Part shown: positions 1-64,000 of the stretch, piece after piece
Numbering within the stretch: the stretch's first letter is position 1
How the letters are laid out: each line of letters begins with the position of its first letter
Program-made: the position numbers and the translations under genes
Assembly (NCBI GenBank): GCA_015680905.1
Contig: CM027379.1
Span: 29,840,501 to 29,904,500, forward strand
Length of the DNA: 64,000 nt
Reading direction: 5' to 3'
Source of the DNA: Coptis chinensis
Taxonomy: Eukaryota > Streptophyta > Magnoliopsida > Ranunculales > Ranunculaceae
The notes under the pieces: model-generated
What the model was told of the DNA's origin: nothing
Seen by the model: the letters and a program-made list of their open reading frames with translations, nothing else
Database searches by the model: none

Positions 1-520
1 TGGTCAAAGCGTCTATCTGATGCCTTATGGGCATATAGGACGGCTTTCAAAACTCTTATAGGTATGTCTCCCTTTAGACTTGTATTTGGCAAACCTTGTC
101 ATTTTTCCCGTTGAATTGGAGCACCGTGCTATGTGGGCTATAAAAAGCCTTAACTTCAATGTCAATGAGGCGGGTGTCAAGCGCAAGTTGCAATTGAATG
201 AGCTAGAAGAAATCCGTAGCGATTCTTATGATCTCGCGAAGGATTATAAAGCTAACATGAAACGTGTTCATGATAAGCAAATCTTGCGCAAAGAGTTTGT
301 GGTAGGTCAAAAAGTCTTGCTTTACAACTCCCATCTACATATTTTTCCAGGAAAATTAAAAACCCGTTGGTCTGGTCCTTTTCTGGTTACTGAAGTCACC
401 CCTCATGGGGCAATCACCTTGGTAAATCCCAAGGACAACAATGCCTTTCAAGTTAATGGCCAACGGTTGAAACATTTTCACGAGCTATTGCCCCCTGATG
501 TAGAGGAAGTCCTTTTATAG
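1..520 (+). pseudogene. Ty3/gypsy integrase C-terminal fragment (Athila type)
   Basis: The first bases encode the end of the integrase core ([11 protein letters not shown], then [15 protein letters not shown]). From about 112 the reading frame shifts by one base in a run of T and continues as [13 protein letters not shown] to the stop at 518-520. The long charged helix region (NELEEIRSDSYD, KDYKANMKRVHDKQI) and the chromatin-side tail (GQKVLLYNSHL, FPGKLKTRWSGPF, VNGQRLKHFHE) are the family's usual C-terminal landmarks. Integrase joins element cDNA to the chromosome. The frameshift makes this copy non-functional. The catalytic D,D,E residues lie upstream of the window. Confidence 0.85.
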
Positions 521-824
521 GACCCTATCTATGAGGACTGACCTTTGTCATTGGTATACTTCCTTTCATTTCCATATATTGGTAAGTGCACCATTCAGGT
601 AACCGGGCCCTCCTTATGGAGTGTGTGGTTGTAAGTACCGGATCCTAAGTCCACGTTAAACATAATTCACGTTTTCCACTCTTGCATGTTTTCTCGGATT
701 TTGAGTTATGTTTTTCTATGGTATGAATTATGCATTTATTGCTTTATTGTTTTTCTTATATTAAATCTTATTCATAAAAATAAAAATTGTTAAAATCATA
801 AAAATAGTAATTTAGGAAGTTTCG
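521..824 (+). other. Athila 3' non-coding sequence
   Basis: This AT-rich stretch follows the pol stop and ends at the solo LTR insertion. No gene is visible. It reads on to 4320 when the solo LTR is removed, because the bases flanking the insertion are near-identical (TTTCG and TATCG). Confidence 0.5.
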
Positions 825-1322
825 TGTCACACCCCGAATTTCGACAGAATTCGGAAAAACAACATTTGTTCCCGACTTTTCGATCTTCGAGGTGTGACGC
901 ACTCTCAACTCTCAAAACCCATAAACAGTTTAAATATGCGGATAATTAAAAACCAATAAAAATTTCGATTAAACAAAAGTCCTCTTCATTTCAAAAATTC
1001 ACAAATAAGATTAGGTTACAAATCTCTTTTCAATAACTCTTTATTTAAAATTACAAATGAAAATACAAAAAACATTGTCTAGACTGAGAATCTGTATCAC
1101 CTTAAGGGAAAACAAACATATCATGAAATGCAACACTAACGCAAACCACAAGCAGCAACCAGCTTTCTTCAACACTAAACCTGTCAAGACTTATCAACTA
1201 TGTTCATTTAATGAACACACCCGAGAAGCAAACATGCAAATAGGGTCAGCATTATAAACAATGCTAGTGTGAGTAGCCCTAAAATATAAATTATACTTAT
1301 ACCTATATATACACAAATCCCT

Positions 1323-1499
1323 AAGGCATTTAGTTCCTCTGCCGAGGCGCCTTAACTTCCAACCACTAATACGACATCCTTAAGTACAATAATTAAAGGC
1401 GTGTAGTTCCCACCGGCTTGGTAGCCTTAACTTCCTACTAACCACACAACTAACCATACACATAATAAAAAGGCATTTAGTTCCTCCACGAGGCGCCTT
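1323..1499 (-). repeat. Three hairpins with AAGGC/GCCTT stems and TAGTTCC in the loop
   Basis: Hairpins at 1323-1353, 1396-1438 and 1470-1499 each have the stem AAGGC...GCCTT and carry TAGTTCC shortly after the left arm. The same TAGTTCC motif sits in hairpin-like contexts in family A LTRs and internal regions. Confidence 0.5.
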
Positions 1500-1564
1500 A
1501 GGTTCTAACTAACTAATAACCAGCCAAACATATTCTATACTTACCTCATTCCATGCTCAATTAT

Positions 1565-1607
1565 AGAGTGGGTCATCTCTGCAAAAGTAATTAGTTTGAC
1601 CCACCCT
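1565..1607 (-). promoter_or_regulatory. Conserved RNA-type hairpin in the solo LTR
   Basis: The arms 1565-1574 and 1598-1607 pair over 10 positions (one G-U type pair in the sense RNA) around a 23-nt loop. The position and flanking CTGCAAAA match the hairpin at 7386-7431 in family A, while the arm sequences differ in a compensating way. The function is unknown. Confidence 0.55.
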
Positions 1608-1790
1608 TCTGCAAAACCATATACAATCATCTATCTAAAGATATATCATTAACCAACATATTACCATAATTATATTAATTAAGGCTTTCTTTGCGTGCCC
1701 CTAAAATCACGTCGTATCTATGTCTTACCTAGTTTCCCTGACTACCACAATCGCTTCCCAATGCCGAACATGTATATCCACATGCCTCCC

Positions 1791-1931
1791 CTTACATAAT
1801 GAACCACTCCGTGCGTAACTACCACGAAAATGGATGCCGCGACACCGTAACCCTCACACGAAAAGCCATTATGTAAGTATCGCCACACTATTCGCATAAA
1901 ATATCATGGCGTCTCGTTCTATTTTGCGAAT
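1791..1931 (-). repeat. Cluster of inverted repeats in the solo LTR
   Basis: CTTACATAATG (1791-1801) is the exact reverse complement of 1867-1877. The 1890-1903 segment pairs with 1920-1931 (one extra base). Together they would fold into adjacent hairpins in the predicted leader part of the LTR transcript. Confidence 0.5.
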
Positions 1932-2843
1932 GGAATAATCAAGCCACTATTCCGCTACGATTGCCCAACACATGGGTCAATCAACATCTCATATATATAC
2001 ACCCTATACAGGGGCCAATCATATCACATACGCCCACACAAGGCAAATCACATGAGTTGTGGTAGCTAGGTTCTAGGATTTTCGTTACGTAATTTATTCA
2101 GGTGTCATACATTTATATCTCAGAATAATTCTTATTCTATCTCATGCCAGTATACTTAATTGTACTGAAACTCAACGTTTCTCGTTATAATACAATCCAC
2201 ATTATCACGTGCCAATACTATTCATTGCACGATATCCAAGTATCTCTATATCAAATCTCAAAACTTATTATTTCACGTGCCAATCATATATTGCACTACA
2301 CCATATGGAATATCTCAAGCCTTCTTACATACTACAATTCATTTTAGTAGCAACTCATAATTGCAATCAATCATGTAACGTATTCATTCCATAAATTTAT
2401 GTGAACTCAATTCACCATCAAAGGCACGCATTATTTCCATTGGTGCACAATATAAGTAGTATATAAATAATCAAAATATAAGACCATTCCACCAAATATC
2501 AAAATGAAACGACTTTAAAAGAAGGAACAACTCAAGTCCAAATATCACGCATAATTATTCAAGTCCAAATCACAAGTCAAGTCAAACTGATCAACCGTCA
2601 AAAAGCCCAAAACTAAAGTCCATGAATCTAAGTCCGTATGTAACTTAATACTCAGAAAAACATATATATCTAAGTCTTATTATCCGAATTCCCTTCTTGT
2701 TACGTGCCAATATTTATATGTTTTACACACTACTTACATCAAATCTTAATTAGATAATGACAAACAAGGTTATACAATATCGACAATCTTTTATTACTAC
2801 ATTTGTCCATATTCTTAAACATGTGAAAAAAAAACTGGAAAAA

Positions 2844-2942
2844 GTCAACATTCCACAGTCAACGGTCAAAGTCAAAGTCAACACGTCATTGTCAAAGTTA
2901 ACACATCATGGTTGAAGTCAAATTGTCATTGTCAAAGTCAAA
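2844..2942 (-). promoter_or_regulatory. W-box core cluster in solo LTR U3
   Basis: Nine GTCAA motifs occur in 99 bp. On the sense (minus) strand each is TTGAC, the core bound by WRKY transcription factors. Equivalent clusters lie at the same place in the family A LTRs. Confidence 0.55.
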
Positions 2943-4319
2943 CTGTCGTTTCTATGTTCAACAGGTTCATGGTCATAGCCATGGTTCATGGCTAAGGTCA
3001 AGGTGTATGGCTCATGGGCTCATGACTAAGGAAACGGTTCGGACCCAACTAGCTGAGCCCAAACCCCAAACCTTAGAACCCAAAAGTCTACATGTTGAAA
3101 GACTCATTTGGATCTCTATTAAGTCCTATGGACTGGCCCCGAACAATATTAGAAACTGACCCAAAAACTTTAAACTGAACTGGTCCACAAATTAAAACAA
3201 AACCGGGCCTAATAAAAACAAATGAAACTGGCCCATAGAGCTTAATCTAGAAATGGCCCAACAACTTAAAACAAAACCGGGCCCAATCAAAAATAGAAAT
3301 TTCGGCCCAACAACTAATAAGCTAAGGCCCAAAAACCGAAACCGGCCCAAGGCCCAAATTCGTCATCTTCTCCTCCAAAGACCACCCACCAAATCGGCCA
3401 CCACCAGCCACCACTAATCTCCACTCGTCCAAACCAAATCGAAAATACTCAGGGGAAAAACCCCCACTACTTTAACAAAAGCGAAATCCCTAACTCCTTC
3501 AATCAATACTCTTCCTCAAATCTAGATTTGAACCATCCGCCATTAATGGCTTCTTCAAGCTTTGAACAGCCCCCCACCACTCTACAACACTCAATCAAAC
3601 ATCCACAACCAACAATTCATCAAACCAACAAATACCAAACAAGCAAAACTACAAAAGTTCCAACCACAGTATGACAGGGGACGCCATTAACGATTTCTCC
3701 AAGCTTCACTACCCCGACATCACTCAATCACCCAAAACCAAACATCAACCCAACGTCATTCAATCCTAGCCTCATCAGTAAGGGTTCACTACCCCAACAG
3801 AGTTCAAAATAAACATAGAAGACGATTTCTTGCTATTGGGCTTTATCTGCCATTAACGCCCATAAAGCTTCGACAGTTCAAAATAAAGTTTCCGATATTT
3901 AACGAAGTTTAATAATACGACAGGCACGACGTCAAATAAAACAAGATAATAAGCAATATCAATAGGCAGAAATCTTAGACAGTATACACCGATACACGAA
4001 AAACTATAAATTCGGTGAAATAGCAAAAATAGCTACTCACCTTAATGAAAAACACCACGAATCCCTCTTAGTTTGAGTTGTCTCGCTCCAACGCTCGAGA
4101 AAACAAGCCGCCTCCATTTTTATTATTTTCTTTTTTTTTCTAAGAACCCTATTCTCTAGAAAAGTGTGATTATATTCTTGGGTTTGAAACCCAAGCCCAA
4201 CACAGACTCGGGCCCAGAAATTAGGCCCACATATCCCAAATCCAATCCAGTGAATTTTAAATAAATAAATAACTTAATTAATAAATAGATAAATATGTAT
4301 TTTAAATACGGGCATTACA

Positions 4320-4912
4320 TATCGGGAGTCTGACTTTAAAAGACCCGCTTTTAAAACAAATTTTCTAAACTTCGTTGCCAAAAATTTGTTTGGGGTGGGG
4401 TGTTCATTTATGTACTGGATTGTTCAACTTTCTAGTTATGTTGTTTACGCCATTTAATTGTATTCCGATTCGGGTTGACATTATCTAGGAAATTAGAGTT
4501 CATTCGTTCGCATAACTTACGTTCTGCACGCACATTGAGGCATTTTTCATCTTCTTATATGTCATCCACAGTCGGAATAGAGTGTTTTATGGTTCATTGG
4601 ATTGGAAATTTTCTCTTGATCATTTCCATATCTCATTCACAAAAATTAGACCGGTAACGAAGCGGCAATTTTAGTTTGAAGTTGTGCTAAAAATCGAATT
4701 TTTTTGAAACTCAAATTTTGCTTGGGCCCAAGCCCACAATACAACCCAAGAACGCATCGCGTTCTTCTTCCTCACCTTCACCACCGCCATTAACATCTTT
4801 TCAACCTAGAACCTAAATAAAAAAATAATAATAAATAAAAACCTAACTTAACCCACGCCCAAATTCATTCCCAAACCATATAAATCTTCTCCAAATCATT
4901 CCCCCACCAATT
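4320..4912 (+). other. Athila internal remnant and unresolved junction
   Basis: From 4320 the sequence reads as the continuation of the Athila 3' non-coding part (GGGAGTCTGAC, then T-rich). From roughly 4680 it becomes C-rich and LTR-like (GGGCCCAAGCCC), but it does not match the intact family A LTR until about 4913. I cannot place the exact insertion boundary. No gene is visible. Confidence 0.4.
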
Positions 4913-5890
4913 CCCGCCACCATCAGTACGGTTTCACAACCAAAAATCAAACTTCCTCGCTGACACCATTAAGCCACTAAGCGCTGCTCAGAGCGTGAAC
5001 AGAGCTACAACAGTTCAAAACAACAACTATAATAAAAGGCAGTACAATTCATGGAGCTCGCGCCTCCATTAACAGAGCTCCGAAGCTTGAATTGTTCCAA
5101 CAGTTTTAATGAAGGGCATCAACAGTTCAACAGTTAACTTCAAATCCGAAATTTCAATAAAGTTTAATAAAACAGATGACTCGAATTCCAATACCACGGA
5201 TAATGAACAGTATCAATACACAGAAAACCATAAATTCGGTGAAATAGCAAAATAGCTACTCACCTTAACTAACAGCTCGACGAATTTTCCTAGCCGAATC
5301 GTCAGTGCTCCACCTCTCCAAAGAAACCGGCTTCTTTCTCATCCATTTTTATATTTTATTATCTTCAAAACCCTATTCTCTAGAACAATGTGTTTATATA
5401 TACTTGGGTCCAAACCCAAGCCCAACACCGACTTGGGCCCAAAACCAAGCCCACGTATCCCGAGTCCAATCCGACGAATTTTTAAAATAAACAATTAAAT
5501 TAATTAATTAAATAGAAAAATACGTATATAAAAAAACACGGGGTGTTATAATATACACACCTTAAAAGGATCTCGTCCCGAGATTCAAGGTAGAGTGTAG
5601 ATTAACCAAACAAACAGTACGTCAACCAATTAAAACGAGACATACGTGTATACGCAAGTATACACACCTTAAAAGGAATACACATATACGATATCATATA
5701 GATAGACATACTAATATGCAAAACACATACTTTGAAAGTGTGTCTATATACATATTGAACCCAAGAAATACGTATATACGCTAGCATACACAACTCAAAC
5801 GAATAAACGTAATTAATTTCTTCAATTACCAACACTTAATTAAAATCATTCTTTCACAGTTCAACAGATTCATATTTTCCGAGTTAAATC

Positions 5891-5949
5891 ATACTAAGAA
5901 GGCAATGTAGTTCCTCCCACACCGAGGCAGTTAGTTCCACTCTTAGTAT
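5891..5949 (-). repeat. 9-bp-stem hairpin with two TAGTTCC motifs in the loop
   Basis: ATACTAAGA (5891-5899) pairs perfectly with TCTTAGTAT (5941-5949). The 41-base loop holds TAGTTCC twice. An equivalent hairpin with the same stem lies at 42781-42839 in the second element. Confidence 0.6.
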
Positions 5950-6066
5950 TTACACATATATCGACATTTCTCTCAGTGTCTCACAAACACCACATGTTTG
6001 AAAAAAAATAAAACGTATAGACTGATTCATATTATCAACGGCCTACACTATGTCCACCATCACATA

Positions 6067-6313
6067 GGATCAAACACCTACAATGTGATGCATGCATACT
6101 AGCTCACACACCAACGATATGCAAGTATACACTGGTTCACACACCAACGATGCATACTAACTCTCTACCATCACATAGGATCAAACACCAACGATGTGTG
6201 GTATGCACACTGGATCACACTCCAACGATGTACATGTACACACTGGATCAAACTCCAACGATGCATACAGAGAGATGTTATGTATATTGGATCACACACC
6301 AACGATATACATA
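6067..6313 (-). repeat. Degenerate minisatellite, about 33-45 bp unit, seven copies
   Basis: Units start with GGATCA or a variant, followed by CACACCAACGATG-type sequence and an ATGCATAC-like tail. Open frames across it are only by-products of the repeat. The same array occurs at 43082-43325 in the related element. Confidence 0.7.
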
Positions 6314-6677
6314 ACTTGGACAATATCAAATATTTCAAATCCAACCTTTATCAAAAGGGTTTCTTTATTCCTTGGATAATTCCAATTTACTCAAATATGA
6401 AATTTTAAAATAACCATTTCTTCTTTAGTCAATACTTACTTGAAAATAGAAAACTCCGTTAGGAAAACAACACTATAACATGCAAAAATTCGATTATAAA
6501 ATTTCATAAGAAATTAACCGTTAAAACAAGCATTTTATTTTCCTAATCATATCCCAACATTCCACTATAAAAGTACACACAAAACAACAAGCTAAACCAA
6601 ATACCACAAAGAAACACTCCTACTACCCATTCACCACAATCCGAGGATCACCTAGACCTTTACTATCTAGGCTAACC

Positions 6678-6695
6678 TAAGCTCCGATACCAAAA
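6678..6695 (-). promoter_or_regulatory. Primer binding site (initiator methionine tRNA type)
   Basis: Next to the LTR end, the minus strand reads TTTTGGTATCGGAGCTTAG. This matches the plant tRNA-iMet complement TGGTATCAGAGC with one change (A to G). Reverse transcription of the element would be primed here. Confidence 0.7.
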
Positions 6696-7385
6696 TGTCA
6701 CAGCCCGATTTTCTAAACAATTAAAAATAATGAATATTTGAAATATAAATATCTCAAACATCATTATGTTCAATTGTCTAAAAACCCAGGCTATGACGGG
6801 GTGATACAACACATGTCAAAACCTAAAACCCACATCACAACAGGATCAACTTAACAACAAAAATCTCCAAATTCCTCAACTATCACTTTATTAAAAACTT
6901 TCTTCTATCCCAATACAAACATAAACAACTTTAAGAATAACAGGTCTTCAACATTGTATTTCATGTCATATGAAAATGTAACCTACGTTATTACATCTTT
7001 CCAAAAGATCATACCTAATAAACTAAACTCCCAGACTGCTCCAGGCGAGAATCCCAATCACACGCCATTCCATCTTTGCCTTCCCACCTATGTTCCCAAG
7101 AACACACCCACGCTTGCCAAAACAAAGCAAACATGGGTCGACAAAATTGAATTTGCTGGTATGAGTAGACTAACTACATATAAACATTATCATACTTTAA
7201 TTATCCAAACAACACTTTAACTCTATCATAACCTAATCATTCTCGGCTTGGAAGGCGAGTAGTTCCGGTCATCTCAACCGGCATAGTTCTTCCCAAGCAA
7301 AACTTATATTATCTTAACTCATTCAAATCACTCGTTTTAATATCTAAATAATTGAATTACACTTACCGATATCCGCCGCTGTATA

Positions 7386-7431
7386 AGGGTAGGACCGCGT
7401 CCCTGCACAAAATATTATTAAGTCCTACCCT
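7386..7431 (-). promoter_or_regulatory. Perfect 10-bp-stem hairpin in the LTR
   Basis: AGGGTAGGAC (7386-7395) pairs exactly with GTCCTACCCT (7422-7431) around a 26-nt loop. The same hairpin is at 40389-40434 and 45372-45417. A covarying version is in the solo LTR at 1565-1607. Confidence 0.7.
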
Positions 7432-7587
7432 CCTGCAAAAGAAAGTTAGAACTTCTATATAACATATGTACATATCCTATATGTATTCAAAAGTAAGCCC
7501 AAACACACTTGCATCATCAAATAAATTTCTCTTATCACTTAATCAATTACTTTTCTTATACACATATTTCACAACCTATGTACCTTA

Positions 7588-7809
7588 GGTCATTCCCGCC
7601 ACATTCAAGGAATACCCAACCTTACATTCCTGTACACTCAAGGAATACAACTAACCCGCAAGGCGAATACCTTAGTTCCTCTCTAGGGTAGTCCAAACAA
7701 TCTGGTCATTCATGGCACATTCAATGAATACCGGGTCATTCATGGCACATTCAATGAATACCCTATATAACGCTTAACGGGCCATTTATGGCACATTCAA
7801 TAAATGCCC
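7588..7809 (-). repeat. Array of hairpins with a constant loop
   Basis: Units at 7588-7616, 7704-7732, 7734-7762 and 7779-7809 each form a stem around a loop. In the last three the loop GGCACATTCA is identical while the stem changes on both sides (GGTCATTCAT with ATGAATACC, versus GGGCCATTTAT with ATAAATGCCC). Equivalent arrays are at 40593-40699 and 45576-45682. Confidence 0.65.
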
Positions 7810-8060
7810 ACCTAACATATGACATCATCAGTCATAAAACTCAAATCCAAAACTTGAGTCGTGGAGTTCTAAAAGAGTGCGGTAAATTTATTTATGCATT
7901 ATTGAACTTTATTTTATATATCATTTAAGATAACGAATGAGTATCTTGATTCCTGTATTTTTTATTTACGCGTTATTAATTTCAGGGATGTCTTAGTGTC
8001 ATAACGTTGCATATCATAAAATACTGCAAAATCACATAGTAGTTAATACACATACACACG

Positions 8061-8246
8061 TATATATAGAGGTCTTAGCCTAAAGTCAAGCATGCTAATA
8101 GCCCTAGACCTATCCAAATAACCCAAATCATAATCCGAGTTAAAAGTCAACTCTGGTCAACGGTCAAAGTCAACTCTGGTCAAAGTCAACCCTAGTCAAA
8201 GTCAACACATCATGGTCAACGTCAAAATGTCATTGTCAAAGTCAAA
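8061..8246 (-). promoter_or_regulatory. Putative LTR promoter: 12 W-box cores and TATA
   Basis: Twelve GTCAA motifs at 8146-8246 read as TTGAC on the sense strand. About 80 bases downstream in sense is TATATATA (8061-8068). Transcription would start near 8030 on the minus strand. WRKY factors bind TTGAC cores, so regulation by stress or defence is inferred. Confidence 0.5.
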
Positions 8247-9855
8247 CTGTCATTTCCATGTTCGACAAGTTTGGGGTCATAGCCATGGTTCATGGCTAAG
8301 GTCAATGTGCATGGCTCAATGGGCTCATGGTTAAGGTCATAGTCCGGACCCAACTGGCCAAGCCCAAACCTTAGAACCCGAAAGTCTAAAACCAACTTAT
8401 TAATTCTACCCGACCCAATTGGATCGATTTAAGTCCTAAGGACTGGTCCCAAGCTATATTAGAACCTGGCCCAAAAACGTTAAGTGGTTCGGTCCGAAAA
8501 CTTTAAATTAAACTGGTCCACAAATTAAAACAAAACCGGGCCCAATCAAAACTTAATTAAACTGATCCAAAAAAATACAAATGGGTTCGGCCCAAAATTA
8601 ACTGAAACCGGCCCAAGACAAAATAAAAGAAAAATAAAATGGCCCAAAGAACTTAAACATTTCGGCCTGGCCCAACAGCCACCTAAAGCCCTAAAACTAA
8701 AACCGGCCCAAGTAGCTAATTGGTTAGGCCCAAGGCCCAACCACAGCTACAGTGTCCTCTTCTCCAGCTCCATCAGCCGCTCCTCTCCACCGTCAGCCAC
8801 CCCTAACCACCACTCGACCACCTCCATCATCCTAGCGGTTTTGACCCTCCTACCAAACCAAACAACATTTATAAAACCAAAAACTCTAATCCTTTAATCT
8901 AGATTTACCCAAAACTAGATCTGTAAAGAATTTTGGACCGCCATTAATGGCTGCTCCAAGCTCTGACAGCCCCCATCAACAGCCCTCACTCACTACCCCC
9001 ATTCCTCAAACAAACAACCCACGACACCAACAAAACAGTTCACAACAACAGTTCACATAAAAATCAAAACCTCAGTATCGCAGTAATGGTGTTCGGCGCC
9101 ATTGACGCCTGTTCAAGGCTCCCAACAGCCCAACCACCGTACTCCAACCCCCAACAATCCATCAAACCCACTCATCAGTCCACAACCAAACACCAACAAC
9201 AAAAACGAGTTCAACCCGCCACCATCAGTACGGTTTCACAACCAAAAACTGGGCGCTTCCTCGCGACACCATTAGCGCCACTAGCGCCTGTTCAGAGCGT
9301 GAACAGAGCTACAACAGTTCAAAACAACAACTATAATAAAAGGCAGTACAGTTCATGGAGCTCGCGCCTCCATTAACAGAGCTCCGAAGCTTGAACTGTT
9401 CCAACAGTTTTAATGAAGGGCATCAACAGTTCAACAGTTAACTTCAAATCCGAAATTTCAATAAAGTTTAATAAAACAGATGACTCGAATTCCAATACCA
9501 CGGATAATGAACAGTATCAATACACAGAAAACCATAAATTCGGTGAAATAGCAAAATAGCTACTCACCTTAACTAACAGCTCGACGAATTTTCCTAGCCC
9601 GAATCGTCGTGCTCCACCTCTCCAAAGAAACCGGCTTCTTTCTCTTCCATTTTTATATTTTTATTATCTTCAAAACCCTATTCTCTAGAACAATGTGTTT
9701 ATATACTTGGGTCCGAAACCCAAGCCCAACACCGACTTCGGGCCCAAAACCAAGCCCACGTATCCCGAGTCCAATCCGACGAATTTTTAAAATAAACAAT
9801 TAAATTAATTAATTAAATAGAAAAATACGTATATAAAAAAACACGGGGTGTTATA

Positions 9856-10279
9856 AGGAGGATGACTCGGAGGATGAGGAGGACACGACATGTTTTGATG
9901 CTGATGCCTTGGAGAGGTGTAGGTCGGATGCAGAACGTATGGCTGTGATTCATCGTGGCATGCGTTCTCTCAATACTATTTGTGAAGACCTCCGAACTCG
10001 GCAGGCTACCATACATCATAACTTTGAGACTCGTGCCTAGCGCGAGGATGAGCGGTGGGAACAGACGACGGCAGAGATGGAAGCTCAGCGCAAGTTCCGA
10101 GACGATATGCTTGCACGCTTTCCACCCCAGGGGGGTGCTTCTTCTGAGGAGCAGTCTGTGAGGCACGAGCGTCGTTACCGTAGGACTGATGGCTCTAGCC
10201 CATCAGGAGCCCAGGAGACATCACCTTCCCATGTCCCTTCCACTACCAGCAGCGAGTGGTTTAGGAATATTATGAGTTG
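9856..10279 (+). pseudogene. Retrotransposon ORF fragment, acidic/coiled-coil C-terminus
   Basis: The frame is open from the insertion edge and begins acidic (EEDDSEDEEDTTCFDADALE). One in-frame TAG follows, then a charged helical stretch (QRKFRDDMLARF) and a low-complexity serine/threonine tail ending FRNIMS and a stop. I do not recognise a domain. It looks like the C-terminal part of an Athila-type accessory ORF whose N-terminal part was cut off by the family A insertion. It could instead belong to a separate retrotransposon fragment. Confidence 0.45.
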
Positions 10280-10867
10280 ATGTTGTTTTGTATTTGTTTT
10301 TTATTTTAGATCGGATGTTAATTTATGAATTCTGTATTTAATTTTGAATTTGGTTGTTAAATGTTGTTTGAATTTCCATTTTAATATAATCCGGTTCTTT
10401 TTAAATTGTGCATTGTTTTTATCATTAATCTCACCTTCCCGAATTGTTTGGGAATTGTATTATGTATTCTAGCATAATTTTTTATATGATCCTCTGGTTT
10501 AGAATTTGTGTTGGAGTGAGGGTTGAGAATATTGCCGATATGGGCATCACTATGAATAGATATTGTGATAGGATGAAATCTCGATGAATTAGGCAGTATC
10601 TATCCTAAATTCAACTTAAAAGGTATTAGGTTTGTTTTGGAATAGAGAATATGGGTTGTTTCCGTTTTCGGGTTTGGAAATTTTTTGTTTCCGGCAAATT
10701 GCCTTAAAACTTTTTGGTAACTTCCCGATTCATTTTAGCAACTTAAAACCTATAAAAACTTCATTCATTCTACACTCACAACCCACACTACACCTTACTT
10801 TCATCTCTCACCTTTCACTCTCACGATTCCCATCTTTTTATCCATTTTAGCACTATCAACACCTCAA
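10280..10867 (+). other. Non-coding spacer with a TATA-like motif
   Basis: This AT-rich spacer separates the two ORF fragments. CCTATAAAAAC near 10749 followed by a C/A-rich leader resembles a plant core promoter or an internal LTR remnant. Nothing else is recognisable. Confidence 0.35.
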
Positions 10868-11135
10868 AGCGTGCCTGCGCCCCAGAGGAGCGCGACCTGC
10901 GCCCTAGGCACCTTCTGACAGAATTTCATCAGAGCGCGACCTGCGCCCTACCAAGCCCTGAGCTGAGCGTGACCTGCGCCCACAACACTGGAATTCCAGC
11001 TTTCATCCTGAGCGCGACCCGCACCCATCCCAAGCACAAAGTGAGCGCGACCTGCGCCCAAGTGCCTGGAACTCGAAAATCACCAAGGCGCACCCCACGC
11101 CCTATCCAGGCATAGGTGGAGCGCCCCGCGCCCAG
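10868..11135 (+). repeat. Eight GC-rich repeats related to GAGCGCGACCTGCGCCC
   Basis: Copies occur near 10868, 10889, 10932, 10965, 11009, 11044, 11086 and 11120, spaced 20-45 bp apart with different spacers. The block contrasts with its AT-rich surroundings. An open minus-strand frame across it, repeating WAQVAL, is a by-product. Confidence 0.65.
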
Positions 11136-11165
11136 AACCCTGTAGGCACGAAAAACTCCAATTTT

Positions 11166-12137
11166 TTGTGGGGTGTTCCAGGATCCTTCGCAACTATTCC
11201 ATCGAGTTTTTTGGGGATGACATTCCCTCATATCATACCAGAACAGTCTTTCAAAGACTTGTTCCAAAGTGACACCTATGGTGCGCGGTTTCGCGAAGTG
11301 ATCATTCTAGCAGGATGGGAGCCACTATTGGTAAGTCCTGATAAACTTTATTCTCCCGCACTTACATCTTATTTTTATGATAATTGTAAGTTCTTTGATA
11401 GACCAGATGGAGAACAAGTGTTCTCCATCACCATCGGGGATGAACCAATGGAAATTACCAGGTTCTTGTTAGCCTTTGCTCTCGGACTTGCTATGCCCGC
11501 TGAAATACAAGACTCATGGGCCTATTTGGTAGATAATATGTACCTCTATAACTATGAGGATTTGCATGAGCATTATGGGGCATGAATCTTTAAGATAGAG
11601 GACCAAGGGGAATATAACATCGCCCTTGGTATCCTGTCCATGAACGTGGGCACAGTGATGTTTTTTATAATGCTAAACATATTAGGGGAGTGGCATTTTT
11701 CTTCTGCGAATGAAGCCACTTGCGACGTTTTCCTTGCTTTAGCTGAGGGACGTCTGCTATATTACCTTCCCAAGACATTAATGTCTAGTTTAGCACGAGC
11801 CCAGAGCATGAGGCATAAGTATCTTCTTATGCCTATTTTAGTTTGCCGTATTATGCTATGTTTCTTCCCTATTTTTTGTGCCCGTTACACGGATCGGGTT
11901 GGGGTGGACACTGTGAGACCCACCAATTCTATTATTCAATCTTTCCGTGCAATGATTTGGCTGGGATGGCAGGTGCAACCTCATTTGGTTGCCCCCTACA
12001 CCCCATCCGACCAAGTGGCGCTTGACAGGTTAGCTATAGTAGACGATAAGTGGCGTGAAGCCTAGCAAATTACCATGGCGTGGCAGGATGCGAAAGAACC
12101 TCATTTCTTCATTAAGGATGAGGAGGAAAATGCTTAA
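11166..12137 (+). pseudogene. Athila-type ORF (plant retrotransposon accessory protein)
   Basis: One reading frame runs from about 11166 to the TAA at 12135-12137, with two in-frame stops (TGA at 11583-11585 and TAG at 12063-12065). Recognisable stretches are FREVIILAGWEPLL, ITRFLLAFALGLAMP, MNVGTVMFFIMLNILGEWH and IWLGWQVQPHLVAPYTPSD. This matches my memory of the Athila retrotransposon ORF family (the Pfam ATHILA family), found downstream of pol. Its function is not established. The stops make this copy defective. The start codon is uncertain, and ATG at 11217 is a candidate. Confidence 0.65.
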
Positions 12138-13887
12138 ACGGGAGTTAAGGTTAGTTATTATTTCAGTTAGTGTCTGCTTATGTCCCAAGAAATTTGATTC
12201 TTGTTAACCCCATAATGGGTGGAACTCATATCGAGTTGTGTCAGTTTTATTTGCTATATATATTAGTATGTTATAACCTTGTTTTGCAGATGTTCCAGAA
12301 TTTCACGCATTTCAATGGTATTTCTTTACCCTATTTATTTAAATACTTTGAGGATAAATATATATAATATGCACTTGTTTTCTAGTTAAAAAATTCAAAA
12401 AAATTTAAAATATAAATAAAAAGTATGATATACACTTATGAATATTGGTATTGTTTTCTTTCTCTATGCTCTCAATAATCTAGAAGTCTCACGTAGTTTT
12501 TGCATTAAAATAGTTTTTATAAACTTAGGCTAATATGTAGGTAATAATCCTTGCATCTATCTATAAATATGTTACATGAGTATCTATGATTGTTGGCAGT
12601 AAGTTTCTGAAACCTAGGCTAGAGTACTTATTCTACAAATCCTGTGAGAATATAGCCTAAAGCCTTATATGAGTGAACATTTGAGAAATGACACAAGGGA
12701 GAAGTAAAATCCGGATAGAGAAATCACACGTCCACTTGCTTGATCACTATACCATATCCTAAGCGAGAATTTAGGCTCTCTTTGGATCGATATAGCCAGA
12801 AATTCAAACCTATGAATTATTTTTCGCTAGTCGCCCCTCTGAGCCTTTTTTAAGCCTTTCACAAACCACAAATCCTTTACCCTGTTACAAAACAAAACAA
12901 AATTAAAAAAATCAACCTACCCAATTCTCTGAATAAGTCTGAGAATAGAGATGAAGAATAGAAAAGAGAAGAACCTTTGAAATCAAGAATTCGTTAGTCG
13001 CTTCAGAAGAGAAAAGTAAGTTTCCATCCAAATAAAAAATAATAATAATAATAATAAAAAGGGAAATAAAGAGTTAGAACTCCAAAAATAGAATCAATGA
13101 GTCAAAAGCCAAAGAAAAAAAAATATGGCTAAGGATGGAAACAAAGTGTAAAAGCAAAAGTAAAGAATAAGGTTTTCTCTAGTTACATAATATGAAGACT
13201 CTATTATCTCAGACTTGTCCTCTTTGAATATTCATTTTCTTCCTTCTTAAACCATCTTCTAATCCCTGCAACACATAATAAAGACCTCTAACTCAATTAG
13301 GAATAGGTTAGTGTGATAGTAAGTGGCAGATGTGTTTGTTCGACTCCGGCTTCCTTGTGTGTCATTGAGTTTGTAAGGTAAAGTGTGCCCACTACACACT
13401 AGAGTAGCGAAACTTGAGCGGAAAAATCAGAGTGGTTTTTATCTTGACATTTATGTGAGGACCTACTTAAGGACGCTATTCCGAGTTTTCATAAACGGAC
13501 CTGCTAGTACATCTCATAGTATTACTCATTATATATATTTATTCGTAGATGATAGATTATTATGCATATATTAGCTTAGGTTTCGACTTGATTATTCTGT
13601 ATTCATTGCTAGTGAGATGTATAGATAATTGAGACATAGATAATGAAACAATAGTTTATTTCTGAGTCGTTGTAGTATAGATGAAGTTTGTGAGTATCTT
13701 CACTGGAAAACTCTCACGAGGCTATAACTCGTCCACTAGGGAATTCCTAGTGGTTTAAGGCCTTGTTGCATATGGTCAATGAAATCGCACTTGGCGAAAC
13801 GAGATTAGTTAGAACTCTATTTTTGGTCACTTATGCTAATTTCTCATATTTGCTTGAGGACAAGCAAAATGTTGTCTGGGGGTGGTT
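12138..13887 (+). other. Athila 3' non-coding region with polypurine tract
   Basis: There is no credible gene. A short AAT/TAA microsatellite lies near 13040-13060. The end, TTGAGGACAAGCAAAATG then GTCTGGGGGTGGTT (13875-13887), is the purine-rich tract expected just before a 3' LTR, where plus-strand DNA synthesis is primed. Confidence 0.65.
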
Positions 13888-15311
13888 TGATAAGAGCCCA
13901 AAACTGTAGTTTTAACCCCTTAATAATAATACTTTTAGACCAATTATACGAGTAATAAATAAGAGTTAATGCTAATTACATGCTTTTATATATTTCAGGC
14001 ATTGAACTCAATTATGTGCAGAAATGTGCCACTTTGGTGATATAAAGGAGCAAAGGGTTGGTTGCTAAGAAGTTCTGGGATTAAAGGCCAAGACGGGCAG
14101 AAACAGCACACAAAAGTCAGCAGAACTTCCAAAAATCGTATCTTTGGACTCAGGCCTCGGAATTGGGCATACCTTATGGCAAAACGACCGGCTCGGAAAG
14201 AGATTTCTAATGGTCAAAACTTTGACCCAATCAGAGGAGTAAAAGCGGACGAAAAGCCTATTGAAGTCGAAACCAGCTGAAAAGGGCCCTGTGGACTGAA
14301 GAAATTGGGCTTTGGGCTCGATTTTCCGGCCCAAAACATAGACCCTCAGCCCATGCACGAAAATGTGGATCTGGTCTCCTCCATTTCTACACACAAGACT
14401 TAGCTTTTAAGTATGAATTAGCTTAGGTTAGAAATGATCCATTAGAGTAGCCATTAAAAACCTTAGTTCTAGATCTAGTTTTGAGAATTTTAATTAGTTT
14501 ATTAATTAGTTTTCATTCCTTGTTTTAGATTAAGTATTGAATCATTGTTTATCATTCATTAGATAAATAAAATAGTTAGTTCTTGTTAAATTTGATTTTG
14601 TTATTTATTGAATTACTTAGATCTAAATTCAGTTATTAGTTGTTATTCAATTCTTAGTTGATAATTTAGATTTCAGTTATTGTTTAGTTAAATTCAATAA
14701 AGGTAGAATTTTTATATTATGTCTTATTCAATTTCATTTGGAAATGATAGTTTGATGAATCGAGGCTAAACCTCTATTACAGGGGTTTGATGAAGCCTTG
14801 ATGAAAACTTGATTGTGTAGCGTAGAAACGTTATAAGAGTCTATTCCACTCTAGAAGGGAGTTGATTCGCCATGAGAATGGGTAGACTTCCTCACATACT
14901 AGTTATGAATTGGTAGAGATGCCATGTATAATTAGGGATTAGAACGACCAATTCTTACCGTAAGAACATAAGAATTGGATTACAACAATCTATGCGAGTT
15001 CTTAAGTTGAATTCAAGGTGGATTCAATTCCCCCCTAATTCTTATTCTAGATTCAAACCTTAGTATTCAGTAGGATTTCGTAGTATAATTCATAATTCTC
15101 TCATTGACTTTGGTAAGATTGATAGTCATAGGAAACTTGAATGTTAAAGAACTAGGAGTGGAACGAATCTTCTATTCCAACTCTACTTCAATAGTATCGA
15201 GAGTAGAAATCTTTGATAAGTCTAGTATAAGTTCAGTTTTTAGTTTTACTTTCATTTAGAGTTTCATTGCTTTATTCATTAGTAAAACTATTTCATTTTT
15301 TACGATTATCA
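13888..15311 (+). mobile_element. Athila 3' LTR, 1424 bp
   Basis: It begins TGATAAGAGCCC directly after the purine tract and ends ...GATTATCA. At 15312 a different element's protease frame begins abruptly (CTGAC...). A TATA-like GATATAAAGG lies near 14039. LTRs carry the element's promoter and polyadenylation signals. The 3' boundary is set by the TG...CA rule and by the start of the neighbouring coding frame. Confidence 0.7.
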
Positions 15312-18300
15312 CTGACCTAATTGGTGAAGTCATTCTACCTGTCTTAGTGGGGTCGCAAGAAGACAAAGTCAGCGTTAACACGCGTTTCAGCGTCCTTGAT
15401 GTTAACTTATCCTACACTGCCATATTAAGACGACGTTGGATCCACAAGATGCAAACAGTACCATCAACATTCCATCAGGTGTTACGCTTTCCTAGCTCCA
15501 GAGGCATGATGGAGCTTCGAAGTAACCTGCTCGATGCTTACAACTGTAATCAGATCCTTTCAGTAGCCAAGCTCGCTGGGGCTTCACTCAAAAATAGGGG
15601 AGATATCGCCAAAACCAAGTTGGCAGAAAACTTCATTACTGAAGTCAAAACCTTTGCCAAGGCCACACCCGACGAACTGGCAAAGGAGAAATTTGGGGGC
15701 TCAGCCAAAGGAGTCACCTCCAAAGTCAAGACCTCCGAGGTCGCCAAACAAACTCAGGAGAGGGAGGCACCACAAGAGACCAAGTGACCAAGACCCCAGA
15801 GGTCACCACTCCCACCAGTGCAGCAACTCAACCCGAACTCAAGGAGAAGGTCAACCTAGGAACTGAGAATGACCCTAAGTTTGTTTATGTCGGAGCTAAC
15901 ATAGATCCTACTCTCAAGGCATAACTTGTAAGCTTTTTATCTCTGAATAAAGATGTTTTTGCTTGGTCGTACATCGATGTTCCTAGAATTGATCCTAATA
16001 TCGCATGTCACAAATTAAATGCCAACCCAAACACTAAACCAATTCGCCAGCGACCTAGAAAATTATCTATTAGGTTCCAAAAAAATAGTTAATGATGAGA
16101 TCGAGAATCTAAAAAAAGTCGGCTTCATTAGGAAGGTAGAATACTTTGACTGGATCGCTATTATTGTAGCAGTCCCAAAAAAAATGGCACAGTTCACCTC
16201 TGTGTAGATTTTACCAACCTAAACCAAGAAACTCCTAAAGATAGTTTCCCCTTGCCAAGAATTGATTGACTTGTCAACCAGACCTATGGCCACGAGCTCC
16301 TGTCGCTCATGGATGCTTATAGTGGTTACAACCAAATCCCATTAGCTGAAGAAAACCAAGAAAAAAACTCATTCGTAATAGAACAAAGCATTTATTGTTA
16401 CAACGTCCTCCCGTTCGGCCTCAAGAACGCTTGGAGCGACCTATCAACGGTTAGTCATAGATATGTTTCAAGACATGTTATGAGACACCATGGAGGTCTA
16501 CATATATGACATGGTCGTCAAAAGTAAGAAAACAACAGATCATCTAGATCATCTTAATCAGGCATTCTCCCGACTACGCCGAACTCGATCAAATGAAGTT
16601 GAACCCCGAGAAATGTCTCTTTGGAGCATCCTCCAGGAAATTCCTAGGGTATCAAGTCTCCCAACGAGGGATCAAAGCTAACCCAGATCAGATTCGAGCG
16701 TTCTTAGACATGCCCGACCCCACGAAAAAGAAACAAATACAGAAATTATCAGGAATAGTGGCAGCTCTAAACCGATTCATATCGAGAGCCTCAGACAAAT
16801 GTCGCCCTTTCCTATAGATTCTCAGAAAGGGCAAAAAGTTCTCGTGGAGCGAACAATGCCACCAAGCATTCTCCACTCGTAAGGATTACCTGTCAACACC
16901 ACCCATTCTGGCAAAACCAATAGATAGTGAAACACTGGGACTGTACCTATCCGTATCTGACTTTGTTATCAACTCATTTCTCTTCAAAGAGGAAAAGGGC
17001 ATAGAAAAACTGATCATCTACTTCACAAGCAAAACATTATTACCAGCAGAGAAAAACTACTCCCACCTCGAAAAAGCCATCCTAGCATTGCTCTATTCAA
17101 CACGAAAATTCAACCCATACTTCTAGGCACACCCAATCAAAGTGCCTACCGAACTCCCATTGGAAAAGCTTCTCCTCAAAACTAGCAAGACAACTCGCAT
17201 GGCCATGTGGGCAAAATAACTCGGTGAACATCACTTTGAGTTCACACCCAGAACTTCTCATAAAGGATAGGTTGTTGCTGATTTTCTTGTCGACTTCCCA
17301 GTTGACAACCTGAACTGGGACCCAGAGGTCGATATCCCTTCCATTAAACCACTCGACAACTCAGTCTAGTCACTCTTTGTAGATGGAGCCAACAATCCAG
17401 GTGGAAGCGGGATTGGGCCGAAAGGGCGTTATGGTTGAAAAGTCAGTTCGCATCAATTTTGCGACCTCCAACAATGAGGCCGAATACAAATCCTTGATCA
17501 TGGGTCTCTGAATGGCATTGCAGCTGAATGTCTAGGAGATCAAGGTGTTCAGCAACTCACAATTGGTAGTTCGCTAGATCACCAAGGAGTACGCTACCAA
17601 TGAAGGTAACCTCTCTAAATACCTTCAAATTGTACATCAAATTCTTCCTTCTTTCAAGAAAGCTTCCATATACCATTTCTTATAGGAAGAGAATCGTCAT
17701 GCCGACAGTTTAGCTTACCTCGCTACCCAATCACTCGAACTGCGACCCTAGACAATTACTCATCGAAGTAATTGACCGGCCTGCTTATTAAACAGAGCAC
17801 GCCCTAGAGATTACCGACCTATGCCCACTCTCAGATGACCAAATTAGTCAAATATGGATGCAACCTATCATATATTACATCCAATAAGGGAAAACACCCC
17901 CAGATCGCAACAAGGCCAGATAAGTCCAGTACCAATCAGGTCGTTACTACTTGATAAACAACAAGCTTTTCAAAAAATCGGAGGGCCCCATCTGAGATGC
18001 ATAACCCCAGAACAAGGTCAGATGATTTTTGCAGAAATCCACGAGGGAGAATGTGGAAATTACGCCGGAGGTCGCTCATTAGCACACAAAGCAATCTCAC
18101 AAGGATACTTTTGGCCATGAATGCAGATCGATGCCAAGAAGTACGTACTGAAATGTATCAAATGCCAAACATTTGGCTACAACATCATTCAGCCAGCTCG
18201 CGAGCTGATCAACATATCCAGCCCTTGGTCATTTCATATGTGGGGCATGGATATCATGAGTCGATTCATTCCACAAAAAAGAATAAGCTTTCAGTTCATC

Positions 18301-19044
18301 CTAGTCGCCACTGATTACTTCACCAAATGGGTGGAAGCGATCCCCTTGGCTCATGTCAAAGAGTCCAATGTTAGAAACTTCATTTGGACTAATATAATCA
18401 CCAGGTTCGGTCTACCCCACACGCTGGTCATGGACAATGGCTCCCAGTTCAAGGGTAAAATTGTCAAGGAGTTCTTGGCAAAATGGAAGATTGTGCATGC
18501 GTTCTCCACTCCCAAATACGCTCAAAGTAATAGTCAAGCAGAAGCAAGTAACAAGGCAATTTTGGAGAACATGAAGAAAAAGATTGAAAAGAACAAAAGC
18601 CAATGTCCAATATAGTTGGAGAACATTATATGGGCTTACAGGACGACATCTCGCTCTAGTACTAGCAAGTCACCGTTCTCACTATGCTATGGCACAGAGG
18701 CCATCATTCTCTCTGAGTTGACAATTACAATGACTCGATCAGAGATCGTTGAATCTGGCCTGACCGACTCCATTCTCGCTCGATAAGTTGACATTCTCGA
18801 AGAACGTCGTGACCTAGCCACTATTTGAGTGGCGGCCTACCACCAGACTCTGAGGAAGTCCTACAACAAACAAGTAAATCCTCAAAGTTTTCAACCTGGT
18901 GACCTAGTCCTGAAAAATACCAATGACGACTCGAAGTTCGCACCAATATGGGAAGGCCCTTACATAGTAAACCGAGTCATCGGAAATGGAGCATACTGGA
19001 TCAAGACTCAGGACCGTCAGCTATTGCCGCGTCCTTGGAATTAA
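15312..19044 (+). pseudogene. Decayed pol of Tat element A (PR-RT-RH-aRH-INT)
   Basis: The protease end reads LIGEVILPVLVG and RRRWIHKMQTVPSTFHQ. RT pieces include FIRKVEYFDWIAIIVAVPKK (about 16112), DAYSGYNQIPL (16312) and VLPFGLKNA. The catalytic box reads YIYDM (about 16500) instead of YIDDM, so one metal-binding aspartate is lost. RNase H follows (about 16900-17130), then a second RNase H with SNNEAEYKSLIMG and ENRHADSLAYLA (about 17470-17720). Integrase has EGECGNYAGGRS, CIKCQTFG and the core residues in WGMDIM, VMDNGSQF and SQAEASNK (18120-18560), then a C-terminal tail ending LLPRPWN. At least a dozen stops and frameshifts are present, so it cannot encode an active polyprotein. Confidence 0.85.
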
Positions 19045-19240
19045 TACTTATTTGTTGAAAAAGTTTTATCAATAGATGATTTTCCTTACTTAAGTTCTTA
19101 TTCTTATCATTATTACTGTGCATACACCCCTTATTTGTATCAATACACAGCAGTCTCTTAACTTCAAAACAAAACTAACAACTCGCTCACTAGAGCAGAA
19201 CGCTTGCTAGAGTAGAACATTCTCTAGAGCAACACTCTCA
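19045..19240 (+). other. 3' untranslated start of Tat element A
   Basis: This short non-coding stretch between the integrase stop and the tandem repeat is followed by AGAGCAGAAC-type repeats that grade into the array. No gene is seen. Confidence 0.4.
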
Positions 19241-19560
19241 CTCGAGCTTTAATGCTACATAGCATAACTACTTCTCACTAGTTGAGGACCTACACTCCTA
19301 GGGTCAACTTAGTGCAAAACGCTCACTCGAGCTCTAATGCTACATAGCATAACTACTTCTCACTAGTTGAGGACCTACACTTCTAGGGCCAACTTAGTGC
19401 AGAATGCTCTCTAGAGCAAAACGCTTACTCGAGCTTTAATGCTATAACTACTTCTCACTAGTTGAGGACCTACACTTCTAAGGTCAACTTAGTGCAGAAC
19501 GCTCTCCAAAGCAATACGCTCACCCGAGCTCAAATGCTACTTAGCACTTAGATGACACGA
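19241..19560 (+). repeat. Tandem repeat, four units of 85-102 bp
   Basis: Units start at CTCGAGCTTTAATGCTA (19241), 19326, 19428 and 19523 (CCCGAGCTCAAATGC). Each contains CTTCTCACTAGTTGAGGACC and TTAGTGCA. It lies between pol and the antisense ORF. Hypervariable tandem repeats at this place are known in Tat/Ogre elements and can seed satellite DNA. Confidence 0.75.
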
Positions 19561-20029
19561 CCTACATCTCTAGGTCCAACTCTGACACGAGTAGCCAAAC
19601 AACATACAACAATATTTACACAGAAGAAGGGGAAATCAACAAACATAAAGCAAGCTAGTATTTCATAAGTGCACAGTGTGAACCACATGAACAGACTCAG
19701 GAAATCGGTTCACAAACCAACTGAGCTGCCAGGCCATCCCAAAAAACCAGCTCTGTTAGAATACAATCATAACAAAAACTAAACTGCCTAGAACATTTCG
19801 AGAAACTAGCTCGTCCAAGTATCACCACCAAAAAAACAAATAATAAAGGTGAACTGCCTAGGTCGCCCAAGGTTATCAGCTCCTAATGTATCTGGCCCAT
19901 GCCACACAATTATAATAAGGCAAACTGTCAGGGCAAGCCTAGGAAACCAGCTCTATTGTATCGTAACCACTTACAACAAGAAGCATAAAGAATAAAGAGA
20001 AACATTCACTCACAGCTGACAAGATCAAG
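19561..20029. other. Non-coding part of Tat element A
   Basis: Loosely repeated GAAACCAGCTC-type phrases and the motif AACTGCC occur at roughly 60-bp spacing (about 19690-19960). No coding frame is supported. Confidence 0.4.
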
Positions 20030-22246
20030 AAACATTAATAGACAAATTTTTAGTGCGCAGGGGCTCCAAGTCATCCCCCATAGAAACTCCACCCTCCACT
20101 GCAGCCAAAAAAGTACCCGCATCGTTCTAGTCAGGACGACTTTCAATAATCTCCAGAGAAGTGGTAGCCAAGATAGAAGCATCACATGTATCTTCAAGTA
20201 TGTCTAGCTCTGGTGTACCCGCCCCACGTTCATGCTCCTCCCTTAAAGCGTAATACATCCACTCCAGTTCAACATAGTCCTTGTCCAAAATCTCATAGGT
20301 GTCTTTCGCTTTCTGGGCAATCTCCTTACAATTTTTGGCATAGCCATTCATTGTTTCCAGCTCAGCCTTCAGATTTATTACTTCGTTTCCCAGAACGATC
20401 TTCACCAAGAACATGTCATGGTACTACGGCTTCATATCATCAAATTCTTTCTTTTCCGCTACTTGAATCGCCTGAACATTAGCCAATTCCTCCTTTAGCT
20501 TCTCAATCACACCTTTCTCTGACTCAACAATCTGGGAGACCTCCTTTAGCTTCTGGTACTCGCTAAGAAGCTAGAAAGCAAAGGTTTCATAACACTCACT
20601 AGACATTGCGCCAGGTCCATCAGCCTCAAGTTATCAGCCAAGTCCTTGGCATCAAGGTCGCTCCAGTCCCCATCAAGTGCGATGCTTTCTAACAACCAAC
20701 TCGCCACTTTGGCCGACTTATAGCTGCAGTCGCCTCGCTTCACAGTTCACTTCTTTCCTTGTTCATCAATATACACCAGGTTATGATCTAAATCCTCCTA
20801 GATCATTACAGCTTTCCACTTACCTTACCAGGGATTCTCACCTTCCCAGCCGGAGCACGCAAGCCAGGGGTAGTAGGCTGAGACAACCCGGCCTTAAAAG
20901 TCTCAAAATCTAGACCGTTCAAGTCGAGCTCAGTCCTCAACCTAGGAGCTAAAGCAGGTCGTCCCCCAGTACGCTCCACGACAGTTCCAGAGCGCCTACT
21001 GCCACCATCCACTCTTGAACTCTTCCTAGGCCTACCATCCAAAGGGCCAGCCTTCCTCTTCAGCTAAGAATCACGCCCTGAGAAGACAATATCATCCATC
21101 TCAAGTGGAGAGCTCTCCTTTTGCTACTTACCAAGCCCCACAGGAGCAGCCTCATAATTCCCCCAGTACGCGGCCCAATTCGCCTCAACACATCGGTTCC
21201 GCTTCTCGTCGCACCTGCATCACCCCCAGTCCTCGAAGGTCCAAAACGGTTCCTGTGGTGACCTTCCAGGGTAATCAAATCACTCTCTTCTCTCTCCATG
21301 ACAACTTTTGCTTCTGAGCTAGTAACAACCGCAGCTCGCGCTCTTCTTTTTTGCTACCTCTTATTCGACCTAACCCCCTCACCACCACGCTCAATGAATT
21401 AACTCGCTACGACCTCAAGTATCTCCCTCTTCTCAGATCGTCAGAGTCTCGCAAACCTCTCAATCTCTCCCCGACAACTTCGGTTTGTAATCACCACATC
21501 TGCAGACACAAGCAAATAGACAAATATCAAGATCAACAAGAAAAAGAAAAAGAAATCATCCCGAATACAAAAAAATGTACAAACGTACCATCAAAATTAC
21601 AACTCATACGCCTCAAACTACTTCCAGTCACACAGTAATCCCCCCTCAGCAACAATGGTCTTTGCTCTCAAGACTCATTGCTCACTCCATCCAAAACAAA
21701 CGACTTACTAGTCATAGTTTGCAGGCTAAAGTTGTTCGACCTAGATCGCTTCACAGCGAAGTGCTCTAACATATCATTCAGCCTGATATCGTACTCCCCC
21801 GACTTGTTCAACAGATCAAAAACCCTAAAGAGTCTCCAACTGTTCCCAATGAACTGGCATTGAGCCTTCCCACAAAAATTTAAGACATCACACGTCAACT
21901 TTGATAACAACAAGTGCATCCTTGCTCTCAGTTGCCCTACACAAACAACGACCCCTCTATTTATAGGAAGAAAACTACTGCTAAACACATTATCAACATT
22001 CCCTAGGTCATGTATTTCTAGTTTGGGTATGGTTATGTTAAACATTTCCCTCAAATCTCCAAAACTTCTCATTGCACTCCTATCTATTGCCCTATATGGA
22101 AAGCTACTAGAGAAATAACCGTCCTCCATATCATCACTACTCGAGATAGCAATGACGGACCCAGAAATCTTTGCCTCTTCAGACCCTAGCAACCTCTCTA
22201 CTTCGTCAGAGCGGGTATCTTCGGAATCAGACATCTTTACTAACAC
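20030..22246 (-). pseudogene. Antisense spliced ORF of Tat element A (gypsy-type transposon protein)
   Basis: This is transcribed opposite to pol. Exon 1 (22246 down to 21589) starts with an acidic N-terminus (MSDSEDTRSDEVERLL) and contains GQLRARMHLLLSKLTCDVLN and NSWRLFRVFDLLNKSGEYD, then SKSFVLDGVSNES. A TGA where the family has tryptophan follows near 21668. A GT-AG intron of 89 bp fits at 21588-21500. Downstream frames give a basic region (about 20806-21042), a helical block (20546-20743) and a coiled coil (20127-20414, NLKAELETMNGYAKNC), with frame changes between them. This organisation is that of the plant antisense ORFs annotated as putative gypsy-type transposon (Transposase_28-like). 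Its role is unknown. Confidence 0.65.
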
Positions 22247-22657
22247 AAACTTTACAAGGCGAACAAGAGGATCTATCTACCAAACATATACTATCTAACA
22301 AAGATAGAGAAAGAAAATGGCAAAGAACTAACCTATTACTCTCTAAACCGTGCTAAAGAAGAATGGTGCAACTGAAATGAAGATATAAACAAAGTGAACC
22401 CTTCAGTTCTCCAAAGCATATTCAATATGACACCTTTTCGATTCCCAATATGAGTAATCATAACACCAAACCCTATAACGACACGTCTTATGCTAAGCCA
22501 TTTTTGGTAATCTCGAGTTATTTGCACCCACCCGTGGAACAGAAGCGGTTACTATTCCTTTTTCAAATATCCCTTCACATATGCTTGTCACGTGCTACCT
22601 TAAAACTCTCACCAAATCGCTCTCAACGTTCTAAAATGATCTACTGAGCGGGGGATA
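22247..22657 (+). other. 3' end of Tat A internal region with polypurine tract
   Basis: Non-coding. GAGCGGGGGATA at 22646-22657 is the purine tract immediately before the LTR start TGTGAGGGACT. Confidence 0.6.
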
Positions 22658-23198
22658 TGTGAGGGACTAATACCCACATCTTATGGATATTATACACGTG
22701 TCCAACACAAGCGAAGCCACCAACTGATCTGCACCAAGTACTCCTTCAAGTCATTTCAATGCACCAAGCGCATCCAAATCGCTTCTTAGCAACTCGAACT
22801 AAGAGCATGATCTCTCCAGAGAGATAGCCTAAATAGTTCGACTATTACAGCGACCTCCAGAAGGTCCACACTTGCTTATACAATAACAAATAGTAACGGA
22901 TGCCACATCTGTCACCATCAAGACCAGAGCTCTAGGTGCGCACTCCATTACTCCACCACAACTCGCCATCATGGCTCATTAAATGTCCTCAAGTCCTGTA
23001 CTTGACCTGATGCGGGAGAGGAGGAAGCCCAAGCATCTTGCCTATATAAAGAGAAGAGGAACTACGCCTAACTTGATTCAAGTTTTGGCAAAAGAACTTG
23101 ATACGTAGGCAGTTCACATCTAACAGGAACTGAGTCAAAATTAAATACAATCCACCTTGCACCTTCCCCTCTCCAATCAAGGCCTGTAAAGTTTCACA
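22658..23198 (+). mobile_element. 3' LTR of Tat element A, about 540 bp
   Basis: It starts TGTGAGGGACTAATACCC after the purine tract. It carries TATATAAAG at 23043 followed by an A/G-rich leader. The end is placed at a CA near 23196-23198 before unrelated AT-rich sequence. The partner LTR is not in the window, so the 3' boundary is approximate and no target duplication can be tested. Confidence 0.55.
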
Positions 23199-23794
23199 CC
23201 AAATCGAGCCTTTACATGATAACTAGTGTGTTGATGAATGACATTACATTGTAACATTTGGATTATAGTCAATGGGATTATATTATGAAATCTACAATCT
23301 TGTTTTCTTTATGCAGTAGTTTGAAGTTTGCGCAAAGTACATGTTTGGAAAAATAAATGACACATATGAACAAAGAAAACTCAGACTCCGTCCCAATGAC
23401 ATGGACAGAGTAAATCTCGATGTGTGTAGTCTAAATGTTGATGAAAAGATGTTTAGAAAACTATTTAAAATTAGAAACAAGGGTGTTGTAAGTCCATTTG
23501 CAATTTTTTGGAATCAAAATAAAAAAAATTATACTTTTGTAACTGAGTACTTTGATTCAACAATAATGAAAATTGTGGGTGATAGTTCAAAATTTTGGAG
23601 GCAAGAGAACCAAAGGATATGTGGGGTAAAAATAGTGTTTATTAAGTAAGTATACAAATAGTTTTGTTTTCGATACTGATCATTGACAATTTCATCATCT
23701 ATCTATTTGTAGGAACACTTGTGATGCATTAGTAGAACTTTATTCAAATGTTATATATCGCATGAAGGAGATTCATTTTCAAACATTGGTCTTG

Positions 23795-23802
23795 TTGGTG
23801 GA
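23795..23802. repeat. 8-bp target duplication, left side of hAT element
   Basis: TTGGTGGA at 23795-23802 is repeated exactly at 36521-36528. An 8-bp duplication is the hallmark of hAT integration. Confidence 0.9.
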
Positions 23803-26411
23803 CAGTGGCGGAGCCATGTATAGGCTAGGTAGGGCATAGGCCCCCCCTGAATTTGTGTAAAAAAAATACTAGTACTAAACAAAACTCCCACATACACAGT
23901 CCACAATTGAACCCAAAAATAAAAATAAAACTAATTGCTTAGCAGCTTAGGCCCGCCCACATGTTTCTATTTTTGATTATTGGGTGAAGGGTTTTTTTTA
24001 GGTTTGGGATTGTTGTTGTTGTTGTTGGATCAAATGGGTCGGTTGGTTAGTTCGGGTTTGGCGAAGAATGGTCTTTGGGAATTATTCTCATATGCTCCTG
24101 TGATTATCCTACTCTCATTATTTGTTTATATTAACTGCTAAGTCTACTAGTCGTCTTGGCTTCGCTTGGGCAGTTGGGCGCAACCCTTCTCTGCATCTCC
24201 TAACTCCTAAGTCCTATCTCTCCCGTACCATTGAAGGAATAACAACTATGGATAAATTCCTTATAAAGAAGTCAAATCCTAATCAATTACCGACGACATC
24301 GACGGTATTAGAAAACACTCCCCTCAATCAAGTCATTAAAGAGCAACCTGCCTTAAAGCGAAGTCGTGTAGAAGTTGATCATACAAATCTTCCTTCGGAT
24401 CTTGGGTTACGGCATCGAATAACAGATTATCCTCATAATAAGCAAGAATTTGTGCAACGAGCATATCCTTTTCAGCCTAAAGAGCACACATACCCAATTA
24501 CACATACGAACAATAAAAACTGCAAGTTCTGTGCTACTTGGTTTCGTGAAGGTGATTGGGTAGAGTACATCATACATGAGGATGCAGTTTTTTGCTTGCA
24601 TTGTTATCTATTCATACTAGACCATAGGGAGCAAGGAGGTGGTGATTCTTTTGTGATTAAGGGTTATAGAAATTGGAAAGATATACAAGCATTGTAGAAA
24701 CATGTTGGGGGACCTAATAGTGCTCACAATGTTGCATATAGGAAAGGGCAAGCTTTACTAAATCAGAAACAAGAAATTCGAACTTTTATTGATAGGCAAT
24801 CAAAGAAAGCTCGATGGGACTACCGAGTTCATTTGCAAGTAGTGATTGATTGTTGTCGATTTATTCTATGACAAGGATTAGCATTCAGAGGCCATGACAA
24901 GAAACCTACCTCAAGTAATCCTGGAATTTTTTTTGGCCTCTTAAACTACACAGCCAATCACAATGATGCCATTAAGACTGCTACACGATATTCTCCTAAG
25001 AATGTCACCTTGACTTCTCCTGATATTCAGAAAGATATTGTCAACTCCACTGCAGTGGAAACCTCAAATGCCATCCTTAAAAAGCTTGGAGATTCTTTTT
25101 TTGTTGTGTTAGTTGATGAATCTCGAGACATATCAATTAAAGAACAAATGGTTGTTGTTTTGCACTTTGTAGATACTCATGGATGCTTGGTTGAACATTT
25201 GTTAGGAATTGTTCATGTTCAAGAAACTAGTGTCATATCTCTTAAAGTGGCTCTTGAATCACTTTTTTGCAAGCATGGACTGTGTATATCAAGATTGTGT
25301 GGTCAAGGTTATGACGGAGCTAGTAATATGCGAGGTGAGTTCAACGGTCTCAAAGCCCTCATCTTGAAGGATAATGGATATGCTTTCTATGTTCATTATT
25401 TCTCCCATCAACTTCAATTAGCACTAGTTGTTGTTGCTAAAAATAACACCCACATTGTTTTGTTCTTTAACTTGGTTTCTAGTGCTGTGAATACTTGTGC
25501 AGCTTCTTGTAAATGTCGAGAAATTCTTACGGAAAGCCACAATAACAGAGTTCTTGAAGAAGTAGAATCTGGTGAACTTCCAAGTGGACAGGGTCTCAAT
25601 CAAGAGATTAGTTTGGAACGGCCTGGTGACACACACTGGGGTTCGCATTATGCTACACTTGTCCGCTTTCTTGTCATGTTTCCTTTAGTTATCGAAGTTC
25701 TTGAGGTTGTGGTAGAAGATGGTCTAAATTCAGAACAAAGAGGAGAAACATCCGCTTTGTTAGGCTCTTTGCAACATTTTGATTCATTTTCATCTTATAC
25801 TTAATGAAAAAGATACTGGGAATTACTCATGATTTATCAAAAGCATTGCAAAGAAGTGATCAAGATATTTTCAATGCAATGGCACTAGTTAAAGTATCCA
25901 AGGAAAGACTATAAAGGATGAGAGATGATAAATGGGATATGCTTATGGCTGATGTATCTTCTTTTTCTGCTAAAAATATTATCTCCATACCTAACATGGA
26001 AGAAAAGTTTATAGCAAGGGGACGATCACGACGTAATGCTGAAGATATGACAAATCTTCATTATTATCGTGTGGATTTATTCTACAAATGTATAGACTGG
26101 CAGCTTCGTGAGTTAAATAGTCGATTTGACAAAGTGAATACAGAATTGCTTCTTTGTGTTGCTTGCTTAAATCCATGTGATTTCTTCCTTGCTTTTGATA
26201 AGAAGAGTTTAATACGTCTTGCTAAATTTTATCCTAATGATTTTTCACCTATTGATCTCATGACCTTCCAAGATCAGCTAGATAATTATGTTGTCGATGT
26301 GTGCTCCAACCATCTATTTTCACAGTTGAAAGGGATTATTGAACTTGTTAAGAAGATGGTAGAGACGAATAAAAATATTGTCTATCCACTAGTGTTCTTG
26401 TTGATGACATT

Positions 26412-26767
26412 TGTAGCGACCCAATTCATGAGGGCCGAGGGTCTGTCGGGTAAGGGAGCCGGGAAGAGGACGGGGTGTGGGATGACGGACAGGCTACTTA
26501 AGACGGTGGGCATGGAAGCCAAATATGGAGGTCGAGAACCGAGGACCGATAGTGGAGAGCCGCGGCTCGGAAGGCTAGCTGACATGGAATTGAACCATCT
26601 AGACACGTGCCTAGCAGGAGGAAGGGCGAAACCCTAACGCCGTACGGGAACTCAACACATGGCACTCCGAGACCGTGTAAGATGAGTGGGCCGGATGGAG
26701 GGGCCCGGGGGAGGAGGAGGGGATTATAAATAGAATAGTAGAGGAGGAGAAGAGATAGATCACAACA
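26412..26767 (+). mobile_element. 5' LTR of Tat element B
   Basis: It begins TGTAGCGACCC and ends ATCACAACA. TATAAATAG at 26725 is a clear TATA box about 40 bases before the LTR end, so the R-U5 part is short. It drives gag-pol transcription. Confidence 0.92.
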
Positions 26768-26787
26768 TTTGGCGCCGTCTGTGGGGA
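26768..26787 (+). promoter_or_regulatory. Primer binding site of Tat element B
   Basis: TTTGGCGCCGTCTGTGGGGA directly follows the LTR. GGCGCCGTCTGTGGG after the LTR is a recurrent signature of plant Tat elements and would pair with a tRNA 3' end. Confidence 0.85.
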
Positions 26788-26822
26788 GAGAAAAGAAAGA
26801 GAGAGTAAGAAAAAATAGTGAG

Positions 26823-28154
26823 ATGGCAACAAAAAGAAGAGTGGGGCGACCAAAAAAGAAGACAGTCGCCGAGATGGACGTGGAGTCAACAAGGAGCGAA
26901 GGGGAGGAGCGGGATAGGGAAGAGACAATAATGTCTGGAGCGGAGGAAACAAGGTTGTTGCATGAGGAAATATCGAGGTTGAGGGAGGAAAATAAGGGGT
27001 TAAGAAGGGAGAGAGAAACAATAGAGGAGTCGGAAAGGGAGGTGTCTAGAGCAGGAAAAGAGGAGGAAGGGGGAACGGATGCGGAAGAACAAACGGGGGT
27101 GGGGCTCACTAAGGAACAAGTCAGGGAAATGATAGCCAGCGATCTGAAGGCTAGCTTGGGACAGACCAAGGGAGTAGGAGGTACGGCGAGTCAGGTGGTG
27201 GCGGGGTTGAATCGCAACCCACTGGCAGATTTGGTATGGAAGTCAGAAGTGCCGAAGAGGTTCAACCAGCCAAGGTTTGAGAGGTATGATGGAACGGGAG
27301 ACCCAGCGGACCACATTCATCATTTTCGGCAGCAGATGCCGTTGTGGCAGGAGCCACGGTATGACGGACTAAGATGTATGATGTTCCCGGCAAGCTTAAA
27401 AGGGGGAGCATCCGATTGGTATTACAGGTTACCCTCTAAGAGTATTGATAACTTTCAGGAGTTGGAGCAGGCGTTCATTGATCACTTCATACATCAAAAG
27501 AAGCGTGTGGTGGACATCGCGGCCTTGTTCAACGTAAGGCAGAGATCTGCGGAATCAGTGAGAGATTTCTTGTGTAGATTCAAGGCGGAAACTTTGAAAG
27601 TGGAAAATCTAGATGAAAGGACTGCGGGGATAGCTTTCGAGAGAGGGTTGCGCCCGGGAACCAGGGTACATGAATCGGTAGCAAAGAATGAGATAGCAAC
27701 ACTACAGGACTTGTATCCGAGGGTGGAAAAGTACATCAGGTATGAGGACACCATGCAGAAGGAGGTGAGAAGGCCAGGAAAGGCGGTGTTATCGTTGGAC
27801 AAAGCGGAGGGGCGTCGGCAATACGAACCCTCTGACAAAGGGGGCAGCGGGTATCGAAAGTACTCATCACGGCCCGAGAGGGGCCGCAAAGAGGCTAGGA
27901 GGGAGGGTCGAGACAAAAAGCCTTATCGCGAGGAAGAGCAAGTGCCACTGAATAAGTTGTTGAGTGAAATACTGTTGTTGATTCAGAATTTGCAGGGGTA
28001 TGAGGGTCCGCGAACCAAGCCAGTGGAGGTACAAGGCAGACCTTATTGTGCTTATCATCAAATACACAATCACGAGACGGACAGCTGCTATGCGTTAAGG
28101 TGGTTAATTCAGAGGATGATAGCAAAGGGATTATTGAAGGAGTTTGTAGCGTAA
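26823..28154 (+). CDS. Gag protein of Tat element B
   Basis: ATG at 26823 opens an intact frame of 443 residues. The N-terminus is basic (MATKRRVGRPKKK), including the AT-hook-like core GRPKK. A coiled coil follows at about 45-80 (LLHEEISRLREENKGLRRE). The central retrotransposon gag domain (about 130-330) includes RFERYDGTGDPADHI, GGASDWYYRLP and SVRDFLCRFKAE. The C-terminal part has a CxxxH...H...C cluster (YCAYHQIHNHETDSCYAL) instead of a standard zinc knuckle. Gag forms the virus-like particle and binds element RNA. This is the only undamaged sense-strand ORF of the element. Confidence 0.9.
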   Translation: MATKRRVGRPKKKTVAEMDVESTRSEGEERDREETIMSGAEETRLLHEEISRLREENKGLRRERETIEESEREVSRAGKEEEGGTDAEEQTGVGLTKEQVREMIASDLKASLGQTKGVGGTASQVVAGLNRNPLADLVWKSEVPKRFNQPRFERYDGTGDPADHIHHFRQQMPLWQEPRYDGLRCMMFPASLKGGASDWYYRLPSKSIDNFQELEQAFIDHFIHQKKRVVDIAALFNVRQRSAESVRDFLCRFKAETLKVENLDERTAGIAFERGLRPGTRVHESVAKNEIATLQDLYPRVEKYIRYEDTMQKEVRRPGKAVLSLDKAEGRRQYEPSDKGGSGYRKYSSRPERGRKEARREGRDKKPYREEEQVPLNKLLSEILLLIQNLQGYEGPRTKPVEVQGRPYCAYHQIHNHETDSCYALRWLIQRMIAKGLLKEFVA

Positions 28155-28208
28155 GGGGAAAAAGGGGAGCAGGCGCCTACCCAGGGGAGGATACTGGGAA
28201 CGATCAAC

Positions 28209-28862
28209 GTGATCTTCAGTGGAGAGATATTGAGCCACAATGCACACCGCGACAGGATAAGGCGAGCGGCAAGCATACAGCAAGTACATGAGACAGCAGG
28301 GCAGTTGCGGACGGATTACGGGGTCGCAAAAGGAATGAAGAGCATCACGTTCACCGACGCGGACCTCCGAGCCATCGACTCCCCGCATGAGGACGCGTTG
28401 GTGGTCACGGTGACTATGGGAAATTACATAGTAAAGAGGGTGTTGGTGGATTGCGGCAGTGCTGTGGATTTACTATTTCGAGGAGCAATGGAAGAAATGA
28501 ACATAGAAAGGAAGCAGCTGAGACCCTCACCAACAAATTTGTTTGGGTTCAACGGGAGCATGACGGAACCCCTGGGGGAGCTCTTGCTCCCAGTGACTGC
28601 GGGACCTGTTACGGTGTTTTCAAGGTTTAAGGTGGTGGATGCCGACTCGCAGTACAACGCCATCCTGGGGAGGAGATGGATTCACGAGATGAAAGCAGTT
28701 CCCTCCACGTACTACCAAGTGATTCGGTTCCCTACCCCTACCGGGGTATACGAGGTCTGCGGAGATCAGGTGTCGGCAAAGAATAGCCACCAGAGTACAG
28801 TGAAGAGATTGATCCGCGGGTCAAGGGAAGAGACCTCGCGATCCAGGAAGAGGCAGGCATAG
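28209..28862 (+). CDS. Aspartic protease region of Tat element B
   Basis: The active-site loop reads VLVDCGSAVDLLF (D-C-G in place of D-T/S-G) at about 28440. It is followed by LFGFNGSMTEPLGELLLP and YNAILGRRWIHEMKAVPS, the usual protease end and linker to RT. The frame starts just after gag and stops at TAG 28861-28863, interrupting what is normally a continuous pol. The protease would cut the gag-pol polyprotein. No reliable start codon is visible; translation may depend on readthrough or frameshifting from gag. Confidence 0.8.
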   Translation: MIFSGEILSHNAHRDRIRRAASIQQVHETAGQLRTDYGVAKGMKSITFTDADLRAIDSPHEDALVVTVTMGNYIVKRVLVDCGSAVDLLFRGAMEEMNIERKQLRPSPTNLFGFNGSMTEPLGELLLPVTAGPVTVFSRFKVVDADSQYNAILGRRWIHEMKAVPSTYYQVIRFPTPTGVYEVCGDQVSAKNSHQSTVKRLIRGSREETSRSRKRQA

Positions 28863-28863
28863 C

Positions 28864-29665
28864 AATTACAGTGCCCCGTCGGGGAGGGATCGGCGGAGTT
28901 AGTAGAAGGGCAGAAGACCTTGGATGAGATAGAGGTAGTAAACTTGGGGGAGAACGGTGAAGAGAAGTTCACATCAGTGGGGTCCAGTTTGTCTGAGGAG
29001 TGGAAGAGCAAATTAGTACGATTCTTATCTGCTAACCAAGATGTATTTGCCTGGATGATCGAGGAAGTCACCGGATTGGACCCGGAGTTCGCATGTCATA
29101 AGTTACATATGAGGGGGGACGCGAAACCCGAAGAAGGCGAAAGATCGCGAGGGATTAGACCGAGATACGCCGAAGGAATTCGCGAAGAGGTCGCGAGGTT
29201 GAAAGGGGCAGATATAATACGAGAGGTGTCCTTTACCGACTGGTTGTCAAATGTGGTAGCGGTACCTAAGAAGAATGGCAAGGTGCGGATGTGCGTCGAC
29301 TTCACGGACGTGAATTCAGAGTGTCCCAAAGATAGCTACCCCATGCCGAGAGTAGACGAAATGGTGGGATAGAACGGCAGGGTTTAAAGTGTTTTCTTTC
29401 ATGGACGCGTCAATGGGATATAACCAGGTGGCCATGTATGGGCCAGATCAGGAAAAGACAGCCTTCGTGGTGGAAGGTGGGACGTACTGTTACACAAGAA
29501 TGCCGTTTGGATTGAAGAACGCCGGGGCCACATTTCAGCGGCTAGGGGAGAAAATGTTCGAAAGCAAGATTCGAAAGGGGATTGAGATTTACATAGACGA
29601 CATGGTGGAGAAAGAGCATGTCGGAGGAAGAAGAGCATCTAGAGGGTTTGAAAGAGACATTTAGG
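28864..29665 (+). pseudogene. Reverse transcriptase of Tat element B
   Basis: In frame with the protease beyond its stop: SANQDVFAWMIEEVTGLDPE, IREVSFTDWLSNVVAVPKK and CVDFTDVNSECPKDSYP. A frame change occurs near 29370, after which FSFMDASMGYNQVAM, MPFGLKNAGATFQR and the catalytic box YIDDM (about 29595) follow. A further frame change at about 29640 leads to the thumb. RT copies element RNA into DNA. The catalytic aspartates are intact, but the frame is broken. Confidence 0.85.
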
Positions 29666-30336
29666 ATCTTTGCGGTTGTACAATTTAAAACTTAATCCGA
29701 GAAATGTACGCTCAAGGCCACTACGGGAAGTTCCCCGGATACATAGTTACTCACCGGGGAATAGAAGCCAACCCCGAGCAGATAAGGGCCCTAGTGGAGA
29801 TGCCGTCGCCTCAGGATGTCAAGGAGGTGCAGAGACTTGCCGGAAGAGTCGCGGCTTTGAATAGATTCATCTCGAAGTCGTCAGATAAGTGTAGGCCGTT
29901 GTATCGGTTGCTGAGGAATACGCGGGATTTTGAATGGACCACGGAATGCGAGAGGGCGTTCCAAGAGTTAAAGGGTTATTTAGGTAAGGCCCCTATGCTG
30001 TCGCGACCAGAACAGGGAGAGAAGTTGTACTTATATTTAGGGGTCACGGAGTACGCCATTAGCTCGGTACTAGTCAGAATTGTGGGTAAATTGGAAAAGC
30101 CGGTGTACTTCCAAAGTAAAACACTGCTGGAAGCCGAGACCAGATATAGCAGAATAGAGAAATATGCCTTGGCATTGGTGTTCTCAGCCCTGAAGTTGAA
30201 ACCGTATTTTGAGGCGCACTCTATAGTGGTGGTGACCAATTTGTCGCTGAAGCAAGCGTTGAAAGCTGAGAAGTCGGGAAGGATGCTGAAATGGGCAGTA
30301 ATGTTGAGTTCTTCACGAGATCTGATGCTCGATTAG
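29666..30336 (+). pseudogene. RT connection and first RNase H of Tat element B
   Basis: The thumb/connection reads PGYIVTHRGIEANPEQIRA and RLAGRVAALNRFIS. The RNase H fold follows with LYLYLGVTEYAISSVLV, KTLLEAETRYSRIEKYALAL and VVVTNLSLKQAL. In the last motif a usual aspartate (VLTD) is asparagine, consistent with a degenerating first RNase H. The frame ends at TAG 30334-30336. Confidence 0.8.
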
Positions 30337-30439
30337 AACAAAGAGAAAAGGCGCAGCGGTGGCGGTGGCGGTGGAATTCTTAGCAGAGTTTCCAGCGGAG
30401 GACCCCACCGGGGAAAACGATGGTCATGGAGCCGGAAAG

Positions 30440-31160
30440 GATCATGGAACAGGATTGGTTGGACCCCTGGGATCGAAGGAATGGGTGGAGAGTCTTCGCC
30501 GACGGGTCGGCTACGCATAACAATGCGATGGGATAAGGCGGTGTTAGTCACGCCCGGAAAACAAACGAATAGAATTAACCATGAAGCTTGGGTTCGCGGC
30601 ATCAAATAACGGCGAGAAATGACGAGGCGATGATAGCGGGCATGAGAATGGCAGAAGAGGTAGGGGTGAAAGAATTGACAGTGTATTCCGACTCAAATCT
30701 GGTGGTATGTCAGGCAAACGGAGGGTTTGTGGCGCGGTGCCCACGCATGGCAAAATATTTGGAAGTGCTGCAAAAGAGGGCTGCCGGGTTTGCGAAGGTT
30801 AAGTTCATACACTTAGGTCGCGGTGAAAACAGACATGCCGACGCCCTAGCATACGTGGCAGCCGCAATCCCTGAATCGGAAGAGAGGGTGATAAGAGTAA
30901 AGCGATTGGAGAAGCCTAGCACAGAGGGGGGGGAGGAAAGAGTGGCGGAAATATGTCAGGCCGAGGAGGAAGAAGGGGGATGGATCGTACCCATCAAGAG
31001 TTTTTTGTCGGGGGACGTGGTGGAAGATAAAGGGGAGAAGAGGAGACTGGAGCAGACGTCTCGGAGATACGTGCTCATAGAGGGGGAGCTATATCGAAGG
31101 AATTTCAGTGGGCCTTTGTTAAAGTGTCTCGGGCCGAGATTAGCCCTAGAGAAGTGTTAG
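30440..31160 (+). pseudogene. Second (archaeal/plant-type) RNase H of Tat element B
   Basis: After frame changes, WRVFADGSATHNAMG (about 30490) begins a second RNase H. ARNDEAMIAGMRMAEEVG, LTVYSDSNLVVCQANGG and GENRHADALAYVAA follow. The four acidic catalytic positions (in ADGS, NDEA, YSDS and RHADA) are all present. A second RNase H between the first one and integrase is a known acquisition of the Tat lineage and is thought to take over RNA removal. The stretch after it (VRVKRLEKPS, LYRRNFSGPLLKCLG) leads to integrase. Confidence 0.8.
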
Positions 31161-32213
31161 TGGAGTTGCATGAGGGAGACTGCGGGAGTCACTCAGCGGG
31201 CAGAACAACGGCACACAGACTGATATCACAAGGCTACTTTTGGCCGCACATGAAAAGGGACGCCGTGGACTATGCTAAACGATGCGAGAAGCGCCGTGGT
31301 TCGCCGATGATCTTTGCACCAGCGAACCGTTACCGCGGTGTGGTCAAGTCCGTGGCCTTTCGCAATGTGGGCAATGGACATAGTTGGCCCGCTGCCCATG
31401 GCTACGGGCAAAGGAGATTCATGTTGGCGCCCCGCATTATTTTACCAAATGGATTGAGGTAGTGGCCCCGCATGAACAGTCAAGGAAACTCACGGATCAA
31501 GTTCGTGTGGGGGAATATCATCCGTAGATTTGGGTTGCCATATATTATCATAGCGACAAATGGAACCCAGTTCACCGGGTCCAAGGTGAAGGCGTTCTTG
31601 CAAGCATACAAGGTGAAGCAGGGGTTCTCGGCCCCATACAATCCAGAAGGCAATGGGCAAGCAGAGTCTTCCAACAAGGCCTTTATGAACAATCTCAAAA
31701 GGAAGCTAGAGGATAAGAAAGGAGTGTGGGCAGATGAACTTAGTCATGTTCTATGGGCATACAGGACCACGCCTCGGACATCAACAAGGGAAACTCCCTT
31801 CGCTTTGGCTTACGGGGTAGAGGCCGTGATTCCCACGGAAATGGTAAATGTTTTACGCGAGGACAAGGGCGGTGGAGACGGGGCTGAACGAGGGCATACT
31901 GGCAGTGGATATGACCTTAGCAGAAGAAAGAAGAGACGAGGCGCGAATCAGACTAGAGGAGTACCACCGCAGCCTGCAGAGGCGTTATAACAAGAGAGTC
32001 AAGCCGAGACAGTTCAGGGTAGGGGATGCCGTACTGCGACGGGTGACGCAGAGTACCAAGAGAGAGAATGATGGAAAGCTCGGGCCGAACTGGGAGGGGC
32101 CCTATACAGTGGTCGGCGTGGGAGGAGCCGGTACTTACAAGCTAAGAACAGCGGAAGGAAAGGTGCTAGAAAAGCCATGGAATGTGAGAATGCTAAAAAA
32201 GTTTCATGTTTGA
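31124..32213 (+). pseudogene. Integrase of Tat element B, catalytic residue changed
   Basis: The zinc-binding N-terminus shows ELHEGDCGSHSAGRTTAHR and YFWPHMKRDAVDYAKRC, but the CxxC pair is disrupted (CEKRRG). The core continues in several frames: GNIIRRFGLPYIIIATNGTQ, where the second catalytic aspartate (normally DNGTQ) is threonine, then NGQAESSNKAF with the glutamate present. The C-terminal tail (RRYNKRVKPRQFRVGDAVL, LGPNWEGPYTVVGV, EKPWNVRMLKKFHV) ends at 32211-32213. Frameshifts and the lost aspartate predict no activity. Confidence 0.85.
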
Positions 32214-32973
32214 ATGTAATGAAAGTCCAGAATGATACACTGGAGCTATTTGTAAATATATAATACAATGGCACTTTTGAGGAGTAAATTTCACCATTTT
32301 ACATAAACTGCAACGGTCAGGCTAAACACAAGTGAGGGCAAGAGACGCCCGAGGACGAGAGGTCCACCTCAAGATAGAGCCGCGGGTCGGGGAGAGCCGT
32401 CCGCGGAAGAAAGGCATACGCTGCACCGGGGGCAAAGAGAGAAGCCCAACGGTAGGCGAAGCTACTCCAAAAAGAGGCTGCGGAGGGGATGAGCCTTCCG
32501 CGGTTGAATGGTTCGAATCGGGCCCACGGCAGGTCGAGCTGCCCCGATGGAACCTAGAGTCAACGAGTGACTCCAAAGGGAAAAGAGGAATTCCCAAGCG
32601 AGAGGCGGGGATCACACATGGGGGCAAGAAGAGAGAAGGCCCCAACGTAGATAAGGACGAAATGAGAAGAAATAGAGGCAAGAAATGACGAACAGCAGCA
32701 TGCCAGACAAAGCAACAATTAAAGCTAAGAGATTATACATGTAATCGGGAAGAGTGAAACAGTTTCTAATCACGCCAACATACGAATGAAAGGGAGAGAA
32801 CAAATAAGATTAGTGGCACACTTAGTTGGAAGAGTAAGTTACAAAATAGCTAATACAATAACAGACAGCCAATGTAGGGCTAGTCTAAATTCTGCACCAG
32901 ATCTTCGGCAAGGGGAGCTTGGTCAAGAGCACTCGAGTCGGGGACCAGGGAGGCGGCCTCGCAAAACGAGCCT
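32214..32973 (+). other. 3' non-coding region of Tat element B
   Basis: Purine-rich on the plus strand between the integrase stop and the antisense ORF. Long open frames on both strands here reflect composition. No protein is supported. Confidence 0.5.
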
Positions 32974-35172
32974 TCAGCAGCCGGATTGAGGAGGGGCGTC
33001 CACCGACCGAAACGAAATGCTCTCTGGCAATGGGGTACCGCGTGGATGGATCTTCCGGCATGGGAGAGGGGGCTTTTCGGGAAGAGTCGGCCCTCTTTGA
33101 GTAAACGCACATGTTCCTCGGCAAGTTTTTGGCCACCCGCTTGTCGGCAGGCCTTGAAGCTTACCCGCGGTTGCTCCCATGTCTTGAAAGTGTGTTCGAA
33201 GGAGAGCGGCCGTATTTTCCTTATCTTTGGAGGGCAAGGCGTCCGTTGTTTGCTTAGGCGGTCGTTCACTCCGTCCCATGAAGGCCTGGTGGGAAGCTTC
33301 AGCGGTCTTCGGTTCATCCTCCTTCGGAGTTTGGCCATGTCCGCTGCCGACAACTTCGGCTTGGTGGCGCCACAGTGGCCCTTAGTCCATCGGGGGCCAC
33401 CCGACCTCCTTCTCCAAGGATTCCACAGAACTCAGGGAAGAGAAGAGGCCGCGGATCATATAGGCCATGTCCAGGCTCACCTAGCAAGGGAAGAGCAGTC
33501 AGAATAAGGGTCAATACAGAAAGTGCAAAGTGGGCAAGAGAGACAGACCTTCTCCCAGCCGGCATACAAAGAGGTGCGATGCTGTTCGAAGGTCCCAGAG
33601 TCAGCATAGGCCAAGTCACGAGGAAGATGGGAGCCGTAGAACATTGCTGAGGCCACAGCAGGGTTTTCTAGAGCAGAGTCCTCTACATTGACCGAAATGG
33701 CCGCCGACCTTGAAGTAGGGCGAAAGTTCTCGAGTCGCATTACCACGGGAGAAAGCGAAGCGGTTTTTGCCGGGCCGGCTGCGGATGGGGAGAAGACGGA
33801 GGAGCCGTAGAATGGCTTGCAGAAGGAGAAGACCTGCGGCGCTTGTGGGGGGGCTCTTCAGATGAGGGATCCGCGGATAGGTGGGGAACAGCAGAGGCCG
33901 GGACAGTGCGGGAAGGAGGGACTTCAGTCACGTCATCGTCCGAGTCGCTGTCAAACAGCTTGATCTTGGAGACGTCCATAGGGGGAGGTGATGAGTCGGC
34001 GGGAGGGGAATTGGGGGGAATATATTGATCGTCCCAGTCAGTAAGGGAACGGAAAGAAGGAGATGTATATTGGCGAGGCCGAGAAGAAAGATGTGCGGTG
34101 GACTTTCTGACTATCTCCTCTAGAGCCCGAGCCCGGGCCTGAGACTTGGTGGTTTTACGAGTGAAGCCGCGGCGGTGGGGTTTACGTTGGGACGGATGGG
34201 AGGCGGATAGTGAGGATGGAGAAGGGCGAGGCTTTCGTTCTTTTGGGGGCGGAGGACGATAAAAGGGAGCTGAATATTTGCCCAAGGTGTGCAAAGAGGG
34301 GTCAGTCAGTAAAGGGGTTCCATGAGAGGGATCTATGCCGAGGACTTCAGCTTAAGAAGAGCCCAAATTGCGGATTTGCTCAAAGATTGCAGACTTCAGG
34401 CCGACGTAAAATCGGGACTTGGAGTCGGACTTCCAACCTGCACAGGAGAGAAATAGAGACAATGAGTGAGTCCGCAGTATAAGTCAATATAAGAAAAAGA
34501 GGCAGTAAAGCGAACTCACCACGAGGCAGGAAGATGAGATGGTTGAGAGTCACTTCAGGTGGAACCTCCGCGGACACGAAATTACCGTAAAACATACGAG
34601 GGGTAGTGATGCCAAGCTTTGTCCGAGGTGGTGAGTTTGAGAATGAAGGATTTGTTTACATCGAGACGGACCGCGAAAAGAATGGTACCCAACGCCACAT
34701 CTTTGGTACTTTTGCGTATGTAATAGTGAGAAATTATGTCGCGGAGGACTATTCGGGGCTCGTGGTGGAGGTTATAATAGTTCGCGGCATACATGATACG
34801 CCAAAAATTGCCGATACCCTGGCAAGGGGGAATGTTGAAGTGGTTACATACGTCGACATCTAGTCGAGACAAAGGGCAGCGCAAGCCGCATACAATTTGG
34901 CCGATCGTGACCCGCAGGCATCCCGGCTTGGGGGGGACTAGATGAGGGAAGTGAGTCACGTCGGGCACGTGCTCGAGGAGGATGTCGTCTGGGATGCCAT
35001 AGCCAACCCTAATCGCTTCCAAATTAGGTCGACGGGAGCGTGGGGGAGGCGGTGGAAGCTTGAAAGGCCGCCCGGTGGTGGAGGGGCCAGCGGTGGGATC
35101 GGCGGAGGAGAAGACTCCTCCGCGATACCTAATCGCTGAGGAAGTCGGACCGTCGGATTGAGAATCCGACAT
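32974..35172 (-). CDS. Antisense spliced ORF of Tat element B
   Basis: Opposite to pol, exon 1 runs 35172 to 34520, intron 34519-34438 (82 bp), exon 2 34437 to 33549, intron 33548-33481 (68 bp), and exon 3 from 33480 to about 32974. Both introns have GT...AG and keep the frame. Exon 1 has a proline-rich N-terminus, then VTIGQIVCGLRCPLSRLDVD, GIGNFWRIMYAANYYNLHH and VRLDVNKSFILKL. This resembles the plant gypsy-type transposon (Transposase_28-like) domain. Exon 2 is basic and serine/proline-rich with an acidic patch (FDSDSDDDVTEV) and a KRRRS nuclear-localisation-like motif. Exon 3 is helical. Damage includes a frameshift near 34590, a TAA near 34354, a frameshift near 33745 and a stop near 33385. 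The function is unknown. Confidence 0.65.
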
Positions 35173-35705
35173 GGGAGGAAGCTAGGGAATATGAACGGTT
35201 TACAAAAAGAAATGCGAAAATTAAAGAGAGAAGAGTACCAACCTGGTGCACCAATCCAGCAGCAGAGGCAAACGTTCGAGCGGGCAAGGTGTGTAGAATG
35301 GAGGAGTAGGAGGAAAGTTAGAAGAAGGATGGAGTTGACTGTAAACAGGGGCGACAGTAGTGGGGAAGGAAAGTGGAAGGTTTGAAAATGGCGACTGGTA
35401 AGGAAGAAGTAGAAGGGTGAGAAAGGAATGAGAAGGAAAGAAGGGGTAAGTAGAAGTTGAAGCGTGGAGGGGGTAAAAGGGGAAAGAAATAGGATCGAAA
35501 ATCAAGAAACCGTCAGTTGAACCAGAGGAAAGGTGACACGTGGAGGGGCAAGAAACGAGGCGACACAAACCAAAACCAAGCACGCGGGGAACACGCAAGG
35601 CCAATAATAGAAAGGCGCGGCAAAGAGAGGTTACGGAAAAAGGCGGTGATTTGAGTTCTCGGGTCCACGAACATTCGAGAGGTTCGCGAACTCGAGAGGG
35701 GGCAT
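35173..35705 (+). other. Region between antisense ORF and 3' LTR, with polypurine tract
   Basis: G/A-rich and non-coding. CGAGAGGGGGCAT just before 35706 is the purine tract for plus-strand synthesis. The antisense ORF's promoter would lie here on the minus strand, but I see no convincing TATA box. Confidence 0.55.
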
Positions 35706-36058
35706 TGTAGCGACCCAATTCATGAGGGCCGAGGGTCTGTCGGGTAAGGGAGCCGGGAAGAGGACGGGGTGTGGGATGACGGACAGGCTACTTAAGACGG
35801 TGGGCATGGAAGCCAAATATGGAGGTCGAGAACCGAGGACCGATAGTGGAGAGCCGCGGCTCGAAAGGCTAGCTGACATGGAATTGAACCATCTAGACAC
35901 GTGCCTAGCAGGAAGAAGGGCGAAACCCTAACGCCGTACGGGAACTCAACACATGGCACTCCAGAGACCGTAAGATGAGTGGACAGATGGAGGGCCCAGG
36001 AGGGAGGAGGGGGATTATAAATAGAATAGTAGAGGAGGAGAAGAGATAGGTCACAACA
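35706..36058 (+). mobile_element. 3' LTR of Tat element B
   Basis: It matches the 5' LTR over its full length (TGTAGCGACCC to GTCACAACA) with about a dozen differences, several clustered near 35960-36010. TATAAATA is at 36016. It is followed by the target duplication ACATT. Confidence 0.92.
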
Positions 36059-36243
36059 ACATTGTCACTAATTCTGCCTGTTGCTACCGCCACTGTAGAG
36101 AGAGCATTTTCTGCTATGCACATGATAAAGAATCGGTTACGCAACCGAATGGGAGATGAATGGTTGAATGATTGTTTGGTTACATACATAGAACGAGATA
36201 TATTTGATAGCATTGATGATGAAGCAATCGTTCAACGCTTCTA

Positions 36244-36520
36244 AAAGATGGGTCCTTCACATCGTCGAGGGCAATTGTGAATTGTTAGGTTAATAGAGTT
36301 GAAAAATGTATTTATTTATTTATTTTACGTTTATACTATTTATGTACAATCGATACTCATTTTCGTTTGTTGGGTGATCCTTTCTAATACAAAATATTGA
36401 TTGTATAAGTTGTTAATATTGTTACAAGTGTTCTTTTTTTTTTTTACTTATTTGTCTATTTGTCTTTATTAGTGACTTCACACTAGGCCCCCCTGGAGGA
36501 AATTCCTGGCTTCACCACTG
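36244..36520 (+). other. hAT element 3' non-coding end and inverted terminus
   Basis: T-rich sequence after the transposase stop, ending in the inverted terminal repeat (GGCTTCACCACTG). No gene is seen. Confidence 0.6.
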
Positions 36521-36691
36521 TTGGTGGAGACATTAAGCTCACTGCTTATAAATCATATCAATGAAAAAATAGGTATTTAATTATTCTTTATCAAATCTCA
36601 TTTTGTTCTATGTTGTGAATCTATCTTGTTTTTGTCTTTCATCATTAACCTTGCATGAACTACTTCTATAGGAACTTTCACTAGAAAGAGC

Positions 36692-37254
36692 CAGGGGTGG
36701 CTCAAGACATATGGGGGCCTAGGGAAAGGTGAAAAATAGACCCTTTTAGTATCGATGTTTGGTTACGTCACTTGTTCTAAATGTGAACTTCAACTCGCTT
36801 TTGAAATGAAATTTACTCTTGAAAACACTAAATTGACCAATTTTAAAAAGTAAGAAAAAGTTTTCCTTTATTTTTTATTTTTTTGTTCTATAACAATTTT
36901 ATTGTAGAAGTAAATATAGTGTATAAGAGATTCACTTTAATAAATCCATTATAAAATTATGACTTTTAGAGTTCTACATATATATAACATTTCATCGTGG
37001 GATTATAAGCATCTCCCATTCCCCTTCCCCTTTTTCTGGGCCTTTCCTAAACTGTAAATTAAAAGCCCACAACAGTAACTAGTTAAAACTAGTATGCTTC
37101 CCTACGTGGCCTAATATACCTCCCCATGCTTAATATGAATACTTATAATACATAATAATCTTTTGATTTTCTTTTATAAAGGGCTAGATGTGAACCTGGG
37201 GGCCTTTTGTATGTTGGGCCGTGCTTATTTTGCTTTATAGTTGAGTCGATCCTG
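36692..37254. mobile_element. Small non-autonomous hAT-like element, 563 bp
   Basis: The left end is CAGGGGTGGCTCAA. The right end reversed is CAGGATCGACTCAA, an imperfect inverted repeat. The flanks GAAAGAGC (36684-36691) and GAAAGGGC (37255-37262) match at 7 of 8 positions. Inward of both ends is GGGGGCC, as in the larger hAT element. It has no coding capacity. Confidence 0.65.
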
Positions 37255-37386
37255 GAAAGGGCATGGATTTTGTTAGGCTAGTACATGTTTTTCTAACTTA
37301 GAATTAGTATTTGTATTAACAAAATTCTTCTTACATCAGATTCCCTACGGCTATGAAAATTGAAAGTTAACCAATTCATGCTTGAT

Positions 37387-38015
37387 CCGTGTTAGCAATT
37401 CGCCGAATTATTTACAAATCGAATCTTTAAAGGGTTATACACTTAATATTTCCGAATGTTTGAAAGATTCAGAATAATTCATGATTTTTTGCCTTGAAAA
37501 TATAATACGGTTTTTGACGAATTTTTCAAAAATTCGGTGGTTGTTGGCATTAAAAGAAATGAATGAAAATTCAGTTGTGTTTTTGTTATTTTTTATATAT
37601 TTTATGTCCTTAGTTTTACTTTAAGTCCCCCACTCTTACATCCTTAGTAATAAATTAATCCAAAAGCTTTGTTTTTATACTTTTTTTGTAATATTTAAAT
37701 TATGAGCAAATAAATATAGGTACCTATGTAGACCGTTCAATTGGTTTCAATGTTTTCGTAGCTAAACTGTTTGGATATACTCGTTATGTTGTAGAGAATG
37801 ACAAGTTGACAACTATCATTAATATTTACTAACATAATATCACGAATTTTTTACTTTTCGAATTTTTGCAACCAAATGTTTAAAACGTGTAATAATTAAA
37901 CACCGCATAATTACCGTGTTGTGAATTTTTTACCGTACCATTTTTTTGAGTCACCGAATAATTCTTGAATTATTCCCGTGCCGTATTTTTGTCATATCCC
38001 GAATTGCTAACAAGG
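37387..38015. mobile_element. Non-autonomous DNA element (MITE-like), 629 bp
   Basis: The left end is CCGTGTTAGCAATTCG. The right end reversed is CCTTGTTAGCAATTCG (15 of 16). The flanking TGCTTGAT is identical on both sides (37379-37386 and 38016-38023), an 8-bp duplication. The interior is AT-rich and non-coding, with further inverted CCGAATTATT-type motifs. The superfamily is uncertain: an 8-bp duplication fits hAT, but the terminus is not the usual CA. Confidence 0.7.
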
Positions 38016-38023
38016 TGCTTGAT

Positions 38024-38628
38024 TAAGAGTTCAAAAGGAGTTTTATTCAAAAGAAATGACACTTCTCTTTTGATAACCTCAAGTAATTAAGAAGTGGAGT
38101 AATGTGAAATTATGAATGGTACATCTACATACTTCATCTAGGATCAGTGACCAACTGCTTAACCAAATCTAAGAAGATTTTGTAGATTGAAAAACTCCCT
38201 TTTGAAAGGACCCCGTGTCTTCTTTTTCACTCATTTTTCTAGAAAAATAGCAAACCATAAATAATCTTTGACATTTCATGATTATAAATAATCTTTAGGT
38301 ATCCCTTTCCAAAAATAGTTTAGCATATTAGGAAGTGGGAGACATATATGACTTATGTAAAGCAATCGAATTTCCACTTTCTCGAGTAAAAAATGATCAA
38401 GAAGATGAAGTGTGGAAATTTGCTTGATCACATTCAAGACAAATTTTACAAGAGTAAAACTAAACCTTTTAAAACATATAGTGCTCCATGTATAGAAACT
38501 TTGAGGTCCAAGCACATGAACCACCATTTTGATGGTAAAGCAAATGAATCTAATAGAGAGAAAATTATTATTGAATTTATAATTTGTGTTTTTCTATATG
38601 TATTTTTATTTTTATTGTTGATAATTAA

Positions 38629-38682
<54 letters not shown>

Positions 38683-39251
38683 ACATCTTCAGAGTTAAAT
38701 ATTGGCAAAAAGAAATTAAGAAATAACATGCTTAAAATTTTTAATTATAATAAAACTACTAATGCCTTTGTTCAGTTTGTTGAGGGTCAGCAATTTGTGA
38801 CCATCTTCAGTTTGTTGAGGGTCAGCCTATCTGCTCAATTTAGAAACACCTCCCTTCCAAAAATTAGAACAAACCACCTCTTTATTAATAATTTAGAAGA
38901 ACCTCCCAATCTCCCATTTCCCTCATTGAAATTAGAATAAGCCTTCTTCTATTAATAAAATTTAGAAAAAAAAAAACTCGTTAATGTCACTTAAAAAACA
39001 TAATTACTCCCTATTTAAAGAAAAAAAAATAAAAAATAATAAAAATAAGATGAGCCTCCCCTATATGATTGCAATTACCAATTACATTTAGAATCCAAAG
39101 AAACCATGCTAACTATCGATCTCGAGTGACGGGTTTCAAGACTCAAGAAAAAAAAACGATGCGTAACACGGTTTGCATACTTGTCGTACATTTAGTTCTC
39201 TTTAACTTTTTTTTTAATAAATTTTGTGGTTATGGTTGACCTCTACCTGTA
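38024..39251. other. AT-rich intergenic sequence
   Basis: No gene is supported. It contains an ATT microsatellite (38636-38682) and a short duplication of TTCAGTTTGTTGAGGGTCAG near 38770 and 38806. Confidence 0.5.
38636..38682. repeat. (ATT)n microsatellite
   Basis: An uninterrupted run of about 15 ATT/TTA units. Confidence 0.9.
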
Positions 39252-39715
39252 TTAATATCTTAGATAAATTACTCCATTTTTGTCCTCCTCAAAAAATTGC
39301 CTAAGTTTCTGACACAATGGAGGGACAAAGTACTCGGTTATATATATTTCCTCTAGGTGATCTACTGCCCTACTAGCTTCCATAAAAACATGATTAAATA
39401 CAACTTTGTTAACACTTCCTACCCTCTCCAGTATTGCAGCTGAGATTTCTGCATAGTACCATGGCGGTTTCTCTTGATTTTGAAGGATTTTTGCTGCCAT
39501 CAACGAATCAGAAGCTACTTCAACTCGCATCTGCTGTATAAACAGACACCCTTGTAACCCCATGTAGATTGCTTTCAACTCCTAAAACAATACTGACCTC
39601 ATTCCACCAGCACCTGTGTATGCTAGTAGCACTTCTCCTTGGTGATCCTTTACAACACCTCCACCTCCACATCCACCACCGTTATCAGAGAGTGACCCAT
39701 TAGCATTTAACTTTG
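39252..39715 (-). pseudogene. RNase H-like fragment (RVT_3 type), cut by an LTR element
   Basis: On the minus strand, from the insertion edge: KLNANGSLSDNGGGCGGG, VVKDHQGEVLLAYTGAGG, then after one stop LKAIYMGLQGCLFIQQM, VEVASDSLMAAKILQNQE and FNHVFMEASRAVDHL, ending at 39252. This is the plant reverse-transcriptase-linked RNase H domain that occurs at LINE C-termini and as stand-alone genes. The first catalytic aspartate (usually NVDGS) is asparagine in NANGS. The upstream part should lie beyond the LTR element, from 47275, where I find only degraded sequence. Confidence 0.7.
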
Positions 39716-39720
39716 ACATG

Positions 39721-42303
39721 TGTCACAGCCCAAATGTCTAAACAATTACAAAGTCAATATTTGAAATATAAATATCTCAAACATTACTATGTTCAATTGT
39801 CTAAAACCCAGGCTATGACGGGGCTACAACACATGCCAAAACCTAAAACCCAAATCATAAAAGAATAAACCCATGAATTTCCACCATCACTTTATTAAGC
39901 TATCTTCCGTCCAAACAAAATATCAAACAAACTCTAAGAATAAAAGTCTTCAATATCTTATTCTCATGTCATGCTGAAAATGTAAACTACGTTATTACAT
40001 CCTTCCAATAAGAATCGGACCTAATAAAAGCACTAACGGACTGCTCCATGCAAGAATCCAAATCACACGCCGCGGTTCCACTGCCGTTCACCTATGTTTC
40101 CAAGAACACACCCACGTTGCCAAAACAAAGCAAACATGGGTCAGCAAAATGGAATTTGCTGGTATGAGTAAACTAACCACATAAAAACATTTCCAGTCTT
40201 TACTTATCAAACTAACACTTTAAATATATCATAACTTAATCATTCTCAGCCTGGAAGACAAGTAGTTCCGTCATTTCAACCGGCATAGTTTCTTCCCAAG
40301 CAAGACTTCTAATTTATTAACTCATTATAATGATTTATTTAAATAGCTAAGGAATTGAATTAAACTTACCGATAGCCACTGCTGTATAAGGGTAGGACCG
40401 CGTCCCTGAACAAAATATTATTAAGTCCTACCCTCTTGCAAAAGAAAGTTAGAAGTTTTATATAACATATGTAGATATCCTATAGGTATTCAAATGTAAG
40501 CCCAAACACACTCGCATAATCAAATCAATTTCTCTTATCAATTAATCAATTTCTTTTCTTATACACCCACTCTTTAGTAACTATGTACCTTAGGTCATTC
40601 TCGCCACATTCAATGAATACCCGGGTCATTCATGGCACATTCAATGAATACCCATTTATAACGCTAACGGGCCATTTATGGCACATTCAATAAATGCCCA
40701 CCTAATATATGACATCATCAGTCATAAAACTCATTTCCAAAACTTGAGACGTGGAGAGTTCTAAAAGGGTGTGGTAAATTATTTAAGCATTATTAAACTT
40801 TATTGCATATTTTATTTCAGAGAACGGAGGAGTATCTTGTTTCTTGTATTATTGTTTACGCGTTATTAATATATCGATGTCTAAATGTCATAGCGTCGTA
40901 TATCATAAAAGACTGAAATATCACATAGTAGTTAATACACGTACACACGATATATATATAAAAGTCTTAGCCTAAAGCCAAGCACGCTAATAGCCCTAGA
41001 CCTATCCTAATACACCAAATCATAATCCGAGTTAAAAGTCAAACTTGGTCGGCTAGTCAAAGTCAACTCTGGTCAACAGTCAAAGTCAACCTGCCAAGGG
41101 TCAACAACAGTCAACCAGCCAGTCAACCAGTCCCAAACTCCTCTAACCTAAAAGCCCAAAGACTAAGGCCCAAAGTTTAAACTTAAGCCCATAAGTGAAA
41201 TCTGAAATTTAAAACACTCAAGCCCAATACTGAGTTCGGCCCAAGCCCAACAAGGAACAATGAACAGGATCGCCTCTATCCCTTCTTCTTCCTCTACTGC
41301 GCACCTCCACCACCGATCAACCACCACAACCACCAACCTAACTCCACTACAAACCACACGGTTTCACTCCTCACAAAAACCCCAACCTTTCTATATAATA
41401 AAATCCCAATTCCCTCACCCTTCAAAAATCGCGGTAATGACGCCATTAATGGCGGTTCAAAGCTTCACAGCTCTCATATAACAATTCCACCACCACCAAT
41501 CAGTAATCAACCAACACAATCAACATAATAACAATTCACAATATTTTTTAGGATGATGTTTGTGCGAACCGCCACCATTAACACCTGTTCAAGCATTTTC
41601 CAAGCTTCAACAGCCCACCCAATTTCAATTCAATCGACAGCAACAAATCAAAGATATAACTTCATTAGGCAAAACAGTTTACACTTCGCAAAGCAATAAG
41701 TTTTGAGTCCATATAAGAACAATTAACTATATCATTCAATGGAAACTCGATTTCATTCCTGGTTAAACAAAAAGATAAATCTTCAACTTTCCATCGATAT
41801 CAGATGACGAGGTTACAGTATATATGTTCCTCTGCGTTAACAATCTTATGTATTTCTTTGTTTTATACCATTTAGTTCAAACAATCACACGCGTATACAA
41901 CCATATTTCTGACATTTACAATGGCGGAAAAAAGCGATGAATTCAAAGAAGAAATCAGTGTTTTAGAATTATTTTCTAAGTGTAACATTTTATATCGTTG
42001 AAAGTATCTACTCACCGATACAGAACTTATTTGCTCCTCCTGTTGTCAGCAAGATCTCCAGCAAGAAACTTCTCTCATTCCTCTCTGTGAAACTCTCTTT
42101 TATGTAAAACTCTCTGTGTTTTACCAACCCTATCTTTTTCTTCTCTGTTTTTAAAAACCCTCGAAATAGGGAAGAGGGTGTATCCTATAAACCCACGTCT
42201 CCTATTTCCACTAACACTTATCTTATTTTATTTTATCTATTATCCATTATTATTAGTATTAGTATTATCCTAGGAAAAATAAAAGAAAAGGCGGGGTGGT
42301 ATA
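39721..42303 (-). mobile_element. 3' LTR (sense) of the gag-only element
   Basis: Its plus-strand start TGTCACAGCCC is the sense-strand end (GGGCTGTGACA). Its sense-strand start is a mutated TATACCACCCC. It holds the hairpin at 40389-40434, a hairpin array at 40593-40699, TATA at 40950-40962 and the W-box cluster at 41038-41126 (nine cores). Confidence 0.85.
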
Positions 42304-42782
42304 ATATACACACCTTAAAAGGATCTCGTCCCAAGATTCAAAGTAGAGTGTAGAGTAACCAAACAAACAGTATGTCAAACAATAAATCTTTATAGAGTAT
42401 AAAGTTAACATATTACATGCCGACAACTAAACTTTAAGTAATAATGTAGAACATGTCAGCAGGGAGATTAAATTAAACACATCATTTACAGCTTGCACCC
42501 AATGATCATAGTAAACCAATATCATAAATAAGACATAATGTATACTAAGTATACACACCTTAAAAAGAATACACATATACAATATCATATAGATAGGCAT
42601 ACTAATACGCCGTCACATACTTTGAAAGTGTGTCCATATAATATAGAACCCAATAAACACGTATATACGCTTAGTATACACCACTCAAAAAGAATATAAT
42701 AATTAGTTTCTTCCATTGCCAACACTTAATTAGAATCATTCTTTCTCGGTTCAACAAATTCATATTCTTCGAGTTAAATCAT
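42304..42782 (-). other. 3' internal end of gag-only element, before the LTR
   Basis: Non-coding. The plus-strand block ATATACACACC then TTAAAAGGATCTCGTC is, in sense, the conserved GACGAGATCCTTTTAAGG pre-LTR signature of many plant gypsy elements. It recurs at 5551. Confidence 0.6.
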
Positions 42783-42839
42783 ACTAAGAAGGCAAGGTAG
42801 TTCCTCTCACATCGAGGCAGTTAGTTCCACTCTTAGTAT
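42781..42839 (-). repeat. 9-bp-stem hairpin with TAGTTCC loop motifs
   Basis: ATACTAAGA at 42781-42789 pairs with TCTTAGTAT at 42831-42839. This is the counterpart of 5891-5949, with two TAGTTCC motifs in the loop. Confidence 0.6.
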
Positions 42840-43081
42840 TTCCCAACTAATCCAAGACGTTTAACAATAAATATACCTATAATAATTTTCTTTTCAACGA
42901 ACTTCCCTGTCAAAACTATTCGGTTAAAAACTCATATGTTTCATCCACCATCTTGGTGTTTACAAATATATCAACATTTCTCTCAGTGTCTCACAAACAC
43001 CTCATGTTCGAAAATAAAAATTTTACATTATATAGGCTGATTCATATCATCAATGACCTATACTATGTCCACTATCACATA

Positions 43082-43325
43082 GGATCAAACACCTACAATG
43101 TGATGCATGCACATTGGCTCACACACCAATGATGTGCAAGTATACACTAGTTCACACACCAACGATGCATACTAGCTCTCTACCATCACATAGGATCAAA
43201 CACCAACGATGTGTGGTATGCGCACTGGATCACACTCTAACGATGTACATGTGCACACTGGATCAAACTCCAACGATGCATACAAAGAGATGTTATATAT
43301 ATTGGATCACACACCAACGATATAC
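43082..43325 (-). repeat. Minisatellite in the gag-only element
   Basis: About seven GGATCA...CCAACGATG units of 33-45 bp, matching the array at 6067-6313 unit for unit. It is therefore an old internal feature of the family. Confidence 0.7.
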
Positions 43326-43640
43326 ATAACTTGGACAATATTAACAATTTCAAATCCAACCTTTTACCGAAAGGGTTTCTTTATTCCTTGGATAATTCCA
43401 ATTTACTCAAATATGAAATTTTAAAATAACAATTTATTCTTTAATCAATACTTATTTAAAATAGAAAACTCCGTTAGGAAAAACAACACTATAACATGCT
43501 GAACAATTTCGATTATAAATTTCATAAGAAACTAATCGTTAAAGCAACCAGCATTTTATTTTCATAATCATACGATAAATTCTTACTTGCTAAGTATCAA
43601 TAAAGGAACTAGTAAACAACAAATTCATACATACCTAACA

Positions 43641-44579
43641 TTAACCAGTGCAGTTCTTAACGTAGTGTCCCAACTGTCCACATTTATAACATTTGCCTAC
43701 TAGTTCATTTGGTTTAGAACATCTTCGAATAGTATGACCAACTTCCCCATAGTTCAAACAATTACCATCAAATTTCTTTAGCGAAGTACTAATGTCCTTA
43801 TTCACATGCTTACTTGTTTGCCTATTATATGGGTGATGCCGACTTTTTCTCTGCCCTTGACGTGGTTGACTAGAAATAAGGTGTAAGCTGACTTGTTTTG
43901 GGGCATTCTCTTTAAACTTCTCATCTTTGGGTTTATTATCCAATTGTTCATATCTTAATGCCAAATCTAACACGCAATCGAAAGTTTATTAATCAAAGGG
44001 TATCAAATAACTCAATAGATATGGCTCTAGTCCACGGATGAACTTCTGGTTCTTCTTTACTGGGGTATCCACTAGATAAGGAGCATACCTCGATAGTTCA
44101 TTGAACTTAGTCACGTACTTCGTAACAGTTTTCCCTCCTTGGGTCAAATTAAAGAATTTCTCAGTTAATTGCTCCTTAACAGCATTAGGAACAAACCTTC
44201 CCTCAAATCTTACCTGGAAATCCTCCCAAATCATAGTTCCCACATCCACATTATCCTTGATAGACCTCCACCAAAATAAAGCTGACCCCTCCAAGTGGTG
44301 AGAAGTCAACTCCTGCTTCTGCACCTCAGTGAGTTACATCTTAGCAAACACGGACTCACACATAGTAACCCATTTCTCAGCATCAATGGCCCCTTTCTCT
44401 CCCTTGAACTTCTGGCCTCCTAAAGTTGCAAAATCCTTGTTTCTCCTAGCAAAAGAATCCCCTAGATTATCATGTTGACCCCTCTGAATAGTTTGCACCA
44501 ACTAAGTTAATATTGCTCCCAAATCAGCAAGTATGGTATTACTTCCAGTACCAGTAATGTCATTATCATCTCCATCCAT
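43641..44579 (-). pseudogene. Gag of the large-LTR element, defective
   Basis: Starts at ATG 44579 on the minus strand (MDGDDNDITGTGSN). The central gag domain reads HHLEGSALFWWRSIKDN, IWEDFQVRFEGRFVP and KYVTKFNELSRYAPY. The C-terminus carries one good zinc knuckle (CYKCGQLGHYVKNC, the CCHC pattern) and one broken copy in which the second cysteine is tyrosine (CLNYGEVGHTIRRC). In-frame stops lie near 44502 and 44338, and the frame is disrupted near 43988. Gag would package the element RNA. No protease or RT follows. Confidence 0.85.
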
Positions 44580-44688
44580 CACCTTAAAACAAAACAGACT
44601 TCCATTAGTACTTCAAACATCTTAAACTCAAACACACTCAATCACCACATTTTTCGGGATCACCTAGACTTTCCAAATCTAGGCTAAC

Positions 44689-44707
44689 CTAAGCTCCGAT
44701 ACCAAAA
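44689..44707 (-). promoter_or_regulatory. Primer binding site of the gag-only element
   Basis: The minus strand reads TTTTGGTATCGGAGCTTA immediately after the LTR end, the initiator-Met tRNA type with one mismatch. It is identical to the site at 6678-6695. Confidence 0.8.
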
Positions 44708-45371
44708 TGTCACAAATTTTCTAAACAATTACAAAGTCAATATTTGAAATATAAATATCTCAAACATTACTATGTTCAATTGTCTAAAACCTAGGCTATG
44801 ACGGGGCTACAACACATGCCAAAACCTAAAACCCAAATCATAAAAGAATAAACCCAAGAATTTCCACCATCACTTTATTAAGCTATCTTCCGTCCAAACA
44901 AAACATCAAACAAACTCTAAGAATAAAAGTCTTCAATATCTTATTCTCATGTCATGCTGAAAATGTAAACTACGTTATTACATCCTTCCAATAAGAATCG
45001 GACCTAATAAAAGCACTAACGGACTGCTCCAGGCAAAAATCCAAATCACACGCCGCGGTTCCACTGCCGTCCACCTATGTTTCCAAGAACACACCCACGT
45101 TGCCAAAACAAAGCAAACATGGGTCAGTAAAATAGAATTTGCTGGTATGAGTAGACTAACCACATAAAAACATTTCCAGTCTTTACTTATCAAACTAACA
45201 CTTTAAATATATCATAACTTAATCATTCTCAGCCTGGAAGACAAGTAGTTCCGTCATTTCAACCGGCATAGTTTCTTCCCAAGTAAGACTTCCATTTTAT
45301 TAACTCATTATAATGATTTGTTTAAATAGCTAAGGAATTGAATTAAACTTACCGATAGCTACTGCTGTATA

Positions 45372-45417
45372 AGGGTAGGACCGCGTCCCTGCACAAAATA
45401 TTATTAAGTCCTACCCT
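45372..45417 (-). promoter_or_regulatory. Conserved hairpin, third family A copy
   Basis: AGGGTAGGAC (45372-45381) pairs with GTCCTACCCT (45408-45417), identical stem to 7386-7431 and 40389-40434. It lies in the predicted transcribed leader, about 0.5 kb downstream of the TATA box in sense. Confidence 0.65.
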
Positions 45418-45932
45418 CCTGCAAAAGAAAGTTAGAAGTTTTATATAACATATGTAGATATCCTATAGGTATTCAAATGTAAGCCCAAACACACTCGCAT
45501 AATCAAATCAATTTCTCTTATCAATTAATCAATTTCTTTTCTTATACACCCACCATTTAGTAACTATGTATCTTAGGTCATTCTCGCCATATTCAATAAA
45601 TACCCGGATCATTCATGGCACATTCAATGAATACCCATTTATAACGCTAACGGGCCATTTATGACACATTCCATAAATGCCCACCTAACATATGACATCA
45701 TCAGTCATAAAACTCATTTCCAAAACTTGAGACGTGGAGAGTTCTAAAAGGGTGTGGTAAATTGTTTACGCATTATTAAACTTTATTGCATATTTTATTT
45801 CAAAGAACGGAGGAGTATCTTGTTTCTTATATTATTATTTACGCGTTATTAATATATCGATGTCTAAGTGTCATAGCGTCGTATATCATAAAAGACTGAA
45901 ATATCACATAGTAGTTAATACACGTACACACG

Positions 45933-46088
45933 CATATATATATAAAAGTCTTAGCCTAAAGCCAAGCACGCTAATAGCCCTAGACCTATCCTAATACACC
46001 AAATCATAATCCGAGTTAAAAGTCAAACTTGGTCGGCTAGTCAAAGTCAACTCTGGTCAACAGTCAAAGTCAACCTGCCAAGGGTCAA
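45933..46088 (-). promoter_or_regulatory. Putative promoter of the gag-only element
   Basis: Seven TTGAC (W-box core) motifs on the sense strand at 46022-46088 lie just upstream of a TATATATA box at 45933-45946. This is the same arrangement as in the other LTR copies. It would drive minus-strand transcription toward the primer site and gag. Confidence 0.5.
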
Positions 46089-47274
46089 CAGCAATCAACC
46101 AGTCCCAAACTCCTCTAACCCAAAAGCCCAAAGACTAAGGCCCAAAGTCTAAACTTAAGCCCATAAGTGAAATCTGAAATTTAAAACACTCAACCCCAAT
46201 ACTGAGTTCGGCCCAAGCCCAATAAGGAACAATGAACAGGATCGTCTCCCCTTCTTCTTCCTCTCCTGCACACCTCCACCACCGATCAACCACCACAACC
46301 CCCAACCTAACTCCACTACAAACCCCACGGTTTCACTCATCACAAAAACCCCAACCTTTCTATATAATAAAATCCCAATTCCCTCGCCCTTCAAAAATCG
46401 TGGTATTGACGCCATTAATGGCGGTTCAAAGCTTCACAGCTCTCATATAACAATTCCACCACCACCAATCGGTAATCAACCAACACAATCAACATAATAA
46501 CAGTTCACAATATTTTTAGGATGATGTTTGTGCGAGCCATACCATGAACACCTGTTCAAGCATTTTCCAAGCTTCAACAGCCCACCCAATTTCAATTCAA
46601 TCGACAACAACAAATCAAAGATATAACTTCATCAGGCAAAACAGTTTACACTCGTAGCAAGCAATAAGTTTTGAGTCCATATAAGAACAATTAACTATAT
46701 CATTCAATGGAAACTCGATTTCATTCCTGGTTAAACAAAAAGATAAATCTTCAACTTTCCATTAATATCAGATGACGAGGTTACAGTATATATGTTCCTC
46801 TGCGTTAACAATCTTATGTATTTCTTTGTTTTATACCACTTAGTTCAAACAATCACACGCGTATACAACCATATTTCTAACATTTACAGTCGACAGAAAA
46901 ACGATGAATTCAGCAGTAAATCAGTGTTTTATAATTATTTTCAAAGTGTAACATTTTATATCATTGAAAGTATCTACTCACCGATACAGAACTTATTTGC
47001 TCCTCCTGTTGTCAGCAAGATCTCCAGCAAGAAACTTCTCTCATTCCTCTCTGTGAAACTCTCTTTTCTGTAAAACTCTCTGTGTTTTACCAACCCTATC
47101 TTTTTCTTCTCTGTTTTTAAAAACCCTCGAAATAGGGAAGAGAGTTTATCCTATAAACCCACGTCTCCTATTTCCACTAACACTTATCCTATTTTATTTT
47201 ATCTATTATCCATTATTATTAGTATTAGTATTATACTAGGAAAAATAAAAGAAAAGACGGGGTGTTATAACATG

Positions 47275-48116
47275 CATTCCTCAAGTTTCAACCAGACACA
47301 TTGTCTAGGGGCTAGACTAACATAGTTTACTTGGATTCCAAGCCTTACCATTAACACTCTAATCTGCCCAACTTCTTAACAATCGATAGTTGGCCCTGCA
47401 AATAGGTTGTCATATCATTCACTACTCTGCTCCTCACCACAGACAGTCGATAGTTCGCTTGAACTTTGAGTTGTAAAGCTGCAGAACGCTTCTTTTGAAC
47501 CAAACTCAATGCTTCTTTTCAACCAAACCCATCCAAGCCCAAAGTTTAATATAGGCCTGGGCTTGAATATCTGTTAGTTAGTGGGCCATTTTTTCGTTAA
47601 TGAGTTACTTAGTGGGTCAACAAGGCACGAACGTAAGTCATCTGGTACTAAAACTGCCATTTGAATTCATAATTTTCCTCACCAAATCGGTGTACACATG
47701 CTACATTGCTACATGATGTTCCAGTCCAAAGCCCATTTAAAGGCAGTCCCTAGATTTTGTTTAACTAAAAAAGGTGAAAAAAAGAGATAGAGCATCAGAC
47801 CATGAGTTACTAAATTCTAGGTGTCGTTTCACTAAAACGCAAAGCAAACTAAACACAAGAACCACGTTGACGCTTGTCCACTGTTCCAAATCTTATGTGT
47901 TAGATTCCTCAAAGAAAAAAAGAGTGTCATAGTTTACTCCATGGCCATTAATTAATACCGAGAAACACGCAACAAAAAAAGCTAGCTAAGTTGAACTTAG
48001 CTGTCTCTCTTTGTCTCCTTTTGTACTTGCCCAAACACACTTCACTTCATTCTCCACTTGTCGGTTTTGGATATTTACTAGATCCAAGAGAGAGAGAGAG
48101 AGAGAGATCTGGGAAT
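47275..48116. other. Degraded RNase H flank and upstream region of the MSR-like gene
   Basis: The first 200-250 bases continue the minus-strand RNase H-related sequence but contain stops. The rest is ordinary AT-rich upstream DNA. An (AG)n run at about 48090-48106 lies in the probable 5' leader of the gene starting at 48117. No clear TATA box is seen. Confidence 0.45.
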
Positions 48117-51100
48117 ATGGCAATGGATGCAAAGCAAGTTCTGGGTGCGTTCTTAACACTGACTATGTTCACAATGCTAATCAATATGATCAAGAAAGAT
48201 CATTTTGATTCAGTTGAGGTGAGTAGTCCATTTTTCTATATTATAGATGGGTTTGTTGGATTCATTGTTATCAATCAGATGTTGTTTTTTGCAAACTGAT
48301 AATCAAATAGGGAATGCTAGAGAGTTGTTTCAAGTAATTGTTAGTAGCTAGTCAATTAAAAACGGCAGACTTAAGTTTGTATAATTTGCTTATTGAAAAA
48401 AAAGCCTAAGGTAATATAATTACATTTATATTTTTGAATTTTATTTTGACATATTATGAGTGATTATTTTTTATTCATAAGACATTAATTTTCTAGTAAT
48501 TCATAAGAACGCGGAAGCTACGAGTTTGTGACTTTGCTTCCTTAGCCAGAAATGATAAATTGGAAGCTGCAATGCTCTTGAGAGTTCCGCTTAGTATTAG
48601 CACATAGCGGCGAGGAACAAAGGAAGGTTTAGAGCAATAAATAAATCTAATAATCTCCATGGAATGAGATTGCAACAAAACTAGTGGAAGCTAAAAAAAA
48701 CACCCAAATGCAATCTTTCGATCGATGGGGTAGCTACAGCGGCTTACGTGAACAAACAGCTGCTGTTTAAGTACCTTTAATCTTTGAACCCATATTCTCA
48801 CCCTGTTTTTCCGATTGGTTCTCTCATTCATTATAACACCTAGTCAGCATCTACGTCTGAATATTAGTATAAATGGAGAGTGTATTAATGAAATAGTTTA
48901 TCAGTTATTTATGCAAGCAATTAGTATGCAGTTTGCTCTACTTACTTCTTAAACAAACCCAAGAGCTAATAACTCAAAACCAACCTTTCGTTATGATGAT
49001 GGGACTATCGGTTGCCCCGCTTCCCTACTTTACATCTCCACCCAATTGCAACATAAACCTCCTCCACGACTTTGTAGTTTGTAGGACACATTCTCTTCAA
49101 TCACCATTAGTACCCAGTTAGTCGAAACTAGGGTCTCAATGAGTGTTAAATTAACAGATGGATTGCAGTGTTGAAGCAAACCTTCGTATTGTTTCTGCCA
49201 TGGTGACTTCTTTTTCCTTCTCTGATAAAAAATTCTGAGAACGAATCAGTCAATCAGAGAAGAAGAGAGGATGAGAGGTAACAGGAGATGCGTTTGAAAC
49301 GATGTGAGAGAGATCAAATAAATTGAGACACTTTGATGGTTTTAAGACGTCTATGAGTCTATGACAGAGGTGATTATATCGATCAGAGGTTTTACTTTTC
49401 TTTGGTTGAAGTTTTGGGAGGAGTGGAGAGAGACACCCTTTGCGGACTTTATGTTTAGATGGGAGTCCTTGCTTGGCCAAGCGTGATTGTAGTTTCCTGT
49501 TGGGGGTGCTTGTTTCTAAAAGGCAGACTTGCCATTGTATTTTTCATGTTTTCTAGTTTCCTTTGTTGTATTTATGTGGGATATCTCATTCTACGTTGTT
49601 GATTGTTGATGTTATAGTTATATATAAGTATACACATTTTACCAATAAAAAAAAAAAAAGGACAATGTGAGAGCAACGGAAGGAGGAGAGTAGGGGAAGG
49701 GATGAAGTGTTCAGTGGGTTTGTGGGTGTGGAAAGATGGTAACACTGACACTTTTTTGTACCCCTAATGCTTGAAGTTAAACAGCTCTTTGGAATAGATG
49801 AGTTGTGGATCATCCTTGTATATTTATTTACAGAAAAAGATAGTTGCATTCCATCTTATTTCTAATTTTATTGGAGAAGGTTCAGTAACCATGACACCAA
49901 TTTAGAGCAATTGTTTTAATATTTACTTTGAAGAACCTATCTATTCTCCGCTTCAAAATGGGGATCTTATTAGGTCCTTTGTTTTTGTAGATAGATTTCA
50001 TTCCCCGCAGCAACTGCATGGTTCTTTTTGCATGGGATCAGTGTCATTGCTGATGTTTTCTCTTTGTTGATAGATTTTATAAGAATACTTAAATTGCTGT
50101 AAATAGTTTATTGCCTTGATTGATGGTTTGCACTTTGATTTGTCCATATGTATTTATTTGTTGACTTAAATTAGGCTTGAATCCAGGTTTTTTTTTTCTT
50201 TCTCAGATGTGTTTTGTAAGTTCCAATGAATATTTATGGTATAAATGCTTCAATGTGTTTATCTTTGCTTAGTGAAAATTAGTCCTTGATGAGTGTTTAA
50301 TTGTATATTCTTCAATATTATTTCTTCCCACCTAAAAGGTGGTGAGAATTCCAGATTTTTCGGCTGTTCAATTCGATGCAATTAAAGTTACAGAGAAAAG
50401 TCTTGTCTCACTTCCTAGATTTAGTAAAGAGCCGTGGAAGGAAGATGGATTAAAACTTAAAAGTTGCTGGACCAGACCAGGACATAGTAAGTTCACTGTG
50501 GTGTTGAAGAATTCTTGTTAACCATTGTGGTTCTGTATATCTTTGCTGTTGTTTGTGTTACTGATCATCGCTTCTTTTTGGGTTTGCAGAAGCCAAATCG
50601 TCGAAGGGTTTCATTATATTCTCATTAACCAATGGCCCAGAATACCACATTTCACAGGTATGCTGTGCTAACTGTAATCATTGTAGACTTAGCTATCTGA
50701 AATTTTATAGTAACTAAGGGCAAGGAAAGCTACCTATTAAAATTGGGCATCCAACTCAAAACCAATTGGCAATGAGTGCAGCAGACCCAGGAAGTAAATA
50801 CTACAATACAAGACATTAAACTCCCAGTGTGGGATTAAACATTCTCAACACTACCCATTTACAGAGGTATAGTTGACGGGCGTTACTAGCACCTTGGTGA
50901 TGCATGCCATCAAGCAACCTCGTCTAGATCTTAAATTCAAGTATTCACTCTCGTTGAACTTTTTTCATCATTAGATCTATCACATTGTCTTTGATGTTTT
51001 ACTTAGCTTTTATGATTGGGAGTGGAGGTAATTGTTTGAAAGTGTAACAAGTTTGTACGTTAGAACATAGGTATGAGTTGGTTTGAAGAATTATCGTATC

Positions 51101-52533
51101 TTTATCTCCCTAAAGTTTGATTACTGATCATGTTCTGAACTAGTACTGGATTTTCTTTTTTTGTCTAGGAGGTCTCAGATTGAGTTTTATGGCTGCATTA
51201 AGTGCTGAATGTGTTATGCATTCATGTCAAATATCTCTTTATTTGGACCATAAGATGGATCACTTACTGGATGGTTCTTGTTGGATTAATTGGGTTTCTG
51301 TTATAGTGTAAAATTTGTTGGTTTTGAGCTTGAGGGTAGGTGGTATCCTTAATGTAGTATCTTGCTAGGTTGGCTTCACAGCTTTTGTTTAAGTGATTTG
51401 TCTTTTAATTTATGAAATGTACCTTCCCTTCTGTTGATAAAAAAAGTTCTTGTTGGACTTCGTTTGCAGTTATATCTCTCGTCACTAGTTTAATTCTTGA
51501 GATGATGACATTTGTACTCTTCTGTGAGCAAAGCGAATTCTTAGTTTGTTGTTGTTGTTGTTGTTTTGTTATTTATTTATTTATTTTTGGAGGGGTTCAT
51601 AAAACATTTGTCACTGTGTCTGTCTGCCCACCCACCCTCCCTCTTCCATTTTTCTCCACATCTTCTCTCTGAAAACCCCAGGTAACCTTCTTCTCTGCTC
51701 ACTCCCCATTAACTTGCAGTGTCAGTAGTGGTAAATGTGTTGGGTGAAATGTGTCATTGCTTCATAACACTAGTATACTGCAAAGCAGTGGAGAGAGAGA
51801 GAGAGAGAGAGAGAGAGATTCTTGGACAACCACACCCCCCCAAGGCCCAAGAACGTTAAGCTATGCTCACTTGATAATAAGGCTCATTTGTTGTAGACTT
51901 CTTGCTTGGACGCTTTTAGTTTTACCGTTAAATCTGTTGTTACTAGTTTATACTGTTTACTGAGCTGTTCACATTTCTATTCTCTCTTGTTGGTCCTTGC
52001 TTGGACTGTTTTACAGGAAAGTATCTTGTTACCACTTAAGATATCATTTCTCTTCTCTCATGTTGGTCCCTAAGCTCATTTTGTTAAATTGTTTGATGAT
52101 ATTAGATTGCTAATACGGTCGTAATTGCAAGACATCTTGGGGCCACACTTGTTCTCCCTGACATCAGAGGAAGCAATCCTGGTGAGACGAGGTTAGTGTT
52201 ATAAATTTTAGTCGTCTTCAACTATCTTGAATTATTTTTATAATCTTTCTTCTTTAAAGTGCCGTCCCCCACCCACAGTAAAATTCATACACCATCAATT
52301 GGCACATCTTTCCAGTTTTTGTCCTCAGACTACAATCAACTCTTCAATCGTGAAAGCGTGTTCAGTTAATTTAAAATACTTTTCCAACCAAAACGCCTCA
52401 CTAGGCTTATTTTGCTTGAGCAGCAGCTGAGCTTCACTACTTTATCAAAAGCATAGTGGGCCCTCCCAAGACTGAAAATTCTGCCACTTTGTTGGCTTTA
52501 CTGCATACATGGTGACCACTGACTGTAGAGTGG

Positions 52534-52578
<45 letters not shown>

Positions 52579-55500
52579 TCATATCCTCTCTCACAACAAA
52601 TTAGCACCCATCTAATTCCTCCCATTCAAAGGAAATAAATCTATGAAAATCATGCAATTAAAATTTCAATGAACCCCGATGTCCATATTGATCTTTAAAA
52701 TCAAACTATCAAAGAGAGATAGATCGATCACCTCTAAACTATTTTAAGTATTGAGCCAAGGGGTATTGCTGTTTAATCAATAAAATCAAAACCGATGAAC
52801 AAAATTAAGGAAAAAAAATAACCTCCCCAATAAATTTATAAATTGCAATATATGCTAATCTCATGCTCGCTGGGAACTTCAAAAAGAAGTGGTACTGACA
52901 GAGATGCATATGAGAGAGAGAGTGATTAGAATTTTTTGTTTTTGAAGAGATGATGAATGAACGAGAGGGAAAGAGGAAGAACACATGAGTATAACGTGCA
53001 AGGATTACTAGTTTACTTAATTAGTTTAGGTATTTTCTTTAGACTGTATGAAATGATTTTTTAAATCTTTATTATAATTATGTTTGGCATTATTGTAGCA
53101 ATTTTTTTGAGGGCCAACTCTCCCTCATTCCAATCCCCCCTTTTACCCTTCACCATCTTTTCCTCCTCTTTTTATTAAACCACGTCAAACAGTGGACTGG
53201 AGAATGTTTTGCCAAACCAGCATTTCCCTTGGCCATAGAAGCACAGTTTTGAGAAACACCAAAACTGTTAAGTTTGACCTTATTTTTGTGGGAATTGGGG
53301 AGATGTTCCCTTGCTTGATTCCCTCACATATAGGACGAGGGAAGTTCTTTTGAAAAGCAGATGCGTCATTGACCAAAGAAGAAAGTCCATGTGACCACAT
53401 CATTTAACCTGGCATCTCTGTTTTCCAGTGCCACTGCAAATCACAGTGCACAACCAGTTACTGAACTGTTAGACTGAAGGATCTATGCCATGGCGTTATA
53501 CTATGGCAAATGCAATGGTGGAGAAAGGGACTAAGGGGACGAAGGAGGATTTGGGTGAGGAGAGTCTAGAGAGTGTGGCAAAGCGAGTGTATCGATTGAC
53601 CACATGGAACAGGCTTGAGGCTCGATAAAAAGTTAAAATAACACACCCCACCCCCAAATGGTTGAAAGACCCATTTTAAACAACTCTTTCCACGAAGGGG
53701 TGCCTGCTTTCGACCAAAAATTCTCCATAAGGTTTTGTTTATAAGATCTTTCCCTTGTGTATTTTTTGAGTAAATACAGAAAAAAAGAAAATTGTTTTCA
53801 TGTATTTTTTATTATCCACTGAGATTTGAGCACCAATGTCAGCTTAGATATCTTTATGTGAGGATGCTGTAGGCATTGGTAGAAAAAAACATGAGAGCCT
53901 ATAAAAATTTGATGTAGGTAAGTCTTGTTAAACCTCATCGTTAGATCCCATAAGTTTCTAAGCTCAAGAATTACGGTAGACGCTGTGTGTGGAAAGTAAT
54001 TTTATTTTTTTCCAATGCGTATTGGGCTTCAGTGTTTCACCATGTTGATTAAGTTCCAGTTTGTCTCTACATGACATTCTTGGAATAATGTCTGATCTTG
54101 ATGACACAGCAAGAGAGCAGAACAATGAACATAAATTCTGGTTTCTATAACTATACTCTATACCTGCTATCCTGAGTTGGAACTCGGAACCTTCTGAATT
54201 TGGAAATAGTCCCAATTGTACAACCTATACTCCCTGCAACTCTACATACTCGGTTATGTAAAATATTTTTGATGTCAAAGTCTGAGTCATGCATAATTCC
54301 CTTTGTGAATGACAAAAAGGAAGCAAAATATTTAATTAAAAGAAATGAAACAAGTTTAGAGTAATGTAAATTTCAGATATATACAAGATAAAATCTTGAG
54401 TCAACCAGAATTAGATTAATGTGCAAGTCTGCCCTTTACCATCTTTTCCACTTTTTATTAAAGCCGCCAAACAGTGGAATGCAGAATGTTTTGCCAAACC
54501 AACACTTCCCTTGGAAATAGAAGCAGGGTTTTGTGAAACGCCAAAACTGTTAAGTTTGACCTTATTTTTCTCGGAAGATTGGGGAGATGTTCCCCCTTGA
54601 CTGATTCCCTCATGTATAGGACAAGGGAAGTTCTTTTAAAAAACACATACGTCATTTGACTTAAGAAAAAAATCCATGTGACCACATCATTTAACCTGGC
54701 ATCTCTGTTTTTCCAGTGCCACTGCAAATCACATTGCACAACCAGTTACTGAACTGTTAGACTGAAGGACAATGCCACATGGCATTATATTGTGGCAAAT
54801 GCAATGGTGGAGAAAGGGACTAAAGGGACGAAGGAGGATTCGGGGTGAGGCTAGTGGCATTATATTGTGGCAAATGCAATGGTGGAGAAAGGGACTAAGG
54901 GCACGCGGGAGGATTCGGGTGAGGCTAGGGAGTCTAGAGAGTCGCGGCAAGCGAGTGTATCTATTCGACCACATGGAACCGGCTTGAGGCTCGATAAAAG
55001 TTAAAAATACCCTCCCTCCAACATGCACATATGGTTGAAAGACCCATTTTAAACAACACTTTCCACGGAGAGGTGCCTGCTTTCGACAAAAAATTCTCTG
55101 TAAGGTTTTGTTTGTAAGATCTTTCCCTTGTGTCTTTTTTTTTGAAGTAAATAGAAACAAAGAAAACCTCTTTGTGTGTATTTTTATTATCCACTGATGT
55201 CAGCTTAGATATCTTTATGTGAGGATGCTGTAGGCATTGGTAGGAAAAACATGAGAGTGCCTATAAAACTTGGTGATGTAGGTAAGTCTTGTTAAACCTC
55301 ATCATTAGATCCCATAAGTTTCTAAGCTTAAGAATTAAGGTAGACGCCTTCGTGTGGAGAGTAATTTTAGTTTTTTCCAAGAAGTATTGGGCTTCAGTGT
55401 TTCACCATGTTGATTAAGTTCCAATCTGTCTCTACATGACATTCTTGGAAGAACCCAAGTGACTGATCTTGATGACGTACCAAGAGAGTAGAACAATGAA

Positions 55501-57407
55501 CATAAATTCAGGTTTCTATAACTATACTCTACACCTGTTATCCATGGTTGGAACTCGGAACCTTCATACGGAGTCCCTTCTGGAAGATATCCTAGTGAAT
55601 TTGGAAATAGTCAATTGTATAACCTATACTCGTTGCAACTCTACATACTCGGTTATGTAGAATACTGAAATATTTTTGATGTCAAACTTCAAGTCATGCA
55701 TAATTCATCTGTGAATGACGAAAAGGAAACAAACATACAATTCAAAGAAATGAAACTAGTTTAGAGTAATGTAAATTTCAGATATACTAGAAGTTTTCTC
55801 AAGAAATGTTAGAAACAAAAATCTGTGTTTTCATGGCTTATGTCTGAACTTATCAACTACGTCTGTTAGGTGACCTGATCTCCCCCCCTGAGCAGCGAAA
55901 TTATGTTATTTATGCAACAAATAGGAATCATGTTTAAATACTAAAGTGACTGGAATTCTTTCAGGTACTTCCAAGAAATATATGATTTAGAAAAGTTTGT
56001 CAAAAGCCTTGATGGTGTTGTTGAACTAGTGAAGCATTGGCCTGAAGAACTATCCAATCAAGAAATTGCTGTAAGTGAGGGTCCCTAACAGGATTACTGA
56101 AAACCACATTGTAGAACATGTTGAACCCATATTCGAGAAAAGGGAAGCTTAAGACTTGCCACTTACTTCCCTTCCATAAATATGAGACAGACAGAAAAGA
56201 AAAGGGTGGACTCAATTGCATGCTTGGCAACGTATGGGTCTCTTGAGTTGCAACCAGAAGTTCACAAGTGGTTGACTCCATGATAGAGAGGTTAAGAACT
56301 TTGAGTCGAAAGTCAGATGGGCAATTTATTGCGGTTGATCTGAGGATGGATATATTGGAGAAGAAAGGGTGCCAAAGGGAAGGTGGTACTGGAACAAAAA
56401 GTTGCTATGGTCCTCTGGAAATTGGAGTCTTCTTAAGGAACATGTCGGCTTTGGTAGGGACACAACAATTTATTTGACTCAGTCTAGGTGGCATAGTAGT
56501 CTTGATGCTCTGAAGGGTATCTTTCCAAAAACTTTTACAAAGGTAAGATTTGTTTATTTATTTCTTTTAGTTATATGCATTATATGAGATATTGATCCAA
56601 CATAAGCATGAGAAATTCTTACAGTTTTTATCCAATTTTGTGAGGGGAGCACAAGTTATAAATTACCCAAAATCCTGTTTAGATATATTACTGAGATTGA
56701 GGCCTTCCATTGGCAAGACTGAGATTTGATTGGTGTAACCAACTACATCATGTCTAAACATGGTTCACATAGTCACAGCATGGACACGTACACTATCACA
56801 ATGACCCCCCACATAGAACTCTTAAAGCTATTACCAACTTATTTACATAACTGCTGCGGCTCCATCTCCTCTGGCTTGATTTATGGTCAAGCGACCGTCC
56901 CACAAAATGCAATTAGTTAGATGTTAGACTGTGAAGGTTTTGTGTTGATGTAGGAACTAAGGGTGAGCTGTAGTTCATGTGGATATGTTGATTGCCCTCA
57001 CCTGCAACCCTAATGGTTTCATCAAATTCAAGTATCAGAAATTCAGCAGTCAGTTTCTAAGTAATTGATGATTCAAAGCTTTGAGTATTCAACTTCTAAA
57101 ATACCTGTTTGTTTTTCATAAAATGCTGCAGGAAGGCATAATGCCAGCAGATAAAAAGGGGAAGTTCCTCAAGTCAGGAAGTTCAGATTTTGAAAAGGCT
57201 CTCGACTTTCACATCTGCTCCCACAGTGATGTCTTTGTACCTGCCATCTCTGGCCTGTTTTATGCGAATGTAGCAGGGAAGAGAATTGCTTCTGGAAAGA
57301 CTCAAATATTTGTTCCTGCCGCAGTAACCAGTTCTTCTTCCATCACTGACTTCATCTCCTCTTACATCTCCAAGAAAAACCACTTGGCACATTCGTGTTT
57401 CTGCTAA
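48117..57407 (+). CDS. MSR: O-fucosyltransferase-like (GT106) protein, MANNAN SYNTHESIS-RELATED type
   Basis: Six exons: 48117-48218, 50339-50486, 50590-50657, 52106-52191, 55965-56542 and 57132-57407, all with GT...AG introns and consistent phases. About 418 residues, as in Arabidopsis MSR proteins. The N-terminus has a signal-anchor segment (VLGAFLTLTMFTMLINMI), as expected for a type II Golgi protein. Family landmarks are FIIFSLTNGPEYHISQ, HLGATLVLPDIRGSNPGETR, GQFIAVDLRMDILEKKGC, DTTIYLTQSRW, DVFVPAISGLFYANVAGKR and the C-terminus SKKNHLAHSCFC. MSR proteins are needed for normal mannan (cell-wall) synthesis; their own enzymatic reaction is unproven. Exon 5 contains four single-base indels (near 56073, 56138, 56265 and 56445), while the protein sequence on either side is conserved. 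Either a recent pseudogene or base errors. Introns 1, 3 and 4 are long. Confidence 0.85.
48219..50338 (+). other. Intron 1 of the MSR-like gene
   Basis: 2.1 kb, AT-rich. A run of A near 49649-49661, preceded by T-rich, TATATAAGTATACAC-like sequence, could be the tail of a poly-A-tailed retro-insertion, but no coding part is visible. Confidence 0.4.
51788..51819. repeat. (GA)n microsatellite in intron 3
   Basis: About 15 uninterrupted GA units within intron 3 (50658-52105) of the MSR-like gene. Confidence 0.85.
52537..52575. repeat. (CT)n microsatellite in intron 4
   Basis: About 19 CT/TC units near the start of intron 4. Confidence 0.85.
53150..55790. repeat. Tandem duplication of about 1.3 kb inside intron 4
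   Basis: Copy 1 (about 53150-54400) and copy 2 (about 54440-55790) align along their length, offset by about 1285 bases at first and about 1350 later. The offset changes because copy 2 carries an extra internal duplication of about 73 bp (54779-54852 and 54853-54925, around GGCATTATATTGTGGCAAAT). No gene is supported inside; frames across it are incidental. Confidence 0.75.
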
Positions 57408-57716
57408 CAATCTATATACACCACAACCTGAAGCAAATCTTCCTTCTTGGCCTGGTTATTGAGATACAGAAATGGACCTTAAAGTAGGTTTCGTGAGCAT
57501 GTAAATGTTGAAACTGGCTACTTGTTCACTTCCTTCCCTCTAGGATCAAGTGTCATATAAAATTGCTGTCTTCATGTATTATCTTTCTGTCTTCATCGTA
57601 GTAATCAGTTCACATGTACGTATACTCGATATTTCAAAGCGAAAAGAAATGAGAAATATTGTGAATAGAAAGGCGGGCAAAAGTGGTAAACTATTTTTAG
57701 CTTCGAAAAACCCGCC
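57408..57716 (+). other. Spacer between MSR-like gene and CMO gene
   Basis: Only 309 bases separate the two genes. They must hold the 3' end of one and the promoter or leader of the next. No clear TATA box is visible. Confidence 0.5.
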
Positions 57717-60693
57717 ATGGCGTTGCTCAAACTAGTCTCTCTTCCTTGTTTCCAAACTCGTAATTATTATTCTTCTCCACGTAATTTCTCAAAACAAATC
57801 ACCTCCAACTCCAAAACTCAACAACTAGTTCGAGATTTCAACCCGAAAATACCCCTCGAACAAGCTCAAACTCCTCCAACTTCATGGTACACTGATCCCA
57901 CTTTCCATCATCTCGAACTCCAACAACTCTTTTATCGCGGTTGGCAAGCCGTCGGTACGTACGTACATACGTTTCCTATTAATACTTACCTTCAAAAATC
58001 ATTTCTTATTATATTTATATATATTTGTTTACAGGGTTTAAGGAACAAATACAAAACCCACATCACTACTTCACTGGCAGGTACACGTGTGTGCTTTTGT
58101 TTTTTGTTTTTGTTTTATGAATTATTACTAATTATATAAAAGTGAATCAGATTGGGAAATGTAGAGTTTGTGGTATGTCGAGATGTGAATGGTGAAGTTC
58201 ACGCTTTCCACAATGTGTGTCGTCATCATGCCTCTCTTCTTGCTTCCGGGAGTGGGAAAAAGTCATGCTTCGTATGCCCTTATCATGTGAGTTTTAATAC
58301 CCACTCTTTTTCATCTACTAATATGTTTGTATTTTATACAATATGTCTAATAACTGCAAATTACGTATCCAAGGGATGGACTTATGGATTGGATGGAGTA
58401 CTCCTCAAGGCTACAAGAATATCAGGAATACAAAACTTTAACGTCAATGTATGTGTTATTTCTTCTTAGCCATGGTTATTGACTTATTGTACTACGAGTT
58501 TCTAAGTTGTGCTTATTTTGTTGCTGTTGTGTCTTTCGAAGATTAGGAATTCGGCCTTATACCATTCCAAGTGGCCATCTGGGGTCCTTTCGTACTTATA
58601 AACTTAGACAAAGATGTCCAGCTTCTTCAAGAGGAGATTCATAGCAAGACAGTGGCAAATGAGTGGCTTGGTAGCTGTTCAGAGATGCTGAGTACAAATG
58701 GGATTGACTCGTCACTGGCTTTTGTTTGCAGGCGTGAGTATACCATCAATTGCAACTGGAAGGTTTGATTCCTGTTTATTTCATTTTAAAATGTTCATCC
58801 CTGTTTCCCCTGTTTAAGAATGAGCACTGAATGGTCTGTTTTTGGTACAATGCTTGCATGTGTAGTACAAACAAGTTACACCAACATCCGTTATCCCTTT
58901 TAATGCAGGTCTTCTGTGACAACTATTTAGATGGAGGTTATCACGTACCTTATGCACATACAGGTCTTGCATCTGGCCTTAAGCTCGAGTCCTATTCCAC
59001 AACAGTATGCTCGTTACCTGTTTAATATTCTGGCCTTTTAGTTATAATCTTAGACTGTGTGATAGATGTGCTTCAGAATGGAATTGGCTGTGAGATTTAC
59101 TCTCTCTTCCTTTCTTTCTTTTTTCCCCCTTTTTCATTTTTTTTCTTCTTCAATGTTTCTCCTCATTTAATTTGCAATATATTCGTTTGTTGGTGTTGTT
59201 GATGTCATAGATATTTGAGAAGGTTAGTCTCCAAATGTGTGAGAGTGGAGTGACAGAAAATAAAGATGAGTGTGATCGACTTGGATCAAAAGCCATTTAT
59301 GCGTTCGTCTACCCAAACTTTATGATAAATAGGTACTCTTTTTCTGTTTCATTCTTGACTTTCCTGTCTTCACCTACTTCACACAGTTTTTCCCTAATGC
59401 TGAAGTTTTGTTTTTGTAGGTACGGTCCTTGGATGGATACTAATCTAGTACTTCCACTTGGGCCTAATAAGTGCCAAGTGATATTTGACTACTTTCTCGA
59501 ATCTTCTCTCAAGGTATGTCGCATTTATATAGAATGGGCTGTAGATTCCATTATACTGCTACAATTTGCAAATTGCAACAGGCATTGCCGTGCCATATGG
59601 GTTGGCCTAGCCCATGTGACTTAAAGATCAATAATGCTTCAGATGAACTTGAAGTTCGTTCTTGTCCAGTGAGTTAGGTTGTTGTCATTTGTCACCATGC
59701 TCATCACATGGTTTGGAGTTCGAGGCAGTGGAGTTTCTTTGTCACTCAAGCATTAGCATTGATTTAACGTGTACTACCCATGTTGACCACACTTATTTTA
59801 GAAAGAGTAAATCTAGCATCTAAAGATCACTTATATCATACAATGGCATGGAACTAAGACGTGATGTTTGCAGAGATTGATCTAGACATCATGAAGAACA
59901 TCATACCTGGTTTTGAAATGTCTGAACCTGCCAAATGTACCCCGCAGTTTTTAATATTTCTCAAATTTTTTAGTTCATCAGTTTTACATAAAATTTTCAG
60001 GCTTTTGTCAGGGTCAGAAAATTCCAAATGAAGTGATCTTTTGGTATGAAGATCATTAAGATCATCTTTGCCAATCACAAAAATCCGCATTGTTGACGCT
60101 TTTTTGCCCAATAAAGTTGGATACTATTGTTTTCCATGCATAAGTGAAAAATCTCCGATTCTGTGTTTTGTTTTCACCTAAAGTTACAATGACACGGATA
60201 GGTGTGTCCGAATCTGGCACAGATACGAAGTGTCTGACATGGCCAAATATCAAAAAAGCGAGGTATATCAGATACAATGTGTCCGACACGAATTATTTTT
60301 AAGTCCATTTAACATAGGTGTTAACTTAAAAGTCAAAACCATAGTCGAAGTGTTGAACCTGTCTCATTTTTTAATTCCATCAACTGATTGAGCTACTCTT
60401 CATCTAATGCCTCAGGATGACAAATCTTTTATTGAAAGTAGTTTAGCAGAAAGTGAAAGAGTCCAGGTTTGAACTGTCAAATGCTTTTATTAAAAAAATA
60501 ATGTGTGTCCCCCTTCCCTTTTCCTGAAAAATCTATCTATCTATTGTGACTGTAGATGGAAGACATTACATTGTGTGAAGGTGTTCAAAAGGGCCTGGAA
60601 TCACCAGCATACTGCACTGGCAGGTATGCTCCCACCGTTGAGAAAGCAATGCATCATTTTCATTGCCTGTTGTTTGAGAACCTCACCAAATGA
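57717..60693 (+). CDS. CMO: Choline monooxygenase-like Rieske oxygenase, chloroplastic
   Basis: Ten exons: 57717-57954, 58035-58080, 58151-58286, 58374-58448, 58547-58762, 58909-59004, 59211-59332, 59420-59513, 60416-60466 and 60556-60693. They splice to 1212 bases, 403 residues, with no stop or frameshift. The N-terminus (MALLKLVSLPCF, rich in S/N/K) looks like a plastid transit peptide. The Rieske [2Fe-2S] ligands are CRHH (exon 3) and CPYH at the exon 3 end. The mononuclear iron site is NYLDGGYHVPYAH (exon 6). The C-terminus is HHFHCLLFENLTK. The enzyme oxidises choline to betaine aldehyde in the chloroplast using ferredoxin, the first step to glycine betaine. Some CMO-like proteins lack this activity, so the substrate is inferred. 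Intron 8 is the longest (902 bp). Confidence 0.92.
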
Positions 60694-62470
60694 ATAATAA
60701 TTGTGTACCTGTTTGATGTTTCAACGGGGTCAATAATATCTGTGAATCAAATGTATTCTATTTCATGTATCACAGCAGCAATTAATGTATCTGTGAGGTG
60801 TATCAGTCTATTTTCCCCTGACGATTAGTATTGTGATAGGATTTGGATGTCCAATAGAATTATGCTGCTTGAAAGCTTTAGTTGTTGAAAATCAATAGTT
60901 ATAGATGGGATCTATGCTGCTTAACAACTTAGAGTTGAACTGAAAATCTCGTCAAAAGTTTTACAATTTTCTTAAACAATGATGCTGACACAGCACATCA
61001 CATGCCAGATTGTAGCTCATGTAACAGCCTATAGCCAGCGATGCATGTCAGAGTTGGATATTCAGTTGGTTTTTCTTAGTTTTATTGTAATGAGCCTTGC
61101 TGTCTGTGTAGACCTTGTGACTAGGTCCTCAGAATACTTCTAGCTAGGACCTGCGTAGAGACCATCTGTTAGTTCTTCAATTTTTCATGTGGCCCTATCT
61201 CTTGGCATAATCGGACGTAAGAAAATATGGAGAAGCCCTAGATAGCTTATAGGTAGCTAAATATATAGAAATGAGTATTGAGAACCCTTCAATAGGCATT
61301 GAAAATTTTGTTGGTTTGGTTCCTTTAACTCCAGAATTAAAAGTTCCCCAGGTGAGTCCAGTTGAGTGTGCTTACTTTTCGGTTTCTGTGCTACATGGCC
61401 TTGTAGGACCTAAATATACTGTAAGATGGTTCCTGAGCGGATTATGGGGATGAAATTGTTAAACAGTAAATTCAACGTTCCCAAAAACATCCATTAAAAC
61501 CTGGAGCCCTCACAAGTCACAAGTATTTGTTCTTGTGACATAGGATTAGAGATAAAGAAAGCGTCATTTCGAAAATGTCTGAATTGAATAGAAGCATACC
61601 TTTGTAGGAAGTAGGAACTAGCAAGGGGAAGTTATAGGCGAATACTTTGGCTTATAGCTCAACTAGAATTCAGTGCTTGCCGCCACACTCCTCTGACTTT
61701 CATCAGTGACATGAAGGACGACGTGATATGAATGAAGGCCAGATTCCTCATCATATGTTTCACAACGTACTGGAAAATTTGACAATTTGTTGTGAATAAA
61801 TGAAATGAGAACGCGTATTGGCCATCTCCATCTCAGTACAAAGGTCCATCTTACAAAGCAGGGCATGTCATATGATCATCTCTCTTTTCATAAGTGATAT
61901 GGTAGTCTATGTCCACAACAATGGGGAGAGCAAATTCAACATAGCATTCCTCGTAAAAAAAACAAAATTGCCATGGCCCGTGTACAGTTGACAATTTATT
62001 CCAATTTCCTATATCCAAAGTCCAATCCACTCTGTATTTTCGGTGATGAATTGATAATTACTTAATTAGAGCATACAATAATTTTCCAAAAGATGGGAGG
62101 GAAACTCAATTGAATTTTTTTTTTTTTTTCGGGGATTATTACTGTAAGTAGTATGTTATTTAAACAACTAGAAAAACAGATGTTCATCTTGCATGGTGTG
62201 CATGCTCATTCAACTCAAGCTAACGGCTCATTTTCTACATATATATGGTAATGGCTCATAGTTCAGACTTTCTATTGCTAATGATTAAGGAAAATTTTCT
62301 AACATTTCCATTAACTTTACATTCCTTCTTAACTATGTTTAAATTTCTAGCCGTTATCATCTTTCCAATATTGGACAACTGAGAATATGTAAATCCATTA
62401 TATTGCATATTAAAAAATCTCTAAGCAAATCACGAGTATACAAGTTCACAAGATTTTGCAGAATCAAACA
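60694..62470 (+). other. Intergenic region between CMO and the LOB-domain gene
   Basis: AT-rich. No open frame with family resemblance. There is a T-run near 62118-62130. It presumably holds the CMO 3' untranslated region and the upstream region of the next gene. Confidence 0.5.
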
Positions 62471-63807
62471 ATGTCAAATTCTACACGTTGTGCAGCTTGC
62501 AAATCTCTTAGAAGAAAATGTGCTCAAGATTGCGTTTTTGGCTCCATATTTTCCTTCAAACAATCCACAAAAGATTTGCATGCGTTCACAAAATCTTTGG
62601 CGCCAGCAATGTTTGTAGAATGTTAAAGGTAATTATTTTATTTGGTTTTCTAAAGTTCTTTATAAAAGCATAAAACCTCTCACGGATAATGGAGAGAATA
62701 AATATTTGAGAGAATTACTCATTCACATCAATGTACTGTATGTGATTTCAATATTAATGATATCAATAAGCCAAGGTTATCTTCTTACCATAGCTTAGAT
62801 CGGATGGGGAATTAACTAATTTTGTTAATACATGCCGACAGGAAGTAGTTTATGAGAACAGTAGAGAGGAAGCAACTGCTTAATAAACCTTATCTAGTAG
62901 CACTAGTGACTTGCTGAACTATGTCTACGAGATCTATCTACTCGTTTTTTGGCTCGTTTAAGTCCGGCTAGTGAGTCGACCCTAGATATAGTTTAAGATT
63001 CTTTTTGTAATACAAGCCAGGCCTGAGCAAACCTGAAAGCTTGGCAGGAATACCATTATACACCGCTAGTGGCAATGGTAAATAATTAAATAAACCAAGT
63101 TACTCCGGCTAGGGTCTCACTGCTCGACCTCGCTCATATTGTAATTATAAATCTATTAAATATGTTAAACAGCCGAGCTTAAACATTGTGAAGATGAATA
63201 CCACCTCTAGTGGTATAGAGAGTGAGTAGATTCTAAGTTCTAATTGTCACTTAGTGACACACTGGCACTAGGAAGAAATATATACGATCTCCTCTACTGA
63301 GAATTCTTATTGAAGCTTGTGTTTTAGTATGTTTTGTGTGTGTGTGACATCGGCAGCATTTAATTTTTGGTGGGGCTATCACTTGTACCTTATGGAATAC
63401 TGAGTACTTGCATGTCAAACAACATGATGCTTCAAATTAATCTTCTGCTTTGTTGGACTGCAGCAACTTCCAATCCCTGTTCGGGCTGCAGCAGCAGATT
63501 GTTTGTCGAGGCGAGGCAACATCGAGTCCAAGATCCAGTTATGGCTGTGTAAAGATTATAGACCAGTTACAACAGCAGATAACTATGCTGCAACATGAAC
63601 TAGCAAAAACACAAGGTGAAATTGCATTTTACCGAGCTAAACAAACTCAACAATCGCGAATGACTCCAACAAGCTCAAGAAGAGCAAATGAGTAGGGATA
63701 GCGTTCAGCAAGGTGAACCATCATGGCTATATTCAAGCCACCTAGAACCTTTATACTTCGATCTACAAACCATTCTAGACTTCAATCAAGAAAATGATCA
63801 GGTGTGA
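62471..63807 (+). pseudogene. LBD: LOB-domain (LBD) transcription factor, class I, LBD23/24-like, with indels
   Basis: Exon 1 (62471-62628) starts MSNSTRCAACKSLRRKC and CAQDCVF, the C-x2-C-x6-C-x3-C zinc motif of LOB domains. It continues APYFPSNNPQKF and VHKIFGASNVCRML after two one-base insertions (near 62535 and 62571). The intron is 62629-63463. Exon 2 (63464-63807) reads QLPIPVRAAAADCL, then with further indels DP..YGCVKIIDQLQQQ, a coiled coil (ITMLQHELAKTQGEIAFYR) and, in another frame, the tail PSWLYSSHLEPLYFDLQ, ending TGA 63805-63807. LBD proteins are plant-specific nuclear DNA-binding regulators of organ boundaries and growth. The conserved residues argue for a real gene affected by at least five indels, either as a young pseudogene or through base errors. 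Confidence 0.75.
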
Positions 63808-64000
63808 ATATCGTGAATCTACCATGCTGTATTTGGACTTTAGTGCTAATTAAGCCAATACATATAGTATATTGTTTGTTATGTTGTTGAAACAATAAAA
63901 CCAGTAAGTTCTTTGGGTAGTTCGGGATAGAGGTCCTTTCTTTCTCGTCCAACCCATTGTCATTACTCCCGGCCTTCTACTTTCTTCTCCTTCAGCGTTC
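63808..64000 (+). other. Downstream of the LBD gene
   Basis: Nothing recognisable; probably the 3' untranslated region and flank. Confidence 0.4.

Follow-up and report, generated by a model that had tools for sequence, protein, structure and literature searches.

The 64,000-nt stretch of the Coptis chinensis genome analysed here (the window; host genome 935.6 Mb) carries a hairpin at positions 7386–7431, within a long terminal repeat (LTR), that returns in other LTRs with a partly different stem, and it raises the question of what a retrotransposon would do with such a fold at this place. The answer that we favour, at a probability of about one half, is that the hairpin forms a structured cassette exon of the leader, which may tune splicing against the production of full-length RNA. 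The initial annotation had described three hairpins in LTRs of one family (A) and a fourth in a related LTR (family B), and direct reading of the sequence confirmed all four where it had placed them, with the minus strand as the sense strand:

7386..7431, minus strand: hairpin of family A, element 2 (copy A1, 3' LTR-type), with a 10-bp stem and a 26-nt loop
40389..40434, minus strand: hairpin of family A, element 1, 3' LTR in sense (copy A2), from sequence and covariance model
45372..45417, minus strand: hairpin of family A, element 1, 5' LTR in sense (copy A3), from sequence and covariance model
1565..1607, minus strand: hairpin of the family B LTR, with a 10-bp stem that includes one G-U and a 23-nt loop

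The paired changes that it had reported between the two stems were also found, since two pairs are doubly changed from A to B (pair 6 from A-T to G-C and pair 9 from A-T to T-A) and a third becomes a wobble (pair 3, G-C to G-T), with 10 of 10 pairs retained. Its further statement, that every copy has TTTTGCAG 5' of the stem and a loop that contains TTTTG(TG)CAG, held for all copies except the one at 40389, where TTTTGCAAG and TTTTGTTCAG stand in place of the usual motifs. A covariance model built from seq­uences of the hairpin (7 sequences, with 9 pairs because its alignment shifts one base of the family B 3' arm) scored the four hairpins of the window at 62–78 bits, and the next matches, at 10–15 bits, were the antisense of the same sites. 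No match to Rfam was obtained in the window at gathering scores.

The A-type LTRs that hold the copies at 7386 and 45372 could be aligned over 1527 columns, and their longest stretch of identity, 74 nt, takes in the whole hairpin, the runner-up being 44 nt. Across the whole B LTR, the B hairpin exon was the best local match to the A exon region, with a score of 23, whereas none of 300 dinucleotide shuffles scored above their maximum of 20. The similarity of the hairpin between LTRs exceeds chance. The check that the initial annotation had itself set, whether the A and B hairpins occupy homologous columns of a full LTR alignment, went partly against it: a global MAFFT alignment placed them at columns 2548 and 3055, because their surroundings are only about 40% identical, and outside the exon such an alignment of A and B LTRs failed as a proof of homology. 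We infer the homology of the two hairpins from the local match, the same order of signals and a third family described below. The folding energy of the hairpin was mildly low (z of −1.2 to −2.3) and unremarkable by itself; in the B copy of the window the minimum-energy sense fold differs from the hairpin, which is the centroid only, and the commoner form of family B does fold into it.

The host elements have paired LTRs, a primer-binding-site-like sequence, a target-site repeat and gag, as LTR retrotransposons do. The parts recognised in the window are the following:

39721..42318, minus strand: LTR of element 1, 3' in sense, 95.7% identical to 44708–47284 by self-comparison
44708..47284, minus strand: LTR of element 1, 5' in sense, by self-comparison
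44693..44707, minus strand: primer-binding-site-like TTTTGGTATCGGAGC of element 1, directly past the LTR end, from sequence
43644..44501, minus strand: decayed gag of element 1 with several stops (Pfam Retrotrans_gag, 9.3e-23; zinc knuckle, 2.4e-8)
6696..9856, minus strand: LTR of element 2 (family A) that holds the 7386 hairpin, by self-comparison and borders
about 815..4319, minus strand: family B LTR, covered piecewise over its full length by the solo LTR L061

The primer-binding-like TTTTGGTATCGGAGC is presumably of the tRNA-iMet type, and TGGTATCAGAGC stands at the corresponding site in four retrieved copies (L003, L011, L024 and L039). The partner LTR of element 2 was seen only at 4913–5551, and the family B LTR at 815..4319 had no partner LTR in the window. 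L061, a second B copy that was retrieved whole, is a solo LTR with the 5-bp end repeat ACTGG. Inspection by eye found RNase H/integrase-like frames in L011; L062, a B copy that has a primer site, was set aside, as its flank, also judged by eye, is not its own pol but belongs to another, Athila-like element. The interiors of both A elements contain partial direct repeats of about 145–180 nt (6015–6306 and 43031–43321).

What the initial annotation had missed is that the TTTTGCAG motifs resemble splice acceptors and that a donor-like GTAAG lies 3' of the stem. In sense, TTTTGCAG is followed by the first stem arm, the loop with TTTTG(TG)CAG, the second arm, about 18–20 nt in A and B, and G/GTAAGT. 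Both acceptors, 30 nt apart, and the donor are present in families A, B and C, so that the GT-AG signals of an exon are complete in each, and the hairpin probably fills a putative non-coding exon of 64–72 nt in the LTR leader (exon 2; 66 nt in A, 64 nt in B and 72 nt in C), an exon use that we infer. From the second acceptor, the exon would have a short form of 36, 34 and 42 nt, respectively. In the window, these signals are located as follows:

7367..7432, minus strand: putative exon 2 of copy A1, 66 nt, from the first AG to GTAAGT
7433..7440, minus strand: acceptor 1, TTTTGCAG, of A1, the best-scoring acceptor of the LTR
7403..7412, minus strand: acceptor 2, TTTTGTGCAG, in the A1 loop, 30 nt after acceptor 1, the second-best acceptor of the LTR
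7361..7366, minus strand: donor 2, GTAAGT, of A1, by splice scoring
40370..40435, minus strand: putative exon 2 of copy A2, with both acceptors altered (TTTTGCAAG, TTTTGTTCAG), from sequence
45353..45418, minus strand: putative exon 2 of copy A3, 66 nt, by splice scoring
1545..1608, minus strand: putative exon 2 of family B, 64 nt, by splice scoring
1609..1616, minus strand: acceptor 1, TTTTGCAG, of family B, by splice scoring
1579..1586, minus strand: acceptor 2, TTTTGCAG, in the family B loop, by splice scoring
1539..1544, minus strand: donor 2, GTAAGT, of family B, the best-scoring donor of the LTR

Splice sites were scored with a plant splice matrix. In A1, A3 and the B copy of the window, the best two acceptors of the whole LTR were the two hairpin acceptors (13.3 and 12.0 in A1, with the next at 8.7; 13.3 and 12.0 in A3, next 9.0; 10.1 and 9.3 in the B copy, next 8.3). 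Acceptor 1 is mutated in L061, and there acceptor 2 is the best at 9.1. Donor 2 was the top donor in both B LTRs (11.2), and in A1 it scored 7.6, below two other donors (9.5 and 8.9). In a simple text check of 30 loci of each family, acceptor 1 had CAG in 26 loci of A and 25 of B, acceptor 2 had it in 26 of A and 27 of B, and GGTAAG was present in all 30 of A and 24 of B. Inspection by eye placed TCTAAC, which we take to be a branch-site-like motif, 13 nt upstream of the first AG in families A and C, and no CTAAC was seen at the branch-site place in B. Conservation profiles along the A and B loci were left out of the evidence, as the loci had been selected by similarity in the exon region.

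A scan of 573,524 strand-bases for an acceptor, a 10-bp stem and a donor gave 30 places, all of them known A or B exons, under a strict rule that misses about half of the known copies. Candidate hairpin exons with other stems (no G at +4 and +5) were rejected, as there were 34 matches as compared with 24 for the reversed pattern and none was a hairpin family. A small repeat of the form TTTTGCAGGACCCTGTCTATGAGGACTGACC..GGTAAGT, with 6–7 genome copies (e.g. G000:C4:49516282-49516357), is exon-like, with no hairpin seen in it.

The third family came from 19 LTR interiors that had been picked for differing LTR starts and scanned with the hairpin model, which matched L095 (A-like), L097 and L101 (B) and L104, which was new. 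L104 led to family C, with 1258 first-look candidates and 40 scored at 95–100%; its layout, with small variations in the 18 of 20 retrieved copies that were readable, is TCTAACTCTGTTTTGCAG, then GAGGGTAGGATCTATTAATCTTTTCTGCAG, then GGACGTAAATATCCTACCCT.. AAAG/GTAAGG. The commonest stems are AGGGTAGGAC/GTCCTACCCT in A, AGGGTGGGTC/GACCCACTCT in B and AGGGTAGGAT/ATCCTACCCT in C, and all ten pairs form in each. Three of the ten are doubly changed between families, pairs 6 and 9 in B and pair 10 in C (T-A in place of the C-G of A and B), as in a covarying RNA; pair 3 varies by wobble (G-U) only, and none is broken in these commonest forms. In a count over copies, 37 of 37 were matched in family A (30 with all ten pairs), 33 of 33 in family B (26 with all ten; 32 are distinct, L032 and L061 being the same LTR) and 19 of 21 in family C (16 with all ten; L119 and L124 unmatched). 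Most copies have a loop of 23, 26 or 29 nt, whose 3' part varies as the stem is kept, and the common form of A, B and C has the self-complementary TGCA in the loop (CTGCAG in C).

Changes per site were fewer in arms than in loops in all three families (0.012 vs 0.020 in A, 0.012 vs 0.035 in B and 0.008 vs 0.020 in C). Within families we counted 9 stem changes in A, 8 in B and 3 in C, and 19 of these 20 break a pair, indicating that single copies decay freely and that the covariation is one between source lineages. In an alignment of 38 distinct A and B rows that had been fitted to the structure, 97.1% of the cells of its nine pairs were paired as compared with 35–61% in slid structures, and the covariation score was 0.270 as compared with 0.139 in shuffles (0 of 500 as high); the two pairs changed on both sides in these rows were not above shuffles. 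By a simple count, the 3' changes would keep all pairs by chance in 42 of 3240 cases for A to B and in 7 of 30 for A to C, odds that are suggestive, not overwhelming. The idea that paired change signals selection on RNA structure gained from the third family, with its change at another pair, and is limited by the small number of events (two double changes and one wobble from A to B, and one double change from A to C); we consider it likely that the RNA fold was under selection in the source lineages.

The exon could also be real and its stem not selected, the conserved acceptors and donor dragging the sequence along and the complementarity being inherited. The uncompensated changes within families would agree with this, as would the modest folding energy and a covariation that amounts to three double changes between families. 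However, the B and C arms have changed on both sides at pairs 6, 9 and 10 and all ten pairs survived, and the 3' part of the loop and the tail are not conserved, unlike the pairing of the arms, which leaves this explanation improbable.

A candidate donor upstream of the exon and a candidate acceptor ahead of gag were found. As the initial annotation had proposed, the place of the hairpin within the LTR appears to be the transcribed leader. Donor 1, GTGAGTAG, lies 279–303 nt into the LTR in A1, A3, the B copy of the window and L061, and at about 270–365 nt in retrieved copies:

9560..9567, minus strand: donor 1, GTGAGTAG, of A1, 289 nt into the LTR, by splice scoring and conservation
46974..46981, minus strand: donor 1, GTGAGTAG, of element 1, 303 nt into the LTR, by conservation
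4033..4040, minus strand: donor 1, GTGAGTAG, of family B, 279 nt into the LTR, by conservation

Among 18 LTRs, namely 14 of 20 retrieved stretches and four others, GTGAGT was present in 18 and GTGAGTAG in 17, with exon-side bases that differ between lineages. The other six stretches either stop before the donor-1 site (L067, L072 and L074) or are without the LTR start (L068, L069 and L082). An LTR start followed after 262–290 nt by GGTGAGTAG was found in 2005 genome copies, as compared with 1 for the reversed control. Besides GTGAGTAG, three copies (L079, L085 and L086) have another donor-like sequence, GTAAGTAG, at about 120 nt from the LTR start. In A1 and L061, a TATA-like box was seen at about 150 nt from the LTR start, with no match in A3 and the B copy of the window.

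In the three copies compared, an acceptor-like AG stands 3 nt ahead of the gag ATG (..CTGTAG in L023, ..CCGGTAG in L024 and ..TTTTAAG in element 1), although this acceptor is weak, with a score of 7.5 at best. Counted from an assumed start, the unspliced LTR leader contains 80 ATGs in A1, 59 in A3, 87 in the B copy of the window and 86 in L061, and exon 2 contains 0, 0, 3 and 2, respectively. Exon 1 of the same four LTRs, from the same assumed start, has exactly one ATG each, which opens a short upstream frame just before donor 1. The exact exon 1–exon 2 junction of A1 type was absent from 1237 genome sites with up to two mismatches allowed, and the spliced exon 2–gag junction was absent from the genome. 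The four best near-matches among those retrieved (L063–L066) were rejected as spliced retro-copies, as they retain intron sequence and have only the acceptors altered. The absence of spliced retro-copies is weak counter-evidence, because none would be expected if spliced RNA is not a template.

According to the reading that we favour, the hosts would be Ty3/gypsy LTR retrotransposons in which a short non-coding leader exon has the hairpin as its body. Transcription would start near the TATA-like box, at about 150 nt from the LTR start, exon 1 would end at GTGAGTAG, and intron 1, of about 1.6–2.5 kb, would end at either of the two acceptors 30 nt apart, one just 5' of the stem and one in the loop. 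Exon 2 would end at the GTAAG past the stem, and the remainder of the LTR would be removed, together with the primer-binding site, as a second intron that ends just before the gag start codon. Use of acceptor 1 would keep the whole hairpin in the mRNA, and use of the loop acceptor would lose the 5' arm and, with it, the fold. Splicing would shorten the leader to a few hundred bases, as compared with about 3 kb with dozens of ATGs, and since the spliced mRNA would be without the primer-binding site, unspliced RNA would have to be spared for copying. The fold may keep exon 2 weak or switchable, so that some RNA is spliced, with a short leader for gag translation, and some stays full length as the copying template. 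This role of the fold in the balance of splicing is a tentative proposal, with the odds slightly against it. A bolder version, in which the folded exon is an RNA switch whose acceptor choice keeps or destroys the hairpin and thereby sorts transcripts between translation and copying, seems to us doubtful; were it true, exon-deleted lineages would be natural knock-outs present in thousands of genomic copies.

Such lineages exist. Of the 19 diverse LTR interiors, 11 that are otherwise close to B were without the exon (L087–L094, L099, L102 and L103); these had themselves been picked by donor 1 and so keep donor 1. The exon was kept in five (L095, L097, L101, L104 and L100, the exon of the last lying just outside the retrieved stretch, at C1:9083001); its state was undecided in L096, L098 and L105. 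Six of the exon-less interiors join TTGTATATG directly to YTTGG and five have a larger cut from GGTAATATG, and both types have ATATG repeats at their ends, as expected for deletion between short repeats. The first scar was found in 522 genome copies (reversed control, 1), the B exon start in 1687 (control, 1) and the A exon start in 1237 (control, 0), with patterns that differ in strictness, so that the counts are not a census. Since the exon is common to A, B and C with unrelated flanks, loss is the simpler reading, and on the same ground an insertion of the exon into B was rejected. The exon thus appears to have been lost by at least two routes, and the LTR lineages concerned multiplied afterwards, which makes the exon optional for multiplication, not essential.

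The main rival to a cassette exon is a hairpin for dimerisation or packaging, in which loop–loop pairing through TGCA (CTGCAG in C) joins two genomic RNAs, as in retroviral kissing loops, and the splice-like TTTTGCAG is secondary. The presence of TGCA in the loop of the common A, B and C forms would fit this, as would a stem that is kept as the 3' part of the loop varies in length, and the function would suit a leader signal. However, TGCAG is equally explained as an acceptor, and pairing between loops leaves the TTTTGCAG 30 nt upstream, the donor past the stem, donor 1 and the gag acceptor unexplained. In addition, 23–29 nt is long for a kissing loop, several copies have lost the loop TGCA (e.g. 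TTGTCAGG in L012 and L013), and exon-less lineages have multiplied. We give this explanation a small chance.

A hairpin of the 5' leader that controls translation, beside the single short upstream frame of exon 1, would agree with a position ahead of gag and with the one ATG found in each of the four exon 1 sequences, but it does not account for two acceptors 30 nt apart with one in the loop, and in unspliced RNA the 59–87 ATGs of the LTR would dominate, making it quite improbable. A DNA feature, either the inverted-repeat binding site of a dimeric protein, with co-changing half-sites, or a repeat subject to copy-correction between its arms, could likewise yield paired change, but the G-T fixed in family B forms a pair in the sense strand only and in each of the three families the arms lie between splice signals, so that we consider it very unlikely.

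A structured cassette exon has a counterpart among plant host genes. The plant TFIIIA gene contains one that mimics 5S rRNA and binds L5, and the exon described here would resemble it as a short plant exon whose fold matters, with no sequence relation seen in the Rfam comparison of the window at gathering scores. A leader exon or an acceptor hairpin in a plant LTR was not described among the open-access literature matches listed. A recent review (PMC12786077) describes plant LTR retrotransposons as generally without introns and names Ogre and EVADE as the exceptions. The Ogre intron and the spliced gag RNAs of EVADE and BARE resemble the proposal made here in that partial splicing gives two RNA pools (PMC12786077, PMC6317226; BARE paper, PMC3735527). 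Ogre has its intron within coding sequence, where it separates the GAG-PROT and RT ORFs, and the splicing of EVADE removes the protease domain (PMC12786077, PMC6317226); in contrast, two putative introns here would flank an exon inside the LTR leader, upstream of gag.

Rice Retrosat2, a Tekay/Del chromovirus, has, in passages of PMC3485330, an LTR of more than 3.2 kb with a short U3, a TATA near nucleotide 230 and an R of 2023 bp, and an excerpt of PMC6317226 tabulates the Tekay/Del clade. The families described here are like it in their long LTRs and Ty3/gypsy-type gag, a likeness of LTR layout and gag only, and unlike it in that those passages mention no intron, hairpin or leader exon (PMC3485330). 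The splice-donor hairpin of the HIV-1 leader (PMC4974535) likewise links a fold in a retroelement leader to a splice signal; there the hairpin holds the donor, whereas here the loop holds a second acceptor and the hairpin would be exonic throughout.

If our reading is true, these elements would add a third arrangement, different from those of Ogre and EVADE, in which the LTR itself holds a leader exon whose covarying hairpin overlaps two acceptors, and this would offer a direct handle on the balance between protein-making and template RNA in these elements. The families that carry the exon number over a thousand copies, and lineages with and without it occur naturally in the genome and can be compared.

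Several other features of the window were observed. Direct repeats at 26411–26767 and 35705–36058, 96% identical and 9.3 kb apart, surround plus-strand gypsy-like gag-pol frames and probably belong to another LTR element. Short tandem-like repeats of about 85–95 nt (82–85% identical) occupy 19208–19539, and adjacent direct copies of about 1.3 kb (83–88% identical) lie at 53146–54381 and 54432–55786. Finally, an open frame at 57690–58139, judged by eye, presumably resembles the start of a chloroplast choline monooxygenase-type gene.
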